A stretch of DNA of 64,000 nt, taken from positions 1,903,975 to 1,967,974 of the forward strand of contig NZ_KB913037.1 in the NCBI RefSeq assembly GCF_000384295.1. Direction: 5' to 3'. Shown here piece by piece: positions 1-64,000 of this stretch; within the stretch, counting starts at the first letter, position 1; each line of letters begins with the position of its first letter. A model generated the notes under the pieces. The model made no database searches. It was not told the origin of the DNA and saw only the letters and a program-made list of their open reading frames with translations. The position numbers and the translations under genes were made by a program. Source of the stretch: Amycolatopsis balhimycina FH 1894. GTDB taxonomy: Bacteria; Actinomycetota; Actinomycetes; Mycobacteriales; Pseudonocardiaceae.

Positions 1-1511
1 CGCTCCCCGCGAGCGCGGCACCGTTCACCACGACCGTGACCAACTTCGACGCGCAGGGCCACCAGGTCATCCGGTTCGACACGCACGGCGACTCGGTGGA
101 TGCTCACGACGGCGAGATCGCCTTCTTCAACGGGACCTACTACCTCTACGGCACCAGCTACGACTGCGGATTCGCTTGGCAGGCCACGACTTCGCCGTTC
201 TGCGGGTTCAAGGTCTACACCTCCCCCGACCTGGTCCACTGGACCGACCGGGGACGGCTCTTCGAGCCCACCGGCGTCTGGCAGACCCGCTGCAACGGGG
301 CCACGTACGGGTGCTTCCGGCCGCACGTCGGCTACAACGCGCGGACCCGCCAGTACGTGCTCTGGGTGAACGTCTACGACAACCAGGTCGGCTTCCGCGT
401 GCTCACCAGCCCGTCACCGGCCGGACCGTTCACCGAAGCACCGGTGCCGACGCTCGCGGTGAACAACAACGCCCCGGTGGGCGGGGTGAACAACGGAGAC
501 CACGACGTCTTCGTCGACACCGACGGCACCGGATACCTCGCCTACACCGACTGGCGCACGAACGGCGACCTCGTCGTGGAGCGGCTCTCGGGCGACTACC
601 GCACCGGAACGGGCCACTACACCCGGCTCGGCCAGCAGCAGACCGAGGCGCCGGCGCTGTTCAAGCGCGGCACCGTCTACTACCTGACCTACTCCGACCC
701 GAACTGCGGTTACTGCGCGGGCACCGGGACGTCGTACCGGACCGCCGCGAACCCGCTCGGCCCGTGGTCGGCGCCGGCCAAAATCAGCGCGGACTCGTGC
801 GGCGGGCAACCGGCGTTCGTTTCGGCGATCCCGACGACCTCGGGCACGACCTACCTCTACGCCAGCGACCTCTGGAACGACAGGCAACGCAACGAAGCTC
901 TGGCGAACTACTACTGGGCTCCCCTGACCTTCACCGCCGCCGGGGCGATCGAGCCGATCAGTTGTCAGAGCTCGTTCTCCCTCACCCTGGCGACCGGCGC
1001 ACCCGGACACCAGATCCCGCCGCGGGACGTCGATCAGGCGGACGGGGTGAGCGGCTTCCGCTGGTACTGCGACATCGGCTCCGGCGTGGCCCGGTTCCAG
1101 ACGTTCGTGCCCGGCCGGACCGGCACGCTGTCCGCCGTCTCATACACGAGCTTCCAGGCCGGCAACCCCGACGCGGGCCTCGAAATCAGCGTCTACCGGG
1201 CGAACGACGCGTTCCAGCCGACCGGTGACGCGCTGAGCTCGACGCTGGTGCCGGCCGCGCAGATCGGCTGGTCACCGCGCGACGTCACGGTGGCGCCGGG
1301 CATCTCCGTCGTGGCCGGGCAACGGTACGGCCTGCTGGTCCGCTCGGCGACCACCACGGGCTGCTATGGCCTGGCGTACAACGACTCCAGCCCGTACCCC
1401 GGCGGCGGAGAGGCCTACAGCAACGACGACGGCTCGACCTTCCGCGCCGAAGCCGACCGCTCCCTCAAGTTCTCGACGAGCATCAGCAAGCAGCCGACGC
1501 CGACGTCATGA
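1..1511 (+). CDS. Secreted GH43-like glycoside hydrolase, 5' end outside window
   Basis: Reading frame open from the left edge. A GTG at 36 is possible, but codons 3-35 read LPASAAPFTTT, the end of a signal peptide with an Ala-x-Ala cleavage site, so the true start lies upstream. The mature N-terminal part (HDGEIAFFNGTYYLYG near residue 30 of the visible protein, later repeated SPDLVHW and YYLTYSD strands) is typical of the five-bladed propeller of GH43-type enzymes acting on arabinan, xylan or galactan. The last 170 or so residues look like a separate beta-sandwich (FQTFVPGRTGTLSAV, AGQRYGLLVRS), plausibly carbohydrate binding. Substrate cannot be told. The C-terminus ends in PTPTS with no anchor, so the protein is probably released. 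Confidence 0.75.
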   Translation, partial: LPASAAPFTTTVTNFDAQGHQVIRFDTHGDSVDAHDGEIAFFNGTYYLYGTSYDCGFAWQATTSPFCGFKVYTSPDLVHWTDRGRLFEPTGVWQTRCNGATYGCFRPHVGYNARTRQYVLWVNVYDNQVGFRVLTSPSPAGPFTEAPVPTLAVNNNAPVGGVNNGDHDVFVDTDGTGYLAYTDWRTNGDLVVERLSGDYRTGTGHYTRLGQQQTEAPALFKRGTVYYLTYSDPNCGYCAGTGTSYRTAANPLGPWSAPAKISADSCGGQPAFVSAIPTTSGTTYLYASDLWNDRQRNEALANYYWAPLTFTAAGAIEPISCQSSFSLTLATGAPGHQIPPRDVDQADGVSGFRWYCDIGSGVARFQTFVPGRTGTLSAVSYTSFQAGNPDAGLEISVYRANDAFQPTGDALSSTLVPAAQIGWSPRDVTVAPGISVVAGQRYGLLVRSATTTGCYGLAYNDSSPYPGGGEAYSNDDGSTFRAEADRSLKFSTSISKQPTPTS

Positions 1512-1716
1512 CCCGGAACAGCTCGAACACGTCGTTTGGCTGGTCCAGCAGAAGGGCTGGGCGCCGTGGGCACTGCTCTTCCGCCGGGATGCCATCCGGT
1601 CTCTCGGCGGCCGCCCGGTGTGGCACGCGACGCAGGAAGAGATCGACAAACTGGACACGGACGCCGGCCAGAATGTCCGCGTCGAGCAGCCGGGTTCACC
1701 AGTGAAGCGGAGCTGA
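1505..1716 (+). pseudogene. C-terminal fragment of a small actinobacterial protein
   Basis: The frame reading HDPEQLEHVVWLVQQKGW, then APWALLFRRDAIRSLGG and PVWHATQEEIDKLD, has natural protein composition, unlike the other five frames here. It has no credible start codon or ribosome site: it emerges from the 3' end of the glycosidase gene, whose stop at 1509-1511 it overlaps in another frame. I read it as the surviving C-terminal part (about 69 residues) of a deleted gene. Family not recognised. Confidence 0.4.
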
Positions 1717-1792
1717 GCGCCGGCACCCCAGTAAGCGGCGACGAGATCTACCTCCGGAGGCAACCCGCCAATATCAGGATCCCGCTGACTAT

Positions 1793-2680
1793 TCAGAAGT
1801 CCCAGACGGCCCGGATCGCTGCCGCCTCGCGTTCGGCCTGGCGCCTGCCGATGTGGAACGCCCGGCCGGCGGTCTCCTGGTCCATCATCTTCACCGGCGC
1901 TTCGAGGTCGCCGAAGTCGGGGTCGACGGCCACCACCCGGGTGTTTTCGCGCAGCTGGGCCACTTCGGCGTCCGCCTTGATCGTCGAAGGGGATCGATCG
2001 CTGCCGGGTGCGCCACTCGGGGCCTCGAGCGGCAGGCAGGACACGGCCACGAGAACGTCGCTCGGTGGCGCCGCCGCGGCGTTCAGGTGGTTCACGATTC
2101 CGCCGTCCATGTAGTGGTTTCCGTTGATGGTGACGGCGGGGAACAACATCGGTACGACGCAACTGGCCGCGACCGCGTGCAGCAGCGGAACACCGGATTC
2201 TTCGCCCCACACGACAAGCTCGCCGGTGCCGGTGTCGATCGCCGTGCAGCGGAACCCGGCGGGCCAGGCGACACCGTCGAGTGTTCCGAGCAGGCCGAGG
2301 TAGTCGTCTTCGGTGAGTGCGGTCGACGCTTCCTGTGCTGCCGAGCCGATCGCCCGCAGCGCTTGCCGCGGGTCGGCAGCGAAGACGGCTTGGCGCGACG
2401 CGTCCAGGAAGCTTTGCGAGCCCGCCCCCAAGCTGTCGAAGTCGAGCTTCTTCCCCACCTCCGCCAAGATGGCGAGCGCGTCGGTGACGTCACGACCGCC
2501 GGCCAGCAGCGCACCGACCAGGGATCCCGCCGACGTTCCCACGATCGCCGGTGCTTCCGCCAAGTCGACGCCGGCTTCACGCAGTCCGGCGAGCAGACCC
2601 GTCTGCCAAGCGACGCCAACGGTGCCGCCGCCGCCGAGAACGACCGCGCGGGTGGGTGAGCCATTTTCTTGAAGAGTCAT
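1793..2680 (-). CDS. Patatin-like phospholipase family protein
   Basis: 295 residues. Patatin-family Ser-Asp dyad hydrolase that would cleave acyl esters of phospholipids or other lipids. The glycine-rich oxyanion loop is at residues 15-22 (LGGGGTVG), the nucleophile elbow GTSAG at 48-52 (Ser50), and the catalytic Asp in YMDGGI near residue 193. No signal peptide or membrane segment is visible, so it is probably cytosolic. The ATG is preceded by AAGGA at 7 bases. The start overlaps the stop of the upstream, broken amidohydrolase gene (ATGA), which shows the two formed an operon. Length is normal for the family. Confidence 0.85.
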   Translation of the reverse strand: MTLQENGSPTRAVVLGGGGTVGVAWQTGLLAGLREAGVDLAEAPAIVGTSAGSLVGALLAGGRDVTDALAILAEVGKKLDFDSLGAGSQSFLDASRQAVFAADPRQALRAIGSAAQEASTALTEDDYLGLLGTLDGVAWPAGFRCTAIDTGTGELVVWGEESGVPLLHAVAASCVVPMLFPAVTINGNHYMDGGIVNHLNAAAAPPSDVLVAVSCLPLEAPSGAPGSDRSPSTIKADAEVAQLRENTRVVAVDPDFGDLEAPVKMMDQETAGRAFHIGRRQAEREAAAIRAVWDF

Positions 2681-3476
2681 TGCTGTTCCTTCCGTGATGT
2701 GATGTCGATCCCGAAAAGGGAGCAGGCGTTGCCTGCGGTGAACTTGCCGCGGTCTTCGTCGGTCGGGAACTCGATGAGGAACTTCTCGATGTCCACCGTT
2801 CGCCCCAGTGGCCGAGCACGAGCTGCAGGTCCGGGTGGCGATCGAAGGTGCCGCGGACGATCAGGCGCAAAGCGGCGACCGCTGCCTCTACGTGCCACCC
2901 CCAGCCGAACGTCGCCAAGGCCAGATCGGTCATCGGGTCGAAGCCGCTGTAAACGGCGTCGCGGACCGTGCGCGAGGGAATCTGCGGGTGGAGGAAGATC
3001 GGCTGCCGCAGGGCCGCGGCGGCGGCGAACAGGTCGTCGTAACGCGAGTCGTCCAGCGGCGTCCCGGCCGTCCGCCCGTAGACCATCGCCCCGACGAACC
3101 CTAGACCGGCCGCGCGTCCGAGCTCCGCGGCGGCGGCCTCCGGGTCCGCCATCGGCAGGGTGGCGAAGGCCCGCAGCCGCGCCGGGTACCGGCCGACGGC
3201 CTCGGCCGCGATGTCATTGGCCCGCCTGCTCAGGGTACGTGCGTCCGCCGGCTCCAGCGGCTGTGTCCCGGGTGGCGCCAGCGAGAGGATCTGCAGGTCG
3301 ACGCCCTGGGCGTCCATCGCGGCGATCCGGGCATCGCCGATGTCGTGGAGGCGCTCGAGGTTGCCGTCCAGCTCGTCGAACACGACGCTCGGGTCACCGC
3401 GGTCTTCCGGGAGTGCCTTCACCGCCGAGGTGAGCTCGGGCAGGTTCCAATGTTCTTCGATCGCGATCAGTGCCAC
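2677..3476 (-). pseudogene. Amidohydrolase (ACMSD-like) with internal deletion and frameshift
   Basis: Starts with GTG at 3476 (GGGGA just upstream) as VALIAIEEHWNLPEL. It carries the amidohydrolase-2 landmarks LSLAPPGTQ, LPMADPEAAAAELGRA, IFLHPQIP and LVLGHWGE. At about 2800 the frame changes: the other frame continues with VDIEKFLIEFPTDEDRGKF, then TAGNACSLFGI, the normal family C-terminus. Relative to the family about 70-90 residues between GHWGE and this tail are missing, including the metal-binding Asp region. The intact 3' stop overlaps the patatin start. A TIM-barrel decarboxylase/hydrolase lacking this block should not fold, so I call it a pseudogene, unless the assembly is wrong here. 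Confidence 0.8.
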
Positions 3477-3505
3477 GCCAGGTCCCCGATCCGCTGCGGG
3501 CAGCC

Positions 3506-3525
3506 CACTCAACCGCCGTTGAGTG
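3506..3525. promoter_or_regulatory. Palindromic operator between TetR gene and broken amidohydrolase
   Basis: Perfect inverted repeat CACTCAAC-CGCC-GTTGAGTG in the 89-base divergent spacer, with a further half site CTCAAC at 3543-3548. Position and symmetry fit autoregulation by the adjacent TetR protein and control of the leftward amidohydrolase-patatin operon. Confidence 0.65.
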
Positions 3526-3565
3526 AGACGGTACACGAATCGCTCAACGACTGTAGAGTGAAGCC

Positions 3566-4105
3566 ATGACCGAGACCTCCCGCGACGCCAAACGCGCCCG
3601 TACCGCCCAGCGGATCCTCGACGCCGCGCGGCAGGAATTCGCGACCCGTGGCTTCGAGGGCGCGACGATCCGGGGCATCGCCGGCGCGGCGGGCGTGGAC
3701 GCCTCGCTGGTGATGCAGCACTACGGCTCGAAGGCGGCTCTGTTCACCGCCGCCGTTCAGCTGCCCAGCGACGATGCCGAGAGCGCCGCCGAGCACCTGC
3801 TGGAGGTCCTCGCCAAGCGGCTGCGCGAACTGCCCCCGGAGACGAGCGCACTCGTCAGGTCGATGCTCACGGTGCCGGAAGCCGCTGACACGATGCGGTC
3901 CTATCTCGACGAACGCGTCGACAACCTCGCCCGGTCACTGGAGGGCGATGACGCCCACCTGCGCGCCCTGATCACCGTGAGCGGCATCCTCGGCCTGACG
4001 ATCACGCAGCACTTCCTGAAGCTGCGCGCCTTTGACGATGCTTCCCACGAAGGGTTGCTGCGGGCCGCGCGCGGCTGGACCGAATATTTGTCCCGCGACT
4101 CGTAG
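3566..4105 (+). CDS. TetR family transcriptional regulator
   Basis: 179 residues. The N-terminal helix-turn-helix spans about residues 12-58 (AQRILDAARQEFATRGFEG, then IRGIAGAAGVDASLVMQHYG). The remainder is the helical ligand/dimerisation domain, of the TetR_C type often annotated as PsrA-like. It is divergent from the amidohydrolase-patatin pair and faces a perfect palindrome at 3506-3525, so it probably represses that operon and itself. Ligand unknown. Only one sensible ATG. Confidence 0.85.
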   Translation: MTETSRDAKRARTAQRILDAARQEFATRGFEGATIRGIAGAAGVDASLVMQHYGSKAALFTAAVQLPSDDAESAAEHLLEVLAKRLRELPPETSALVRSMLTVPEAADTMRSYLDERVDNLARSLEGDDAHLRALITVSGILGLTITQHFLKLRAFDDASHEGLLRAARGWTEYLSRDS

Positions 4106-4149
4106 GACCGGTCAGCAGCAGGCGATCGTTGCCTGCACGCGGTTGCCGC

Positions 4150-4590
4150 CGCGCAGACTGGGCGCGGGTCAGGTCGAACGGAACTTCGAACTCCCTCACC
4201 GGCAGACCCGACGCCGCACGCAGAACAGAACGACGGCCATCGCAGGCGACCGTGAGATCGGCCCGGACCTCGACCTCGACCTGGGTACCGACACCGGACG
4301 CCGACGACGACCATGCGCCCGGACGACCGATGTCGCCTCGGCACCCATCCGCAACCGGAACGCCGGCTCCTCCCGCCCAGCGGCAGCGAGCAGATCGAGC
4401 AAATCCCCTTGAGGAACGATCGCCATGGACGGATGACGGACACCAAACCTGCTCAACAAAACAAAATCGCCCATTCGCCGCAACCCGGCGTCCTCCCCGA
4501 ACAAAGCCAGCTCAGTGACCTCAGAGCGCGGCAACGCCGCGAACCGCGCGCCCAAACCCAAGTCGTCGAGCCGGCGGACGGTTCCCGGTC
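4150..4590 (-). pseudogene. Decayed FAD-dependent monooxygenase fragment
   Basis: Minus-strand reading from about 4582 gives TVRRLDDLGLGARFAALP, LALFGEDAGLRRMGDF, FGVRHPSMAIVPQGDLLDLL, and after a frameshift near 4290-4310 ADLTVACDGRRSVLRAASGL and PVREFEVPFDL. These are the substrate-domain and DG-motif blocks of class A (PHBH-type) flavin monooxygenases. The N-terminal GxGxxG segment and the whole C-terminal half are absent, and two frames are needed, so this is a remnant. It occupies most of the 630-base gap between the TetR and channel genes. Nothing else is seen there. Confidence 0.65.
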
Positions 4591-4734
4591 AGTGAGCAGC
4601 GTTGCCGCGTAAGGGATCCGTAAGACTTTTCACGAGGTTCGGCGGTATGCCGCGATATCGGCTCGCGGCAGGTTGGAGACGCAAGCACGTCCATTGGGCC
4701 ACGTTGCGGCCCCGGTAAGGGAGGACTCCTCACT

Positions 4735-5460
4735 GTGCATGTCGCACTGGTTCGCCGTCTGTTCGCGGAGCTGGCCGGCACCGCGATCTTGTGCACATTC
4801 GGTATAGGCGCAGCCGTGGCGGTCACTGCCGCCTCGGCCGGCGGCGGAGGCCTGCTGATCGTCGCGCTGGCGCACGGTCTCGCGCTCGCCGTGGCCATCT
4901 ACGCCTTCGGCGCGACATCCGGCGGCCATTTCAATCCCACTGTCACCCTCGCCCTGGCCGCGCGCGGCAAGTTCGCCTGGCGCGAGGTTCCTGCTTACCT
5001 GGTGGCTCAGCTTCTTGGCGGATTCCTCGCCGCGGTACTGGTCTACGCGGCGTACACGAGCACCGCACTCGACGCCGGCCTCGGCGCGACATCCTTCGGG
5101 CCGAGCGTCTCCTTTGCACAGGCCATGCTCGCCGAAGCCGTGGGCGCCTTCATCCTGGTCATCGCCGTGTTCGCGTTGGCCGTCTCGCCGGACGCACCAC
5201 GAGGCGTGCACGGGTTCGGCATCGGCTTGGCGTTGGCGACCCAGATCATGGTGTTCGGACCGCTCACCGGCGCATCGGTGAACCTGGCCCGCACCCTCGG
5301 CCCAGACGTCGTGCTGTCTCTGACCGGCCGGAGCGTGCCCTGGGCTCAACTGGCCGCATACCTCGTCGCACCCGTCGTGGGTGGCCTGGCCGCGGCGTTC
5401 CTGCACGATCTCGTGACACGTCGTGCATCAGCGAAAACCGTTACCACGAAACAGGTATGA
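4735..5460 (+). CDS. MIP family (aquaporin/glycerol facilitator) channel with altered NPA boxes
   Basis: 241 residues with six hydrophobic spans and the two half-membrane loops of aquaporins. Start is GTG with GGAGGA about 9 bases upstream. Loop B reads GGHFNPTVTLALA (N67-P68-T69) and loop E reads LTGASVNLARTLGP (N183-L184-A185-R186). Canonical sequences are NPA/NPA. The pore Asn residues and the selectivity-filter Arg after loop E are kept, but both boxes are changed (NPT and NLA). Role would be passive transport of water or small neutral solutes across the inner membrane; the substrate could be unusual. Confidence 0.85.
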   Translation: MHVALVRRLFAELAGTAILCTFGIGAAVAVTAASAGGGGLLIVALAHGLALAVAIYAFGATSGGHFNPTVTLALAARGKFAWREVPAYLVAQLLGGFLAAVLVYAAYTSTALDAGLGATSFGPSVSFAQAMLAEAVGAFILVIAVFALAVSPDAPRGVHGFGIGLALATQIMVFGPLTGASVNLARTLGPDVVLSLTGRSVPWAQLAAYLVAPVVGGLAAAFLHDLVTRRASAKTVTTKQV

Positions 5461-5466
5461 CTCGCG

Positions 5467-5823
5467 ATGGCCCACAACCCCCCGCCCGCTGCCTCGTCGT
5501 CACAGTCAAGGGCCCACCTCGAAGCACACCTGATCTGTGCACGCACCTGCCGAGCAGCGGCTCAAGGCTGGCTGATCGACGGCATCTCAGTTACCTTCTC
5601 GAGTCACCGACTGGCTGAAGGTGAACACCCGAGCGTCCAACCTGAGCAGCACAGGGCCTCGGGGACTCGATGCTGGTGTTGCGGTAACCAGTACCCGGAT
5701 ACGGAACTGATCCGCCTGAGTCAGCATCCGGAAGCAGGCGTGTGCCTGGTGTGCGCGCGATGGCTTGACCGATGTGCCGTTCAACGCCACGACGACACCG
5801 ATCCCTCGCCAACCGGCCGGTGA
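5467..5823 (+). CDS. Small protein with two CxxC zinc-ribbon-like motifs
   Basis: 118 residues if started at the ATG 6 bases after the channel gene. Residues 69-72 (CWCC) and 93-96 (CLVC) make a four-cysteine cluster, with LIRLSQHPEAGVC between them, as in short actinobacterial zinc-ribbon proteins of unknown function. The first 60 residues are low complexity and poorly protein-like, and no clear ribosome site is seen, so either the start is internal or the 5' part is degraded. Not to be given a function. Confidence 0.45.
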   Translation: MAHNPPPAASSSQSRAHLEAHLICARTCRAAAQGWLIDGISVTFSSHRLAEGEHPSVQPEQHRASGTRCWCCGNQYPDTELIRLSQHPEAGVCLVCARWLDRCAVQRHDDTDPSPTGR

Positions 5824-6021
5824 CGGCCTCGGCAAGCGTGGCAGAGGTCGAACCCCCGATGAGCCGGGTGCTCGGTGTCGGTGAGGGCTTGGGCGCCGAA
5901 AGCACGGATCGTGGTAGTTCGGGCCAGCGCCTCGACATTGAGCGCGGTCGCCCCGTGAGCGTGGAGCTCGAGCTGCGCCGGCCGAGCTACTCGAGCTACA
6001 CGCTTCACCTGGGCAAGACTT

Positions 6022-6810
6022 TCACGGAGTCTTGAGGGCGCCCCCGTCGACGATCCAGTTGGAGCCGACCGCGCTGGGCATCGCCGGCGACGCCAGCAAC
6101 AGCACCGCCCGGGCGATCTCAGCGGGTTCGATCAGCTTGCCGGTCACCATTCCCGACTGCTCCGGCATGGCCGCGAGAAACGACTCGTGGTCCACGCCCA
6201 TGCTCGCCGACAGCCGTCCCACGTAGCCGTCCGGGCTCGTCTGGATCGCGGTCCGGGTGGCGCCGGGGGTGACGACGTTGACCCGGACGCCCGTCTCCCC
6301 CAGTTTCTCCGCCAACCCACGGGAGAACGCGCTCAGCCCGGCCTTGGCCGCGGCATAGGACAGCGGCACCCCACGCGGGTCGCGCGCGGAACTCGAGCTG
6401 ATGTTCACGATCGCTCCCCGCGCCCGCGACAACGCCGGCAGCGCGGCCCGCGTCATCTCCACGGCGGCGCGCAGGTTCAGCGCGAGCACGTCGTCCCACG
6501 CCGCGCCGGAACCGCCGATGGGATCGAGGAGGTCCGCGTCGAACGCATCCCCGCCGCCCGCGTTGTTGACGAGCACGTCGAGGCGCGGGTCGCTCGCGAG
6601 CACGGTGTCGAGCACCCGCCGCGGCGCGCCGGGGTCGAGGAGGTCGGCGGACACGAACGTCGCGCCGGTGGCTTCGAGCTCAGGGGTGTTCTTCCGCGAC
6701 ACGGCGACGACTTCGGCGCCTTCGGCGACGAACGCCTCGACCGTCGCCAGCCCGATGCCCCGGCTCGCCCCCGTCACGAGGACACGCTTGCCCGCAAGAT
6801 CCAGATCCAT
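6022..6810 (-). CDS. SDR family oxidoreductase
   Basis: 262 residues. Classical short-chain dehydrogenase: TGASRGIG cofactor loop at 13-20, NNAGG at 82-86, catalytic Ser around 139 (INISSSS) and Y152-x3-K156 (LSYAAAKAG). The C-terminal WIVDGG motif is present. ATG start with GGAG 8 bases upstream. It is transcribed away from the TetR gene at 6954, which is its likely repressor. The substrate is not predictable; NAD(P)-dependent oxidation/reduction of an alcohol or ketone in the cytosol. Confidence 0.85.
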   Translation of the reverse strand: MDLDLAGKRVLVTGASRGIGLATVEAFVAEGAEVVAVSRKNTPELEATGATFVSADLLDPGAPRRVLDTVLASDPRLDVLVNNAGGGDAFDADLLDPIGGSGAAWDDVLALNLRAAVEMTRAALPALSRARGAIVNISSSSARDPRGVPLSYAAAKAGLSAFSRGLAEKLGETGVRVNVVTPGATRTAIQTSPDGYVGRLSASMGVDHESFLAAMPEQSGMVTGKLIEPAEIARAVLLLASPAMPSAVGSNWIVDGGALKTP

Positions 6811-6854
6811 GATGGTTCTCCGTTCGCGTCTGAGTTGACTCTACAAATGCTACA

Positions 6855-6898
6855 CCGAAGCCTCAGTTAGCCGGTGATTCGAGACGTCGATGCTTCGG
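6855..6898. promoter_or_regulatory. Inverted repeat in SDR/TetR spacer
   Basis: CCGAAGC (6855-6861) and GCTTCGG (6892-6898) form a spaced inverted repeat in the 143-base divergent region. A tandem CTACA pair lies beside it (6841-6855). Either could be the operator for the TetR protein encoded at 6954; neither is a compact TetR palindrome. Confidence 0.3.
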
Positions 6899-6953
6899 AT
6901 GTAAGCTGATGCGGGACGTCTCGGTTGAGCCGAGCGAGAAGGAGGGGTTCCGG

Positions 6954-7583
6954 GTGAGCGCAGACGCCGAACCGAGGCGCTTGCGGGCGGACGCGGAGCG
7001 CAGCACGGCGCGGATCCTGGCGGCCGCCGAGGAGCTGCTCGCGGTCGATCCGGCCGCCACGCTGGAACGGATCGCCGACGCCGCGGGACTCGCGCGCGCC
7101 ACCGTCCACCGCCGGTTCTCGTCCCGGAAGGCCCTGCTGGAGGCGCTGACCTGCCTGCTCAACGAGCGCTACCTGCACGGGCTCGAGCAGGCACGCGTGG
7201 CGACCGCGCCGCCCGTCGCGGCGCTGTACCGGCTGACCGAGCTGCTCTTCGAGCTCAAGGTCGACAGCCGGGCGATCATGGAACTCACCGCGGACCCGGC
7301 CACCAAGATGACACCGATGAGCCCGGAGGTCACGGCCGGGCTCGAGCTGCTGTTCAGGCGGTTGCGCGAAGCCGGCGAGATCACGGCCACCGATACGGCG
7401 TGGTGCTGCGCCCTCTACCTGGCCGTCGTTCACGAAGCAGCACGGCTGCCGGCGGACTCACCGGCACTGGGCATCGCGGCGGGTGACGTGGGCGCGCGGG
7501 CCGACCTGACCTACCGGACCGTGCTGGCCGCACTGGGAGGTGACCGGCCGCACCTTGAGCTTCGCGACGAAACCAGCTCCTGA
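6954..7583 (+). CDS. TetR family transcriptional regulator
   Basis: 209 residues from GTG at 6954, chosen over an in-frame ATG at 6909 because AAGGAGG lies at 6939-6945, 8 bases before it. The helix-turn-helix occupies roughly residues 15-60 (ARILAAAEELLAVDPAATLE, then IADAAGLARATVHRRFSSRK). The C-terminal domain is the usual variable helical bundle. Divergent from the SDR gene at 6022, which it probably controls. Confidence 0.8.
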   Translation: MSADAEPRRLRADAERSTARILAAAEELLAVDPAATLERIADAAGLARATVHRRFSSRKALLEALTCLLNERYLHGLEQARVATAPPVAALYRLTELLFELKVDSRAIMELTADPATKMTPMSPEVTAGLELLFRRLREAGEITATDTAWCCALYLAVVHEAARLPADSPALGIAAGDVGARADLTYRTVLAALGGDRPHLELRDETSS

Positions 7584-7880
7584 TTTCGCGCCAGGTACAT
7601 CGAGTTGCGCCGATGTCGGCGATCCCGGCCGGCGTGGCAGTGTTCACCAGACGCACGAAGGCAGCGGCGCAGTGGGGCTTTCCTCAGCTGGCCGGCGGCG
7701 GTCTCCGTTCCAGTACAACGAGATCCCAGCCGCTCGCGATGACCAACTCGCCAGCGGGGCCGAACCCGGCGGGCCGGTGCCCGCGACCGGGCGGCCTTTC
7801 TTCGGGCCACCACGTGCGTCGACCCCTCGTGCGCCGCTACCGCGGAAAATTTCGCGGACGACGAGGCAACGGACACCGCT

Positions 7881-7901
7881 ATATATCGTCTTATGATATA
7901 T
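7881..7901. promoter_or_regulatory. PadR-type operator (ATATATC-n7-GATATAT)
   Basis: Perfect 7-base arms at 7881-7887 and 7895-7901, only 8 bases before the PadR start codon. PadR regulators typically bind AT-rich palindromes of this kind, and it stands out in GC-rich DNA, so autoregulation is likely. The rest of the 326-base gap from 7584 holds no gene or element I can support. Confidence 0.7.
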
Positions 7902-7909
7902 GTGGACTC

Positions 7910-8263
7910 ATGGTAGAGCGAAACATGTCCGAGCAGACCTTCCTGATGCTGGTCGCGTTGGAGGAGGAGCCGCGGCACGGGTACGGAGTCGTGCAGCGGG
8001 TGCTGGAGATGTCCGAGGGCCGGGTGCGGCTGCGGGTCGGCACCCTCTACGGCGTGCTGGACCGGCTGGTCGCCGACGGCTGGGCCGAGCACGACCGGGA
8101 GGAGATTCACCAGGGCAGGCTCCGTCGCTACTACCGGTTGACCGGGGCGGGCAGCGCGGCGCTGGTCGAGCAGACCCGGCGGCTGGCTGCCAACGTCGAT
8201 GCCGCCAGCACGGTGTTGCGAGCCCGCGGCCAGTGGCCCCGTGCGACGGAAGGGCGGGCATGA
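7910..8263 (+). CDS. PadR family transcriptional regulator
   Basis: 117 residues. The winged-helix domain is evident: FLMLVALEEEPRHGYGVVQR, LRVGTLYGVLDRLVADGW, RRYYRLTGAGSAAL. Start taken as ATG 7910; ATG 7925 is also possible. There is no good ribosome site for 7910, so the message may be leaderless, with the operator at 7881-7901 right upstream. The stop overlaps the start of the next gene (ATGA), the usual arrangement of PadR with a membrane protein it controls. Confidence 0.85.
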   Translation: MVERNMSEQTFLMLVALEEEPRHGYGVVQRVLEMSEGRVRLRVGTLYGVLDRLVADGWAEHDREEIHQGRLRRYYRLTGAGSAALVEQTRRLAANVDAASTVLRARGQWPRATEGRA

Positions 8264-9215
8264 TCAGCGCCGAAGCTCAGTACCGCACGCTGGTACGGGT
8301 GCTCCCGGCGTGGTACCGCGCCGAACGCGGCGACGAGATGGTCGGCACCCTGCTCGACCTGCACGGCGAGCGGGCCCGCGCGGCACTGTGGAGCGAACTG
8401 TGGGCGTTGCTGGCGCTGGGTGTGCGCACCCGCCTGGCGGCCAGGGCGCGGCGCCCGCCCGCGCGGTCGCCCTCGGCGATCTGGTGCGGCAGATCGCGCT
8501 CCTCGGCCTGCTCTGGGGCGTGCTCAGATCCGCCAGCAACGCCGGCATGACCCTCTGGTCGCTCTTCACATTCTCCGACCACGACCACGATTTCCTCCGT
8601 GCAGCGTTGACGTCCGACCTGATCACGGACCTCGTCCCGCTGGCCGTCGCGCTGATCCCGCTCGTACTTCTGGTGGACGGGTGGCGCCGCATGGCCAGGA
8701 TCGCCGCCGGGGCAATCCTGGCCGCGGGCGCGATCTTGTTCCTGACCAAGCACTGGTCCGATCTCGGGCCAGGGCCGGTCGTGTACTTCGCTCCACAGTG
8801 GCTTCCGCTGGTGCTGGTGCTTGCGGCCTTCCACGTCGACGCCCCGTTGCCACCGGCGCGGCCGTGGTGGTGGGCCATCGGCGCAAGCCTGGTCCTTGCC
8901 CCCGCCCTCGCGCTCGAGTTCGGCTTCCCGAGCGCACTGAACCGGATCACCGGTTTGTCCCCGCTCGTCTGGCTGTGCGCGATCGCCGGAGCCGGATATC
9001 TGCTGCTCCGGCGCCGCACCGGACCACGCCCGGCACGGACGCTGGCGCTGGCCCTGTGCATCGCCTTGGCGGTGATCCAGAATCTGGTGCTGAAAAACGG
9101 AATCAAGCCGTTCGGCGTGGTGGTGATCGCGCAGGTCTGCTGTGCCGGCGCAATCGTCGTGACACTGACCGTCGTGGGAATCCGTGACTACCGCCGGACC
9201 GTCGTGAACAGCTGA
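8260..9215 (+). pseudogene. PadR-coupled multi-pass membrane protein, frameshifted
   Basis: Starts at ATG 8260 (MISAEAQYRTLVRVLPAWYR) and runs as a typical PadR-partner N-terminus (GDEMVGTLLDLHGERAR, WALLALGVRTRLAARARR). Near 8455-8475 the frame must move by one missing base. The other frame continues as VALGDLVRQIALLGLLWGVL, followed by about six hydrophobic helices to IRDYRRTVVNS at 9215. Joined, the product is about 318 residues of a permease-like membrane protein. The shift sits in a run of GC repeats, so sequencing error, real decay or slippage are all possible. Confidence 0.65.
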
Positions 9216-9257
9216 CCTTTCTCGGCATTTTCCTCTCCAGAAAAGGATTCCGGCTTT

Positions 9258-10502
9258 ATGGACACCATTTCTGTCGCGCCCTCGCGCGCCCTTTTACCGC
9301 CGCTCGACGCGCCCCCGCCACGGGCGAGAATCCGCTGGAATGGCCTGTTGTCGCCGGCCACGGCGCTGCTCCTGGTTGTGCTGCCGATCGCGGGGTACCT
9401 CGGATTCCGGTCACCGTCGGGCTGGGCTGTCACGCTCGAATCCGTATCGCTGACCGACGGCTTTCACCGCCGGTTTCTCGTCGGCACCGTGCTGCGGCCG
9501 TTCGCAGCACTGTTCGGGTACCACTACGCGGTGTACGCCGTCGCCGCCTTCGCCGTGCTCGGGATGGTGCTGACGGTAGTGGTGGTCGCGTTCTTCCGGA
9601 CATCTTCGGTGAGCAGGCGATTCCTCATCATCGGCTGGCTGCTGCTGCCGACCGGCGGCTACCTGTTCCACGAAGTCGGCTACCTCGACCAGGTGCTGTA
9701 CCTGTTGCTGTTCGCCGCTTTGTGGGCACTGCGCCGCAACCGGCCGGTATCCGCCGCCGCGTTGATGGCGGCTTCCGTACTGACGCACGAAATCGCGTTG
9801 CTCACGGTGATTCCGGTTTTCGGGGTCGTACTCCTGCGGAAACTCCCGTTCCGGAAGGCCTGCGCGCTGCTCGCACCGTCCGCGGCCGCCGGACTGGTGG
9901 TGCTGACGGTGCCACCGGCCGAGGCGGGTGCGGTGCAGAGGTTCCAGCAGGTATTGGCAGGCGCGGGTTTCCCGTACCGCGACGACGCACTCGGGCTTTT
10001 CAACCGTACCCAGGCGCAGAGCTGGCAGCTCTACTCGATCACCGACGTCCTGCTCTATCTGCTGCCGATCCTGCTGGTGGTGGTGGCCGGTTTCCTGGTG
10101 CTGCACCGGCCTTCGGCGGCGACCCTGCTGCCGCTCGCCGCGGTGGCGACTCCGGTGCTGCTCGCTTTCGGCGGATGGGACGAGGCACGCTGGGGGTTCC
10201 TGCTCGTCACCAACTTCGTGCTCGTGCTGTGGCTCTGGCAGGGCAGACGCGAACCCGACCTGCAGCGGTTCGGCGCACTGGCCGCGGTCCTGCTGGTTCT
10301 CACCCACCTGCCGCTGCCCTACTTCGACGGCTACCGGCCCCGCGACATCACACTGGTGGGCACTCCCCACCCCGGAGGAAACATCACCTTGTCCGGGGCC
10401 GGCCTGAACGCGCGAGGGCTGCTCTTGCCTGACGGTCGAGTGATGGCGATTCATGCCGCATCTGCAAACAGGGAAACACGACAGATGGAGATGGTTCAAT
10501 GA
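9258..10502 (+). CDS. Multi-pass integral membrane protein of unknown function
   Basis: 414 residues. After a proline-rich cytoplasmic leader (about 30 residues) there are roughly 9-10 hydrophobic helices, separated by short loops such as SLTDGFHRRFLVGT and WDEARWG. The overall look (charged loop early, HE motif LTHEIALL near residue 178) is reminiscent of GT-C-type polytopic proteins, but no diagnostic DxD motif is visible, so I do not assign catalysis. Begins 42 bases after the PadR partner on the same strand and may share its transcript. Confidence 0.7.
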   Translation: MDTISVAPSRALLPPLDAPPPRARIRWNGLLSPATALLLVVLPIAGYLGFRSPSGWAVTLESVSLTDGFHRRFLVGTVLRPFAALFGYHYAVYAVAAFAVLGMVLTVVVVAFFRTSSVSRRFLIIGWLLLPTGGYLFHEVGYLDQVLYLLLFAALWALRRNRPVSAAALMAASVLTHEIALLTVIPVFGVVLLRKLPFRKACALLAPSAAAGLVVLTVPPAEAGAVQRFQQVLAGAGFPYRDDALGLFNRTQAQSWQLYSITDVLLYLLPILLVVVAGFLVLHRPSAATLLPLAAVATPVLLAFGGWDEARWGFLLVTNFVLVLWLWQGRREPDLQRFGALAAVLLVLTHLPLPYFDGYRPRDITLVGTPHPGGNITLSGAGLNARGLLLPDGRVMAIHAASANRETRQMEMVQ

Positions 10503-10610
10503 GGCTGCTACGTGGCACAACAGCGCGTTTCTCAACTCCCGATCTTGGAAATGCACCTGATGACCGGGCTGATGTCCGGCGTGAGAACGCTGCGCCCGGC
10601 CTCCGACCAG

Positions 10611-10640
10611 CGGCCCGGACGGCGCCCGGGGGCCGGGCCG
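10611..10640. terminator. GC hairpin between convergent genes
   Basis: CGGCCCGG (10611-10618) pairs with CCGGGCCG (10633-10640) across a 14-base loop, in the 154-base gap between two convergent genes. No U tract, as usual for actinomycete terminators. Confidence 0.4.
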
Positions 10641-10656
10641 GGCCGGGAGCCGACGC

Positions 10657-11220
10657 TTACGACGAGGTGCGCCGGCTCCGGTAGGCCGCGACGCTGGCCC
10701 GGTGCGCGCAGGCTCGGGTGCAGTACTGCTTCGAGCCGTTGCGCGAGAGGTCCACGAAAGTGGACCGGCATTTCGGCCCGGCACATACACCGAGGCGAGC
10801 CGGACCGAGCGTGGCGATCACCGAGGCCAGCGCGCTGAGCGTGGTCGCTGCGAGGTGCGCCGAGCAGCGGTCGGTGTCGGAAGTCACCTCGGTCCACCAG
10901 CGGTCGTGTTCATGGCGCAGCGCCGGGGTGGCGCGGCCGCGCCGCAGACCGTCATTGATCAGGGCCGCGGCCCCCACTGGGTCGGTGCCCGCTCGTTCGA
11001 GCACGGAACGCACCGTCTCGCGCACCTCGCGGACCTCCGCCAGGTCGGCGGGGGTGAGACGCCGCTGCGGCTGGGCTGTTCCGGCCGGAGAATGGCCGTC
11101 GAGGAAGCCCCCGAGCTGCTCCACGGTCTCGAGCTCGTCCTCTCCCTTGATCGGCTTCAGGGTGTTGGCAAGGTCGACGGCCGTCTGGACCGCCGACGTG
11201 CTGTAACACGCATCCAGCAT
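10657..11220 (-). CDS. CGNR zinc-finger transcription regulator
   Basis: 187 residues from ATG 11220, chosen because GAGGAG lies 9 bases before it. N-terminal ABATE-like stress domain (AVQTAVDLANTLKPIKG), C-terminal zinc finger CAGPKCRSTFVDLSRNGSKQ then YCTRACAHR, in which the family's CGNR signature reads CAHR. Such proteins are DNA-binding regulators. It is divergent from an MFS exporter, and a perfect 8+8 inverted repeat lies just upstream of both, so it likely controls the exporter. Confidence 0.85.
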   Translation of the reverse strand: MLDACYSTSAVQTAVDLANTLKPIKGEDELETVEQLGGFLDGHSPAGTAQPQRRLTPADLAEVREVRETVRSVLERAGTDPVGAAALINDGLRRGRATPALRHEHDRWWTEVTSDTDRCSAHLAATTLSALASVIATLGPARLGVCAGPKCRSTFVDLSRNGSKQYCTRACAHRASVAAYRSRRTSS

Positions 11221-11245
11221 TTGACGTGTCTCCTCGCGCTCCTTA

Positions 11246-11272
11246 ATGTGACACTCATACTGGCTGTCACAT
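11246..11272. promoter_or_regulatory. Operator between CGNR regulator and MFS exporter
   Basis: Perfect inverted repeat ATGTGACA (11246-11253) and TGTCACAT (11265-11272), 11-base spacer, 25 bases from the CGNR start. The right arm overlaps the earliest possible start codon of the exporter, so binding here could block transcription of both genes. Confidence 0.65.
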
Positions 11273-12677
11273 GTCACCACCATACGTGAGAGGAGACGAC
11301 GATGCCGCAGACGATCCTCTGGGTCCGCTCCCCGGCCGGGGAGCGGACCCAGCCCCGGACGGGCGCCGGCTGGGGCTGCTCCTGGGGATGCTGGTGCTGC
11401 CGATGTACGTGGCGCTGGGCGCTCCGTCGGTGGCGCTGCCGGCCATCGGCCGGGCGCTCGCGGTGCCGTTCGGGGCCACCGCGTGGATCCTCGCCGCGTG
11501 GTCGCTGACCTCCGCGCTCGCGATGCCGGTCGCAGGCCGGCTGATCGCCCGGTGGAGCCCCTTCCAGGTTCTCGTCGTCGGGGTCGTGACACTCGCCGCG
11601 GGCTCCGTGCTCGCCGGAGCCGGCCCGACGCTGGCGGTCGTGATCGCCGGCCGGCTGATCGGTGGCGCCGGGGCGGGCGCGACCGTGATCGCCGTCTTCG
11701 CCGCCGCCACCGCCCTTCCCGGGCGGGAACGGATCCGCGCGCTGGGCATCGTCGCCGCCGCCGGCGCGACCGCGTCGGGGTGCGGGACGCTGCTGGGCGG
11801 GGCGGTGACCACCTGGCTGGGCTGGCGTGCCGTGCTCGCGATCCCGGTCCTCGCGCTGCCCCTCCTGCTGGCTGCCTTGCCGAGCAGGCACGCGTTGGCG
11901 CGGAACGGTGGAGGCGAGCGCCCCGACCCGACCGGGCGATTCGACGTCGTCGGCGCGGCCGTGCTGTCGGTACTCGCCGGCTCGGTGATCACGGTGCTGC
12001 AGGCCCACTCGGTCGGCCTGCCCGTAGTGGTCACGCTCGTCGTGGCCGCCGCCGGGGCGCTCGCCGCCGGGGCGCTGTGGTGGCGCGTGCGGCGCACGCC
12101 CGACGGATTCGTGCCCCGGCGGGTGATTACGGCCCGCGGCTTCCTGCCGGCCGGGCTCATCGGCGGGACGGTCTTCGCCGGCTACTACGGCGTGCTGTTC
12201 CTCGCCCCGTCCCTGATCGAGCAGGCCACGGACGGCGGCGCCCTCGAAGCCGGCGTGCTCCTCGTCCCGGCGGCCGCCTGCTCGGTACTGGCCGGGCGGC
12301 TGGTCGGCACCTTGACCGGCCGGTTCACCGGCTGGCAGGTGTCGGCCGGACTCGCGGCGGTCACCGTCACCGGTGTGCTCGTGGTCGCGGTCTTCAGCGG
12401 CCCGGTCCCGGTCATCGTCGGCACGGCGCTGACCGTGTGCGGGTTCGCCGGCGCCCAGGCCGTGCTGGTGGGCCTCGCGACGGACCTGGTCGCCACGAGC
12501 GACCGCGACACCGCCCAGAGCCTGCTCAACTTCATGAACGCCCTGGGCGGCGGGATCGGCCCGGCCACCGTCGCGGGCCTGTCCGGCATCGCGTCGGTAC
12601 CGGTGGCCCTCGCCGTGCTCGCGGCACTCCCCCTGGCCGGACTCGTCGTCAGCTTGACCCGGCGCCCCGGCGCCTGA
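11271..12677 (+). CDS. MFS transporter (drug efflux type)
   Basis: Up to 468 residues with 12-14 membrane helices: first helix LGLLLGMLVLPMYVALGAP, motif C-like GAGAGATVIAVF and a central cytoplasmic loop near residue 225. Proton-driven exporter of small hydrophobic compounds. The start is unclear. The only strong ribosome site (GAGAGGAG, 11287-11294) points to ATG 11302, which is out of frame with the transporter. In-frame ATG 11271 lies in the operator and would be leaderless, and GTG 11286 has no ribosome site. A 34-base perfect palindrome at 11319-11352 lies inside the leader codons. Product is probably regulated by the divergent CGNR protein. Confidence 0.8.
   Translation: MSPPYVRGDDDAADDPLGPLPGRGADPAPDGRRLGLLLGMLVLPMYVALGAPSVALPAIGRALAVPFGATAWILAAWSLTSALAMPVAGRLIARWSPFQVLVVGVVTLAAGSVLAGAGPTLAVVIAGRLIGGAGAGATVIAVFAAATALPGRERIRALGIVAAAGATASGCGTLLGGAVTTWLGWRAVLAIPVLALPLLLAALPSRHALARNGGGERPDPTGRFDVVGAAVLSVLAGSVITVLQAHSVGLPVVVTLVVAAAGALAAGALWWRVRRTPDGFVPRRVITARGFLPAGLIGGTVFAGYYGVLFLAPSLIEQATDGGALEAGVLLVPAAACSVLAGRLVGTLTGRFTGWQVSAGLAAVTVTGVLVVAVFSGPVPVIVGTALTVCGFAGAQAVLVGLATDLVATSDRDTAQSLLNFMNALGGGIGPATVAGLSGIASVPVALAVLAALPLAGLVVSLTRRPGA
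11319..11352. repeat. 34-base perfect palindrome in the 5' end of the MFS gene
   Basis: CTGGGTCCGCTCCCCGG followed by its exact reverse complement CCGGGGAGCGGACCCAG, with no loop. In RNA it would give a very stable hairpin 17 bases after the ATG at 11302. Confidence 0.9.
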
Positions 12678-12715
12678 CTGCTTTCCGATTGCCTTACCGA
12701 GAAGGGAGACCCACC

Positions 12716-13837
12716 ATGACCGCCGAGCCATTCGAGGTCAGCGTCACCGAAGCCGAGATCGCGGACCTGCGTGACCGGTTGCGCCGGACGCGGTGGCCCG
12801 AGCCCGAGCCGGTGGACGACTGGTCACAGGGAATCCCGCTGGCTTACACGCAGGAGCTCTGCCGCAGCTGGGCCGAGGACTACGACTTCGGGTTCGCCGA
12901 GCGGCTGAACGTCTTCCCGCAATACCGCGACACTATCGACGGGCTGGGCATCCACTTCCTGCACGTCCGCTCACCGGAACCGGACGCGTTCCCGCTCGTG
13001 CTCACGCACGGCTGGCCCGGCTCGGTGCTCGAGTTCCTGGACGTCATCGGCCCGCTGACCGATCCTCGCGCGCACGGCGGGGACCCGGCGGACGCGTTCC
13101 ACGTGGTCGCGCCGTCGTTGCCCGGGTACGGCTGGAGTGACAAGCCGTCGACGACCGGATGGGGCGTCACCCGCATCGCGCGCGCCTGGGACGCCTTGAT
13201 GGTTTCGCTGGGTTACGAGCGCTACGGCGCGCAGGGCGGTGACTGGGGTTCGGCGGTGTCCGGCGCGCTGGGCGAGGTGGCGCCCGAGCGGGTCGCCGGT
13301 GTGCACCTGAACCTGGGGTCCGTGGCGGCGGGCACGTTCGACGACCCGACGCCGTCGGAGCTGGCGAACCTCGAGGCCGAGCAGGAGTTCCGGCGGACCG
13401 GCCGGGGGTACTCGGCGCTTCAGGCGTCCCGGCCGCAGACGCTCGGCTATGGCCTCACCGACTCCCCGGCGGGCCAGGCGGCCTGGATCGCCGAGAAGTT
13501 CCAGGCGTGGACGGACAACGACGGCCATCCCGAGGACGCGGTGTCGCGGCAGGCGATCCTCGACGAGATCTCGGTCTACTGGTTCACCGCGTCGGCCACG
13601 TCGTCGGCGCGCCTGTACTGGGAAAGCTTCGCCCGCTTCCGGGACAAGGTCACCGCACCGACCGGGCTGTCGATCTACCCCCGCGACATAACTCGGCCGT
13701 CGCGTCGGGAGGCCGAGCTGCGGTTCACCGACCTGCGCTGGTTCGAGGAAATGCCCCGAGGGGGCCACTTCGCCGCGCTGGAACAGCCGGAGTCGCTGGT
13801 CCAGCAGGTGCGCGGGTTCTTCCGCCTCTTCCGCTGA
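12716..13837 (+). CDS. Epoxide hydrolase (alpha/beta hydrolase)
   Basis: 373 residues. The N-terminal epoxide hydrolase extension (EAEIADLRDRLRRTRWPEPE) precedes an alpha/beta hydrolase fold with HGWP at 98-101 (oxyanion), nucleophile Asp176 in QGGDWGS, and the catalytic His in GGHFAALEQPE near residue 350. It opens epoxides to diols by an ester intermediate. ATG with GAAGGGAGA 7 bases upstream. It lies 38 bases behind the MFS gene on the same strand and may be in one transcript, pairing detoxification with export. A paralogue is at 22343. Confidence 0.88.
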   Translation: MTAEPFEVSVTEAEIADLRDRLRRTRWPEPEPVDDWSQGIPLAYTQELCRSWAEDYDFGFAERLNVFPQYRDTIDGLGIHFLHVRSPEPDAFPLVLTHGWPGSVLEFLDVIGPLTDPRAHGGDPADAFHVVAPSLPGYGWSDKPSTTGWGVTRIARAWDALMVSLGYERYGAQGGDWGSAVSGALGEVAPERVAGVHLNLGSVAAGTFDDPTPSELANLEAEQEFRRTGRGYSALQASRPQTLGYGLTDSPAGQAAWIAEKFQAWTDNDGHPEDAVSRQAILDEISVYWFTASATSSARLYWESFARFRDKVTAPTGLSIYPRDITRPSRREAELRFTDLRWFEEMPRGGHFAALEQPESLVQQVRGFFRLFR

Positions 13838-13869
13838 CTGTCGATCCCATCTCCGGGAAGCCCGCGCGG

Positions 13870-14006
13870 GCCGAGCAGACCGTCACCGTGTGGCGGTCGG
13901 CCCAGGCCGCCATCGACATCAGCACAGGGAAGGCGTCTCGTCCCTTGTCGGTGAGCCGGTACTCATGACGGACGGGCTTGTCCTGGTACTCGACTTGGAA
14001 CGCGTC
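13870..14006 (-). pseudogene. HxlR regulator C-terminal remnant
   Basis: Minus strand reads DAFQVEYQDKPVRHEYRLTD then KGRDAFPVLMSMAAWADRH, the recognition wing and helix of HxlR-type winged-helix regulators. The N-terminal half is missing and the tail runs into unrelated sequence behind the epoxide hydrolase. Confidence 0.65.
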
Positions 14007-14007
14007 A

Positions 14008-14085
14008 CTGGAGGCCGGCGGCGTGCTGGTCGGCGACAAGGTCACCCTGGACATCGACGTCTCGGCGGTCAAGCGCTCCGGCTGA
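14008..14085 (+). pseudogene. YceI-like protein C-terminal remnant
   Basis: Reads LEAGGVLVGDKVTLDIDVSA then VKRSG and a stop: the last two strands of a YceI-type lipocalin-like protein. It abuts the HxlR remnant on the other strand, so the junction near 14007 is a deletion scar. Confidence 0.5.
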
Positions 14086-15610
14086 CGCCGACCCGGTCCA
14101 GGTAGTCCCGCACGGCAGTCCTGCTCGCGCCGGGTGCGCGCAGCGCGAGGTAGCCATCAGGCCGCACCAGGACGAGGGTGTCCCCGGTGACGCCGTACGC
14201 GGTCCGCGCGTGCCCCTCGACGTCCACCAGCTCGGCACCGCTGCCCGGCGCGCCGACCGCCACCGGCTTGACGAGTCCACGGTGGGCGGTGCCGACGTCC
14301 CGCAGTGGACCGGCGCAGGACTCGCCGAAGCCGAGCAGGGTGAAATGCGGGCCGCGGAAGGCGTCGAACAGCCGCCGTGGCGTGCCGGAGCTGTCCACGC
14401 AGGGCGCGTCGGGCGCACGATCACCGGCACGCGGTCCATTCCCGGCGTCGCCGTCGACGGACAGCGAGCTGGCCGGGTAGCCGAGCCCGAGCTGCTGGCC
14501 GTCCGGGGGCGCGCCGTCCGCGATGTCCGTGCTGCCACCGTTGACGAACCGCCCCGCGACCCTGCGCAGCCCCTCGGCACTCACGCCGAGCGTCCACGAG
14601 GCGACCGGGAGCCGCTCCTCCTGGTAGCTGTCCAGCAGCGACTGCCACGCGCCGGAACACACCATGGCGAGCTTCCAGCCGAGGTTGTACGCGTCCTGGA
14701 TGCCGGTGTTCATGCCGAGGCCGCCGGCCGGCGGATGCACGTGCGCCGCGTCGCCGGCCAGCAACACCCGGCCCACCCTGAACCGGTCGGCCATCCGCAC
14801 GTTCACCCGGTACGTGGACAGCCAGCTCGCCTTCGAGAGCCGGATGCCGTGCCCGTCGGCGAGATCGTCCACGATCCGCCGGAAGTACGGCAGCGAGGGT
14901 TCGGGGAGGCTGCCCTCCGCGCCGAAGTCGCCGAACGGTACGGCCTGCAGTTGCCAGGACCGCTCGTGGCGGAACGGGCACAGAGCCAGGAACCCGTGCC
15001 GGCGGACGGTCCACTGGTACCAGGCGTCCGGTTCGAGCCCGTCGAGTTCGACGTCCCCGAGCAGCATGGCCTGCTCCCCGCTCTCGCCCTCGAAGCGCAC
15101 GCCGAGTGCCTTGCGCACGGTGCTGCGACCGCCGTCGCAGCCGACCAGGTAGCGCGCAGCCACCCGCTCGCCGGTATCCAGCACCGCATGCACACCGTTC
15201 GCGGACTGGCTGAACTCGGCGAGGCCTGCGGCCAGTTCCACCCGCACGCCGTGCTCGGCGAGCCGCGCGCGCAGGATCCGCTCGATCCGCCACTGCGGGA
15301 TCAGCAGCCCGCCGTCGTAGGGCCGATCCGGTGTGGGTGCCCGCTGGGCGTGCGGGTCGGCCTCGGCAACCAGGTCGCCGTCGAGGTACCGCCGGTGTGG
15401 CAGGTGCCGGAACCCGTAGTGCAGCACCTCGTCGGCGACACCGAGGTCGTCCAGCACCTCCTGGGTGCGTGCGGTGAGCCCCTTGCCGCGCGAACCGGGG
15501 AAGTGCTCGGCAGCTCGGTCGACGATGCGCACGTCGACGCCCCGGCGGGCCAGCTCGATGGCCAGCGTGAGCCCGGTGGGTCCGGCGCCCGCGATCAGGA
15601 CGTCGGTCAC
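14069..15610 (-). CDS. FAD-dependent aromatic monooxygenase (class A)
   Basis: 513 residues. GAGPTG dinucleotide loop at 7-12, second FAD motif VGCDGGRSTVRK near 172, and GDAAHVHPPAGGLGMNTGIQ near 290 define a PHBH-type flavin hydroxylase. The C-terminal 110 residues form the thioredoxin-like domain usual in the polyketide-hydroxylase/phenol hydroxylase group. It hydroxylates aromatic rings with NAD(P)H and O2. GTG start overlaps the stop of the P450 remnant (GTGA), so they were co-translated. Its 3' end overlaps a YceI remnant. Could be catabolic or a stray tailoring gene; there is no PKS gene nearby. Confidence 0.88.
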   Translation of the reverse strand: MTDVLIAGAGPTGLTLAIELARRGVDVRIVDRAAEHFPGSRGKGLTARTQEVLDDLGVADEVLHYGFRHLPHRRYLDGDLVAEADPHAQRAPTPDRPYDGGLLIPQWRIERILRARLAEHGVRVELAAGLAEFSQSANGVHAVLDTGERVAARYLVGCDGGRSTVRKALGVRFEGESGEQAMLLGDVELDGLEPDAWYQWTVRRHGFLALCPFRHERSWQLQAVPFGDFGAEGSLPEPSLPYFRRIVDDLADGHGIRLSKASWLSTYRVNVRMADRFRVGRVLLAGDAAHVHPPAGGLGMNTGIQDAYNLGWKLAMVCSGAWQSLLDSYQEERLPVASWTLGVSAEGLRRVAGRFVNGGSTDIADGAPPDGQQLGLGYPASSLSVDGDAGNGPRAGDRAPDAPCVDSSGTPRRLFDAFRGPHFTLLGFGESCAGPLRDVGTAHRGLVKPVAVGAPGSGAELVDVEGHARTAYGVTGDTLVLVRPDGYLALRAPGASRTAVRDYLDRVGVSRSA

Positions 15611-15924
15611 CGGTCCCCGTCCTGGCGCATTGCCGGCGCCTTACCAGGCGCGTCGTTGCCGAGGTTCTGCCGCACCGAGTCGAAGATCCGCAGCCCCTGG
15701 CTGACCAGGCCGGCGGTGAGATCGCCGAGCCCGGGCGCATCGGGGTGGCCCATCATCGCCGCCTGCGAGTAACGGGAGGCACCCGCCGCGCTCGTGGTCC
15801 ACGACAGACGCGAGTCAGCGATCAGCGCCCGCACCTCGTCGTGGCCGCTGACCAACCAGGCCGGATCCCCCGCCGGGGTCCGCACCGCCCTGACCGGCGC
15901 CGATGCGGCATGCATGCTCGCCAT
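15607..15924 (-). pseudogene. Cytochrome P450 N-terminal fragment
   Basis: 105 residues from ATG 15924 (GGGAGGG upstream). It begins like an actinobacterial P450: APVRAVRTPAGDPAWLVSG, HDEVRALIADSRL, SRYSQAAMMG. It then jumps to an unrelated tail (LVSQGLRIFDSVRQNLG) and stops. All catalytic parts (I-helix, ExxR, heme Cys) are absent. The frame stays open and coupled to the flavin monooxygenase start, so it may persist as a leader ORF. Confidence 0.65.
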
Positions 15925-16008
15925 CACACCCTCCCTGATCCCGTGCGGTCACTGAGGCGACCGGCGGTGACGCTAGCCGGTTTCCGGGCCGGGTGTCCTC
16001 GTGCTGGA

Positions 16009-16063
16009 GGTGGAGATCGGGGTGGATATCTGCCTGGAAATCTCCACCGCGGTTCCTACCGCG
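16009..16063. repeat. Two inverted repeats upstream of a small membrane peptide
   Basis: GGTGGAGAT (16009-16017) pairs with ATCTCCACC (16040-16048). Directly after, CGCGGT (16048-16053) pairs with ACCGCG (16058-16063) around TCCT. They lie in the 226-base gap between the divergent P450 remnant and the peptide gene at 16151 and could be operators or leader hairpins. Nothing else is seen in the gap. Confidence 0.45.
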
Positions 16064-16150
16064 AACCGACGACACACCCGGGGCGGTGTTCGTAGCGTCG
16101 TCATCAACGGTTATGCCGTCGCGATAGTGACCATCGAAGGAGCACCACCC

Positions 16151-16282
16151 ATGTTGATCGGATCCCTGCTGACTGCCGCCGGCCTGTTGTCCGGTGTGCC
16201 CATCGCGGTCTGGCTGACCGTGGCTGTCCTCGCCGTGGTGGGCGTGATGGCCTTCAAGATGCGAAGGCGCCGACGGCGTTAG
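16151..16282 (+). CDS. Small single-span membrane peptide
   Basis: 43 residues. AAGGAG at 16137-16142 lies 8 bases before the ATG. One long hydrophobic segment (IAVWLTVAVLAVVGVMAF) is followed by a highly basic tail of nine residues, giving a predicted N-out/C-in single-pass topology. The reading frame is open further upstream, but no other start has a ribosome site. Function unknown. Confidence 0.5.
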   Translation: MLIGSLLTAAGLLSGVPIAVWLTVAVLAVVGVMAFKMRRRRRR

Positions 16283-16407
16283 TGACATCGTTGCGCTACG
16301 GCAGATGCAGACAAGGAGCGACGACGGTGGTAGTGACGGACATGGCCAGTGGTTCCGTTGACGACGCGCCAACAGCCTCCTCATGACGAACGTCGAGACG
16401 CTTCGAG

Positions 16408-17373
16408 TCAGTAGAGCGGGGCGCCCCCAGAACTGGGCGGTGACAATGCCGGATTCTGAGCTCGTAATTGGTGAGTTAGTGCGTCGCCGAGGGCGGGGTC
16501 TGCGTGCCCGGTGTGGTCGATGCCGAGCTGAGTAGCCAGGCCGGTAGCGTGAAGCCGGGCGGCGGCTTCCAAGAGCTGGGCGTAGGTGTCGGCGGCGCAG
16601 CGGATGCGGTATCTGGCGGTCAGGCCGATGGCGGCGGCGAGTAGCGCGGCAGGCCACCACCATGCGGTCAGCAGGGTGTACATCAGGGCCCAGCCTCCTA
16701 GGGCGGCGGCACGGGCGAGGGCCTGTTCAGCGGTGGTGATCTCGGCGCGGGTGGTCTCGGGCACGGTGAGCCACAGGTACGGCCACAGTGCAGGCAGGTC
16801 TAGGTGATGGTCGCGCTCCAGACGGACAGTCACGGCGTGAATGCGGTCACCGCTCCAGGTAGGTCGGTCCGGTTCCTCGGTGGCGATGCGGAGCATCGCG
16901 TGATAGGCGGCCCGGCGCGGAGCGAGGTCGGCTCGGCCTCCGGTGCGGGCCAAGGCGCGGGCATCGGCGTCGAGTTGCTGCTGATAGCGGCGTGCAGCGG
17001 CAGTCCAGCGGCTGCGCCGGCGGACAACAAGGGCGCGAGCCCCCCGGCGCAGCTGACGGGGCCACGTATTCCACCCGACGGCCAGCACGGCGCGCTGAAC
17101 CAGCGTCGCCAGCCCTTGCGCGGCCAGCCCGGCCGCCGCGGCGGATGCCAGGATCGAGCCAAGAATCACGACCTGGCCGCCGATACCGGCCGCAGCCGGA
17201 GTGTGAACCCAGCGGGCGACCTGCTCGATGAGGCGGTGATGGTCCAGAGCATGAGCCTGGCCAAGAGTCTGGGCGGTGATAGCGGTGGCCACGAAGAGCG
17301 CCCCGGGTAGCACCAGCAGAGTCAGCCAACGCTCGGCGAGCTTCTGTCCGAGAGTTTGAAGAAACCCACCCAT
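16408..17373 (-). CDS. Membrane protein of a CHAT-associated module
   Basis: 321 residues. Four hydrophobic spans are visible: about 17-36 (LTLLVLPGALFVATAITAQ), 66-90 (GGQVVILGSILASAAAAGLA), and a pair near 235-265 (LMYTLLTAWWWPAALLAAAI). Between them is a cytosolic domain of about 140 residues rich in Arg and Ala. Starts 5 bases after the small Cys-rich gene and so shares its transcript, divergent from the CHAT protein. I infer a membrane-bound partner or effector of the CHAT protease system. No enzymatic motif seen. Confidence 0.65.
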   Translation of the reverse strand: MGGFLQTLGQKLAERWLTLLVLPGALFVATAITAQTLGQAHALDHHRLIEQVARWVHTPAAAGIGGQVVILGSILASAAAAGLAAQGLATLVQRAVLAVGWNTWPRQLRRGARALVVRRRSRWTAAARRYQQQLDADARALARTGGRADLAPRRAAYHAMLRIATEEPDRPTWSGDRIHAVTVRLERDHHLDLPALWPYLWLTVPETTRAEITTAEQALARAAALGGWALMYTLLTAWWWPAALLAAAIGLTARYRIRCAADTYAQLLEAAARLHATGLATQLGIDHTGHADPALGDALTHQLRAQNPALSPPSSGGAPLY

Positions 17374-17378
17374 CCCCT

Positions 17379-17768
17379 CTACACCCGTTCTCTGCGCAAG
17401 GGCTGTCCGCTAATCGTGCAGCGCGGTAGTTCGGGGCCGCTGGGCCAGGTGTAGCGAGAGCAATGGTGCATCGGGCACAGCAACACCCACTCGTCGGGCA
17501 TCGCGGGGCTGACGCCGTGCGGAGTCAGACCGCGGGCGCGACCGTTGATGCCTGCGGCGTCCCCCGCGACCAAAAGAGCATCGTGGAGCGCGTCCAACGG
17601 TGCGGTGGTCTCTTCACCGTCACGCAGCGCCGCCAACGTGCGTTCCAGCGGAGCCGCACCATCAGGACCGTGAGTTTCCAGCACCGCGCGGATGCGGTCT
17701 GACTGGACACATACATAGGCGACACGCTCGCGCGACTCCACGCCTCGCCCGTCGGGCTGATCGATCAC
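17379..17768 (-). CDS. Small CHAT-associated protein with C-terminal Cys/His motif
   Basis: 129 residues from GTG 17768 (GGGGGA just upstream; an ATG at 17831 would add a non-protein-like leader). A helical N-terminal half (APLERTLAALRDGEETTAPL, DALHDALLVAGDAAG) is followed by LLCPMHHCSRYTWP and PRCTISGQPLRRER, with C/H residues that could bind a metal. It resembles small proteins found beside CHAT/TPR proteins in actinobacterial conflict systems (CATRA-type). That family match is from memory and not certain. Confidence 0.6.
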   Translation of the reverse strand: MIDQPDGRGVESRERVAYVCVQSDRIRAVLETHGPDGAAPLERTLAALRDGEETTAPLDALHDALLVAGDAAGINGRARGLTPHGVSPAMPDEWVLLCPMHHCSRYTWPSGPELPRCTISGQPLRRERV

Positions 17769-17915
17769 ACAATCCCCCTGTTTCTTGCCGAGGCCCTGCC
17801 GAGCACGGCGCCGGCCGACAATCCGATGCAACCATACTGTCCGAACTTGACCTCGTACAGCACGTGACCTCTACGCTGGCTGACTGGGAGACGACAGTCA
17901 CGAGGGGAAAGAATC

Positions 17916-20900
17916 ATGAACGAACGGGACGTGTTGCTGGAAGCAGTCCGGGCCCGATTGGCTCGGGTGGCCGCCACACGAGACGAGGCTGCGGTACTGG
18001 AGCCGACCGCGCTCGTCGAGGCACAGCTCCTGACAAGGTGTGCCAGCACACCGATGGCTGACCTGGAAGCAGCGCACTCCCTGGGCTGGCTGCATTTCTA
18101 CCGTGCGCAAGCTCTGGCGTCCGAATCCGATTGGGAAAAGGCGACGGCCTTCTTCAAGGGATGCTTTATCGCGGGTATAGAACACCTACCCCAGTCGCTG
18201 CTGCCCACTCTCACCGACCGGGCCGTGCCCGGTGCGATGAATCTGCTCCAGCTTGCCTCGAAAACCATGGACAGGGATCTTCTCGAGGGGGCGGTGGATT
18301 TGTGGAGGCGCATTGCGCACAATGTCCCCGACGGCCACCCCAATCTCATCATCGCACTGACCAACCTCGGCAACGGCCTGGAGATGCTCGGCGAGCGTAC
18401 GGGGCGTTCGGTGCACCTCGCCGAAGCGGTGGAAGTGGCTCGGGCCGCCCTGCGAATCACCCCCGACTACCACCCCGACCGGGGCGCACCCCTGAATCTC
18501 CTGGCCAACGCGCTGCTGCGCCGATTCGAGCGCGCAGGGAATCTCGCGGACTTGGACGAGGCCGTGGAAATGGCCAGGACGGCCGTCCAGGCCACCGACA
18601 ACGATCCCGACCGCGTATCGTCCCTGACCAACCTCGCCAACGCCCTGCTGCGCCGGTTCAGGTACAGGAAGCTCCCTGGAGACTTGGACGACGCCGTGGA
18701 GATGAGCAGAGCCGCCGTCCGAGCAGCGCCCGACGATCATCCCGACCGTGCCGTCTTCCTGACCAACGTCGCCAATGCCTTGCGATTCCGATTTTTGCGC
18801 TCGGGGAGCCTGGCGGATTTGGACGAGGCCGAGGAGGTGGGCCGGGCCGCCGTCCAGATCACCCCCGACAAACACCCCGGCCTTGTGGCGTCCCTGGGAG
18901 ACCTCGGCAAGACCCTGGCCGTGCGGTTCGAGCACACTGGGGATCTCGGCGATTTGAACAGGGCGGTGGACGTGTGTCGCGCCGCGATCCACGCCACCCC
19001 CGACGACCATCTTTGGTATTCACACCAACTGGCCAGCCTCAGCGGCTTACTTCAGCTCCGATTTGGACGGTTGGGGAGTCCGGCGGACTTGGACGAGGCC
19101 GTGCAGGTGGGTGAGGCCGCCGTCCAGGCAGCCCCTGACGACCACCCCGACCGTGCAGCCTTCCTGTCGGAGCTCGGCAACGCCCTGCTGGCGCGGTTCA
19201 ACAGCACACGGGATCAAGCGGATCTGGACAGGGCGATCGACGCCAGCCGGGCTGCTGTCCGGTCTCTCCCTGACGGCCACCCCGCGCAGGCTGTTCGCCT
19301 GTCCAATCTCAGCGGCGTGCTGGCGGCGCGGTCCCTTCGCGCGAGGGACAACAGCGAGCTGGCAGAGGCCGTGGAAGTGGGCCGCGCCGCAATCCGAGCT
19401 ACCCAGGTCGATGACCCCGGCCACGCCACGGCCCTGTTCAACCTGGGCATCCACCTGGTGAGTTGGGACCTGTGTGTCGGCGACCCGACCGCCCGGGCCG
19501 AGGCACATTCCGTGTTGGAGCAGGCTGTCGAAGCGACAACAGCCCCACCATGGCTTCGTGTCGACGCGGCGCGTATGGCAGCAGGGTTGCTCGCCTCCTC
19601 GGATCCCGGCCGCGCTGCCGGACTCCTGGAACGGGCCGTGCTGATCCTGCCGCAGGTGGTCCAGCGACGACTGCAGCGCGGTGACCAGCAGCACGCTCTC
19701 GCCCGCAACGCTGACGGTCTCGCCGCCGACGCGGCCGCTCTGGCCCTGGCCGACAGCACAGGCACCGCGCAGGAACGAGCCATCCGAGCGCTGCGCCTGG
19801 CGGAAGCCGGGCGAGCAGTGCTGCTGTCCCAGGCTTTGGAGACCCGCAGTGACCTGACCGATCTACGCAAGAAGCATCCTGATCTGGCCGGGCGTCTCAC
19901 CCAGCTTCGCGAACTCCTCGACCGGGATCGCCCCTCGGCCGAAACCATGGGGGACACCGGCGATGTTGCGGGCATCGGACGCGAGCGCCACCAGCTCGCA
20001 GCGGAGTTGGAAGAGTTGCTGGAACGCATCCGAGCCTTTGACGGGTTCACCGCCTTCGGCCTGCCCCCAACTCCCGACACTCTCCTGGCCGAGGCCGCAC
20101 ACGGCCCTATAGTGACATTCAACATCAGCGTGTATCGCAGCGACGCCCTCCTGCTCACACGCGCTGGCATCACCTCCTGTCCGCTGCCGGAACTCACTCA
20201 GGACGCCGTACGGGACCGAGTCAACGCCTTCTATCGCGCACTGTCGGAGGCAACAGCGCACGACGGCGACCCCATCGCGGCGCAGCGGACGCTGCGCGAG
20301 GTCCTGGAATGGCTCTGGAATACCGCCGCCAAGCCGGTTCTTTCCGCCCTGCAGGACTTGGGCGAGGCGATCCCCCCTGCCCAGGACGGCCAACCACTCC
20401 CGCGGGTGTGGTTGGCCCCCGGCGGACTCCTCGGACAGCTGCCTCTGCACGCTGCAGGTTTTCACCGCGACCCCAGGCAAGGCTCGCACCGTCCTACTGT
20501 CATGGACCGGGTGATCTCCTCCTACACCCCAACCATTCGCGCCCTGCGCCACGCCCGTGAGCGCCGCCCATCGCCCGCCGGGCAGTCCCTGATCGTCGCC
20601 ATGCCGACCACTCCCGGTTGCAGCCCGCTCCGGCACGTCGTCGACGAGACTCGCCGGATCCGACCGCTCCTTCCCCACCCGTACCAGCTCACCGAACCCT
20701 TCCCCGCCGGCGACGGCAGCACTCCGTTCGCGGGCGCCGACACCCCGACCACAGCCACCGTTCTCGCTCGCCTCCCGCAGTGCGCCATCTCCCACTTCGC
20801 CTGCCATGGCGAGGCCGACCGCACCAACCCTTCCCAGAGCCGGTTGCTCCTGCACGACCACGCAACAACACCGTTGACCGTCTCCGCCCTCGCGCAGATC

Positions 20901-21227
20901 AACCTCGAGCGCGCCCAGCTGGCCTACCTCTCCGCCTGCAGCACCGCGGATCCCGCCAGGTCCGACCTGCTCGACGAGTCCATCCACCTCGCCAGCGCCT
21001 TCCAGCTCGCGGGATTCCCCCACGTCATCGGCACCCTCTGGCCGATCGACGACCAAGTTGCCGTCAAGATCGCCGAGTCCTTCTACACCCACCTGACCAC
21101 TGGCCCGCCTGGAACGCCGGACCCCGAGCAGGCCGCTACCGCCCTGCACCGCACCATCCGGGCGGTACGCGACAACTACCCGATAACCCCCTCACTGTGG
21201 GCGGCCTACCTCCACGCCGGCGCGTAG
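17916..21227 (+). CDS. TPR-repeat CHAT (caspase-like) protease protein
   Basis: 1103 residues. ATG with GAGGGGAAAG upstream. Residues about 150-560 are tandem helical repeats of about 44-45 residues, each with a DLDEAVEMARTAVQATPDDHPDR-like core (seven or more copies), i.e. TPR-like units for partner sensing. The C-terminal 330 residues are a CHAT peptidase domain: catalytic His964 in SHFACHGEAD and Cys1008 in LAYLSACSTA, then FPHVIGTLWPIDD. CHAT proteases act in bacterial conflict systems (for example cleaving gasdermins or partner proteins on sensing infection). It is divergently paired with a small Cys-rich protein and a membrane protein, suggesting a sensor-protease-membrane effector module. 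Confidence 0.88.
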   Translation: MNERDVLLEAVRARLARVAATRDEAAVLEPTALVEAQLLTRCASTPMADLEAAHSLGWLHFYRAQALASESDWEKATAFFKGCFIAGIEHLPQSLLPTLTDRAVPGAMNLLQLASKTMDRDLLEGAVDLWRRIAHNVPDGHPNLIIALTNLGNGLEMLGERTGRSVHLAEAVEVARAALRITPDYHPDRGAPLNLLANALLRRFERAGNLADLDEAVEMARTAVQATDNDPDRVSSLTNLANALLRRFRYRKLPGDLDDAVEMSRAAVRAAPDDHPDRAVFLTNVANALRFRFLRSGSLADLDEAEEVGRAAVQITPDKHPGLVASLGDLGKTLAVRFEHTGDLGDLNRAVDVCRAAIHATPDDHLWYSHQLASLSGLLQLRFGRLGSPADLDEAVQVGEAAVQAAPDDHPDRAAFLSELGNALLARFNSTRDQADLDRAIDASRAAVRSLPDGHPAQAVRLSNLSGVLAARSLRARDNSELAEAVEVGRAAIRATQVDDPGHATALFNLGIHLVSWDLCVGDPTARAEAHSVLEQAVEATTAPPWLRVDAARMAAGLLASSDPGRAAGLLERAVLILPQVVQRRLQRGDQQHALARNADGLAADAAALALADSTGTAQERAIRALRLAEAGRAVLLSQALETRSDLTDLRKKHPDLAGRLTQLRELLDRDRPSAETMGDTGDVAGIGRERHQLAAELEELLERIRAFDGFTAFGLPPTPDTLLAEAAHGPIVTFNISVYRSDALLLTRAGITSCPLPELTQDAVRDRVNAFYRALSEATAHDGDPIAAQRTLREVLEWLWNTAAKPVLSALQDLGEAIPPAQDGQPLPRVWLAPGGLLGQLPLHAAGFHRDPRQGSHRPTVMDRVISSYTPTIRALRHARERRPSPAGQSLIVAMPTTPGCSPLRHVVDETRRIRPLLPHPYQLTEPFPAGDGSTPFAGADTPTTATVLARLPQCAISHFACHGEADRTNPSQSRLLLHDHATTPLTVSALAQINLERAQLAYLSACSTADPARSDLLDESIHLASAFQLAGFPHVIGTLWPIDDQVAVKIAESFYTHLTTGPPGTPDPEQAATALHRTIRAVRDNYPITPSLWAAYLHAGA

Positions 21228-21452
21228 AAGGCGCAGACGGGTCAGGCCAGCTTCAACGAGCTGTTCGCCGCGCTGGGTAGTCACCGCGATCGCGCGCTGG
21301 TGACCTCCTGCGGAGAACGCCCCTTCACCGGCCCTCGGCTCTGCGCCGCGATTGTCGATCGCTTGACGTCCGACGCGTCCATCATCGAGACCGGCACCGA
21401 GTCGTTCCGGCTGCGCACCACCAAACGCCGCCGCACCAGCCGGGCCAGCTGA
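21228..21452 (+). pseudogene. IstB-like ATPase C-terminal remnant
   Basis: Directly after the CHAT stop, in the same frame, 74 codons read QASFNELFAALGSHRDRALV, TSCGERPFTGPRLCAAIVDR, then LTSDASIIETGTESFRLR. This resembles the C-terminus of IS21-type IstB helper ATPases (valine-threonine-serine step, DRL, SYRLR-like end). No start codon or upstream Walker motifs remain. Identification is tentative. Confidence 0.4.
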
Positions 21453-21560
21453 CCATACGGGGTCAGAACGGCGCCTCGCGCCAGTCCACCTCGACCGGCC
21501 CGGCCGGGATCGCCGTAGTACTCGGGAAAATCGGGCGGATATGGCTGACCGGCGTTCACA

Positions 21561-21674
21561 GGTGCGCCGCTGGCGGTAAGCACGTTGCCGGCGGGCCCGC
21601 GAGCAGTACGCGCGCGGACGACCGGTGGCCGGCCGTGCGACCAAGTGGTCGAGGTCACAAGTCGCCCCCCACAT
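21561..21674 (-). other. Possible remnant of a small Cys-motif protein
   Basis: Minus strand from ATG 21674 reads MWGATCDLDHLVARPATGRP then RAYCSRARRQRAYRQRR, similar to short actinobacterial C-x-H-x-GRPRxYCS-x-RQRAY motifs. The continuation is not protein-like. Listed because composition is unlike a shadow frame. Confidence 0.25.
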
Positions 21675-21678
21675 GTGT

Positions 21679-21688
21679 ACGGTACCGT
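21679..21688. promoter_or_regulatory. Palindrome ACGGTACCGT, likely TetR operator
   Basis: Perfect 10-base palindrome 30 bases before the TetR start, in the sequence GTACGGTACCGTTTCG, a pattern common upstream of actinobacterial TetR genes. Likely autoregulatory. Confidence 0.6.
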
Positions 21689-21717
21689 TTCGTTCATATC
21701 AACGGGAGTGAGGGCCC

Positions 21718-22311
21718 ATGGACGCCGAGCGGCCTGCACCATCGTCTCGAGGAGCCGGGCGAGAGGACGCCATTCTGGCGGCGGCGGCGGAGCTGGTCAC
21801 CGAGATCGGCTACGCGCGCGTGACCGTCGATGCGATCGCGGCCCGGGCCAAGTCGTCGAAGGCCACGATGTACCGGCGCTGGGTGGGCAAGGCCGAGCTG
21901 GTCGCCGAGGCGTTGCGACGGTCGGCCGAGGGCGCCGGCACGGCGCCGCCGGACACCGGAACGGTGCGTGGCGATCTCCTCGACGCCGTGGCCGGCATCA
22001 CCCGGGCCGTGACCGGTACGGGCGGGCCGGCGCTGCTGGGACTGGTCGAAGGCATCCGCTCCGACCCGGCCCTGCGCGAGCTCATCGCCGACCAGATCGC
22101 CCGGCGCGGCCGCGTCGATGCCGAGATGATCGCCACCCACGCGCGCGCTCGTGGCGAGGCTGTCGCGACCGAGCGGGTCGCCCTGGCGTTGGACGTGGCC
22201 ATCGCCAGGGTCCTCCTGCTCACCCTGCTGCGCGGCGTGCCGCTCGACGAGGCCGCGCAGCTGGACCTCGTCGACGAGGTCCTCCTCCCGCTCCTCGGCC
22301 CCACGCACTGA
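21718..22311 (+). CDS. TetR family transcriptional regulator
   Basis: 197 residues. Helix-turn-helix at about residues 17-62 (EDAILAAAAELVTEIGYARV, VDAIAARAKSSKATMYRRW), followed by a TetR_C-type domain with AEMIATHARARGE. It lies 31 bases upstream of, and co-directional with, the epoxide hydrolase and PPOX genes, which it probably regulates together with itself through the palindrome at 21679. Confidence 0.85.
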   Translation: MDAERPAPSSRGAGREDAILAAAAELVTEIGYARVTVDAIAARAKSSKATMYRRWVGKAELVAEALRRSAEGAGTAPPDTGTVRGDLLDAVAGITRAVTGTGGPALLGLVEGIRSDPALRELIADQIARRGRVDAEMIATHARARGEAVATERVALALDVAIARVLLLTLLRGVPLDEAAQLDLVDEVLLPLLGPTH

Positions 22312-22342
22312 ACCCGACGCCGGCAGCTGAAAGAGAATCGTC

Positions 22343-23509
22343 ATGCACAGCACCCTCACCACCGACATCGAGCAGTTCCCGATCCACGTCCCGCAGGGCG
22401 ACCTCGACGACCTGCGCACCCGGCTCGCCCTCACCCGGTGGCCGGGCATCGAGACCGTCACCGACACCAGCCAGGGCCCCACCACCGGGGCGATCCGGGC
22501 TTTGACCGGCTACTGGGCCGAGACCTACAACTGGCGCCGAGCAGAGGCCCTGCTCAACAGCATGGGCTCCTCCCACACCACCATCGACGGCCTGGACATC
22601 CACTTCCTGCACGTGCGTTCACCCGAGGCCGACGCGCTGCCGCTGCTGATGACCCACGGCTGGCCCAGCTCCGTGCTCGACTTCGCCAAGACGGTCGGGC
22701 CGCTCACCGACCCCGCCGCTCACCGAAGCGACCCCCGGCAGGCGTTCCACCTGGTGATCCCGTCCCTGCCGGGCTTCGGGTTCTCCGCCCAGCCCGACAC
22801 CACCGGCTGGGGCTTCCCCCGGATCGCCGACGCCTGGATCACCCTGATGGACCGGCTCGGCTACGACCGCTGGGGCGCGCACGGCGGTGACCTGGGCACC
22901 GCGGTGACCAACACCATCGCCGCGAAGGGCATCCCGCAGCTGGCCGGAATCCACCTCAGCATGGGCATGTTCGGCCCCGATCCCGACGAGATCGCCGACG
23001 CGACCCCCGAGGAGCAGGCCATGCTCGCGAGTGCCGGCCACTTCTGGGACAAGCTCTCGGGCTACGCGAAGGAACAGGGCACCCGCCCGCAGACCATCGG
23101 CTATTCCCTCGCCGACTCACCCGTCGGTCTCGCCGCCTGGATCTACGCGATGTTCCAGGACACCTGCGCCACCCCCGGCGACGCGCCGGCGTCGTTCACC
23201 TACGACGAACTGCTCGACGCGATCATGATGTATTGGCTGCCCAACGCCGGCGTGTCATCCGCGCGGATCTACTGGGACATGCTCAACGGCGGCGCACCCG
23301 CCCCTGTCACGGCCGCCTCGCCGATCGCCGTGCCGACCGGGTTCATCCAGCTCGCCGGCGAACACGTCCGCAAGACCCGGCGCTGGATCGAGCGCCGCTA
23401 CACCGACCTCGTCCATTTCGCCGAGGGCCCCGGCGGCCACTTCGCTGCGCTCGAGAACCCCGAGGCGCTCATCGACAGCATCCGCGCGACCTTCGCCACC
23501 CTGCGCTGA
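22343..23509 (+). CDS. Epoxide hydrolase (alpha/beta hydrolase), second copy
   Basis: 388 residues. Same architecture as the protein at 12716: N-terminal EH extension (QGDLDDLRTRLALTRWPG), HGWP at 105-108, nucleophile Asp183 in HGGDLGT, and catalytic His in GGHFAALENPE near the C-terminus. Between the two copies the stretches IDGL-IHFLHVRSPE and GPLTDP are conserved, so they are paralogues or separately acquired homologues. Second gene of a TetR-EH-PPOX set; the role is probably xenobiotic epoxide detoxification. Confidence 0.88.
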   Translation: MHSTLTTDIEQFPIHVPQGDLDDLRTRLALTRWPGIETVTDTSQGPTTGAIRALTGYWAETYNWRRAEALLNSMGSSHTTIDGLDIHFLHVRSPEADALPLLMTHGWPSSVLDFAKTVGPLTDPAAHRSDPRQAFHLVIPSLPGFGFSAQPDTTGWGFPRIADAWITLMDRLGYDRWGAHGGDLGTAVTNTIAAKGIPQLAGIHLSMGMFGPDPDEIADATPEEQAMLASAGHFWDKLSGYAKEQGTRPQTIGYSLADSPVGLAAWIYAMFQDTCATPGDAPASFTYDELLDAIMMYWLPNAGVSSARIYWDMLNGGAPAPVTAASPIAVPTGFIQLAGEHVRKTRRWIERRYTDLVHFAEGPGGHFAALENPEALIDSIRATFATLR

Positions 23510-23541
23510 ACCCCACCGCCCTCATCCCCAGGAGTCCTCCC

Positions 23542-23958
23542 GTGTCCGGCACCCCCACCGTCCTGCTCCCCGACGACCTGATCGGCCTGCTCCGCCGGCC
23601 CAGCCCGTGCTTCATCTCCACCGTGATGCCCGACGGATCACCCCAGATGACCCAGACCTGGGTCGATACCGACGGCCACCACATCCTGATCAACACCGTG
23701 GTGGGCTACCGCAAGGCCAAGAACATCGCCCGCGACCCCCGTGTGGCCATCAGCGTGACCGACCCCGCCGACGTTTCCCGCTACTACGCGCTCCGCGGGC
23801 ACGTCATCGACTCCACCACCGACGGCGCGGCCGAGAACATCGAGAAGCTCTCCCACAAGTACCTCGGCACACCCCACCCCAACTTCAGCGGCAAACCCGA
23901 GACCCGGTTGCTGCTCACCATCGCGGTGGATTCCATCGCCCACGCGCCCCGCGCGTAG
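23542..23958 (+). CDS. PPOX-class flavin/F420-binding oxidoreductase
   Basis: 138 residues from GTG 23542 with AGGAG 7 bases upstream. Split-barrel fold of the pyridoxamine-phosphate-oxidase superfamily: PCFISTVMPDGSPQMTQTWV then YRKAKNIARDPRVAISVTDP and YYALRGHVID. Members of this size in actinobacteria (TIGR F420-dependent group) reduce or sequester small substrates using F420 or FMN. Co-transcribed with the epoxide hydrolase (32-base gap). Exact cofactor cannot be told. Confidence 0.8.
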   Translation: MSGTPTVLLPDDLIGLLRRPSPCFISTVMPDGSPQMTQTWVDTDGHHILINTVVGYRKAKNIARDPRVAISVTDPADVSRYYALRGHVIDSTTDGAAENIEKLSHKYLGTPHPNFSGKPETRLLLTIAVDSIAHAPRA

Positions 23959-23995
23959 CGGCCGCACCCTCCATTCCATCCGCAGCGGAGTTCCC

Positions 23996-24079
23996 ATGAG
24001 CTTCACACCATCAGCCAGGGCTACGCCCTTCACCCTGGCGCCCGCCGGCGCACCCGCCTACTGGAACGTCGGCACCTAA
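23996..24079 (+). pseudogene. Cupin protein N-terminal remnant
   Basis: 27 codons with a ribosome site (GGAG) and ATG: MSFTPSARATPFTLAPAGAP then AYWNVGT and a TAA stop. PFTLAPGxGPAYWNxGT is the usual opening of actinobacterial cupin proteins; everything after it has been lost. Confidence 0.5.
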
Positions 24080-24115
24080 CTGGCGGGAACCCCAGGGCTG
24101 GTCTACGCGTACTCG

Positions 24116-24307
24116 GTGGAGTTCAAGGTCGTCGAGAACGGTGAGCAGGAAACAGTTCAATTCGGTAGCCGTCAGCAACCGCTTCTGCTCGCGTTCGAGA
24201 GCGACGACGCACCAGGCAACGGACCCCGGCTGGGTATCACCAGTACCGGAAAGTACTTCGACTGGGATTTCGCCACGCACGCCTGGGCACCCGCTCCACA
24301 GTCTTAG
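24116..24307 (+). CDS. Short hypothetical protein, possibly a gene fragment
   Basis: 63 residues from GTG 24116, without a ribosome site. The frame is open back to the cupin remnant stop at 24079. Composition is natural (FKVVENGEQETVQFGSRQQP, GKYFDWDFATHAWAP) and unlike its high-Arg shadow frames. No family recognised; probably a scrambled remnant between the cupin scar and the transposase scar. Confidence 0.35.
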   Translation: MEFKVVENGEQETVQFGSRQQPLLLAFESDDAPGNGPRLGITSTGKYFDWDFATHAWAPAPQS

Positions 24308-24315
24308 GGGTCAGT

Positions 24316-24420
24316 TCAGATGAGTTTGCGGAGGCAGATCACGGAGCAGGCCAGGCTGAGGATGGTTTGGTGGACGTCGGCTCGTCGTTCGGTGCGGATG
24401 CGCAGGCGGCGGAAGCTTTG
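24316..24420 (-). pseudogene. IS5-like transposase C-terminal remnant
   Basis: Minus strand reads SFRRLRIRTERRADVHQTIL then SLACSVICLRKLI and stop, the typical end of IS5-family transposases (RxRxERRxDxH, SLACxLIC). Upstream the frame breaks at a run of ten C/G near 24430. No inverted repeats or N-terminal DDE parts were found. It marks the border between the decayed region and the biosynthetic cluster. Confidence 0.5.
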
Positions 24421-24544
24421 GGGCTTCTTGACCCCCCCCCGACCGCTCGGAACACGCCCCGCCGAGCCAAGGCGACACGGCTACGGACCTGTGGTCGAGC
24501 AGGATCGGGCCACCCGGGACGCGTCCGTCACCGCAGCGAAACAG

Positions 24545-27500
24545 TCAACTCGGCTCTCCGTCCAATACCTTGGTCGCCACGAGATACCGGAAGATCGTGT
24601 CCGCCGCCTCGGCGGCCGACTGCACCGACGTGTCTATCCTGATCGCAGGAGCAGCTGGTGGCTCGTAGGGCGAATCGATGCCGGTGAACTCCTTGATCTC
24701 GCCTCGGCGCGCCTTGCGGTAGAGGCCTTTCGGGTCGCGGGCCTCGGCGACGGCCAGCGGGGTGTCGACGAAGACCTCACAGAACTCGTCCTCGGCGACG
24801 AGACCGCGGGCCAGCTCGCGCTCGGCGGCGAACGGCGAGATGAACGACACCAGCACGACCAGCCCCGCGTCGGCCATCAGTGCGGCGACCTCGGCGACCC
24901 GGCGGATGTTCTCCTGCCGGTCGGCGTCGCCGAAGCCGAGGTCACGGTTGAGGCCGTGGCGGACGTTGTCGCCGTCGAGCAGGTAGGTGCGTACTCCGTG
25001 CGCGTGCAGGCGGGTCTCGAGCAGGTCGGCGATGGTCGACTTCCCCGCACCGGACAGACCGGTGAACCACACGACACCGGGCCGGTGCCGGTTGAGCGCG
25101 GTCCGCGCGGCCTTTCCGACGGTCGTGTGCTGCCACCGCAGCCCGGCCGCCACCGGCACGCCGAGGCCCGCGAGCCGCGTCCGGTCCAAGGGCGACGGCG
25201 GGCGCCGATCGAGCCGGGCGGTGAGTACGGCCGCCGCGTCCCGGTTGCGCCCGGCGGCGGCGAGCGCCCGGACGAACGTGTCCTCGATGATCTCGCGCTG
25301 CGCCGCGCTGCCGCCGAGCCGGGCGGCCAGCGGACGGGCGGAGCCGAGCTGGGCCACCGCGTCGTCCCAGCGCTGCTCGACGACCGCGGCCAGGCCCGCG
25401 CACAACGGCGCGACCACCCGCTCGAACACCTCCGATCCGTGGCGGGCGGCGAAGGTGTGCAGCGCCTGCAGCCGTTCGGTGTCCTTCGCGGCGGCCAGGG
25501 CGATCGCCGCGTGCATGGCGGCGAACGGAGTGGGCGGGCGCGTGAGCCACTCTTCCGGTGACGCGGCGAGCGCGGCCGCCGCGCCCCGGCGCTCGTCCCG
25601 GCCACGCGTCATCTCGCAGCGCCACAGCAGCGACGCCGAGTCGACCAGTGCCCGCGGCCCGCGCACGGTGGGCGGTGCGAGGTCCCGTTCATACCGCAAC
25701 GCGACGGCGGCGTCGTCACCCAGCATCAGCTCGTGGAGTGCGGCATGCCAGGAGAAATGCGCACGGCCCTGGCTGTCCTCGCCCCAGTCGGCGATCCAGC
25801 TGTCGAGCCATTCGAGACCCTCGGTGTGCTCACCGGTCTCGTAGAACACGTGCGTGCGCGCGTGGACAGCGTGCGCGGACGCGGGTTCGGCCGCGAGCGC
25901 ACGGGCCGCCAGCTGCTCGGCCTCGGCCCAGCGCTCCTGCTCCTGGCGGACGAAGGCGAGCTGGCCGTGGTACCACCAGTCGTCACCGTAGTCCCCGGCC
26001 AGGCTCTCGACCAGCGACCAGGTCTCGCGGTCGCTGGTGAGACCGCCGAAGGCGATGGTCGGCACGGCAGCGTTCACCGCGAACGCATCGCGCGGATACG
26101 CGGCGATGTGCCGCAGCAGTGCGCGTGCCCCCGAACGCAGGTCGTGCGCGCGGGCCGCGACGGCGGCGACGAAACTGCGTTCGCGGGCGTCCGCGCCACG
26201 CACCGCTTCGCGGGCGGCGCGAAGGTGCCTGCCGACATCCACCTGGCCACCTCCTTCGAGCCCGAGCAGTCCGAGTGCGGCGTGTCCCAGCGCGAAACCC
26301 GGATCGGCCTCGGTCGCGGCCACGAAACGCTCGAGCGCGTGGTGCTGTCCACGCAGGACTCGTTCGACGCCGTCGGTGAACGCCGCCGCTGCCTCGCGGG
26401 TGGTGCTCAGCGTGAGGCCGTAGCGGTCGCGGGGCCGATGCCGGGTCGCGGTCCGCGCGGCGAGGAACTTCCCCACAGCGTCGGCCACGCCCCCGGCCTG
26501 ATCCCGGATTTCCGGCACCGCGGTGGACTCCCACAGCGTGCCGACGCGGGACGCGCCGAGTGTCCACAACGGACTCAAATCTCCGTCGCGGCCCAGCACC
26601 CGGCCTTCGCGATCGGTGCCGAGTCCGAGCCCGTGCGGCCCGGGGGTCGCCAGGCCGGCGCTCAGCAGCGCGGCGACCAGCGGGTCACCGGCCGCACGCA
26701 GATCCAGCTGCGGGCCGGTGCAGTTCACGACCGTGCCGACGCGCAGGCAGGCGCCCGTCGACAACTCGGCACACACGGCGTCGCCGTCCGGGGAGACGCC
26801 GGTGACTTCGCCCCGGTGCAGGTGCAGCCGGCCCGCGCGGCGCAGCTCGCGGATCCGCTCGGCCGCGGCGGGGGCCATGCGATGACGGTAGATGTTCCAG
26901 AACCGGGCGTAGTCTCCGAGGAACCGTTCGCGGTCGGCGTGGGACAGCCCCTGCCAGAGCCGGCCGGCCACGCCGCGCAAGCCGTCGACGGCCGCCCGGC
27001 GGTCGCGCCCGGCGGACGCGGCTCGCCACAACTCGTCGAGGCCGTCCGCCGGGTCGAGCCCGGTCAGGTCGGGCGGCTCGACCCGCCGGTCGTGTGCCCG
27101 GGGCAGCAGGCCGGTGCGCGAAACCGCGTGGATTGTCTGATGTGGACGGTCGAGCTGCAGCGCGACGTCCACCGCCGTGAGGCCGGTGCCGACGAGGAGA
27201 ACATCGCCGTCCACGCCCTCGGTGGCCTGGAAGCCGTCAGCCCAAGGATCGGCGACGAAGGCCGGCGACGTGCGCAAGGACTCCGGTACCCAGTTTCGTC
27301 CTGGCGCGGCGAAGCCGGTCGCGAGCACGACGACCGCGGCCCGCAGTTCCGCGCCTGAACCGAGCCGTAGGAGCAGCCCGCCGGGCGCCCGGTCGATGGC
27401 GGCGACGCGCTCGTGCACCCGGCGTACTGGGACCCGGCTCCGGGCCACGGCCGTGGTGAACCGCTCGGCGAGATAGTCCCCATAGCAGCCGCGCGGCAGG

Positions 27501-27778
27501 AACTCGCCCGGGTCGACGGCGCGGCCGAGGGTTGCCGCAGCCCAGCGCACGAAGTCGTCGGGATCCGTGGCATCGGTGCTCAGCCGACCGGCCGGGGCGT
27601 TCAGGAGGTGGGCGGGCTCGGACGTCGCGTAGGCGACCCCACGGCCGGTGTCCGCGGCCGGGTCCACGACCACGATCTCGTGCCCGTGGGACACGGCCGA
27701 CAGCCGCTGCACCGTCAGCACCCCGGCCGCTCCGGCTCCGACGACGACGATCGACCGGGAGTCCGCCGTGGTTTTCAT
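24545..27778 (-). CDS. Flavoprotein-TPR-APS kinase triple fusion
   Basis: 1077 residues from ATG 27778 (GGAGG 8 bases upstream). Residues 1-445: FAD/NAD(P)-binding protein of the YdhS/NAD_binding_9 type, VVVGAGAAG at 11-19, ATGFAAPG at 153-160, second nucleotide loop VGTGLTAVD at 196-204. Residues about 455-880: helical TPR domain resembling TPR38-type proteins ([35 protein letters not shown]). Residues about 890-1077: complete APS kinase, P-loop GLSGAGKS at 907-914, [33 protein letters not shown] and [17 protein letters not shown]. The kinase makes PAPS, the sulfate donor for the sulfotransferase at 34235. What the flavoprotein and TPR parts do is unknown. Confidence 0.88.
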
Positions 27779-27836
27779 TTCCCTCACCTCCGGATCCGCA
27801 CCAACGCGGTCGGCACAGCGTGACCGCACGCGCTGG

Positions 27837-27867
27837 GAACCGGCTGAAGCGCACCACGAGCCGGTTC
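27837..27867. promoter_or_regulatory. Inverted repeat in rfbA/fusion-gene spacer
   Basis: GAACCGGCT (27837-27845) and AGCCGGTTC (27859-27867) are perfect arms with 13 bases between, centred in the 157-base divergent spacer. Possible common operator for the two outward genes. Confidence 0.5.
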
Positions 27868-27935
27868 AGCAGGCTGCGAGCGGTGCAGGTGAGACTTGCC
27901 CGGTTCGATCTGAGCTGCACAGAGTGGAGACGGCC

Positions 27936-28817
27936 GTGAAAGGCATCGTCCTGGCCGGTGGAAACGGGACCCGGTTGTACCCGATCACCCAGGCCACGTC
28001 CAAGCAACTGCTGCCCGTGTACGACAAACCGATGGTCTACTACCCGCTGTCGGTGCTGATGCTGGCCGGGATCACCGAGATCCTGCTCATCTCGACGCCG
28101 GCGGACCAGCCGAATTTCCGGCGTCTGCTGGGCAGCGGCTCCCAGTGGGGCCTGGAGCTCACGTTCGCCACCCAGCCGCAGCCCAACGGGCTTGCCGAGG
28201 CGTTCGTGATCGGGCGTGACTTCGTCGGCGACGACCGCGTAGCGCTGGTACTGGGCGACAACATCTTCTACGGGCCCGGCTTCTCCGTGACACTGCGGCG
28301 CGCGATGGCACAGCTTGACGGCTGCGTGCTATTCGGCTACGCCGTGAAGAACCCCGAGCACTACGGCGTCGGCGAGTTCGATGCGGCGGGCCGGCTCGTT
28401 TCGCTGATGGAGAAGCCCGTGAAACCCAGGTCCGACAAGGCGATCACCGGGCTCTACCTGTACGGCAACGACGTTCTCGACATCGCGGCCGAGCTCACCC
28501 CGTCGGTGCGGGGCGAACTGGAGATCACCGACGTGAACCGGGAGTACCTCCGCCAGGGCCGCGCGCAGGTGATCGACCTCGGCCGGGGTTTCGCGTGGCT
28601 GGACACCGGCACCCACGACTCCCTGTTGGAAGCGAGCCAGTTCGTACGGGTGCTGGAGAACCGGACCGGCGTGCGGATCGCCTGTCTCGAGGAGATCGCG
28701 CTGCGGATGGGCTTCATCAGCGCCGGGGAATGTCACGCACTCGGCGAGAAGCTCGCCAAGTCGGCCTACGGCGATTACGTGCGGGAAGTGGCCGTGGCCG
28801 CGGGAGGGGCGGCGTGA
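27936..28817 (+). CDS. rfbA: Glucose-1-phosphate thymidylyltransferase
   Basis: 293 residues from GTG 27936 (GGAGA upstream). It converts glucose-1-phosphate and dTTP to dTDP-glucose, the first step to deoxysugars. Signature [20 protein letters not shown] at the N-terminus, then [35 protein letters not shown] and [16 protein letters not shown]; normal family length. In this cluster it would feed the glycosyltransferases. The later dTDP-sugar genes (RfbB-like dehydratase and so on) are not in the window. Confidence 0.93.
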
Positions 28818-28840
28818 GCAACCGCGTGACACGGGCGACG

Positions 28841-28874
28841 CGGCATGTCACGCCGGCTGACATGCCGGCGTGAC
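28841..28874. terminator. Two overlapping, mutually exclusive hairpins after rfbA
   Basis: Hairpin A: CGGCATGTCA (28841-28850) with TGACATGCCG (28858-28867). Hairpin B: GTCACGCCGGC (28847-28857) with GCCGGCGTGAC (28864-28874). Both are perfect, and they share bases so only one can form. Position 23 bases after the rfbA stop suits a terminator; the alternative pairing would also suit attenuation. The 414-base gap to the SARP gene holds this element, a promoter and no gene. Confidence 0.6.
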
Positions 28875-29116
28875 CCGAGGAACACAAGGGTCAGGAAAGT
28901 TCGGTCCGCCCGACCGCCTCAGCGGAAGACAATCGATCCGGCGACGGCAAGGATCTCGACAGGAAACGCATTCTCCCGGGCCGATCGAGACGGAATCCGG
29001 AGATCTGCATCTAATGGGTTCGGCCATTCCGCGGCGGGGGATCCGCGGCCGGACACCCGATGCCCACGTCTTCGCGCACCGGCATCTTCGACACTGGTTC
29101 ACCTTGGTGCATATGG

Positions 29117-29178
29117 GTGGTTGTTTACCGTCGAACCACGGTAGACTGATCTTTCCGAGGACGGACCAGGCCTATACT
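29117..29178 (+). promoter_or_regulatory. Promoter/operator region of the SARP gene
   Basis: TATACT (29173-29178) and TAGACT (29142-29147) are candidate -10 boxes. Over the latter lie two nested inverted repeats: GTGGTT/AACCAC (29117-29122, 29134-29139) and TACCGT/ACGGTA (29126-29131, 29138-29143). This AT-richer patch is the likely control point of the pathway activator. Confidence 0.45.
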
Positions 29179-29231
29179 GAAGATCGTTGCCTGTCGTGGT
29201 TGTCCGAATATTGCCTCTTGGGGGGGACAGT

Positions 29232-31151
29232 ATGAGTGATGGCGTTTTCGTGTCAGTAATGGGTTCACTCGTGCTGCGAAACGGTGAGCGCGTGTTGACG
29301 CCGAGCGCACCCAAGTTGCGAAGCCTGCTGGCCCTACTCGCCTTGCGCAGCAACTACGTCGTGAGCACGGGAACGCTGATGGAAGAGCTGTGGGGGAATA
29401 ACCCGCCGGTGTCCGCGCTCGCCACTCTTCAGACCTACATCTATCAGCTGCGCCGGGTGCTGGCCGAGTGCAGTCCGGGCAGGCAGATCCTCCAGACCAA
29501 GCCGCTCGGCTACGTGATCAGCCTCGATCGGGACGAGCTGGACTGGAACGTGTTCCAGGACCACGTCAAGGACGGCCGGGCCGCACTGGACCGGGGTGGC
29601 GCGGAGGCCGCGTCAATGGCGCTCAGTCGTGCGCTGGCGCTGTCAAGCGGGAACCCGCTGGGCGACGTGGATGCCGGACAGGTGCTGGCCGCCCACGTCA
29701 ACGAGCTGGCGGAGAACAAGCTGCAGGCCCTCGAGTTGCGCATCGAGGCGGATCTGATGCTCGGCCGGGCCAGGGACCTGGTCGTCGAGCTGAAGACGCT
29801 GATCGCCGAGCACCCGTTCCACGAGGTTTTCTACACCAAGCTCATGCTCAGCCTGGAGCGCTCCGGCCGCCGGGCCGAGGCCCTGGACGTCTACCACCAG
29901 TTGCGCAGAACCCTGGTGAACGAGCTGGGCATCGAACCATCCGCCCGAACCCACCAGTTCCAGGCCCAGCTGCTGGCCGCATACGAAGACCCCCACCGCG
30001 ACTCGACCGCGGACAACGCGCCGATCGCCGTCGTCACTCCCCGGTTCCCCCGGCCCGCGCAGCTGCCTGCCGACCTACCCGACTTCGTCGGGCGTGCGGA
30101 CACTGTGGACACCCTGTGCGAGCTGTCCTTGGGTACCGATCGCACGACGTCGGCCCGGTTGCTGCACGTCAACGGGATGATCGGGATCGGCAAGAGCGCG
30201 CTGGCCCTGCACGTCGCGCACCGCGTCCGGGACCGGTTCGCCGACGGGCAGTTCCACGCCGACCTGCGCGGCAGCACCGACCAGCCGGCCGACCCGTCCG
30301 CCGTGCTCGGCCACTTCCTGCACGCCACCGGTCTCACCGATGCCGAACTGCCGCAGGACCTGGACGAACGTGCCCAGATGTTCCGCAGCTGGACAGCGGA
30401 TCGCACGGTGCTCGTGGTGTTCGACGACGTTGCCTCCGGGGCACAGATCCGGCCGCTGCTGCCCGGCGGCAGCCGGTGCACCGTCCTGGTCACCAGCTGT
30501 GGGTGGCTGCCCGGATTGGACGGCGCCAAGGTGATCGAGCTCGACCCGCTGGAGGTGGAGTCCTGCGTCGAGATGCTCGCCGCCATGCTCGGCTGGCGCC
30601 GCGTCGAGGAGGAAGAGGACATGGCGCGCAGCATCGCCGCGCTCTGCGGCCGGCTCCCCCTCGCGATCCGGGCGATCGGCACCAAGCTCGCCGCCGCGCC
30701 CAACTACCCGCTGCGTAAGGTCGTCCGGCGCCTGTCCGACGAACGACGGCTGCTGCGCGAGCTGCGGACGCACGAGTGGACACTGGAAACCCGGCTGGCC
30801 CGGGAGCGCGCCCGGCTCTCGCCGCAGGCCGCCCGGCTGCTGGAATCCATCGCCCGCCGGAGCACCGATCCGTACGTCGACCCCGGCAAGGCCGCCGCTC
30901 TGGCCGACCTCGAACTGTTCACCACCGAACTGCTGCTCGAGGAGCTGGTCCGGACGCGTTTCCTGCGTACGGTCGACCTGGACGGATACGGCGCGGGCGG
31001 ATTCGTCATCCCGCCGGTGATCAGGTCGTTCGTGCTCCAGCTTCCGCACGAGCAGACCGTGGCGCCACGGCAGCCGCCGGAGGGCACGACGATCAACGAC
31101 GAAGCATGGGATTTCGAGCTGCTGGCCCGCAACGGTTACCCAGGGCAGTGA
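29232..31151 (+). CDS. SARP family transcriptional activator with NB-ARC domain
   Basis: 639 residues from ATG 29232 (GGGGGGA upstream). Residues 1-100: OmpR-like winged helix of SARPs (LTPSAPKLRSLLALLALRSN, LQTYIYQLRRVL). Residues about 105-250: BTAD helical domain, ending ELGIEPSARTHQFQAQLLA. Residues about 280-600: AAA/NB-ARC-type ATPase with P-loop GMIGIGKSAL, Walker B TVLVVFDDVASG and LCGRLPLAIRAIG, as in AfsR/RedD-plus-ATPase types; no C-terminal TPR. SARPs activate antibiotic clusters from direct repeats near -35. It sits at the left edge of the polyketide cluster and is its probable pathway-specific activator. Confidence 0.92.
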   Translation: MSDGVFVSVMGSLVLRNGERVLTPSAPKLRSLLALLALRSNYVVSTGTLMEELWGNNPPVSALATLQTYIYQLRRVLAECSPGRQILQTKPLGYVISLDRDELDWNVFQDHVKDGRAALDRGGAEAASMALSRALALSSGNPLGDVDAGQVLAAHVNELAENKLQALELRIEADLMLGRARDLVVELKTLIAEHPFHEVFYTKLMLSLERSGRRAEALDVYHQLRRTLVNELGIEPSARTHQFQAQLLAAYEDPHRDSTADNAPIAVVTPRFPRPAQLPADLPDFVGRADTVDTLCELSLGTDRTTSARLLHVNGMIGIGKSALALHVAHRVRDRFADGQFHADLRGSTDQPADPSAVLGHFLHATGLTDAELPQDLDERAQMFRSWTADRTVLVVFDDVASGAQIRPLLPGGSRCTVLVTSCGWLPGLDGAKVIELDPLEVESCVEMLAAMLGWRRVEEEEDMARSIAALCGRLPLAIRAIGTKLAAAPNYPLRKVVRRLSDERRLLRELRTHEWTLETRLARERARLSPQAARLLESIARRSTDPYVDPGKAAALADLELFTTELLLEELVRTRFLRTVDLDGYGAGGFVIPPVIRSFVLQLPHEQTVAPRQPPEGTTINDEAWDFELLARNGYPGQ

Positions 31152-31197
31152 CCGCGGGTGGCCGCCGGGCGCAGCCGGCGGCCACCTGCGGGGTCAC
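31148..31197. terminator. Bidirectional terminator containing both stop codons
   Basis: GGTGGCCGCCGG (31157-31168) pairs with CCGGCGGCCACC (31175-31186) around GCGCAG; outer arms GTGACC (31148-31153) and GGTCAC (31192-31197) extend it. The SARP stop and the stop of the convergent methyltransferase gene both lie in the outer arms. Confidence 0.75.
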
Positions 31198-32087
31198 AGC
31201 GTGTCGGCGTCGATCCGTGAGAACACCAGGTCCGCCTGGCCGGTGACCGGCTCGCGGACCCGCTGCGGCGGGCGTCCCGGGACCAGGTACGACGACGGCC
31301 GGTAGCTGTTCACCAGCCGGTACGGGTGAAACCCGAGATCGGTCAGCAGCCCGGTGGTCGCCGCGACCGTCCGGCCCTGACGGGCCAGCATGGCCTCGTT
31401 CACCTCGACCACGATCGCCAGATCGGGACGGGTCCGGTCCAGCACCGGCACGAGCCCGCTCAGCGCGTCGTACTCGCCGCCCTCGATGTCGACCTTGATC
31501 ACGCGGGCCGCGCCCAGCTCGGCGGCGGTGAGCAGAGCGGACAGCGGTTTCGCGGCCGCCTGGAACACCGGGTCCCCCGCGGGGACGCTGGTGGTCACGC
31601 TGTGGATCCCTTTTTTCGGCTCGTAAAAGGTCAGCACGCACTCGCTCGCCGCGACCGCGCTGGTCACCTGCCGTACGTTCCCGACCTGGTTGGCGGCCAG
31701 ATTGCCGCGCAGTTCCGAACCCGCGGCCGGGGAGCACTCGATGGCCACGACCGACCCCGTGTGCCCGACGATCCGGGCGGCGAGCAGGCTGAAATAGCCG
31801 ATGTTCGCACCGACGTCGACGAAAACGTCCCCGGGCCGGAGGACTCCGGTCAGCCAGGCGGTCAGGCTGGGTTCCCAGACGCCGAACTGATACAAATATC
31901 GCTGCACGATGTCCCGGGTGTCCAGCATCATCCGCACGCCATTGCCCACGGTCGCGACGCGAATGACCGGATTAGTACGCAACGCCCGATTCAGGTAGCT
32001 GTCGACAATCCATGCCTTTCCCAGTCTTCCCGGCACGAATCGGACATAGCCGCGGGCGATTCCGGCGAGGGACGGCGGTATCGGCAC
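31194..32087 (-). CDS. FkbM family methyltransferase
   Basis: 297 residues from GTG 32087 (AAGGGG upstream). SAM-binding motif GDVFVDVGANIGYFSLLAA near residue 90, VVAIECSP, and the FkbM hallmark IKVDIEGGEYDAL with later VVEVNEAML. These enzymes O-methylate sugar or polyketide hydroxyls in natural-product pathways (FkbM itself acts on FK506). Last gene of a leftward operon of sulfotransferase, aldo-keto reductase, serine hydrolase and FkbM; 29 bases separate it from the hydrolase. Likely methylates a sugar of the product. Confidence 0.88.
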   Translation of the reverse strand: MPIPPSLAGIARGYVRFVPGRLGKAWIVDSYLNRALRTNPVIRVATVGNGVRMMLDTRDIVQRYLYQFGVWEPSLTAWLTGVLRPGDVFVDVGANIGYFSLLAARIVGHTGSVVAIECSPAAGSELRGNLAANQVGNVRQVTSAVAASECVLTFYEPKKGIHSVTTSVPAGDPVFQAAAKPLSALLTAAELGAARVIKVDIEGGEYDALSGLVPVLDRTRPDLAIVVEVNEAMLARQGRTVAATTGLLTDLGFHPYRLVNSYRPSSYLVPGRPPQRVREPVTGQADLVFSRIDADTL

Positions 32088-32116
32088 GTGCCGGCACCCC
32101 TTTCGTGAGAACTTCT

Positions 32117-33262
32117 TCACCGGAATTCCGACAGCTTCCCGTCCGGCACGTGCAAGGCGGCGAAGCAGGTTGTCACCGCTTTGTCCACGGCGGCGAGGAA
32201 GGCGGCGACCGCGGCCGGGTCGGAGCGGTCCACCGCGCCCCGGTTCGCCGAGAGCACCATCCGGGCCGAGCCGTCCGGCACACCGTAGGTGAAACACAGG
32301 AACCCCGGGACACTGCCGAAATGGCCGATGCCGAACCGGCCCGGACCGAATTCCTTGCGGAACAGGCCGATGCCGACGCCGTCGCCGTCGGGTGGGACGA
32401 AGGCGAGCATCTCGGCCAGCTGCGGCGGCGCCAGCAGCCGGCCGGTCAGCAGCGCGGAGACGAAGGTGTCCAGGTCCGCGGTAGTGGAGACGATCGAGCC
32501 TGCCGCCCCGTACCAGGACGGGTGGGCCTCGGTGACGTCGGCGACCGTCAGGTCTCCGTGGTCACGATAGGCGACGTAGCCATGGGCATGGGGACCGGGA
32601 ATGCGCGGGCCGGACGGGACCAGCGTGCTCGCCATCCCGAGTGGTCGCGTGATCCGCCGGCGGATCTGGTCCGCGTACGACGTTCCGGTGATCTTCTCGA
32701 TGACCAGCTGTGCCAGCAGGTAGTTGGTGTTGCTGTAGAAGAACCCCCGGCCGGGCTCGAACCGCGGCCCGCGGGCCAGGGCGAAGCGGATCAGCTCTGC
32801 CGGTTCGTAGCCGGTCGTGAGCTTCCGGATGTACTCCGGGCCGATCGGCGGGAAGATGCCGGGATCACCGGCGCCGTCGGGCCGGTGGTCCCCGGAGTAG
32901 TCGGCCAGCCCGCTCAGATGCATGAGGGCGTACCGGACGGTGATCGCCCCGTCGAGATCGAAATCGGGCAGGTAACGGCCGACCGGGGCGTCCAGGCCCA
33001 GCTCGCCCTCGGCGGCCAGCATGAGTGCGACGGCCGCGACGAACGGCTTGGTGACGCTGCCGATCCTGAACCGGCCCTCGCCGGGCACACCCTCCGGCCG
33101 GCCGAGCCGGGCGAGCCCCGCACTGCCGGTCCAGTCGCCGAGTCCGTCGTGCACCCGGACCTGCACGCCGGCGGCTCCGGCCACGACCAGGGCCGACATG
33201 GCGCGGCGCAGGGCCGCGCGGTCGTCGTCACTCACGACCGGCCGAAACCCATTGGAGGTCAC
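32117..33262 (-). CDS. Serine hydrolase/beta-lactamase family protein
   Basis: 381 residues from GTG 33262; a GTG at 33235 overlapping the aldo-keto reductase stop is an alternative. Class C beta-lactamase/DD-peptidase fold: SVTK at 69-72 (nucleophile Ser69), YSNTNY near 175 as the YxN box, and IGHFGSVPG near 305 as the HxG box. No signal peptide, so it is cytosolic, unlike cell-wall enzymes. In secondary-metabolite clusters such proteins serve as acyltransferases or esterases (LovD type). An acyl transfer to, or hydrolysis of, an intermediate is my inference from its place in the tailoring operon. Confidence 0.82.
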   Translation of the reverse strand: MTSNGFRPVVSDDDRAALRRAMSALVVAGAAGVQVRVHDGLGDWTGSAGLARLGRPEGVPGEGRFRIGSVTKPFVAAVALMLAAEGELGLDAPVGRYLPDFDLDGAITVRYALMHLSGLADYSGDHRPDGAGDPGIFPPIGPEYIRKLTTGYEPAELIRFALARGPRFEPGRGFFYSNTNYLLAQLVIEKITGTSYADQIRRRITRPLGMASTLVPSGPRIPGPHAHGYVAYRDHGDLTVADVTEAHPSWYGAAGSIVSTTADLDTFVSALLTGRLLAPPQLAEMLAFVPPDGDGVGIGLFRKEFGPGRFGIGHFGSVPGFLCFTYGVPDGSARMVLSANRGAVDRSDPAAVAAFLAAVDKAVTTCFAALHVPDGKLSEFR

Positions 33263-34238
33263 GAGAACGCGAGCCGGAGACCGCGTCCGCGATCCGGTCG
33301 AGCGCGCCGAGCTGCTCCGGCGACAACCGGACCGCCACCGATGCGAGGTTTTCGGCCACCCGAGCCGGGAACCTGGTGCTCACCACCGGTACCACGGGGA
33401 GCCCGAACTCGGCTCCCTTCCCGATCAGCCACGCGAGACTCACCTGGGCCTGGGTGGCGCCGGCCGCCGCGGCCACCGCGGCGATACCCGCCACGGCGGC
33501 GAGGTTGGCCGGCAGATTGTGGTCGTGGTATCGCGGCATCAGCGTCCGGCGAAGGTCGTCCTGGTCCAGGGAAGAGGCGGTGACCGTACCTGCCAGAAAC
33601 CCCCGGCCGAGCGGTGAATACGGCACGAAGCCGATCCCGAGTTCCGCCGCGGCGGGCACGACGTTGGCCTCGACGTCCCGGCTCCAGACACTCCATTCCG
33701 ACTGCACCGCGGCAATCGGGTGCACCGCGCACGCGCGCCGGAGTTCTGCCGCGGTCACCTCGCACAAACCGAGATGGGCCACCTTGCCCGCCCGGACCAG
33801 TTCCGCCATCGCGCCGACGGTTTCCTCGATCGGCACGGCCGGATCGGGCCGGTGCAAGTAGTACAGGTCGATCCGGTCCGTCGCCAGCCTGGTGAGGCTG
33901 GCGTCGGCACATTCGAGAACGTAGGCCCGGTCACCCCGGGCCTGCCGCCGCCGGGCCATCAGGTCGCCGGTGATGCCGAACTTGGTCGCCACCGTGACCT
34001 CGCCGCGCCGGTCCGCCAGCAGCCGGCCGACCAGCTGCTCGTTGCCGCCGTGGCCGTAGACGTCGGCCGTGTCCAAGAAGGTGACACCCGCATCGACCGC
34101 GGCGTGCAGGGTTGCCAGTGCGGCCTTCGCGTCCACCTGCGCTTCACTGGTGCGGTAAACGGACATGGTGGTCCCGAGGGCGATCGGGCTGGTCCGCAGA
34201 CCGTCGCCGAGATGTAGTGCCTCCACGGTCGTCCTCAC
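33228..34238 (-). CDS. Aldo-keto reductase
   Basis: 336 residues. TIM-barrel NADPH-dependent carbonyl reductase: FLDTADVYGHGGNEQLVG carries Asp and Tyr of the catalytic tetrad, VATKFGITG the Lys and DLYYLHRPDP the His. C-terminal cofactor site VVPVVSTRFPARVAENL. Start GTG overlaps the sulfotransferase stop by 4 bases (GTGA). AKRs in aromatic polyketide clusters reduce side-chain or ring ketones or keto-sugars; target unknown here. Confidence 0.88.
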   Translation of the reverse strand: MRTTVEALHLGDGLRTSPIALGTTMSVYRTSEAQVDAKAALATLHAAVDAGVTFLDTADVYGHGGNEQLVGRLLADRRGEVTVATKFGITGDLMARRRQARGDRAYVLECADASLTRLATDRIDLYYLHRPDPAVPIEETVGAMAELVRAGKVAHLGLCEVTAAELRRACAVHPIAAVQSEWSVWSRDVEANVVPAAAELGIGFVPYSPLGRGFLAGTVTASSLDQDDLRRTLMPRYHDHNLPANLAAVAGIAAVAAAAGATQAQVSLAWLIGKGAEFGLPVVPVVSTRFPARVAENLASVAVRLSPEQLGALDRIADAVSGSRSRDLQWVSAGRE

Positions 34239-35479
34239 GCCTCGGCGGGGACGCCGAAGCGTTCCCGGTAGTCCGCTGACCGCTCCTGGATCCGGGCCTG
34301 GTCGAGCCCGAGGCCGGCCGCGTCGTAGCGGACCCGGCCGTGCCGGTGCGGATGCCGTCGTGCCCGGATGGCGTTCATCGCTTCCCTTGTCTCGGCGGTC
34401 AGCGGTATTCCGGCCTTCGCGTATATTTCACCGACCACGCCGTCGGTGTCGTCGCGGATACGGGAGAACTGGACGTCGACGATGCGCTCCTCGTCGACGT
34501 ACGCGCGATCCCGCGCACAACATTCGACCATCCCGAGAACGCGTTCGGTCCAGTAGCCGGCGGTGCGCACCGGATCCACCTTGTTCGTGATCAGCCGCTG
34601 ACCGTAGGCCAGCAGCGTGCTCATCGACGGGATCACCACGGCGGGGTCGCGATGCGTGCACACCACTGTGGCACCGGGGAAAGCGGTGGCCAGCGGCCGC
34701 AGCTGAGCCATGTGCTGGATGGTCTTCAGCACCCACGGGCCGCCGCCGCGCCGCCAGTGCAGCGCACGCAGGACTCGTGCCAGGTACTCGTAGGCCGGTG
34801 TCTGGTCGGTGGCCAGGAACCATTCGCCGTAGCTCGGCAGCGGTGCGCCCTGGATCTGGAAGAGGATCGACGAAAAGCTCAACCCCAGCAACGCGAGTTC
34901 CTCGATCGACGCACCCTCGTCGACATCGATCATCTTCTTCAGCAACGGCAGGTTCTCGTCCAGTATCCGCTGCTGTTCCGCCTGGGCCGGATCGTCGGCG
35001 ACGGACGCCGCGGCCGGTTCCGGCGGACCTTCCGCCTCGCCCTTGGCGAGCCTGCGCAGCCGGGCATCCGAGCCGAGCAGGTTGTGCAGGAACGTCGTTC
35101 CGGAACGCGGCAGGCCGGCGATCACGATGGGCGGGTCCAGGGGCCGGTGCTCGATCTCCGGGTGCTCCTTGATCAGCTGCTCGACCCGCAGCCGTCCGCA
35201 CAGCAGGCGGTGGAGCTGGAGCCGCAGGGTCACCGCACCGAGCGGGCTGAGGTCGCCCTCCGCGTGCAGTGCGCGGCAAAGCACCTCGAGCGGAGTGCGG
35301 AACCAGTCCGAGCCGAAGTCGGTGAGTCCGGTCTGTTCGACGGCCGCGGTGAGCAGGCGCTCCGGGTCGATTGCGGAAAACTGGTCCCGCCTGCCGATTC
35401 GCTCGCATATCGCGCGCATCTCGTCACTCAGCTGCGGATCGGCCAGATCGGCGACTTCCGTGAAACTCGAACTGGTCAT
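34235..35479 (-). CDS. PAPS-dependent sulfotransferase
   Basis: 414 residues from ATG 35479 (GGAGGG 8 bases upstream). The 5'-phosphosulfate loop is at 122-131 (GLPRSGTTFL), and the 3'-phosphate site is plausibly VVCTHRDPAVVIPS near 260. It belongs to the bacterial sulfotransferase_3 group that sulfates small molecules. First gene of a four-gene tailoring operon. The cluster also carries its own APS kinase domain (24545), so donor and transferase are both supplied; the acceptor is probably a hydroxyl of the glycosylated polyketide. No ATP sulfurylase gene is in the window, so APS must come from primary metabolism. Confidence 0.88.
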   Translation of the reverse strand: MTSSSFTEVADLADPQLSDEMRAICERIGRRDQFSAIDPERLLTAAVEQTGLTDFGSDWFRTPLEVLCRALHAEGDLSPLGAVTLRLQLHRLLCGRLRVEQLIKEHPEIEHRPLDPPIVIAGLPRSGTTFLHNLLGSDARLRRLAKGEAEGPPEPAAASVADDPAQAEQQRILDENLPLLKKMIDVDEGASIEELALLGLSFSSILFQIQGAPLPSYGEWFLATDQTPAYEYLARVLRALHWRRGGGPWVLKTIQHMAQLRPLATAFPGATVVCTHRDPAVVIPSMSTLLAYGQRLITNKVDPVRTAGYWTERVLGMVECCARDRAYVDEERIVDVQFSRIRDDTDGVVGEIYAKAGIPLTAETREAMNAIRARRHPHRHGRVRYDAAGLGLDQARIQERSADYRERFGVPAEA

Positions 35480-35679
35480 GAACAAGCCCTCCCGGCTGGT
35501 TCGGGATACCGGAGCAGCTTCCCGCCGGGCACTGTGGAATCACTGTGGCGCCGGGATCGAGCGAGCCTCTAGCCGGTGGCCGCCGCGGATATCGGCGCCG
35601 GACGAGAGTCGTTGTGCGTGGTAGAATCGGCGTTCCGTACGTGGGGGCATATCGCGAGCAATCAGAAGGACGGATCCGG

Positions 35680-38088
35680 ATGGATTACGTATTGCCACTG
35701 TCCGACATCGCCCTGGATGACGTGCCGGAGGTCGGAATGAAAGCCGCGGTGCTGGGCGACCTGCGCCGTGGCGGTTTCCGCGTACCGGACGGGTTCGCGG
35801 TGACCACAGCGGCACTGCACGACGCGCTCGGTGCGGCGGAACCGGGAACGGCGGTCACCGAGCTGCCATTCCCGGCGGGACTCCCCGAACAGGTCGCCGC
35901 CGCGTTGGAGAAACTCGGAGATGTCCCGGTCGCGGTGCGCTCTTCCGGAGTGTCCGAGGATCTCGCCGGACGTTCCTTCGCCGGAATGTACGAGTCGTAC
36001 CTGAATGTCTTCGGCGCGGCGGATGTACTCGCCGCGGTGCGCGATTGCTGGGCCTCCGGGTCGTCCGAGCGGATCACCCGGTACCACCAGGATTTCACCG
36101 ACCACCCGGCGCGGGTGGCGGTGCTCGTCCAGGTCATGGTGCCCGCCACCGCGGCAGGCGTCGCCTTCAGCGTCAACCCGGTCACCGGGCAGCGCGACGA
36201 GATCTCGGTCAGCGCAGTCACCGGCCTTGGCGACCGGCTGATGTCCGGGGAAGCCACCGCGGACGAATGGACCGTGCGCTCCGGCGCGGTGACCCGGATT
36301 TCCGGTGACGGCACGGTGCTCGACGCGTCCGACGTGCTGAGGGTGGCGGACGTCGTCGCGCAAGTCGCCGAACACGCGGGCGGCCCGCAGGACATGGAGT
36401 GGGCGATCGCGGACGGCGAGATCAACGTACTGCAGGCGCGGCCGATCACCGGCTTGTCGGCGGCGGAACAGATCCCCGTCGACGACGAGGTGCCCGAAGG
36501 GTTCTGGGTGCAGGCACCGAACGCGAACGCGCCGTCGGTACCCATGCAGCAGTCGGTGTTCCTGCCCGTGTTCGACGCGTCGATCAGCAACATCTTCCGG
36601 TACACCACCGGGGGCCGGGCGGCGGCGCGGATGATCAACGGGCGCGTGTACCTGTCCACCCTCGTCGACTCGCCGGACGAGCAGGTCCGTGGACTGGAGC
36701 AGGCCGGTGCCCGGGTCGCCGCGGGCGAGCCGCTGGCCGTGATCCGCCGGTGGAACAACGAGTTGAAGGGTTCCTTCGGGGACCGGATCCGCGCGTTCCG
36801 CTCGACCGATCTCCGATCGTTGGACGACGACGGCTTCGACCGGTACTTCCGTGACCTGGTGGCGATGTTCGCCGAGTTGCACGACGTGTACTTCACCCTG
36901 GCCTGCGCCGGAATCGTGGCCATGGGCGAGCTGGGGCTGGCCGGCCAGGAGCTTCTCGGCTTCGGTCCGGACCAGACCTTCGCCATGGTCGGCGGGCCTG
37001 ACGGCGACCACGTTCCGGCCACCACCGGGCTCAGTGACCTGGCCAGGATCGCCGCCGCCAACCCGGAACTGCGCACCCGGCTGGCGGACGGGACGGTCGA
37101 CGAAGCCCGGTTGGCCGAAGTGGACGGTGAGTTCGCCGACGCGTTCGCCCGGTACGTCAGCGCGTACGGGCACCGGACGATCGGGTTCGACATCACCGAG
37201 CCCACCCTGGCCGAGTATCCCGGGACGCTGCTGAACCTGGTCACCGCGCAGCTGGACCGCCCGGACGAGGTGGCCAAGCGCAAGCAGGACCTCGCAGCTG
37301 CCCGGGAAGCCGTCCTCGCCAAGGCCCGGGCGCGGCTCGCCGGCCAGGCCGACCGCGAGCGGTTCGAGCGCGCCCTCGGTCAAGCCGAGGAAGGTTCCGC
37401 GTTGCGCGACGAGAAGGTGTTCTACGCGGTGTCCGCGTGGGCCCTGTTCCGCTACGCCACGCAGGAAATCGGCCGTCGGTTGCACGCGGCCGGCCTGGTC
37501 GACCGCGACGACGACGGGTTCTACGTCGGCCTGGACGAAGGACTGGCCGCGCTGCACGAGAGCACGGACCTGCGGGAGGCTGTCCGGCTGGGACGCGGGC
37601 GCCACAACTGGGCGCTGGCCAATCCCGGCCCGAAGTTCCACGGCCAGTATGGCATGCCACCGAGCATCGAAGGAATTACGCTTTCTGCTGCGGCACAGCA
37701 TGTCCGTGCACTGAGCAGCTGGTCGATGACGCTGCAGGCGCCCCCGGCGGCGGCGAAGGACGGCGAGGGCCTGGCCGGCCTGGCCGCCTCGGCTGGGCGC
37801 TACACCGGCCCGGTGCGCGTGATCAACGGCATCGGCGAGTTCGGCAAGCTGCGCGACGGGGATGTGCTGGTGTGCAAGGAGACGACCGCGCAATGGTCGA
37901 TCCTCTTCGTCATGGTCGGCGCCCTGGTGACCGACCAGGGCAGCCTGCTGTCGCACCCGGCGATCATCGCCCGGGAGTACGGCGTGCCCGCGGTGGTGGC
38001 CACCGGAACGGCCACCACGGAATTGCACGACGGCCAGCTGGTGACGGTGGACGGATCCTCCGGACGAGTGATCCCCGTGACCACTTGA
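35680..38088 (+). CDS. PEP-utilizing enzyme, rifampicin phosphotransferase-like
   Basis: 802 residues from ATG 35680 (AGAAGGA 9 bases before); a -10-like TAGAAT is at 35622-35627. Order: N-terminal ATP-grasp domain (GMKAAVLGDLRRGGF with Lys22, VAVRSSGVSEDLAGRSFAG, MEWAIADGEINVLQARPITG), a central substrate domain of about 350 residues, and a C-terminal swivelling domain with phosphohistidine His759 (LLSHPAIIAREYGVP). This is the architecture of rifampicin phosphotransferase (ATP + substrate to substrate-phosphate + AMP + Pi), somewhat short, and there is no PEP-binding TIM barrel as in PEP synthase. It could phosphorylate the product for self-protection or activate an intermediate. Confidence 0.85.
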   Translation: MDYVLPLSDIALDDVPEVGMKAAVLGDLRRGGFRVPDGFAVTTAALHDALGAAEPGTAVTELPFPAGLPEQVAAALEKLGDVPVAVRSSGVSEDLAGRSFAGMYESYLNVFGAADVLAAVRDCWASGSSERITRYHQDFTDHPARVAVLVQVMVPATAAGVAFSVNPVTGQRDEISVSAVTGLGDRLMSGEATADEWTVRSGAVTRISGDGTVLDASDVLRVADVVAQVAEHAGGPQDMEWAIADGEINVLQARPITGLSAAEQIPVDDEVPEGFWVQAPNANAPSVPMQQSVFLPVFDASISNIFRYTTGGRAAARMINGRVYLSTLVDSPDEQVRGLEQAGARVAAGEPLAVIRRWNNELKGSFGDRIRAFRSTDLRSLDDDGFDRYFRDLVAMFAELHDVYFTLACAGIVAMGELGLAGQELLGFGPDQTFAMVGGPDGDHVPATTGLSDLARIAAANPELRTRLADGTVDEARLAEVDGEFADAFARYVSAYGHRTIGFDITEPTLAEYPGTLLNLVTAQLDRPDEVAKRKQDLAAAREAVLAKARARLAGQADRERFERALGQAEEGSALRDEKVFYAVSAWALFRYATQEIGRRLHAAGLVDRDDDGFYVGLDEGLAALHESTDLREAVRLGRGRHNWALANPGPKFHGQYGMPPSIEGITLSAAAQHVRALSSWSMTLQAPPAAAKDGEGLAGLAASAGRYTGPVRVINGIGEFGKLRDGDVLVCKETTAQWSILFVMVGALVTDQGSLLSHPAIIAREYGVPAVVATGTATTELHDGQLVTVDGSSGRVIPVTT

Positions 38089-38110
38089 CGTCCTTGACGT
38101 CCTTGACGTG
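38084..38110. repeat. Triple 9-base direct repeat CTTGACGTC before the kinase gene
   Basis: Copies at 38084-38092, 38093-38101 and 38102-38110 (the last ends in G). They overlap the stop codon of the PEP enzyme and lie 36-62 bases before the histidine kinase start. Each copy holds TTGAC, so it may be a -35/activator array or simple slippage expansion. Confidence 0.7.
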
Positions 38111-38145
38111 CGGCGATACCGGTGCACTGTGGGTAGAGTGGCCCG

Positions 38146-39288
38146 GTGCGTAGCGGAAAGCGCCGGCGCGACGCCGGTTCGTCCGGCCGATGGCCGGCTC
38201 GGCTCAGGCCGATGGCGCGGTCGGGCAATCCTCATCCGGGTGGACTGTTCATCCTGTTACCCGTACTGCTTCTGCCGGCGTACGCCGCGACGGACAGCCC
38301 TGCCGGCGATGTTCCCCTCGATGTCATCGCGCTCGGCGTCTTCGCCGCGCTCTTCACGGTCAGCCAGTGGCTCACTCCGGCGCACCCGCTTGCCCTGCGG
38401 CTGGGACTGGCCGCGGCACTCGCGGGCGTGGCCGCGTCGGGCATGTGGGCGTTGAACCGTGCCTGGCTGGCGGCCGCGGTGCTGACCGCGGTCGCCTGCG
38501 CGAACCTGTTGCCGCTGATGTTCGGCGCGATACTCGGCGTCGCCGCGACGGCCGGGCTGACCGCGGTGACCGATGGCAAGCTGATCGACGTGGTGATGGT
38601 GGTGGCGGGTGGCGCTATCGCCCTCCTTCGCGGCCGGCTGCTTGTGGAGATCGGCCGGTCGCGTGCCAACCGCCAGGCCTACGCCACGGCCGCGGTCGAG
38701 AACGAGCGGCTGCGGTTCGCGCGGGACCTGCACGACCTGCTCGGGCACAGCCTGGTCACCATGATGGCCAAGGCCGAACTGGCCGAGCGGCTGGCCGCGG
38801 TGGACCCGGCCCGGGCCGCGGCCGCGGCGCGGGACGTGCGGGAAGTCGGCCGAACCGCGGTGACAGAGGTCCAGCGGGTGGTGACCGGCTACCGGTCCAC
38901 CTCGTTGGCCGAGGAGATCGAACACGCACGGCGCAGCCTCGAGCCACTGCAAGTCGAAATCACGGTGTCGATACCGGACCGGACGTGGCAGACCGGGATC
39001 GACACCGTGCTGGCCTGGGGAGTCCGGGAGGCCGTGGCCAACGTGCTGCGGCACTCCAACGCGAACCGGTGCGCGATCACCGTCACTGTCGAACGCCGGT
39101 CGATCCGGCTCGACGTGGTCAACGACGACAGTGGTGGAACCCTGGTCGACATCGGCAGTTCCGGCGGGCACGGACTGGTCGGCCTGCGAGAACGAGCCGC
39201 GGAACTGGGCGGGCGGCTGACGGCCGGGCCGCGTCAGGGTGGCGGCTACCGGTTCACCATGGAGCTGCCGATCGAGGAGCGCGCATGA
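38146..39288 (+). CDS. Sensor histidine kinase (NarL/DesK type)
   Basis: 380 residues from GTG 38146. Five to six N-terminal membrane helices (residues about 33-165) with no large external domain, then HisKA_3 dimerisation/phosphoacceptor RFARDLHDLLGHSLV with His196, and an HATPase_c domain with EAVANVLRHSNA (N box) and GHGLVGLRERAAEL (G box). It phosphorylates the response regulator whose gene overlaps its stop. Signal unknown, possibly membrane state or the product itself. Confidence 0.9.
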   Translation: MRSGKRRRDAGSSGRWPARLRPMARSGNPHPGGLFILLPVLLLPAYAATDSPAGDVPLDVIALGVFAALFTVSQWLTPAHPLALRLGLAAALAGVAASGMWALNRAWLAAAVLTAVACANLLPLMFGAILGVAATAGLTAVTDGKLIDVVMVVAGGAIALLRGRLLVEIGRSRANRQAYATAAVENERLRFARDLHDLLGHSLVTMMAKAELAERLAAVDPARAAAAARDVREVGRTAVTEVQRVVTGYRSTSLAEEIEHARRSLEPLQVEITVSIPDRTWQTGIDTVLAWGVREAVANVLRHSNANRCAITVTVERRSIRLDVVNDDSGGTLVDIGSSGGHGLVGLRERAAELGGRLTAGPRQGGGYRFTMELPIEERA

Positions 39289-39887
39289 TGCGGATCGCCA
39301 TCATCGAGGACCAGGCGATGCTGCGGTCGGCCATCGTCGCCCTGCTGGAGCTGGAGCCCGACCTCACGGTCGTCGCCGAGCGTGGCGGCGGCGAGGACCT
39401 CGCCACGGTGCTGGCCGCCGAGCCGGATGTGCTGCTGCTGGACATCGAGATGTCCGGACGCAGCGGACTGGACGTCGCGGAGTTCCTTCAGCAGCAGGAC
39501 AACCCGCCCATGGTCGTCATGCTGACCACCTTCAAGCGGCCCGGCTACATTCGCCGGGCACTCGAAGCCGGCGCGCGGGCGTACCTGACCAAGGACGCGC
39601 CGGTCAGCGACATCGCCGCGGCGATTCGCCGGGTGGCTGCCGGGGAGATGCTGATCACCGGCGACCAGGTGAAGCTCGCGATGGCTACCGGCGCCAACCC
39701 GCTCAGCAAACGAGAGCGTGATGTGCTGCGCACGTCGCAGAGGTACGACACGATCGCGGAAATCGCGGCCGAACTCCACCTGTCGACGAGCACGGTGAGC
39801 AACTACATCTCCGAAGCCATCGCCAAGACCGATTCGCGCAACCGGATTCAGGCAATCCGGATCGCGCGGGAAAATGGCTGGCTCTAA
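39285..39887 (+). CDS. LuxR/NarL family response regulator
   Basis: 200 residues, starting at one of two adjacent ATGs (39285/39288) overlapping the kinase stop. Receiver domain: acidic pair E8/D9, phosphoacceptor Asp53 (LLLDIEMSG), Thr in MLTTF and Lys in LTKDAP. C-terminal LuxR-type helix-turn-helix LSKRERDVL... TIAEIAAELHLSTSTVSNYI. It forms a two-component pair with the kinase at 38146 and is likely to control cluster or export genes nearby. Confidence 0.92.
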   Translation: MMRIAIIEDQAMLRSAIVALLELEPDLTVVAERGGGEDLATVLAAEPDVLLLDIEMSGRSGLDVAEFLQQQDNPPMVVMLTTFKRPGYIRRALEAGARAYLTKDAPVSDIAAAIRRVAAGEMLITGDQVKLAMATGANPLSKRERDVLRTSQRYDTIAEIAAELHLSTSTVSNYISEAIAKTDSRNRIQAIRIARENGWL

Positions 39888-40270
39888 CGCCTCCGGGCGA
39901 CAGCGGCGTAGCCGACGTACAAGACGGCAAGGGCCATGACCAGCGCGAAGTACAGGTAGCCGGTGCCGCCGGCGGCGAGGCTGCCGACGAAGGTCGCGAG
40001 GACCACCACGACCACGACCGCGGCGAGCACACCCAGGGTGGTCCGGACCCCGGAGGCCGAGCCGGATCGGCCAGCGGGCGGACGCGGCGCAGGCAGCGTG
40101 GCCACGGTCACGGCGCACACCACCATCGCCCCGGCCGTCCACAGGCCCAGGACGAGCCGGCCGCCGACGAGCGAAGCGACCAGCGACACGACGCCGAACC
40201 CGACGAAGAATGCCGGCATCGTCCACCTCGACGGCTTTTTCACCAACGGGTCACCATTCGTTGACATCAT
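39884..40270 (-). CDS. Small multi-span membrane protein
   Basis: 128 residues from ATG 40270 or 40267 (GGAGA upstream). Four hydrophobic segments (FFVGFGVVSLVASLVG, LVLGLWTAGAMVVCAVTVA, TLGVLAAVVVVVVLATFVG, YLYFALVMALAVLYVGYA) with a Pro/Arg-rich linker. It ends 4 bases into the response regulator gene on the opposite strand. It lies 121 bases downstream of the P450 gene and may share its transcript. No family recognised. Confidence 0.65.
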   Translation of the reverse strand: MMSTNGDPLVKKPSRWTMPAFFVGFGVVSLVASLVGGRLVLGLWTAGAMVVCAVTVATLPAPRPPAGRSGSASGVRTTLGVLAAVVVVVVLATFVGSLAAGGTGYLYFALVMALAVLYVGYAAVARRR

Positions 40271-40391
40271 TGTCTCCACGTTATTGTCGCCGGGGTTGCC
40301 GATGCGAAGCCGGAGCGTTTCGCGAGCATACCACGACAGTGTTCCTCGCGATTGACGAGACAATTTCCGGCTCGGCGAAATACACGGCCGC

Positions 40392-41531
40392 TTACCAGCG
40401 CACCGGCACTTCGAGGAATCCCTGGGTGAACGCGTCGGTGGAGCGACGCAGCCGGCCAACCGGCACCGCGAGAGCCAGTCCCGGAAATCTGGTGAGCAAC
40501 TCGCTCAGGACGATCTCCAGTTCCGCGCGGGCGAGCGCCGCGCCGACACAGAAATGCTGGCCCACGCTGAACGTGAGCTGTTGCGGCCCCTGCCGGGAGA
40601 GGTCCAGGTCGCGGTCGGCGAACACCGCGGGATCGTGGTTGGCCGACTCCAGCGCCGGCACCACGCTGCGCCCCCTGGGCAGCACGACCCCGTCCAGATC
40701 GACGTCCTCGGTGAGGTAGCGCAGCATGGACAGCGACGTCCCGACTACCTGGCCGCGCAGCAGTTCCTCCACCGCGTCCGGCATCCGGTCCGGGTTGGCC
40801 CGCAACCAGGCGAGCCGGTCGGGACGAGTGAGCAGCAGCACGACCGCGCTGGCCACCTGGTTGGCCGTGGTCTCGTAGCCGGCCAGCAACAGGATCGTGG
40901 ACCACCAGACCAGCTCGGTGGCGCTGAGCCGGCCGTCGTCCTCGTCGTGTACCGTGATCAACTCGCTGATCAGGTCGTCGCCGGGTGCCGCGCGCTTGCG
41001 CTCGATCAGCTCGCGCATGTAGTCCCACGGCGGTGTCTTGGCGCCCTGGAAGCGGCCACGATCCTCTTGCGGCACCCCGAGCAGCTCGCATGCCACCCGG
41101 ATGGCCACCGGGAATCCCAGGTGGGTGTTGATGTCCGCGGGGGGCCCGGCCGCGGCCAGTTCGTCCAGCTGCTCGCCGACGATCGTCCGGATCCGGGGAC
41201 GCAGCGCGGTCACCCGGGACGGCACGAACGCCTTGGCGACCAGCCGGCGCATGCGGGTGTGGGCCGGCGGGTCCATGTCCACCTGGCTCTGGAACGCCTT
41301 GGTCTTGTGCACCGTCATCCGCGCGATGTCCGGGCGATTGCGGTTCTTGCTCACCGTCGGGTTCAGCAGGACAGCGCGGATGTCCTCGTATCGGGTCAGC
41401 AGCAACGCGTTGTCCCCGCTCGGCAGTTCCACTTCGATCACCCGTTGTTCGTGCAGGTGCTCGAACTCCTTGGGCTGCTCGATCGGCGACGGCCAGCTGA
41501 ACGGGTATTTCGGCATCGGGCAACCGGCCAT
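40392..41531 (-). CDS. Cytochrome P450 monooxygenase
   Basis: 379 residues from ATG 41531 (GGGAGGA upstream). Complete bacterial class I P450: I-helix AGYETT at 217-222, ExxR in EELLR at 255-259, and heme loop FSVGQHFCVG with the thiolate Cys328. The acid/alcohol pair in the I-helix is E-T, normal. It needs external ferredoxin and reductase, not encoded here. Divergent from the ACP gene in the cluster, so it probably hydroxylates or couples the polyketide or acts on an ACP/PCP-bound substrate. Confidence 0.93.
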   Translation of the reverse strand: MAGCPMPKYPFSWPSPIEQPKEFEHLHEQRVIEVELPSGDNALLLTRYEDIRAVLLNPTVSKNRNRPDIARMTVHKTKAFQSQVDMDPPAHTRMRRLVAKAFVPSRVTALRPRIRTIVGEQLDELAAAGPPADINTHLGFPVAIRVACELLGVPQEDRGRFQGAKTPPWDYMRELIERKRAAPGDDLISELITVHDEDDGRLSATELVWWSTILLLAGYETTANQVASAVVLLLTRPDRLAWLRANPDRMPDAVEELLRGQVVGTSLSMLRYLTEDVDLDGVVLPRGRSVVPALESANHDPAVFADRDLDLSRQGPQQLTFSVGQHFCVGAALARAELEIVLSELLTRFPGLALAVPVGRLRRSTDAFTQGFLEVPVRW

Positions 41532-41563
41532 GGGTTCCTCCCCCGGTGACGTCGTGAAAGCCG

Positions 41564-41599
41564 CGCGTCCCGACCTTCGGCGCCGGCGCTCGGGACGCG
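41564..41599. promoter_or_regulatory. Inverted repeat between P450 and ACP genes
   Basis: CGCGTCCCGA (41564-41573) and TCGGGACGCG (41590-41599) are perfect 10-base arms with a 16-base spacer in the 152-base divergent region. Candidate binding site for a cluster regulator governing both directions. Confidence 0.5.
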
Positions 41600-41683
41600 G
41601 TCGAAGCCTGCGTTCCTAGCGAGTCTCTACTGGACGGCACGACGCTGGAAGCTCGTACCCGCTGTCGTGTGGAGGAACAAGTC

Positions 41684-41932
41684 ATGACTGAGTTCACGGT
41701 TGCGGATTTCAAGAAGATCGTCCAGAACGCACTGGGGCCCGAGGAAGCGGCCGCCGTTGGACCGGACACACTGGACACCGCACTGTGCGAGCTGGGCATC
41801 GACTCGCTCGGAATTCTGGAGATCGTCAACCAGATCCGAGGTACGTACGCCGCCGAGATAGTCGACCACACCGTCGACGAAAACACCACGCCGCGGGCCA
41901 CCATCGAACTGGTGCGTTCGCTGCTCCCCTGA
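41684..41932 (+). CDS. Type II PKS acyl carrier protein
   Basis: 82 residues from ATG 41684 (GGAGGA 7 bases before). Ser41 in LGIDSLGILEI is the phosphopantetheine site, and the four-helix pattern of aromatic PKS ACPs is clear (FTVADFKKIVQNALG ... ATIELVRSLLP). It carries the growing poly-beta-keto chain for the KS/CLF pair. Unusually, it is 12 kb from KS-alpha and CLF and on the opposite strand, followed 14 bases later by a glycosyltransferase. It is the only free ACP in the window. Confidence 0.92.
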   Translation: MTEFTVADFKKIVQNALGPEEAAAVGPDTLDTALCELGIDSLGILEIVNQIRGTYAAEIVDHTVDENTTPRATIELVRSLLP

Positions 41933-41946
41933 GGAGATCCGCTTCG

Positions 41947-43140
41947 ATGCGTGCGCTGTTCGTGACTTTTGCCTGGAAGTCGCATCTGTACCCGATGGTC
42001 CCGTTCGCGTCGGCGCTGCGCGCCGGCGGTCACGAGGTGCTGGTGGCCGCCGGGCCCGGGTTCGCCGGCACCATCACCGACGCCGGCCTCCCCGCCGTGC
42101 AGGTCGGCGAGGACGTCGACGTCCGGTCGGACGCGGCGGCGGCGTACGCCGGCTGGAATCCGCGTCGCCATGACGAAACCGAGGATCCGGGGGCAGTCCG
42201 GCAGCGGGCCGGAACGTACTCGCGGCTGGCGACGGACAGCGCCGTCGCGATGGGCAAGGACCTCTACGCGTTCGCCCGCTCCTGGTCGCCGGATTTCGTG
42301 GTCTACGAGCCCATGGCTGTGATCGCGCCTGGTCTGGCCGGCCATTTGGGCGTGCCGTCCGTGCGGATGCCCTGGGGCATTGATTACCTCGCCTCGATCA
42401 TGCGGCGGCGTGGCGGGTTGCTCACGGACCTGGCCCGGGAGCGGTCGGTCGACCTGGACGCGGCATTCGGCGACGTGACGCTGGACCCGTGCCCGCCCAG
42501 CATGCAGATCGGCTACGACCTGTACCGGCAACTCATCCGGTACATCCCCTACAACGGGCCTGCCGTCCTTCCGCAGCACCTGCGGACCCCGCCGGCCCGG
42601 CCGCGCATCCTGGTGACCTGGGGCGGTTCGCTGCACGATCTCGGCTGGCACGACGGGATCCTCGGCCCCGGCATCGTCGACGTCCTCGGCCGGCAGCCGC
42701 GGTACGACGTCGTGGTCGCCACCACCGATCAGCAGAAACGGCTCTACTCCGACCTCCCCGGCAATGTCGTCCATATCGGACCGATCGCCCTGCACCTGGC
42801 CCTGCCGAGCTGTGATGCGATCATCCACCAGGGCGGCGCCGGGACCACCATGACCGCGATGAGCGCCGGTGTCCCCCAGCTGATCATCCCGTGGGCACCC
42901 GACGCCGTGATCAACGCTGAGCAGATCCGCGAAGCCGGCGCCGGGCACTTGATCTCGCCGGGTGACCTCGACACAACCAGCCTGGACGAGGCGCTGACGG
43001 CGTTTCTCGACAATCTCGCGTCGTACCGGCATGGTGCCACCCAGCTGAAGGAGGAACACGACTCGCAGCCCACGCCTGCCCAGGTGGTCACCGAGTTCGA
43101 GCGTCACCGGGATCACGGGACCGGGCCGTGGGGCCGCTGA
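41947..43140 (+). CDS. Glycosyltransferase 1 (GT1/MGT family)
   Basis: 397 residues from ATG 41947, 14 bases after the ACP. GT-B fold: N-terminal acceptor domain opens MRALFVTFAWKSHLYPMVPF; a central motif DVTLDPCPPSMQ and YIPYNGPAVLP is shared by all five glycosyltransferases here. The donor site is CDAIIHQGGAGTTMTAMSAG. It should transfer an NDP-activated sugar to the aglycone or to a previous sugar. Sequence is closest in this window to the protein at 43995 (same HQGGAGTTMTA box and WGGSLH). Confidence 0.92.
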   Translation: MRALFVTFAWKSHLYPMVPFASALRAGGHEVLVAAGPGFAGTITDAGLPAVQVGEDVDVRSDAAAAYAGWNPRRHDETEDPGAVRQRAGTYSRLATDSAVAMGKDLYAFARSWSPDFVVYEPMAVIAPGLAGHLGVPSVRMPWGIDYLASIMRRRGGLLTDLARERSVDLDAAFGDVTLDPCPPSMQIGYDLYRQLIRYIPYNGPAVLPQHLRTPPARPRILVTWGGSLHDLGWHDGILGPGIVDVLGRQPRYDVVVATTDQQKRLYSDLPGNVVHIGPIALHLALPSCDAIIHQGGAGTTMTAMSAGVPQLIIPWAPDAVINAEQIREAGAGHLISPGDLDTTSLDEALTAFLDNLASYRHGATQLKEEHDSQPTPAQVVTEFERHRDHGTGPWGR

Positions 43141-43144
43141 GGAG

Positions 43145-43825
43145 TCACGCCGCGGAGGCGTCCATCTGCTTGACCAGCTGTTCGATGATCTTCCTGGGCG
43201 GCTGGATCAGCACACCGCTCACCACGACCAGCGCCCCGATCATCACGAGGCTGAGCAGGTTGGAGACGTCGACGGCGTGCGCGATCCCCGCGTCGGTGGC
43301 AGTGACGAGCAGGTACATCCGGACCAGCGAAAAGAGGATCATGATCGTGCTGAAGGCGCCGGTGAGCAGCCGCTGCCACATGCGGTACCGGGGCACGTCC
43401 TCCCACGCCCGCGCGAACGCCCGTTCCCGCTTCGGGTCGCCGAAGGCCGCGACCGACGACGTGCTCAGATGCGTCAACGGTGTCCGGTAGAACAGTGTGG
43501 CGAGGCAGAACAAACCGCCGATGAGGATGTAGACCGGCTCGCGCACGGCGGCGATCTTGGGACTCTGGGTGACCAGCGACAGCACGATCGTCGCGATGAT
43601 CTCGAAGAGGACCAGCGACCCGATCAGGTCGACCCGCCGGCGGCGGACCGTGACGGTCACGGCGACCGCGGCCACCGCGATGGCCGGGATCGTCAACGCC
43701 CAGAAGACGCTGACGCCGAAAGCACGCAACAGGTAGTAGCCGCCGAAGGACAGGGCCAGTTCCATCAAGGTCGACAGCAGCCCACCGGCCTTCGGCTTGG
43801 GCTTGTCCTGCGTTGCGGGTGGCAT
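43145..43825 (-). CDS. VC0807-like integral membrane protein
   Basis: 226 residues from ATG 43825. After a charged N-terminus there are about six hydrophobic spans (LALSFGGYYLLRAFGVSVFW, LTIPAIAVAAVAVTVTV, LVLFEIIATIVLSLV, PVYILIGGLFCLATLFY, TIMILFSLVRMYLLV, LLSLVMIGALVVVSGVLI). The pattern matches the protein at 45154 (YRTPLTHLS against GRTVFYDVLTPFA). It is divergent from glycosyltransferase 2 and convergent with glycosyltransferase 1. Role unknown; a helper for export or membrane handling of the product is conceivable. Confidence 0.7.
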   Translation of the reverse strand: MPPATQDKPKPKAGGLLSTLMELALSFGGYYLLRAFGVSVFWALTIPAIAVAAVAVTVTVRRRRVDLIGSLVLFEIIATIVLSLVTQSPKIAAVREPVYILIGGLFCLATLFYRTPLTHLSTSSVAAFGDPKRERAFARAWEDVPRYRMWQRLLTGAFSTIMILFSLVRMYLLVTATDAGIAHAVDVSNLLSLVMIGALVVVSGVLIQPPRKIIEQLVKQMDASAA

Positions 43826-43994
43826 GGTCCGCTTCTCCCCTCTTCCCGGTTGAGCCGACTGTCCCAGTCCGGCCACCGGCCGGAGTAGGGCGGCAAGTAC
43901 CGAACTCGGCAGGAGTTTTCTCCCGCGGCGTCGACGGCTCCAGTGGTCCTCGAGCCGGGCGCCCCAAGGTGATCGCGAGGCTGGGAGGTCGACG

Positions 43995-45170
43995 GTGCGT
44001 GTGCTGTTCTTGAGCTGGGCATGGGGATCCCATCTGCAGCCGATGGTCCCGTTCGGGTGGGCGCTGCGCGCCGCCGGGCACGAGGTGCTGGTCGCCAGCC
44101 ACCCCTTCTTCGCCCCCACGATCACCAGGGCCGGGCTGACCGCGCTTCCGGTGGGCGACGACGTCCATGTGCGGGCGCTGATGACCGACGCCCACCGCAG
44201 GTGGTCCCTGGACCGGTCGGAGATCGAGCACCGCGGCCGGATGGCCGTCGCGACCGCGACGAAAAGCGCGGTCGCGATGGCGAAGGACACGTACCGGTTC
44301 GCCCGGGACTGGCGGCCGGACTTCGTGGTCTACGAACCCATGGCATTCCTCGGTCCCGGCTTGGCCGCGGATCTGGGCGTACCGTCGTACCGGCTGTTGT
44401 GGGCCACGGACTTCGTCGCCTCGATCGCGGATGTGCCGGAGGCCGAGGACGGGATCCTCGGTGGGCTCGGCACCCGCGAGGCACTGACCGCGTCGTTCGG
44501 AGACGTGACGCTCGACCCGTGCCCGCCGAGCCTCCGGCCGGCCGACGACCTGGTCCGCCGGTCCCTGCGGTACGTACCCTACAACGGCCCGGCGGTGCTG
44601 CCGGCCTGGCTGCGTATCCCGCCCGCGCGACCGCGAGTCGTGGTGACCTGGGGCGGCTCCCTGCACTACCTGGGGTGGAAGAACGCCTTTCTGGCCCCTC
44701 GCATCACGCAAATCCTTGCGGAGCAGGACGTCGAAGTGGTCGTGGCCGTGCTGGAGGAGCAGATCCCGGAGTTCGGTCCGGTGCCGGACAACGTCGTCCA
44801 CCTCGGACCCGTCGCGTTGAACCTGGTGCTGCGGGACTGTGCCGCCGTCATCCACCAGGGCGGCGCCGGCACCACGATGACGGCCCTGAGCGCCGGTGTC
44901 CCGCAGCTCGTCTTTCCCTGGGCCGCCGACGCGATCGTCAATGCGCGCTACCTCCGCGACGCGGGCGCGGCCCAGTTCTCGATGCCCATGGATCTCGGCG
45001 ATGCCGCTCTGCGCCAGGCCGTCTCCCGTTTTCTGGCCGGCCTTCCCGGTTTGCAGGCCGGCGCGGACCTGCTCCACCGCGAGCATCTCGCCATGCCCAG
45101 CCCGGTAGAGGTCGCCCTGGGGATCGAGCGGGACGTCCTAGGGACACACGAGCGTGCCTGCGCACCATGA
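43995..45170 (+). CDS. Glycosyltransferase 2 (GT1/MGT family)
   Basis: 391 residues from GTG 43995 (GGGAGG 8 bases before). Opens MRVLFLSWAWGSHLQPMVPF; carries DVTLDPCPPSLR, YVPYNGPAVLP, VTWGGSLHYLG and donor box CAAVIHQGGAGTTMTALSAG. Highly similar throughout to glycosyltransferase 1, so probably a recent duplicate adding a second sugar of similar type. The gene for a small membrane protein overlaps its end by 17 bases. Confidence 0.92.
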   Translation: MRVLFLSWAWGSHLQPMVPFGWALRAAGHEVLVASHPFFAPTITRAGLTALPVGDDVHVRALMTDAHRRWSLDRSEIEHRGRMAVATATKSAVAMAKDTYRFARDWRPDFVVYEPMAFLGPGLAADLGVPSYRLLWATDFVASIADVPEAEDGILGGLGTREALTASFGDVTLDPCPPSLRPADDLVRRSLRYVPYNGPAVLPAWLRIPPARPRVVVTWGGSLHYLGWKNAFLAPRITQILAEQDVEVVVAVLEEQIPEFGPVPDNVVHLGPVALNLVLRDCAAVIHQGGAGTTMTALSAGVPQLVFPWAADAIVNARYLRDAGAAQFSMPMDLGDAALRQAVSRFLAGLPGLQAGADLLHREHLAMPSPVEVALGIERDVLGTHERACAP

Positions 45171-45837
45171 GCGGGTGGCTCTCCTGATAAACCGCCGGTT
45201 CGCGGCGCTCGGACCTCTGCTGCTCGACCTGCTCGCCCCGGTGGTGAGCTTTTCCCTGCTGCACTACCTGTTCGGCGTACCGCCGGCGCCGGCGTTGACT
45301 GCCGGGGCGGTGGTGGCCGGCCTGCGCGGCGCCTACCGGGCGGTGACCGAACGGCGGATCGATGCCTTGCCGCTGATGATGACGGTGCTGCTCGCGGTGT
45401 CCGTGCTGCTGGTGTTCCTCACCGGCGACGCTCGGCTGGTGCTGGCCAAGTCCGCGGTGACACCGATCGTGGGCGGGCTGTACGGGCTGGTGACGAATCT
45501 GTTCGGGCGTACAGTGTTCTACGACGTGCTGACGCCGTTCGCGACCAAGGGAGATCCCGCACTGCTGGCCCGGTGGGAGTCCGCGTGGGACACCGACCGC
45601 CGGTTCGCCCGGCGGATCAGGCAGCTGAACATCCTGTGGGGCGTCGGGTTCGTGCTCGGCGGCACGGCCAGGATCGTGCTCGTGTACCGCCTGCCGCTGG
45701 ACGTCGCGGTCCTGGCCGGGCTGGCACCGACCGTCGTCATGGTCGGTGGCCTGATGCTGCTCACCCGGCTGCTGTGGCGGCCGCTGGAAGCGGTGCTGCG
45801 CGCCGGTGAACCCGCGACGGCTACGGCTCCCGGGTGA
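45154..45837 (+). CDS. VC0807-like integral membrane protein
   Basis: 227 residues from GTG 45154, overlapping the glycosyltransferase 2 end, hence translationally coupled. Five to six hydrophobic spans (LLLDLLAPVVSFSLLHYLFG, LMMTVLLAVSVLLVFLTG, LNILWGVGFVLGGTARIVLV, TVVMVGGLMLLTRLL) and the loop TPIVGGLYGLVTNLFGRTVF typical of VC0807-type proteins of unknown function. It overlaps the convergent MDR gene by 17 bases. Related to the protein at 43145. Confidence 0.75.
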   Translation: MPAHHERVALLINRRFAALGPLLLDLLAPVVSFSLLHYLFGVPPAPALTAGAVVAGLRGAYRAVTERRIDALPLMMTVLLAVSVLLVFLTGDARLVLAKSAVTPIVGGLYGLVTNLFGRTVFYDVLTPFATKGDPALLARWESAWDTDRRFARRIRQLNILWGVGFVLGGTARIVLVYRLPLDVAVLAGLAPTVVMVGGLMLLTRLLWRPLEAVLRAGEPATATAPG

Positions 45838-46807
45838 ACACGATCTTCCCGGGCACCTGGCCGGTCAGCATCGCTTCGACGCCTTCCGCCGCCCGTGCCA
45901 GCGGCAGTTCCCGCGCAATCCGCGGGCGCAGCCCGGTGCGGACGAGGAACGCCAGCAACGCCCGGAGGTCCTCGGCGGTGCCCATGGTGGACCCGAGCAG
46001 GCGCAGCTCGCCCGTGATGATGTCGTTCAGCACGGGAGCCGCCAGGGCGGCGCCGGAACCGGCCCGGCCACCCGCGCACACCACCGCACCACCCGCACGC
46101 AGGACGTAAAGGTGCCGCATCCACCCGAACTGCTCGGTCCCGGCGTCGAACACCGCGTCCACCGGCCCGGCGACGGTGTCCGCCGGGGTGCTGATCTCGT
46201 GGGCGCCGAGTTCCCGGGCCTGCGCGGCATGCCGGTCCCGTGCCACCACCGACACCGTGCAGCCGGCCGCGACGGCGAGCCGGATCACCGCGGCCGGAAT
46301 GCTCCCGATCCGCTGCGTGCAGTCCATCAGGATTCGTTGCCCCGGTGTGATTCCCGCGGTGACGAAGAGCATGCGGTACGCGGTCAGCCATGCGGTCGGC
46401 AGGCAGGCCGCCTCGGCGAAGGTCAGCGCGTCCGGCATCGGCACCGCGTTTCGCCTCGGTATCACCACCGTGTCGGCGAACGTACCCTGGTGGTACTCGC
46501 TGAGCACGGTGCGCCCCGGGTCGAGCTGTTCCGGGCCTACCCAGCCCGGAGCGGCGACGCTGCTGTGGATCAGCACCGGGGTTTCGTCGGCGAGCAGGCC
46601 CGCTCCGTCGCAGCCCAGGGTCATCGGGTACCGCGACGGATCCATGTGGACACCGCGAAGCGTGTTGATGTCGTGCATGTTCAGGGACATCGCACGCGGG
46701 GTCACCGAGACCCAGCCCTCCGGCGCGGCCGGCGAGTCACGCTCGCCGACCGTCAGCGCGGCGAGCGGGTCGGACGGGTGGGGCTGACGTGCGTACACGG
46801 CGAGCAT
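45821..46807 (-). CDS. MDR (quinone oxidoreductase-like) protein with degenerate cofactor loop
   Basis: 328 residues from ATG 46807 (AAGGA 6 bases before; ATG 46813 has no proper spacing). Medium-chain dehydrogenase fold without structural zinc: MTLGCDGAG near 62-70, EYHQGTFADTVVIPRRNAVP, LPTAWLTAYRML, C-terminal VPGKIVFTREP. The dinucleotide loop, usually GAxGGVGxxAIQLA, reads CTQRIGSIPAAVIRLA (163-178), with two of three glycines lost. Last gene of the main leftward operon. It may be a non-canonical reductase or a structural/cyclase-like protein. Confidence 0.8.
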   Translation of the reverse strand: MLAVYARQPHPSDPLAALTVGERDSPAAPEGWVSVTPRAMSLNMHDINTLRGVHMDPSRYPMTLGCDGAGLLADETPVLIHSSVAAPGWVGPEQLDPGRTVLSEYHQGTFADTVVIPRRNAVPMPDALTFAEAACLPTAWLTAYRMLFVTAGITPGQRILMDCTQRIGSIPAAVIRLAVAAGCTVSVVARDRHAAQARELGAHEISTPADTVAGPVDAVFDAGTEQFGWMRHLYVLRAGGAVVCAGGRAGSGAALAAPVLNDIITGELRLLGSTMGTAEDLRALLAFLVRTGLRPRIARELPLARAAEGVEAMLTGQVPGKIVFTREP

Positions 46808-46816
46808 GGACATTCC

Positions 46817-47425
46817 TTAAAGGACAGTGACGACCTCGTCGTAGGACAGGCGGGGCAACCGTTCGTGGCGTTTGGGCCGGGGAACACCGATGTTCATCAC
46901 CAGCAGCGAACGCAGCCCGCCGTCCGGGAAGAACTCGCGGTCCAGGCCGGCCGGGTCGTAGCCGATCATCGGCCCGGCACCCAGGCCGGCCGCCCGGACA
47001 CCCACGATCAGGTATCCGATCTGGAGCAGGGCGTTGTACCGGGCCCCCTCGGCCCGCCGCCGCGGGTCGCCGTGCAGCGCGTCCCGGAGGCCGGCCGCGT
47101 GCGGGAACACCACCGGGAGCTTCTCGTGGAAGTTGACGTCCGCGGCCAGGATGATCGGCAGCGGCGCGGCCTCGGTCCGGGTCCGGTTGCGCGCGTCCAG
47201 GAACGGCAGCAACCGGGCCCGGGCGGCCGGGCTGCGCACCAGCACCATCCGCAGCGGCTGCTGATTCAACGACGTGGGGCCGTACTTCACCAGGTCGTAG
47301 ATGGCCGCCACCTGCTCGTCGGTGACCGGGTCGTCGGTGAACTCGGTGGCCGAGCGCGCTTCCCGGAACAGCAGGTCCTGCGCGTCCCCGGCGAGCTTCA
47401 GCGTGGCGCCTTCGACAGTCCGCAC
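46817..47425 (-). CDS. Nitroreductase family (RutE-like) flavoprotein
   Basis: 202 residues from GTG 47425 (GGGAGGGGAG upstream). FMN-dependent nitroreductase fold: LFREARSATEFTDDPVTDEQ, YGPTSLNQQPLRMVLV (FMN binding Ser/Asn), ADVNFHEKLPVVFPHA, and ending GVPRPKRHERLPRLSYDEVV, as in malonic-semialdehyde-reductase-like members. Likely an ene/quinone reductase or dehydrogenase acting on the polyketide. It lies 17 bases after an ABM gene in the main operon. Confidence 0.85.
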   Translation of the reverse strand: MRTVEGATLKLAGDAQDLLFREARSATEFTDDPVTDEQVAAIYDLVKYGPTSLNQQPLRMVLVRSPAARARLLPFLDARNRTRTEAAPLPIILAADVNFHEKLPVVFPHAAGLRDALHGDPRRRAEGARYNALLQIGYLIVGVRAAGLGAGPMIGYDPAGLDREFFPDGGLRSLLVMNIGVPRPKRHERLPRLSYDEVVTVL

Positions 47426-47442
47426 GGCTCCCCTCCCTTCGC

Positions 47443-47748
47443 TCAATACCGGGCCACGACCTCGTACAGCCCGAACGGCCGGCCCCGGCCGGTGTCCTGG
47501 TAGGGCCGCAGCGGCGCGGTCACGTCGCGGTGGCCGGGGCCCTGTTCCCATGCCTGGAACGCGTCCCGGTCCACCCATTCGCTCATCACCGCGAACCCGC
47601 CGTCGTCGTTGCCGAACTCGCGCAGCAGCTCGTTGCCGAGCAGTCCCGGCGTGCCCCGCAGGGCGGCACTGATCTCGTGGTACGCCCGCCCCACACCGTC
47701 CTCGTCGGCGACCGCGTAGATCAGCACGCGCACTGTCCCGCCGGCCAC
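47443..47748 (-). CDS. Antibiotic biosynthesis monooxygenase (ABM) 2
   Basis: 101 residues. GTG start shares its G with the stop TAG of the preceding ABM gene. Dimeric ferredoxin-like fold, cofactor-free in relatives such as ActVA-Orf6: RVLIYAVADEDGVGRAYHEI, TPGLLGNELLREFG, FAVMSEWVDRDAFQAWEQGP, VVARY. Probably oxygenates an anthrone or quinol ring, paired with the ABM at 47748-48050; two such proteins in tandem are usual for pentangular systems. Confidence 0.85.
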   Translation of the reverse strand: MAGGTVRVLIYAVADEDGVGRAYHEISAALRGTPGLLGNELLREFGNDDGGFAVMSEWVDRDAFQAWEQGPGHRDVTAPLRPYQDTGRGRPFGLYEVVARY

Positions 47749-48050
47749 TACGCCGTCACCGCGACCACTATGTCCATGGTGGACATCGAACCGTCCATCC
47801 GGTACGGCCGCAGCCGGCGCAGGTGCTGCTGGTGCGCCTCGCTCCGTTCGTACTCGCGGAAGCTCGCTTCGTCGGTCCAGTCGCTCACCACGTAGTACAC
47901 CTCCTCCTCGTCGGTACCGCGGGCCAGCCACTGACCGACGCTGGCCGGCCGGGTGGCGATCCGCGTGGCGCCGGCCCGCCAGTCCCGTTCGAACGCCGGC
48001 CCGCTGCCGGGCCGGACCCGCATCCGCAGCAGCACCCGGAAGACCGTCAT
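47748..48050 (-). CDS. Antibiotic biosynthesis monooxygenase (ABM) 1
   Basis: 100 residues from ATG 48050, overlapping the ketoreductase stop by 1 base (TGATG). ABM fold: MTVFRVLLRMRVRPGSGPAF, ASVGQWLARGTDEEEVYYVV, SDWTDEASFREYERSEAH, MDIVVAVTA. Likely a cofactor-independent quinone-forming oxygenase or a cyclase-like helper; same fold as ABM 2 but clearly diverged from it. Confidence 0.87.
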   Translation of the reverse strand: MTVFRVLLRMRVRPGSGPAFERDWRAGATRIATRPASVGQWLARGTDEEEVYYVVSDWTDEASFREYERSEAHQQHLRRLRPYRMDGSMSTMDIVVAVTA

Positions 48051-48781
48051 CAGATCCCGCCGTTGGCGTCGATGTCGGCCCCGCTGATGTAGCTGGACAG
48101 ATCGCTCGCGAGGAACACGGCCACGTTGGCGATCTCGTCCGGCCGGCCGAGCCGGCCCGCCGAGGTCATCGCCGTGTACTTCGCGACGATCTCGTCGGAC
48201 AGCTCCTTCTCCGTCTGGATCACGCCCGGGGAGATCACGTTCACCCGGATCCCGCGCGGGCCGAGCTCGCGGCTCATCGAGCGGGACAGCCCGACCAGCC
48301 CGGCCTTGGTGGCGGTGTAGTGCGCCCGCAACGCCAGCCCGACGAACGCCGAACCCGAGCCGATGCTGATCACCGAGGAGTTCCCGGACAGCAACGGCAG
48401 CGCCGCCTGCACCATCGCGAACACCGAGGTGAGGTTGGTGTCCACGACCCGTTGCCACTCCTCGAGCTTCAGCTCCGCGAATGGGATGTGGCTGATCACG
48501 CCGGCGTTGTTCACCAGCACGTCCAGTGAACCGAGCCGGTCCCGGCACTCTTGGACGAGCGCCGCGATGTCCGCGGAACTGGTCACGTCGGCCCGGGTCA
48601 GGTGGTACTTGCCCGGCGTCTCATCGAGCCGGGTCGCGAGCGCGTCGACATGGTCGCCACCGCTGCGGTAGCAGGCGATCACATCGGCACCGGCCCGCGC
48701 CATGGCCAGCGTGATCGCCGCGCCGATGCCCCGGCAGCCGCCGGTGACCAGAACCTTCTTGCCTTCGAGAGAAATCGTCAC
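48050..48781 (-). CDS. Type II PKS ketoreductase (SDR)
   Basis: 243 residues. TGGCRGIG at 13-20, NNAG at 91-94, catalytic Ser142/144, Tyr155 and Lys159 (AHYTATKAG), ASDLSSYISGADIDANGG at the end. SDR of the FabG type used as C9/C17/C19 ketoreductase in aromatic polyketide pathways. It lies between the DUF1772/cyclase genes and the ABM genes in one operon. Its presence means the aglycone is reduced at one carbonyl at least. Confidence 0.88.
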   Translation of the reverse strand: MTISLEGKKVLVTGGCRGIGAAITLAMARAGADVIACYRSGGDHVDALATRLDETPGKYHLTRADVTSSADIAALVQECRDRLGSLDVLVNNAGVISHIPFAELKLEEWQRVVDTNLTSVFAMVQAALPLLSGNSSVISIGSGSAFVGLALRAHYTATKAGLVGLSRSMSRELGPRGIRVNVISPGVIQTEKELSDEIVAKYTAMTSAGRLGRPDEIANVAVFLASDLSSYISGADIDANGGI

Positions 48782-48800
48782 TGTTCGCCTCTTCTCGGAT

Positions 48801-49259
48801 TCACCACACCACCGCGGCGGTGTTGAGCACGAACGCGGCGGTGGCGAGCGCGGTGCGGATGTTGTTCCAGGCCCGCCAACGGGAACGCGGGTCGCGAGCC
48901 GGCCAGTCGGCGGGGCGGTGGTCCGGGTCGAGCGACATGATGTAGCGGTTCACCGGCACGTTTCTGGCGGCCGAGATGGCGATCACCGCAGCGAGCAGCA
49001 GGGCCGCGGCGACGCGCAGCGGCCGGGCGGTATCGCTGCCGAAGACGAGCACCAGGTCCATGACCAGCGCGCTGCCGTTGGCGATCGGCATGATCGGGTC
49101 GTAGCGGGGCCGCATGAACTGCACCATCCGCACGTAGCCCGGATAGGGCAGCGCGCACATCATCGGCCCGATGCCGATCACCGTCGACAGCATGATCCCG
49201 GCGGCTGCCCCGTTCACCACGGTCACCACCGCCCCCAGCACCGGTTGCCAGCCGCTCAT
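48801..49259 (-). CDS. DUF1772 anthrone-oxygenase-like membrane protein 2
   Basis: 152 residues from ATG 49259, overlapping the cyclase stop by 4 bases. Four hydrophobic helices and the family marks: GIMLSTVIGIGPMMCALP, MQFMRPRYDPIMP-like loop (VQFMRPRYDPIMPIAN), RNVPVNRYIMSLD, and RWRAWNNIRTALATAAFVLN. DUF1772 proteins include anthrone oxygenases. Probably oxidises the deoxygenated ring or assists the ABM enzymes. A second copy is at 50190. Confidence 0.85.
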   Translation of the reverse strand: MSGWQPVLGAVVTVVNGAAAGIMLSTVIGIGPMMCALPYPGYVRMVQFMRPRYDPIMPIANGSALVMDLVLVFGSDTARPLRVAAALLLAAVIAISAARNVPVNRYIMSLDPDHRPADWPARDPRSRWRAWNNIRTALATAAFVLNTAAVVW

Positions 49260-49699
49260 CGCGCTTCCAGCTTGTCCTTGATCAGTTTCATCTGGATCGG
49301 CGTGTTGGTATTGATCCGCTCGAGCATCTGCTCGTCGGTGACCGGCGCGTCCGGGCGCATCCGGAACTCCTGTTTCCAGATCATCCGCACCCCGCCGTTT
49401 TCCGTCCGGTACTCCCAGAAGATGCGCATGTACTCGAACGGCCCGGTCTCCACGCGACGGGACCGGACCGTGCGGGTGGCCGGGTCGGCGGTGCGTTCGG
49501 ACACCCAGCTCCACTCGGTACCGTTCTCGTCCGGGTGCATGGTCAGCCGGAACCGGACCGTGTTCGCGGTGCGCGCCAGCACTTCCACCGACGCGTACTC
49601 GCTGAACAGATCCGGCCATCGGGCGACGTCGTTGGTGACGTTCCAGACCTGCTCCATGCCCGCGTCCACCCAGATGGTGTTTTCGCTGCGCGCGCTCAC
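49256..49699 (-). CDS. SRPBCC aromatase/cyclase (TcmN-ARO/WhiE-VI type)
   Basis: 147 residues from GTG 49699. START/Bet v1 fold: ENTIWVDAGMEQVWNVTNDV, ARWPDLFSEYASVEVLARTA, WSWVSERTADPATRTV, FEYMRIFWEYRTENGG, EQMLERINTNTPIQM. Monodomain aromatase/cyclases of this kind fold and aromatise the first ring of unreduced long chains. Overlaps the cupin gene and the DUF1772 gene by 4 bases on either side, so stoichiometric expression is likely. Confidence 0.9.
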   Translation of the reverse strand: MSARSENTIWVDAGMEQVWNVTNDVARWPDLFSEYASVEVLARTANTVRFRLTMHPDENGTEWSWVSERTADPATRTVRSRRVETGPFEYMRIFWEYRTENGGVRMIWKQEFRMRPDAPVTDEQMLERINTNTPIQMKLIKDKLEAR

Positions 49700-50136
49700 T
49701 TTCCGGTCTCCCCGCGGCCGGAGATCGGCTGGTGTGCGATCTCCGGATGGGGCACTTCCTCGGTGTCCACGTGCCCGAGGTGCGGCTCGGACGCCAACGG
49801 GCCGAGACTGAACACCGCGAAGCTCGTCTCGGTGCCGTTGTTCTCCACCCGGTGCCGCACGCCGATCGGTACCAGCAGACCCTCGTTCTCGGCCAGCTGC
49901 CGGTACTCGCCGTCGACGCGGACGTCCATCCGGCCGCGCACCACGTACAGGAACTCCTCGGAATAGGGGTGGTAGTGCTCGGCGACGAACTCACCGGGCA
50001 GCAGGGTGAGCGCGCCCATGAACCCGGTGGTGGAGCCGACCGTCCGGGGGCTGAGCAGCACCCGCAGGTCCCCACCGCGGCGCCGGTTCGGCTCGATGTC
50101 CGACAACCTCACCTTGGGTGGCCGGTCCTGCGCCAT
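49696..50136 (-). CDS. Cupin-fold polyketide cyclase
   Basis: 146 residues from ATG 50136 (GGAGGAAAC upstream). Cupin with metal-binding motifs: GEFVAEHYHPYSEEFLYVVR (two His and Glu) and VPIGVRHRVEN (His), RVLLSPRTVGSTTGFMG before them. Similar to WhiE-II/BenE-type cupins that complete later rings or regiospecific steps in spore-pigment and pentangular pathways. The third cyclase class in this operon, with SRPBCC and TcmI types. Confidence 0.87.
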   Translation of the reverse strand: MAQDRPPKVRLSDIEPNRRRGGDLRVLLSPRTVGSTTGFMGALTLLPGEFVAEHYHPYSEEFLYVVRGRMDVRVDGEYRQLAENEGLLVPIGVRHRVENNGTETSFAVFSLGPLASEPHLGHVDTEEVPHPEIAHQPISGRGETGK

Positions 50137-50189
50137 GTTTCCTCCAAAGGGTGGCTCGACGACTGTGGTGCCCATCGTCGTGACCGGAG

Positions 50190-50630
50190 TTAGAAGCTCG
50201 CTGGTGCGACGAGGTTCAGCACCAGCGCGATGAGCGCGAACGTCGTACGGCACCAGTGCAGCCGCTGCCAGCGTTGCCGCGGGTCCGGCCAGCCGACGGG
50301 CACGCTGCCGTCCGGCAGTGCCCTGACTGCCCGGTTGACCGGCACGTTCCCGAACTGCGAAACCACCGACACACCCACGAGCGCGGCCGCGGCGGCCGCG
50401 AACAGCACACCGCCCGTGCGCACCGCGAGCACGACGTCCACGAGCGCCGTGACCACTACCGTGGGCGGCATGAACCGGTCGAAGTACCGGCCGGCGACCT
50501 TGTGCGCGCGGACGTAGTGAGCGGGCGGCAACGACAGGAACACCGGTACCAGGCTGACCGCCACCGCGAGCAGGACGCCCGCGGTGAGCCCGCTGCCCGC
50601 CGCCGCGACAGTGCTGAGCACAGTGTTCAT
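50190..50630 (-). CDS. DUF1772 anthrone-oxygenase-like membrane protein 1
   Basis: 146 residues from ATG 50630, overlapping the NRPS gene stop by 4 bases. Four hydrophobic spans, VFLSLPPAHYVRAHKVAGRY, FDRFMPPTVVVTALVDVVLA, FGNVPVNRAVRALPDG, RWQRLHWCRTTFALIALVLN. Same family as the protein at 48801 but only distantly alike, so the two may act on different rings or as a heterodimer. Confidence 0.83.
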   Translation of the reverse strand: MNTVLSTVAAAGSGLTAGVLLAVAVSLVPVFLSLPPAHYVRAHKVAGRYFDRFMPPTVVVTALVDVVLAVRTGGVLFAAAAAALVGVSVVSQFGNVPVNRAVRALPDGSVPVGWPDPRQRWQRLHWCRTTFALIALVLNLVAPASF

Positions 50631-53488
50631 ACCGCGGCTCCTCGCCGGGAACGCAGAATCTCCCGCCAGCGGTCCGCGAGGCGAACCGCCCGCTCCGCCG
50701 GGAGGGCGTCCGGCCGGTGCCACAGCAGCGCACGGTTCTCGCCCGGGTGGATCTCCAACGCCACTTCCATCGCCGAGCAGGGCGAGGGCAACCGGATCCG
50801 GCGGGCGGTGGCGCCTGGCAGCGTCAGGGACGCGGGTTCGGTGTTCTGCAGCGAAAAAACCGCCTGGCACACCGGTGCCCTGCCGTTCGGTGCGCGCTGG
50901 GCGGCGAGCTGCTCGATGGGTACGTGCTGATTGGTGAGCAGTCTCGCCAGCAGGGTCGTGGCGTGCTCGACGCAGTCGTCGAACGTCGCGGCTTCGCCGG
51001 GGAAACGGAGGAAGGCCGAGGTGGCGAAGCAGCCGATCACGTCATCGGCGGCGGGCAGCGTACGGCCGAAGAGCGGCATGCGCAGCGCGAAATCCGCGGC
51101 GCCGGTCTCCGCGCGCAATGCCTGGACCCACGCGGCCAGCCACTCGGCGGTGCTCGCCGGGATCAGCGCGAGAGGGTGATCGGTGACCGGATTGGCCCCC
51201 TCGGCCGCGGGGTCGAGGGGAAGATCCGGGACGCCTCGGAGGTGCTCGTGCCAGAACGGGTCCGGGGCCGGTGCCGTAGTGACCTCTTCGCGGGCCACGG
51301 CCCGGAAGCCCGGGGCCGGACGCAGTTCGGCACCGGTGTAGGCGGTGGACAGGTCCCGGCAGAAGACCGACTCCGACGCGCCGTCGATCGCCACCCGGTG
51401 AATGGCGACGGCGAGCAGGTGGTCGTTCTCGCCGCGGCGGAAGATCGCTGCCCTGAGCGGCGGGCCGGCGGCCAGGTCGAACGGCTTGGCGCAGAACGAG
51501 TTCACCGCATCCTCGGTGAACTCGCCGTTCGCGCACTCCGGCGGACGGTCGGTGGGCACGGCTTCGACAAACCGGTGCGAATGCCTGCGCAGCACCGAAT
51601 GCAGTGCTTCGTGCCGGACGGCGACAGCGCGCACGGCGCGCAGGCAGGCCGCGGTGTCGAGCGGGCCGGTGATCTCGAACAGCAGCGGGTGGATCAGCTC
51701 CGCGGCACCGGGCCGGTGCTCCTCCGCCCACCACATGCGGTACTGGGTGATCGGCAGGCCGGCCACCCACCGGGTCGGATCCGGTTCGGCCGACCGGGGG
51801 CCGCCGGGCTCACCGGGTATCGCGGCGGCGATCGCCGCCGGGGTGCGGTGGGCGAGCACCGTGTCCGCGCGCAGGCGCAGGCGGCCGGCGAGACGGATGA
51901 CCGTGATGGAGTCGGCGCCCGCGTCGATCAGATCGGTGTCCTCGCCGACGCGGGTGCCGAGCAGGTGGGCGGCGATCCGGACCACGGTGGCGACCGGGGC
52001 CTCGGTGCCGGCCGGGGCCGTGGCGGGGCCGGCCGACACCGAGGCCCGCGCGGGGACGGCCAGCGCGAGCAACGCGCCGGTGTCCGTCTTGCCGTTCGCG
52101 GTGGTGGGCATGGCGTCGACGCGGTGCACGATGCGGGGCACGAAGGCGGCGGGGAACCGCCCGGCCAGCCGCGCCCGGATGACGGCGGGGTCGGCCGCGC
52201 CGACGTAGCAGGCCAGCGTCTCGGTGCCGTTCGGCGCGGCCAGCAGGACGCTGCGGTGCACACCGGGCACCTCGTTCATGGCCGCTTCGACCTCTTCCGG
52301 CACGATCCGGGCGCCGCGGATCTTCAGCTGCCGGTCGGTACGGCCGGTGAAATGGAGCAAGCCGCGCTCGTCCACCCGCCCGAGGTCACCGGTGTGGTAG
52401 CCCTCGGCGCGGAACCGCTCGGCGGTGACCTCCGGCTCGCCGAGGTAGCCCGTGCCCAGCCCGTCGCCGGCGAGGACGATCTCGTCGTTTTCGAGGAATA
52501 CCCGGGTGTTCGCGATCGGTACGCCGATGGGGATCTCCCCCTCGCCGACGGTTTCCGGGATCTCGTACGCCGTGGCGAAGATCGTGCTCTCCACCGGACC
52601 GTAGCCGTTGATGATCCGCAGTTCCGGCGCGGCGGCGCGGAGCAGGGCCACGTGCGGCGGCGAGATCTTCTCCCCACCGGTCAGCACGCACCGCAGGCCG
52701 TCCAGGCACCGCACGTCCGCTTCGACGAGCGCGTTGAACAGGCTCGTGGTCAGCCACACCGTGTCGACTCCGCCGGCGATGACCCGGCGCAGTTCCTGCG
52801 CGCCGGGATGGTCGCCGTCGTACAACGCGCTGGTGCCACCGTTGATCAGCGGTCCCCACAGCTCCAGCGAGTGGGCGTCCCAGCCGAGCGGGGAGATCTG
52901 CAGCAGATGCGTGCCGGAGTCCATGCCCAGCAACGGGTCCAGCGCGATCCGGGTGGTACCGGAATGCGGGGTGAGCACCGCACGGGCACGTCCGGAACTG
53001 CCCGAGGTGGAGAACACACAGCACGGATCGGCCGGCCCCCCGGTGACACCGCGCAGTGGACGGTCGGCGGGGATCGCCGGTGACGTGTGTTCGTCGATCA
53101 CCAGTTTGGCGCCGCACCGGGCGACGATGTCGTCGAACCTGCTCTGCGGCCAGTCCATGGCACTGCCGGCGTACGCGGCGCCGGTCGCCAGCACCCCGAG
53201 CAGCACGGCGACCAGATGTGGCCCCCTCGGCAGCCGTACAGCCACGACGTCGCCCCGGCCGACCCCTTGCGCGGCAAGGCTTCGCCGTTCCGCTTCGGCG
53301 GTACGGCATAGCTCGAGGTAGCCGATTCTCCGGCCCCGCCAGGTCAACGCGGTGGCCTCCGGCGTGTCCCGGGCCCAGCGGGCGATCAGCGCGTCTACTC
53401 GTCCACCCAGCGGGTAGCCGATGCTCGGTCCGGTCAGCATGGGCCCCAGCGAAGCACGGCCGGCTCGGGCGGCTCTGGAGTGAGTCAC
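50627..53488 (-). CDS. Stand-alone NRPS protein, domains A-PCP-C
   Basis: 953 residues from GTG 53488, overlapping the CLF stop (GTGA); ATG 53440 is an alternative. Adenylation domain at about 20-470: STSGSSGRARAVL 160-172, NGYGPVEST 294-302, GDGLGTGYLG 341-350, HTGDLGR 365-371, final Lys in NGKTDTG 465-471. By eye the specificity residues read D-A-L-L-L-G-G-I-F-K, hinting at a small aliphatic amino acid (weak). PCP at about 495-560, Ser527 in DAGADSITV. Condensation domain 570-953 whose HHxxxDG motif is H697-R698-VAI-D702-G703: the catalytic second His is Arg. It sits where ACP normally follows CLF. Role: loading an amino-acid-derived starter or attaching an amino acid to the polyketide. Confidence 0.9.
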   Translation of the reverse strand: MTHSRAARAGRASLGPMLTGPSIGYPLGGRVDALIARWARDTPEATALTWRGRRIGYLELCRTAEAERRSLAAQGVGRGDVVAVRLPRGPHLVAVLLGVLATGAAYAGSAMDWPQSRFDDIVARCGAKLVIDEHTSPAIPADRPLRGVTGGPADPCCVFSTSGSSGRARAVLTPHSGTTRIALDPLLGMDSGTHLLQISPLGWDAHSLELWGPLINGGTSALYDGDHPGAQELRRVIAGGVDTVWLTTSLFNALVEADVRCLDGLRCVLTGGEKISPPHVALLRAAAPELRIINGYGPVESTIFATAYEIPETVGEGEIPIGVPIANTRVFLENDEIVLAGDGLGTGYLGEPEVTAERFRAEGYHTGDLGRVDERGLLHFTGRTDRQLKIRGARIVPEEVEAAMNEVPGVHRSVLLAAPNGTETLACYVGAADPAVIRARLAGRFPAAFVPRIVHRVDAMPTTANGKTDTGALLALAVPARASVSAGPATAPAGTEAPVATVVRIAAHLLGTRVGEDTDLIDAGADSITVIRLAGRLRLRADTVLAHRTPAAIAAAIPGEPGGPRSAEPDPTRWVAGLPITQYRMWWAEEHRPGAAELIHPLLFEITGPLDTAACLRAVRAVAVRHEALHSVLRRHSHRFVEAVPTDRPPECANGEFTEDAVNSFCAKPFDLAAGPPLRAAIFRRGENDHLLAVAIHRVAIDGASESVFCRDLSTAYTGAELRPAPGFRAVAREEVTTAPAPDPFWHEHLRGVPDLPLDPAAEGANPVTDHPLALIPASTAEWLAAWVQALRAETGAADFALRMPLFGRTLPAADDVIGCFATSAFLRFPGEAATFDDCVEHATTLLARLLTNQHVPIEQLAAQRAPNGRAPVCQAVFSLQNTEPASLTLPGATARRIRLPSPCSAMEVALEIHPGENRALLWHRPDALPAERAVRLADRWREILRSRRGAAV

Positions 53489-54672
53489 CGGCTCAGCACC
53501 ACCGCCGAGTTGAACCCGCCCGCACCGCGGGCCACCACCAGCGCGTGCCGCGGTGCCGCTTCCCGGGGCCTGTCGACCACCAGATCCAACGCGGCCGGGG
53601 CATCGACGCCGGTCGTCGGCGGGATCACGCCGTCCCGCATCGCCAGCAACGCGGTGGCCACGTCCAGCGCACCGGCGCCGGAATTCAGCCGGCCCACCAT
53701 CGTCTTCGGTGCCGTCACGGGCACCCCACGGACGCCGAACACCGCGGTCAGCGCAGCCACCTCGATCAGGTCCAGGCCGGGAACCGCGGCGGCATCGGCG
53801 AACACGACACCGATGTCCGCCGGGGTCAGCCCGGCATCGGCGAGCGCCAGCTCGACGGCCCGGCGCAACGCGGGTGGCCGGCCGGTGTGCGCGGCGGGGT
53901 CGAAAGTGGACGCCCACCCGGCGATCGTGCCGTAGCCCGATCCCGCGGATTTCCGCTCCACCACGAGCATCGCGCCCCCCTCGCCGGGTACGTGGCCGGC
54001 CGCGTCAGCGCTGAAGGGCAGGTAGCACCGCCGCGGATCGTCGCTGTGACTCAGCCGGCCACCGGCCATCTGGCACACCAAAGCGTACGGCGACAGCGGC
54101 GCCTCCGCACCGCCGGCCAGCATGACCGTCGCATCGGCGCGCAAGGCCCGCCGGGCCTGCGCGAGCGCGTCCAGCCCGCCCGCCTGCTCGGCCACCAGCA
54201 CGTCGCACGGGCCACGCGCACCCATGCGAATGGACACCTGGCCCGTGGTGGCCGCGTAGAACCAGGCGATGGATTGGTAGGCGCTCACCCGCGCCGATTC
54301 ATCGCCCCAGAGCTTTTCCATCTCGTGCTGGCCGAACTCGTTGCCGCCGGAGGAACTCGCGGTCACCACACCGAACTCGTACTCGGGCAGCGCGCCCGGA
54401 TCCACGCCCGCGTCGGCCAGTGCCATCGCCGATGCGGCGAGCGCGAACTGGGTGTACCGGTCGGTCTGGGACCGCAGCCGTCCGGGCAGGTACGCGCCGG
54501 CGTCGAAGTCCGGCACCGTGCCCGCCAGCTTCGTCGGGTACCCGGTGGCGTCGAACCGGTCGATGGGCGCGATCCCGCCGCGGCCGGCCAGCGTCGCCGA
54601 CCAGTACGCCTCGGTGCCCACCCCGTTCGGCGCGATCACCCCGATCCCGGTGACGACCGCGGGCATCATCAC
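53485..54672 (-). CDS. Type II PKS chain-length factor (KS-beta)
   Basis: 395 residues, GTG start overlapping the KS-alpha stop. Thiolase fold like KS-alpha but with Gln163 in place of the active-site Cys ([10 protein letters not shown]), the hallmark of chain-length factors, which decarboxylate malonyl-ACP and set chain length. C-terminal [20 protein letters not shown] lacks the catalytic His of a ketosynthase. With KS-alpha it forms the membrane-free heterodimer of the minimal PKS. Chain length cannot be read safely by eye. Confidence 0.95.
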
Positions 54673-55940
54673 CGCCCTCCGTGTCTGGTCAGGACAATCG
54701 CGCTCTGGAACCCGCCGAACCCGCTGCCCACCTTGAGCACCGCGTCGATCTTGCGTGCCCGGGCCACGTGGGGAACGTAGTCCAGGTCACAATCCGGATC
54801 CGGCACGTCGAGGTTGGCCGTCGGCGGTACGACGTCGTTCGTCATCGCCAGTACGCAGGCAACCAGCTCGATCGAGCCGATCGCGCCCAGCGAGTGGCCG
54901 ACCATCGACTTCAGGGAGCTGATCGGCACGTCGTAGGCGTGCGCGCCGAGGCTGGCCTTGAACGCGCCGGTCTCGTGCCGGTCGTTCTGCGGGGTGCCGG
55001 AGCCGTGCGCGTTCACATAGTCCACTTCGGACGGATCGAGCCGGGCGTGACCCAGGGCACGCCGGATCGCCTCGGTCATCTCCCGGCCGTCCGGTTTCAG
55101 CCCGGTCATGTGGAACGCGTTGGAGCGGGACGAGAATCCGCCGATCCGGGCGTACACCTGCGCGCCACGCCGCCGGGCGGCGGTCGCCTCCTCCAGCACC
55201 AGTGCGGCGGCTCCCTCACCGAGCACGAACCCGTTACGCCGCAGGTCGAACGGGCGGGAGGCGTGCTCCGGGTCGTCGTTGTCCGGCGTGGTGGCGTTGA
55301 TCGCGTCGAAGCACGCCGTGGTGATCGGCGAGATCGGGGCGTCCGCCGCACCGGCGATCATCACGTCCGCGCTGCCCTCGGCGATCAGCTGGGCCGCGTA
55401 ACCGACCGCGTCGATGCCCGCGGTACACCCGTTGGAGACCAGCGACACCGGGCCTTCCGCACCGCAGTCGAGCGCGACCTCCTTCGGGATGGAGCTCGGC
55501 ACCAGGTACTCGTACAGGTACGGCGACGCCTTGTCGTTGTCCACCAGCCAATTCCGGCCCCGGTCGCTGACCGTGCAGTAGTTCTGTTCCAGGCGCATGG
55601 TGTTGCCGACCGCGCTGCCCAGCGCGACGCCGAGCCGGTCCGGTGGCATGGTGTCGAACTCGAGCCCGCTGTCCACGATCGCTTCCCGCGCACTGACCAG
55701 AGCGAACTGCACCACCCGGTCGTGCCGGTCACGCTCCTGCGCGGTGAGCCCGGCCGGCAGCGGGTCGAAGTCCACCTCGGCGGCCACCCGGGAGCGGAAC
55801 CCGGTGGCGTCGAACAGCGAGATCGTGCGGGTCGCGGTACGGCCGGCCGCGAGCAGCTGCCAGAATTGCTTCGCGCCGACGCCTCCGGGGGCCACCACAC
55901 CGACCCCGGTGATGACCACCTCCCTCGCGACCCCCGGCAT
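54669..55940 (-). CDS. Type II PKS ketosynthase (KS-alpha)
   Basis: 423 residues from ATG 55940, overlapping the TcmI-type cyclase stop (TGATG); an ATG at 55952 would add four residues. Active-site Cys172 in [10 protein letters not shown], His residues in [12 protein letters not shown] and [12 protein letters not shown]. It condenses malonyl units on ACP into a poly-beta-ketone. The length and sequence ([16 protein letters not shown] start) are typical of aromatic PKS. No acyltransferase gene is present, so malonyl transfer relies on FabD of fatty-acid synthesis. Confidence 0.96.
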
Positions 55941-56251
55941 CACAACGGCCATGTGTAGAACGGCTTGGCCATCGCGTCCGCGGGCCCCTGCCAGGACGGG
56001 TGATACGGCGCGACCAGCGGCTTGAGCTTGGCATTGATGTCGTGCCACAACGGGTGGTCCCGAACCCGGGCGATGTCCGGTTCCCGCTCGGACTCGATCA
56101 GGTGGAAATACAGGCCGTGGAAGGAGAACAGGGTCCGCCGGCCCACGCCGACCAGATGCGGCAGTGCGGTCGCATCGGACTCGGTCCACAGCTCGGTGAT
56201 CCGGTCCAGGTCCTTCGGATCGGCCTTCGCCACGATCAGTGTGCGGTTCAT
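55940..56251 (-). CDS. TcmI-family polyketide cyclase
   Basis: 103 residues from ATG 56251 (AGGAGG 9 bases before). Dimeric ferredoxin-like fold of Tcm[76 protein letters not shown] and the end [10 protein letters not shown]. TcmI-type enzymes close the last ring(s) of tetracyclic or pentacyclic aglycones. First PKS gene of the KS-CLF block and translationally coupled to KS-alpha. Confidence 0.94.
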
Positions 56252-56286
56252 CGTCTCATTCCTCCTGGGTGATGGTGACCACCACG

Positions 56287-57318
56287 TCAACGGCTCACAG
56301 GCTCGGCCGCCGGGGCGACGGCGGCCACGGCGACGCGAACCGCGGCGAGCTGGGCCGCCGCGGTGGGAGCGAGCAGGGTCAGCCCCAGGGTGGTGACCCC
56401 CGCCCGCGCGTACTCGGCCATCCGCGCCCGTATCCGCCGCTCATCGCCGAGCAGGGACAACCGGTCGATCAGCTCGAACGGCACCGCGGCGGCGGCCGCG
56501 GCCCGGTCCCCGGCCCGGATCGCCTCGTGGATCCGCTCGGCCGCGGCGGCGTACCCGAGCCGGACCGCGAGCGCGAAGTAGACGCTGCGTTCCTTGCTGC
56601 CCAGCCCGATGAAGTTGGCGAAGTACGGCCGCAGGCTCCGCGCGGCCACCCGTGGGTCCTCGTCCACGGCGATCGGGACCGACGGCAGCACCTCGAAGCC
56701 CGCCATGCTCTTGCCCGCACGGGCCCGGCCGGCGGCGACGTGCGTCAGGGCCTCGGCGATGCCGTCGGGCGAGTTGAACACGCCGATCCAGCCGTCGGCG
56801 ATCTCACCGGTCAGCTCCAGGTTGCGCGGGCCGACCGCGGCGAGGTAGATCGGCAGGTCGCCGCGGACCGGGGCGGCATGCAACCAGGCGGGTTCGGCGC
56901 TTTCGTCCGGCGGTAGGCGAAAGTGCTTCCCCCGGTAGCGAACGGGCTCGCCGCTCAGCGCCAGCCGGACCACGTCCACGTACTCCCGGATGCGGCCCAG
57001 CGGCCGGTCGAACGGGACGCCGTACCAGCCGAGCGAGACGTCCGGGTTGGACAGCCCGAGGGCAAGCCGGAAGCGGCCGCCGGACAACGCGTCCAGGCCG
57101 GCCGCGGTCAACGCGGTCAGCACGGGGGTACGCGCCGGGATCTGCATCACCCCGGGCGCCAGCGCGATGGCCGACGTGCGCGCCGCCACCGCGCCGAGCA
57201 CGCTGACCGCGTCGGACCTGAACCCCTCGGGCACCAGCGCGAAGTCCACGCCCAGCCGCTCCGCCCCGACCGCGACCTCGACGGCGCTGTGGTAGGCGAG
57301 GAACACCGCGAGCTTCAT
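56287..57318 (-). CDS. LLM-class F420-dependent oxidoreductase
   Basis: 343 residues. Luciferase-like TIM barrel: LAVFLAYHSAVEVAVGAERL, ALVPEGFRSDAVSVLGAVAA, IALAPGVMQIPARTP, GRFRLALGLSNPDVSLGWYG, GKHFRLPPDE. Members with this pattern use coenzyme F420 for hydride transfer. Start ATG overlaps the glycosyltransferase 3 stop by 4 bases. In aromatic PKS clusters such enzymes reduce quinones or enones or set up dearomatisation; the exact step is unknown. Confidence 0.88.
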   Translation of the reverse strand: MKLAVFLAYHSAVEVAVGAERLGVDFALVPEGFRSDAVSVLGAVAARTSAIALAPGVMQIPARTPVLTALTAAGLDALSGGRFRLALGLSNPDVSLGWYGVPFDRPLGRIREYVDVVRLALSGEPVRYRGKHFRLPPDESAEPAWLHAAPVRGDLPIYLAAVGPRNLELTGEIADGWIGVFNSPDGIAEALTHVAAGRARAGKSMAGFEVLPSVPIAVDEDPRVAARSLRPYFANFIGLGSKERSVYFALAVRLGYAAAAERIHEAIRAGDRAAAAAAVPFELIDRLSLLGDERRIRARMAEYARAGVTTLGLTLLAPTAAAQLAAVRVAVAAVAPAAEPVSR

Positions 57319-58529
57319 CGAACCCGCTTCTCCAGCAACGAAACCACGTCCGCGGGGCTGGGCATGGCCAGGTGCTCGGCGCGCATCTGGGCCGCTTCCT
57401 CCTGGTAGCGGTCGAGGTCGGCGAGATACTGGCCCAGCTCGTGGGTCAGCCGCTCACCCCAGGCATCGCCACCCCACAGGTACGTTCCCGCCTTGCTGGC
57501 CGCGACGTGCTGGGCGTTGAACATGGTGTCCGGCAGGATCGGCAGCACGAACTGCGGCACGCCGTTCTTCACCGCGGTCATGGTGGTTCCACCGCCGCCC
57601 TGGTGGATGATCGCGTCGCAGTCCGCCAGCGCCTGGTCCAGCGGGACCCGGCCGAGGTTGACCACGTTTTCCGGCAGCTCACCGAACAGTTCGCGCTGCG
57701 ACTCCACGACCGCGACCACCGTCTCCACGTCGTGCTTGCCCAGCTCGCGGACCACGGCGGGAGCGAGCAGGCCGTCGTTGAGCGCCAGCCCGTCGATCGA
57801 GGTGCCCCAGGTGACGCAGATCCGCCGGCGCCGTTTCGGCCGGCGCAGCCAGGCCGGTTCCACCGCCGGCCCGTTGTAGGGCACGTACCGCATCGGCTGG
57901 CGCTCCAGGTCGTCGACGACCTGCAGGCGCGGTGGGCACGGGTCCAGGGTGAGGTCGCCGACGGCGTTGATCCGCGGCGCGCCGATCCGGGCCGCGAGCT
58001 CGCCGAGCAGCTCCTCTTCCACGTCACCGACGGAGTGGAGGAAATCGACTGTCCACAACAGACGCAGAGCAGGTACGTCCAGCCTGGCTGCGATCAGCGG
58101 CCCGAGAAACCCGAACGGCTCGTACACCACCGCATCCGGCCGCCAACGGTCGATGAACCGCACGGTGTCGTCCGCCATCGCGGCGGCGCTGTCCGCGGCG
58201 ACGCGGAGTACGTTGAGGCCGCGGCGCATCCCCGCGCCGCTGCCCAGCCGCTGGGCGTCGGACCAGTTCTTGTCCGCCTTGGCCTTGCGTTGTTCCTGCC
58301 GGTGCTTGTCGTACCACCCCGCCTTGGCGAGGGTGTCGCGAAGCACCTCCACCAGATCCACGTGCCGACCGGCGGGCAGGGCGGGCAGCCCGGCGGCGGT
58401 GATCGTCGGCGCGAAGGACGGGTGGCTGGCCACCATCACCTCGTGGCCCGCGGCGCGCAGCGCCCAACCGAAGGGCACGAGAGGGTTGAAATGCGAACCC
58501 CACGCCCATGTCACGAACAGGACTCGCAC
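57315..58529 (-). CDS. Glycosyltransferase 3 (GT1/MGT family)
   Basis: 404 residues from GTG 58529 (GGGAGGA 7 bases before). Begins VRVLFVTWAWGSHFNPLVPF. It has an inserted basic stretch near residue 75 (KHRQEQRKAKADKNWSDAQR) absent from glycosyltransferases 1 and 2, then DLTLDPCPPRLQ, YVPYNGPAVEPAW, VTWGTSIDGL and donor box CDAIIHQGGGGTTMTAVKNG. Transfers an NDP-sugar. It lies in the main operon, head to tail with glycosyltransferase 4, and its stop is coupled to the LLM oxidoreductase gene. Confidence 0.92.
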   Translation of the reverse strand: MRVLFVTWAWGSHFNPLVPFGWALRAAGHEVMVASHPSFAPTITAAGLPALPAGRHVDLVEVLRDTLAKAGWYDKHRQEQRKAKADKNWSDAQRLGSGAGMRRGLNVLRVAADSAAAMADDTVRFIDRWRPDAVVYEPFGFLGPLIAARLDVPALRLLWTVDFLHSVGDVEEELLGELAARIGAPRINAVGDLTLDPCPPRLQVVDDLERQPMRYVPYNGPAVEPAWLRRPKRRRRICVTWGTSIDGLALNDGLLAPAVVRELGKHDVETVVAVVESQRELFGELPENVVNLGRVPLDQALADCDAIIHQGGGGTTMTAVKNGVPQFVLPILPDTMFNAQHVAASKAGTYLWGGDAWGERLTHELGQYLADLDRYQEEAAQMRAEHLAMPSPADVVSLLEKRVR

Positions 58530-58599
58530 GGCGGTCCTCCCTGGGATAGTGCTGGCGGTTGACCCGGGACACACTCTGCGCGCGGACGCTGTGAAACCG

Positions 58600-59823
58600 C
58601 TAGAGCCGCGTGCTCGTCAGGTCCACGAGCCCGTCGACGACCGCCGCGGGCGTCGGCATGGTCACCGCTTCGTCGCGCATCCGGGCTGCCGCGGCCCGAT
58701 ATTCCGGCTCGTCGAGCAGTCGCCGCACGCACTTCCCGATCACCGCGGCGCCGGCCATGGGCAGGTGGATTCCGGCACCGGTGCCGGCCATGTGCTTGGC
58801 GTTGAACTCCGTGTCCGGCAGCGTCGGCACGGCCAGCTGCGGTACCCCGGAGACCAATGAGGACATGGTGGTGCCACCGCCGCCCTGGTGGACGACCGCG
58901 GCACAGGCGGGCAGCACCGAGATCAGCGGGACGGGCCCGGCGTGGATCACGTTCGGCGGCAGCTCGCCGAACGCCGGCAGCTGCGACTCCGGCACCGCGA
59001 GCACCACATCGACGTCCCAGGTCGACAGTGTGCGAACCACCTCCGGAGCCAGGAACGTGCCCTCGATGCGCAGCCCGTGGATGGTGGTGCCCCAGGTCAC
59101 GCACACCCGAGGGCGATCGCCCCGTACGGTGAGCTCGGGCGGCGCGACCGGCAGCGGGCCGGGGTAGCCGACATAGCGCATCGGCCGGCGGGGCAGATCA
59201 TCGCGCACCTGCAGGTCCGGGGGGCACGGATCCAGCGTGACCGTCCCTGTTATGTCCACATCGGACAGACCGAAGCGGTCGATGACCGGCCCGAACAACC
59301 GCCGGGACAGAGTCTGCATCGGCAGGCTGAAGTCCGGCGCCCACAACACCCGCACGCCCGGCACTTCCAGCACGGTGGCCAGGATCCCGCCGAGAAAGCC
59401 GGTCGGCTCGTACACCACGAGGTCGGGACGCCAGGCCCGGGCGAACGCATACGCGTCGTCCAGCATCGCCGTACAGCCGTCCAGCACGATCCGCAGCATC
59501 TCCCGGCCGAGCCGGTTCTGTGCCTGGTCCCGCCGCCGTCCCGCTTCGGAGTCGCCTTTGAAGCCGCCGCGTTTCTCGAACTCCGCGGCGCCGGCGATGG
59601 CGTCGGTGTGCAGCAGCGGGGCGTACCGTTCGCGAAGCTGCCGGGTGACGTCGATGTCCGGGCCGACCGGCACGGCGGGCAACCCGGACTCCGTGACGAC
59701 GGGCGCGAACGGCGGATGGGTGAGGACCGCGACCTCGTGACCGGCGGCCCGCAGGGCCCAGCCCAGCGGAACCAGCGGCTGGTAGTGGCCCTTCTGCGCC
59801 CAGGTGGCGAACAACACGCGCAT
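58600..59823 (-). CDS. Glycosyltransferase 4 (GT1/MGT family)
   Basis: 407 residues from ATG 59823 with GGAG 8 bases before. Begins MRVLFATWAQKGHYQPLVPL; has the same kind of charged insertion as glycosyltransferase 3 (FEKRGGFKGDSEAGRRRDQA), TVTLDPCPPDLQ, CVTWGTTIHGLR and donor box CAAVVHQGGGGTTMSSLVSG. Probable first gene of the long leftward operon. Its ribosome site lies in one arm of an inverted repeat (59827-59855). Confidence 0.92.
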   Translation of the reverse strand: MRVLFATWAQKGHYQPLVPLGWALRAAGHEVAVLTHPPFAPVVTESGLPAVPVGPDIDVTRQLRERYAPLLHTDAIAGAAEFEKRGGFKGDSEAGRRRDQAQNRLGREMLRIVLDGCTAMLDDAYAFARAWRPDLVVYEPTGFLGGILATVLEVPGVRVLWAPDFSLPMQTLSRRLFGPVIDRFGLSDVDITGTVTLDPCPPDLQVRDDLPRRPMRYVGYPGPLPVAPPELTVRGDRPRVCVTWGTTIHGLRIEGTFLAPEVVRTLSTWDVDVVLAVPESQLPAFGELPPNVIHAGPVPLISVLPACAAVVHQGGGGTTMSSLVSGVPQLAVPTLPDTEFNAKHMAGTGAGIHLPMAGAAVIGKCVRRLLDEPEYRAAAARMRDEAVTMPTPAAVVDGLVDLTSTRL

Positions 59824-59826
59824 CGG

Positions 59827-59855
59827 TGGAACTCCTCGTCCGCATGGGAGTTCCA
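59827..59855. promoter_or_regulatory. Inverted repeat covering the ribosome site of glycosyltransferase 4
   Basis: TGGAACTCC (59827-59835) and GGAGTTCCA (59847-59855), 11-base spacer. On the transcript of the leftward gene the near arm contains its GGAG, so a hairpin would mask translation. It may equally be an operator in the 188-base divergent spacer. Confidence 0.5.
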
Positions 59856-60011
59856 GTATCCGGCGCGGCGGTAGATTCTCGGTCGCCGACGTCGGTCGAG
59901 CCGTTCTCCAGCAAGTGGACACCAGCGGGACTCAATCACGGTCGCGTAGTCGTGAGTGCGTTCGACGCCGGCCCGGCCGGCGTGCCGTCCTGCGGAGAGG
60001 AACGTCCCGCG

Positions 60012-61193
60012 ATGCGCGTGTTGGTGACGACTTGGGCATGGAACTCGCATTACCTACCGCTGGTCCCGACGATGTGGGCGTTGCGCGCGGCCGGGCACGA
60101 GGTCCGGGTGGCGAGCCAGCCGCGACTGGCTCCCGTGATCACCGAGTCCGGTGGCGTCGCCGTGCCGGTGGGCCCCGACCTGGACCACGACGAGGTACGC
60201 GCGCGGGCGATGGGGGACCTGTCGTTGCGCGCGGTGCCGGCCGTACCCGCGGCCGGAGAGTCGATGACGGGCTGGCCGGCCGACCACCTCGCCCGGGTCG
60301 CCCGGGTGTTCGGCGTGTTCACCGCCTACAGCGAAGCGATGCTGGCCGACCTTCTCGACTACGCCCGCTGGTGGCGGCCGGACCTCGTCCTGTACGACCC
60401 CACGACCTACGCCGGGCCGCTGGTCGCCGCCGCCCTTGGCGTTCCCGCGGTGCGGCACACGCACGGCGTGGACGTGACGTACCAGGCGCGCGACGTCGTG
60501 ACCGGGCTGGTCGCGCCGCTCGCGGACCGGATCGGAGTGTCCGATGTGGACCTCGTCGGCGCGCTCACCGTCGACCCCTGCCCGCCGAGCCTCCAGTTCG
60601 ACAGCCCGGTGCGCCGGGCAACCATCCGGTATTTGCCGTACAACGGACCCGCGGTGTTGCCCGCGTGGTTGTGGGGTGCGGCGGGCGAGCGCCCCCGGGT
60701 GTGCGTGACGTGGGGTACGTCGACCAGCCGGCTGGCCGGCGACATGCCCGTGCCCCTGCGGGAGCTGATCGAATGGACCCACGAACTGGGCTACGAGGTG
60801 ATCGCCTGCGTCGGTGCCGCCGACGCCGCGACGCTCGGCCCGTTGCCGGACGACGTGCGGATCGCCGAATCGCTGCCGCTGCACCTCGTGCTGCCCAGTT
60901 GCGCGGCCGTCGTCCACCAGGGCGGCAACGGCACCATGCTCACCGCCGGGTACTGCGGTGTCCCCCAGCTGGTCCTGCCTCAGCTGCCGGACCAGACGTT
61001 CCATGCCGGGCAGCTCGCCGCCGCGAACGCCGGCCGGGTGCTGGTCGGTGGCGAGGTCGGTCCGGACGCGGTGCACGTAGAGCTGGCGAAGCTGGTGACC
61101 GGCGGGGAATCCGCGACCGCGTTGCGGACCGAAATACTCGCGCAGCCCACGCCGGCGGCCGCGATCCCTCAGCTGGTGGAGCTGGCCGGGTGA
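60012..61193 (+). CDS. Glycosyltransferase 5 (GT1/MGT family)
   Basis: 393 residues from ATG 60012 (GGAGAGGA upstream). Begins MRVLVTTWAWNSHYLPLVPT; contains ALTVDPCPPSLQ, YLPYNGPAVLPAWLWG, CVTWGTSTSRLAG and a donor box that differs from the other four: CAAVVHQGGNGTMLTAGYCG. The shorter acceptor domain lacks the charged insertion. It is probably the most diverged enzyme, perhaps using a different sugar donor. Runs convergent into the amidohydrolase gene with 25 bases overlap. Confidence 0.92.
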   Translation: MRVLVTTWAWNSHYLPLVPTMWALRAAGHEVRVASQPRLAPVITESGGVAVPVGPDLDHDEVRARAMGDLSLRAVPAVPAAGESMTGWPADHLARVARVFGVFTAYSEAMLADLLDYARWWRPDLVLYDPTTYAGPLVAAALGVPAVRHTHGVDVTYQARDVVTGLVAPLADRIGVSDVDLVGALTVDPCPPSLQFDSPVRRATIRYLPYNGPAVLPAWLWGAAGERPRVCVTWGTSTSRLAGDMPVPLRELIEWTHELGYEVIACVGAADAATLGPLPDDVRIAESLPLHLVLPSCAAVVHQGGNGTMLTAGYCGVPQLVLPQLPDQTFHAGQLAAANAGRVLVGGEVGPDAVHVELAKLVTGGESATALRTEILAQPTPAAAIPQLVELAG

Positions 61194-62146
61194 GGCCCGG
61201 GCGCACCGGTCACGACCGGTGCGCCTGCCCGGTCGAACAGCCGCAGCGCGTTGCCGCGGTTCACGAGTTCCCTGGCCTCATCGGTCAGCTCGGCGTCAAG
61301 CGCCTGGGTACACGACGAGACCACTCCGGCGGGCGCGGCCGACCAGTCGGTGCCGAACAGCACCTGCGTGACCCCGACACCGGCCACCAGACTGGGCAAC
61401 GCGGACGGCGCCGACAGTGCCGTGTCGTACCAGAACCGGCCGAGGTAGTCGTCGAACGTGGCCGCGTCGACGCCGAAGAACCGGGCACCGAGCAGTCGTA
61501 CCCGGGACGCGGCGTAGGGCAGGAACCCGCCGGCGTGCGCCAGGATCCACCGGATCCGGGGGAACCGGTCGAGCGTCCGGGTCAGCATCAGGTTGACCGC
61601 CGCCCGGGTCGTGTCCAGCAGGAAGTCGGCCAGTACGACCGGCGGCGCGGTGACCTGCCCACCGGGCAGCATCATCGGATGCACCAGCACCACCGCGGAT
61701 CGCCGGTTGAGCTCCTCGAACAGCGGCAGGTACCGCTCGCAACCCAGGTAGTCGCCGCCGGACTGCGGGATCAGGACCACACCGTCCGCACCGAGGACGT
61801 CGTAGGCGTAGTCGAGCTGCGCCAGCGATTCGTCGACGTAGGGCATCGGCAGTGCGGCCAGGAAACCGAACTCGTCCGGGTGCTCGTCCCGGAGTGCGGC
61901 GATCGACTCGTCGGCCGTGCTGACGAGATCGGCGGCCTGCGCCGCGCCGGTGAAGAAGCCGCCGGGAATCGGATTCGAGAGCATCCCGCGTGCGATGCCG
62001 TTGGCCTCGAACACATCCCAGGTTTCGGTCAGCGACCACGGCAGTACGAACGGTGCGTTCGCCTCGCGCAGCAGCCGGGCTATCGCCGGGGTGATGGCAT
62101 GCTGATGTACGTCGATACGTCCGTCCACCCGCGTAACACACCGCAT
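61169..62146 (-). CDS. Amidohydrolase-2 family (ACMSD-like) decarboxylase/hydrolase
   Basis: 325 residues from ATG 62146; a GTG at 62128 is possible. Metal-dependent TIM barrel: HxH at His14/His16 (IDVHQHA), LVHPMM, LAHAGGFLPYAASR and Asp in LFGTDWSAAP. This is the non-hydrolytic decarboxylase branch that includes ACMSD, so removal of a carboxyl group left by polyketide folding is a good guess. Divergent from the O-methyltransferase. Compare the broken homologue at 2677. Confidence 0.87.
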   Translation of the reverse strand: MRCVTRVDGRIDVHQHAITPAIARLLREANAPFVLPWSLTETWDVFEANGIARGMLSNPIPGGFFTGAAQAADLVSTADESIAALRDEHPDEFGFLAALPMPYVDESLAQLDYAYDVLGADGVVLIPQSGGDYLGCERYLPLFEELNRRSAVVLVHPMMLPGGQVTAPPVVLADFLLDTTRAAVNLMLTRTLDRFPRIRWILAHAGGFLPYAASRVRLLGARFFGVDAATFDDYLGRFWYDTALSAPSALPSLVAGVGVTQVLFGTDWSAAPAGVVSSCTQALDAELTDEARELVNRGNALRLFDRAGAPVVTGAPGPHPASSTS

Positions 62147-62236
62147 CCGGCTGGGGCACCGCTCGGGCCGCTCTTACAGAGTTTCCCCAGCGTGGTGGCG
62201 CACTGTCCGGCTAGGAAAACAGAAAGGACCCCGACC

Positions 62237-63256
62237 GTGACGTCAGTGACCACACCCATGACCCGAGCAGTGGCCGCCGACCCCGTCGCGCTCAAGCGGC
62301 TCGGCAATGCCTTCTGCGAAGCCAAGCTCCTGCTGACCGCGACCGAGCTGGGCCTGTTCACCGTGCTGGACGCGGGCCCGGCCACCGCCGAGGAGGTCCG
62401 GGCCGCGCTGAAGCTCGGTGAACGCGGGGTGCGTGACTTCCTGGACGCGCTGGTGGCTCTCGGCCTGCTCGAGAGAACGGACGGCAGGTATCGCAACGGC
62501 CCGGCCGCGGGACAGTTCCTCGTTCGTGACAAGGAAAGCTATGCCGGCGGGTTCCTCGAGCGCGCGAACCGGATGCTGTACCCCGCGTGGGGAAACCTCA
62601 CCGAGGCACTGCGTACGGGCGCCCCGCAGGCCCAAGCGCCCTACAGCGCGGTGGCCGCGAACCCGGCGAAGCTGACGGCGTTCCTGTCCATGATGGACTC
62701 GGTGAACGGCCTCCTGGTACCGGACATCGACCGGGCGTTCCCGTGGGCGGAGGTGCGCACCGTGGCGGACATCGGCGGTGCCCGCGGCAACCTGGCCGGA
62801 CTGCTCGCCCGGAACCACGACACGTTGCGTGGCACGGTGTTCGACCTGCCGGCGCTGAACGAGGCGGCCAACGCGCACCTGGCCGGCCTGGGTGTCGCCG
62901 ACCGCGTGACGTTCCAGCCTGGTGACTTCTTCGCCGACGAGCTGCCCACCGCGGACGTGCTGATCCTCGGGCACGTGCTGCACAACTGGTCGCCCGAGCA
63001 ACGCAAGCAACTGGTGGAGCTGTGCTACGCGGCGCTGGAGCCCGGCGGCGCGCTGCTCGTGTACGACGCCATGCTGGACGACGAACCGGGGAGCATCAGC
63101 AAGCTCCTGGTCAGTCTCAACATGTTGCTGGTCACCGAGGGTGGCTCCGAGTACCCCGTCGGCGAGTGCCTCGGCTACTTGGCCGACGCCGGTTTCCGCA
63201 CGACCGGATCGCACCCGATCGGCGCCGACAACACCCTGGTGATCGGCTACAAGTAG
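62237..63256 (+). CDS. SAM-dependent O-methyltransferase
   Basis: 339 residues from GTG 62237 (AGAAAGGA 8 bases before). N-terminal winged-helix dimerisation domain (TELGLFTVLDAGPATAEEVR, GVRDFLDALVALGLLERTDG), then a Rossmann fold with VADIGGARGNLAGLLA, GTVFDLPALNE, QPGDFFADELPTADVLILGH and LHNWSPEQRKQLV. The family includes TcmO/DnrK-like polyketide methyltransferases; catalytic His-His/Asp features are plausible (HVLHNW). Methylates a phenolic hydroxyl of the aglycone most likely. Confidence 0.9.
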   Translation: MTSVTTPMTRAVAADPVALKRLGNAFCEAKLLLTATELGLFTVLDAGPATAEEVRAALKLGERGVRDFLDALVALGLLERTDGRYRNGPAAGQFLVRDKESYAGGFLERANRMLYPAWGNLTEALRTGAPQAQAPYSAVAANPAKLTAFLSMMDSVNGLLVPDIDRAFPWAEVRTVADIGGARGNLAGLLARNHDTLRGTVFDLPALNEAANAHLAGLGVADRVTFQPGDFFADELPTADVLILGHVLHNWSPEQRKQLVELCYAALEPGGALLVYDAMLDDEPGSISKLLVSLNMLLVTEGGSEYPVGECLGYLADAGFRTTGSHPIGADNTLVIGYK

Positions 63257-63289
63257 CGTCGCGGACGAAAACTTTTCCCGCCTCCGGCT

Positions 63290-63334
63290 TCGGCGGAGTG
63301 GGCGCGGCCGGATCGGCCTCGCCCACTCCGCCGA
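63290..63334. terminator. Strong bidirectional terminator hairpin
   Basis: TCGGCGGAGTGGGCG (63290-63304) and CGCCCACTCCGCCGA (63320-63334), a perfect 15-base stem, with a small nested GGCCG/CGGCC stem in the loop, between the convergent methyltransferase genes. Confidence 0.85.
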
Positions 63335-63352
63335 GCAGCGGATCACGCTGCA

Positions 63353-64000
63353 CTAGCCGGCTCGCTTCTCCAGCACCACCAGCTGGCTGGCCACCGGGTA
63401 CAGCGCACTCAGGTTGTACGAGTCGATGTTGGCCACCACCCGTTCCGGGTCGAACTCGGGGAAGCCGAGCAGCTCGGCCGGGTTGCCGTGGACCATGTCC
63501 ATGCCGGAGTTCTTGACCAGGGCGCCGACGTCGATGTTGATGCCCCAGAAGTTGCGCGGCAGCATACCGAATGGGGGAAGGTCGAAGAACAGGTCGATGG
63601 TGAGCACGGCCCGGCCACCCGGCTTGAGCAGCCGGCGCATCGCGTCGACGATCTCACCGGCCTCCCCCTGGTCGACGTGCTCGAGCACGGAGATCGCGAA
63701 GATCCGGTCGAACGTGCCTTCCGGGAGGTCGACGGCCTGCAGCGGCCGCTCGATCAGGGTGACGTCCGCATCGAAGTAGGACAGGAACGTCGCGTGCTGG
63801 TCCCGCGCCGTGTTCGGCTGGTTCTCCTTGAGCGAGGTGGTCCACCGGGTGTCCTCCGGCACCGACGGGTCCACATTGAACACTTCGCAGCCGGCGTCGG
63901 CGAGTGTCACCTGGAACCCGCTCAGCCATCCGCCCACGTCGATAACGCGCATGCCGGGCTGCAGATCGGCGGTGAAAAACGCCCACGGGTACTCGTAAAA
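63353..64000 (-). CDS. Class I SAM-dependent methyltransferase, 5' end outside window
   Basis: The frame is open to the right edge: codons before the internal Met read FYEYPWAFFTADLQPG, so the gene starts beyond 64000 and 215 residues are visible. Motifs: MRVIDVGGWLSGFQVTLADA (SAM motif I), VFNVDPSV, FAISVLEHVDQGEAGEIVDA (motif II region) and LLKPGGRAVLTIDLFF. It looks like sugar or small-molecule methyltransferases of the Methyltransf_11/25 type. Substrate unknown; a deoxysugar methylation would fit a cluster with five glycosyltransferases. Confidence 0.85.
   Translation of the reverse strand, partial: FYEYPWAFFTADLQPGMRVIDVGGWLSGFQVTLADAGCEVFNVDPSVPEDTRWTTSLKENQPNTARDQHATFLSYFDADVTLIERPLQAVDLPEGTFDRIFAISVLEHVDQGEAGEIVDAMRRLLKPGGRAVLTIDLFFDLPPFGMLPRNFWGINIDVGALVKNSGMDMVHGNPAELLGFPEFDPERVVANIDSYNLSALYPVASQLVVLEKRAG

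Follow-up and report, generated by a model that had tools for sequence, protein, structure and literature searches.

The three-part protein and its gene neighbourhood

The window analysed here is a 64,000-nucleotide stretch of the Amycolatopsis balhimycina FH 1894 genome, and it contains a type II polyketide cluster that includes five glycosyltransferases. The features under discussion are listed below.

24545-27778 (-): three-part protein, 1077 aa (FAD/NAD(P) flavoprotein, TPR, APS kinase)
26462-27778 (-): flavoprotein part, approximately residues 1-439, NAD_binding_9, class B flavin monooxygenase fold
25151-26461 (-): TPR superhelix, residues 440-876
24548-25120 (-): APS kinase domain, approximately residues 887-1077
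25034-25060 (-): APS kinase P-loop GLSGAGKST, residues 907-915, found by motif script
27936-28817 (+): rmlA, glucose-1-phosphate thymidylyltransferase, divergent from the fusion gene; start placed by eye
31194-32297 (-): FkbM-family methyltransferase, end of the likely operon of the sulfotransferase; start uncertain
32117-33262 (-): Beta-lactamase-family (PF00144) protein, same likely operon
33228-34238 (-): aldo/keto reductase, its gene sharing 4 bases with that of the sulfotransferase
34235-35479 (-): PAPS-type sulfotransferase (Sulfotransfer_3), 414 aa
35093-35116 (-): 5'-phosphosulfate binding loop GLPRSGTT of the sulfotransferase, found by motif script
53485-54672 (-): chain-length factor (KS-beta), type II PKS
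54669-55958 (-): KS-alpha, type II PKS

A sequence-only reading of the locus had described the 1077-residue frame as an FAD/NAD(P) flavoprotein joined to a TPR domain and a complete APS kinase, and domain analysis confirmed this architecture. An assembly join of separate genes was ruled out because the same three parts were found in three other database proteins (61-67% identical, among the matches listed). Of the best 120 relatives listed, 116 carried NAD_binding_9 without APS_kinase, and the flavoprotein-TPR pair lacking the kinase is common across actinobacteria. These two-part relatives (45-66% identity among the matches listed) are labelled in databases as 'FAD/NAD(P)-binding protein', 'YdhS' or 'lycopene cyclase'. 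The plasmid records searched contained no full-length relative (0 records more than 80% covered), and scanning the fusion gene for a promoter or terminator gave no result.

The flavoprotein part scored 132.8 bits against the NAD_binding_9 cut-off of 21.8, and contained the dinucleotide motifs GAGAAG and GTGLT together with NCTGP. In an alignment of 57 rows, the glycines of both dinucleotide motifs were conserved at 90% or more; this alignment was used in place of regular-expression counts for the three flavin motifs (50, 39 and 74 of 80), the patterns of which were too strict. The fold is of the class B flavin monooxygenase type, with KtzI, PvdA and SidA among the best 50 Foldseek matches, and FzmM was absent from those 50, absence from such listings never being taken to exclude a fold family. 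The N-terminal part is probably a two-dinucleotide flavin oxidoreductase of the class B monooxygenase type. The middle part forms a TPR superhelix, its TPR sequence match alone falling below the cut-off; the TTC38-type TPR family is a candidate affiliation. Among the closest known class B flavin monooxygenases are the L-aspartate N-hydroxylase FzmM (PDB 8cp5/8cp2; PMC10404684), FMO 4usr and the ornithine N-hydroxylases.

PAPS supply and the sulfotransferase

The C-terminal part matched APS kinase models over the whole domain, scoring 223.2 bits with PF01583 (cut-off 21.1) and 249.3 bits with TIGR00455 (cut-off 138.7), and is preceded by a low-confidence linker at residues 876-886. The P-loop and conserved substrate motifs were located by script and aligned with those of solved APS kinases. 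Judged by their sequences, both this kinase and the sulfotransferase are intact, as the sequence-only reading had proposed for the kinase and its P-loop. That reading further inferred a coupling of redox or partner binding to PAPS supply by the flavoprotein-TPR part, which would mean that PAPS output is regulated by a redox state sensed or passed on by the flavoprotein half. Some APS kinases are redox-regulated, and a human structure, 8i1m, is titled 'oxidated APSK1 domain'; with a flavoprotein and a kinase placed in one chain the idea is understandable, and we nevertheless consider it very unlikely.

No ATP sulfurylase (CysD/CysN) was matched in the window or in approximately 34 kb of its flanks (contig regions L107/L108), a match being located only at 8.18 Mb (L106). 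The cluster is therefore incomplete for PAPS, with only the kinase step encoded locally. A CysQ-like protein was likewise not matched in the window.

The sulfotransferase scored 106.5 bits against a PF13469 cut-off of 27, and its GLPRSGTT loop is accompanied by HRDP...S, the 3' phosphosulfate-binding motif, also found by motif script. The KS-alpha and chain-length factor pair marks the PKS as type II (aromatic), and APS kinase and sulfotransferase lie in one biosynthetic cluster. The sulfotransferase with a phosphosulfate loop that the sequence-only reading had described is borne out. Two solved sulfotransferase-like proteins, 2z6v and 2zq5, which are presumably mycobacterial and bear the molecule name 'putative uncharacterized protein', matched the cluster enzyme over nearly its full length (E 1e-31 and 2e-30, respectively). 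An orthologue search returned matches in 13 of 296 genomes including its own, the others being at most 45% identical, and no sister cluster; a related KS-alpha and sulfotransferase occur on an 81,540-base contig of Actinoplanes sp. NPDC051411. Searches for the product of the cluster found no identity.

The aldo/keto reductase and sulfotransferase genes likely form one operon. In principle, the sulfate could serve an intermediate as a leaving group or a temporary charge and be missing from the final product. PAPS genes do occur in clusters that go on to process the sulfate, examples being the ascamycin and nucleocidin sulfamates (PMC4257720, PMC9113183, PMC10946740), and azinomycin has AziH1-3, as cited in PMC7081687. 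The window, moreover, encodes an adenylation-carrier-condensation protein and two EHN epoxide hydrolases. Leaving-group chemistry, however, is not readable from genes, and the neighbours of the sulfotransferase (aldo/keto reductase, FkbM methyltransferase) resemble late tailoring enzymes, making such cryptic sulfation an unlikely explanation.

Linkage among relatives of the flavoprotein-TPR family

In the near clade of the family tree, 6 of 13 genomes had the APS kinase gene either fused to the flavoprotein-TPR gene or no more than 25 kb from it. For sulfotransferases, searched as three Pfam families (PF13469, PF00685 and PF17784), 6 of 10 genomes had one within the same distance. These ten had been selected for closeness or for a PAPS link already seen, and a single lineage accounts for four of the six (L007, L016, L049 and L055); taken as three independent events, the linkage has a Poisson probability of 2e-4. 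L008, L029 and L030 of the 13 were left out of the PF13469 and PF00685 linkage searches, and the sulfotransferases of L029 and L030 found with PF17784 were on different contigs from the flavoprotein-TPR gene. Searches with PF13469 and PF00685 had suggested that L007, L016 and L049 carry PAPS genes without a sulfotransferase; this was refuted with PF17784, by which each genome proved to have one at a distance of 10-22 kb from its flavoprotein-TPR gene.

Among 30 more distant genomes, whose contigs were often short, none had an APS kinase at 25 kb or less from the flavoprotein-TPR gene. Sulfotransfer_3, the one family searched in these genomes as a set (PF13469), was linked in three (S. calvus L061, Nocardioides pocheonensis L068 and strain OK074 L054) where 1.15 would be expected by chance (P 0.11, not significant), and linkage across the whole family was accordingly rejected. 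Of four outgroup genomes also searched with PF17784 (L010, L041, L059 and L075), one had a match, L041, and it was on another contig. The association of APS kinase and sulfotransferase with the flavoprotein-TPR family thus recurs in one part of the tree, and since no distant genome showed the linked kinase, the core job of the family need not be sulfation.

The fusion of the Kibdelosporangium type (L003 and L005) has no sulfotransferase of the three families within 25 kb, which speaks against a cluster-only role of the fusion, and in L003 no PKS, NRPS or sulfotransferase was found in the 10 genes scanned of 23 called. This fusion, outside any cluster seen, would fit a role in which the pair turns imported sulfur compounds into activated sulfate rather than tailoring one product. 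In 12 of 80 loci an Rrf2-family regulator is the divergent neighbour of the flavoprotein-TPR gene (that of L009 alone being family-scanned), and SsuC-like permeases occur in 11 of 80. The permease count, however, is modest, comes partly from one Streptomyces clade and depends on identification by eye, and the link to sulfotransferases is strong in the very clade that carries the fusion; we therefore regard a sulfur-supply role as quite improbable.

A separate idea, formation of an N-N bond (diazo/hydrazine) by a nitrosuccinate route, came from the FzmM-like fold and from two genes of the relative cluster L007, one for a lyase and one glutamine-synthetase-like. It was rejected, as the lyase is PurB by curated cut-off (adenylosuccinate lyase, TIGR00928, 389.8 versus 326.2), while the nitrosuccinate lyase model gave 132.6 of 650; no lyase was matched among the window proteins scanned.

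Possible roles of the fusion in sulfation

Our preferred reading, at a probability of roughly 60%, is that this glycosylated type II polyketide cluster carries a recurrent sulfation module, with the step that makes PAPS fused to a flavoprotein-TPR protein. The domains, their intact motifs, the recurrent fusion and the linkage with PAPS genes and sulfotransferases in near relatives support such a module. From what is known of these families, chromosomal CysD/CysNC outside the cluster would make APS, the C-terminal kinase domain would convert it to PAPS, and the cluster sulfotransferase would move the sulfuryl group onto a hydroxyl, either on the polyketide glycoside or on an intermediate. The N-terminal flavin oxidoreductase might act together with a TPR superhelix that offers a surface for docking, both the docking and the oxidised substrate being speculative, and through the fusion oxidation and PAPS supply, perhaps along with the acceptor, would be kept in a single assembly.

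The APS kinase may instead simply have become joined to an adjacent flavoprotein-TPR gene, with no functional coupling and with a flavoprotein oxidation unrelated to sulfation. In L006 the two genes are adjacent but separate, and the two-part forms P0005, P0006, P0012 and P0017 are nested within the fused clade, so that fusion seems reversible; the low-confidence linker mentioned above also agrees with this view. The two-part proteins probably include nucleocidin orf8, which was reported as non-essential, 'data not shown' (PMC10946740), and the dispensability of this likely homologue argues against an essential role for the flavoprotein. However, the linkage recurs in several gene orders (fused, downstream kinase, upstream CysD-CysNC and upstream cysC-D-N) and with three sulfotransferase families, which is more than one accidental fusion would give. 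An uncoupled fusion thus appears rather unlikely, and the sulfation module is preferred.

PAPS supply by cluster genes is already known, and it is the fusion to flavoprotein-TPR that is a new variant. Bifunctional enzymes of the CysNC and PAPSS type likewise have a covalently attached, intact APS kinase domain, but its partner there is ATP sulfurylase or CysN, whereas here it is a flavoprotein-TPR chain. The cassettes of adipostatin (adpP1-P3/adpST; PMC12135136), notonesomycin (nbc9-11/nbc48; PMC7081687) and ascamycin (acmA/B/W/K; PMC4257720) similarly unite APS kinase and a dedicated PAPS sulfotransferase in one biosynthetic cluster; in contrast to these, the present cluster supplies the kinase step alone, as part of a three-part protein. 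The literature searched contained no characterised protein of this three-part architecture, in agreement with the sequence-only reading. If the product is sulfated, the window would encode a heavily glycosylated, sulfated aromatic polyketide with its sulfate donor made by a cluster enzyme, and no such case was found in the literature searched.

A bolder and doubtful extension is that the flavoprotein-TPR family includes a class B (FzmM/FMO-like) oxygenase that makes the hydroxyl or N-hydroxyl acceptor for sulfation, the fused clade being an enzyme that both oxidises and supplies PAPS, docked through its TPR onto several sulfotransferase families. Were this so, the family would be a general partner of actinobacterial sulfation. 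The fusion itself serves as a pointer that ties a widespread, uncharacterised actinobacterial flavoprotein family to PAPS chemistry, and it provides a short list of clusters in which the link to PAPS chemistry can be tested by knockout.

The fusion gene and its polyketide cluster

The chromosome carrying the window (C1:1903975-1967974) is a single contig of 10.86 Mb. The polyketide core of the cluster consists of a type II KS-alpha and chain-length factor, a polyketide cyclase and an ABM-type monooxygenase, accompanied by five EryCIII-like glycosyltransferases, a P450, an adenylation-carrier-condensation protein, an SDR, a luciferase-like oxidoreductase and rmlA, the last being divergent from the fusion gene. 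The sulfotransferase heads a row of four overlapping or abutting same-strand genes, followed by an aldo/keto reductase, a beta-lactamase-family protein and an FkbM methyltransferase.

24545-27778 (-), fusion of flavoprotein, TPR and APS kinase, 1077 aa
34235-35479 (-), PAPS-type sulfotransferase, Sulfotransfer_3 (PF13469)
35545-38088 (+), within the cluster, PPDK_N and PEP-utilizer protein resembling rifampin phosphotransferase, PEP synthase and RedH/PigC ligases, all three far under NCBIfam cut-offs
17916-21227 (+), near the cluster edge, 1103-aa protein with TPR repeats and a C-terminal CHAT domain
13478-19900 (+) of flank L108, type I PKS starting KS-AT-DH-MT-ER, from about 13 kb beyond the window end, a possible member of the same cluster

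For the sulfotransferase (75%) and for KS-alpha (81%) alike, the top-ranking relative among named isolates came from Actinoplanes sp. NPDC051411, and the two contigs had the same length, 81,540; the contigs of a second pair of relatives (62% and 68%) were likewise equal, at 1,164,462. Judging by the equal sizes, each pair would share one contig. On this reading the cluster sulfotransferase and the polyketide genes belong together. An extra adenylosuccinate lyase gene (purB) was seen about 8 kb from KS-alpha in a related Streptomyces type II PKS locus (L137:15281-16552, +).

The genome search gave two APS kinases: one is the fusion, the other a CysNC at 8.19 Mb, which adjoins CysD and was taken as the housekeeping copy. 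Neither CysD, CysN nor a CysQ-like protein was matched in the window or its flanks (L107 and L108). The kinase domains of the fused proteins belong to a second APS kinase group, shared with stand-alone kinases and with CysNC proteins other than the genome's own, which falls outside it.

Rarity and descent of the fusion

The single three-part frame seen in the sequence-only reading was confirmed not to be an assembly join by three other proteins with the same parts, 67, 65 and 61% identical. The fusion is rare. Matching proteins numbered 7,846, and among the best 120 of them 4, the window's own included, also carried APS kinase. The 171 relatives in GTDB genomes were reduced to 80 loci, of which two are fused, L003 (Kibdelosporangium aridum) and L005 (labelled Rhodococcus rhodnii), which form one close group with database protein P0003. 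The fusion occurred in 1/60 same-genus genomes (its own) and in 2/120 same-family genomes (its own and G149). The match coordinates in G149 were identical to those in G177, the genome of L005, and as G149 lies in the window's own family, the Rhodococcus label looks wrong. The genome so labelled (R. rhodnii NRRL B-16535) measures 12.4 Mb.

In a tree made by a quick method, all fused proteins fell in a single 10-row clade (SH-aLRT 98), within which four two-part proteins, lacking the kinase, were nested; this placement makes it probable that loss or splitting-off of the kinase part took place there.

Sulfation genes beside related flavoprotein-TPR genes

Of 13 genomes whose proteins stand near the fusion, six have an APS kinase either joined to the flavoprotein-TPR gene or no more than 25 kb from it. 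Three Pfam sulfotransferase families were sought in ten of the 13, and one lay within 25 kb in six; the chance expectation was 0.11, a figure to be read as a guide since the genomes are related and were not chosen blind. Gene orders varied among the PAPS-linked loci.

Sulfation genes at near loci (APS kinases fused or within 25 kb, sulfotransferases within 25 kb)
L003, L005, L006, L007, L009, L049: APS kinase-linked
L006 (Amycolatopsis vastitatis): kinase downstream; Sulfotransfer_1
L007: cysC-cysD-cysN upstream, KS-alpha downstream; Sulfotransfer_4
L009: CysD-CysNC upstream, beyond a divergent Rrf2 gene; Sulfotransfer_3 in two pieces, 55 bits together
L016, L049: Sulfotransfer_4
L055: CysN fragment upstream, at contig edge; Sulfotransfer_4
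L003, L004, L005, L031: none of the three sulfotransferase families

In the 30 more distant genomes, where many contigs are short, no APS kinase lay within 25 kb; the nearest pair on one contig was about 319 kb apart, and one genome had no APS kinase match. Sulfotransfer_3 lay within 25 kb in 3/30, against 1.15 expected.

Published work already describes clusters that encode both their own PAPS supply and a dedicated sulfotransferase (PMC12135136, PMC7081687, PMC4257720, PMC9113183). The APS kinase-flavoprotein-TPR fusion is new, as is the association of sulfation genes with the flavoprotein-TPR proteins nearest to it.

A divergent Rrf2-family regulator stood beside the flavoprotein-TPR gene in 12/80 loci (L009:10707-11174 and 11 others), in more than one clade, the L009 copy alone being family-scanned. 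The same-genus genome G013 carries a compact Inositol_P-CysD-CysNC-DUF1214-Sulfotransfer_3 cassette (L105:6809-12686, +) and gave no flavoprotein-TPR match in the same-genus search.

A relative in the nucleocidin cluster

One of the three distant genomes with Sulfotransfer_3 nearby was Streptomyces calvus (L061). Its two-part gene (9971-12694) is flanked, by eye, by a purine-nucleoside-phosphorylase-like gene and a glycosyltransferase, with a beta-glucosidase past the latter; upstream lie a sulfotransferase (profile matches) and, by eye, gyrase-methyltransferase and rubrerythrin-like genes. This layout matches the nucleocidin cluster of PMC10946740, PMC7017864 and PMC8694150. Orf8 of that cluster is a 'putative lycopene cyclase', reported in PMC10946740 as non-essential, and because relatives P0022, P0074 and P0083 bear the database name lycopene cyclase, the two-part gene is probably orf8, an identification made here. 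No other experimental result on the family was found in the literature, and that for orf8 speaks against an essential catalytic role for the family member in the nucleocidin cluster.
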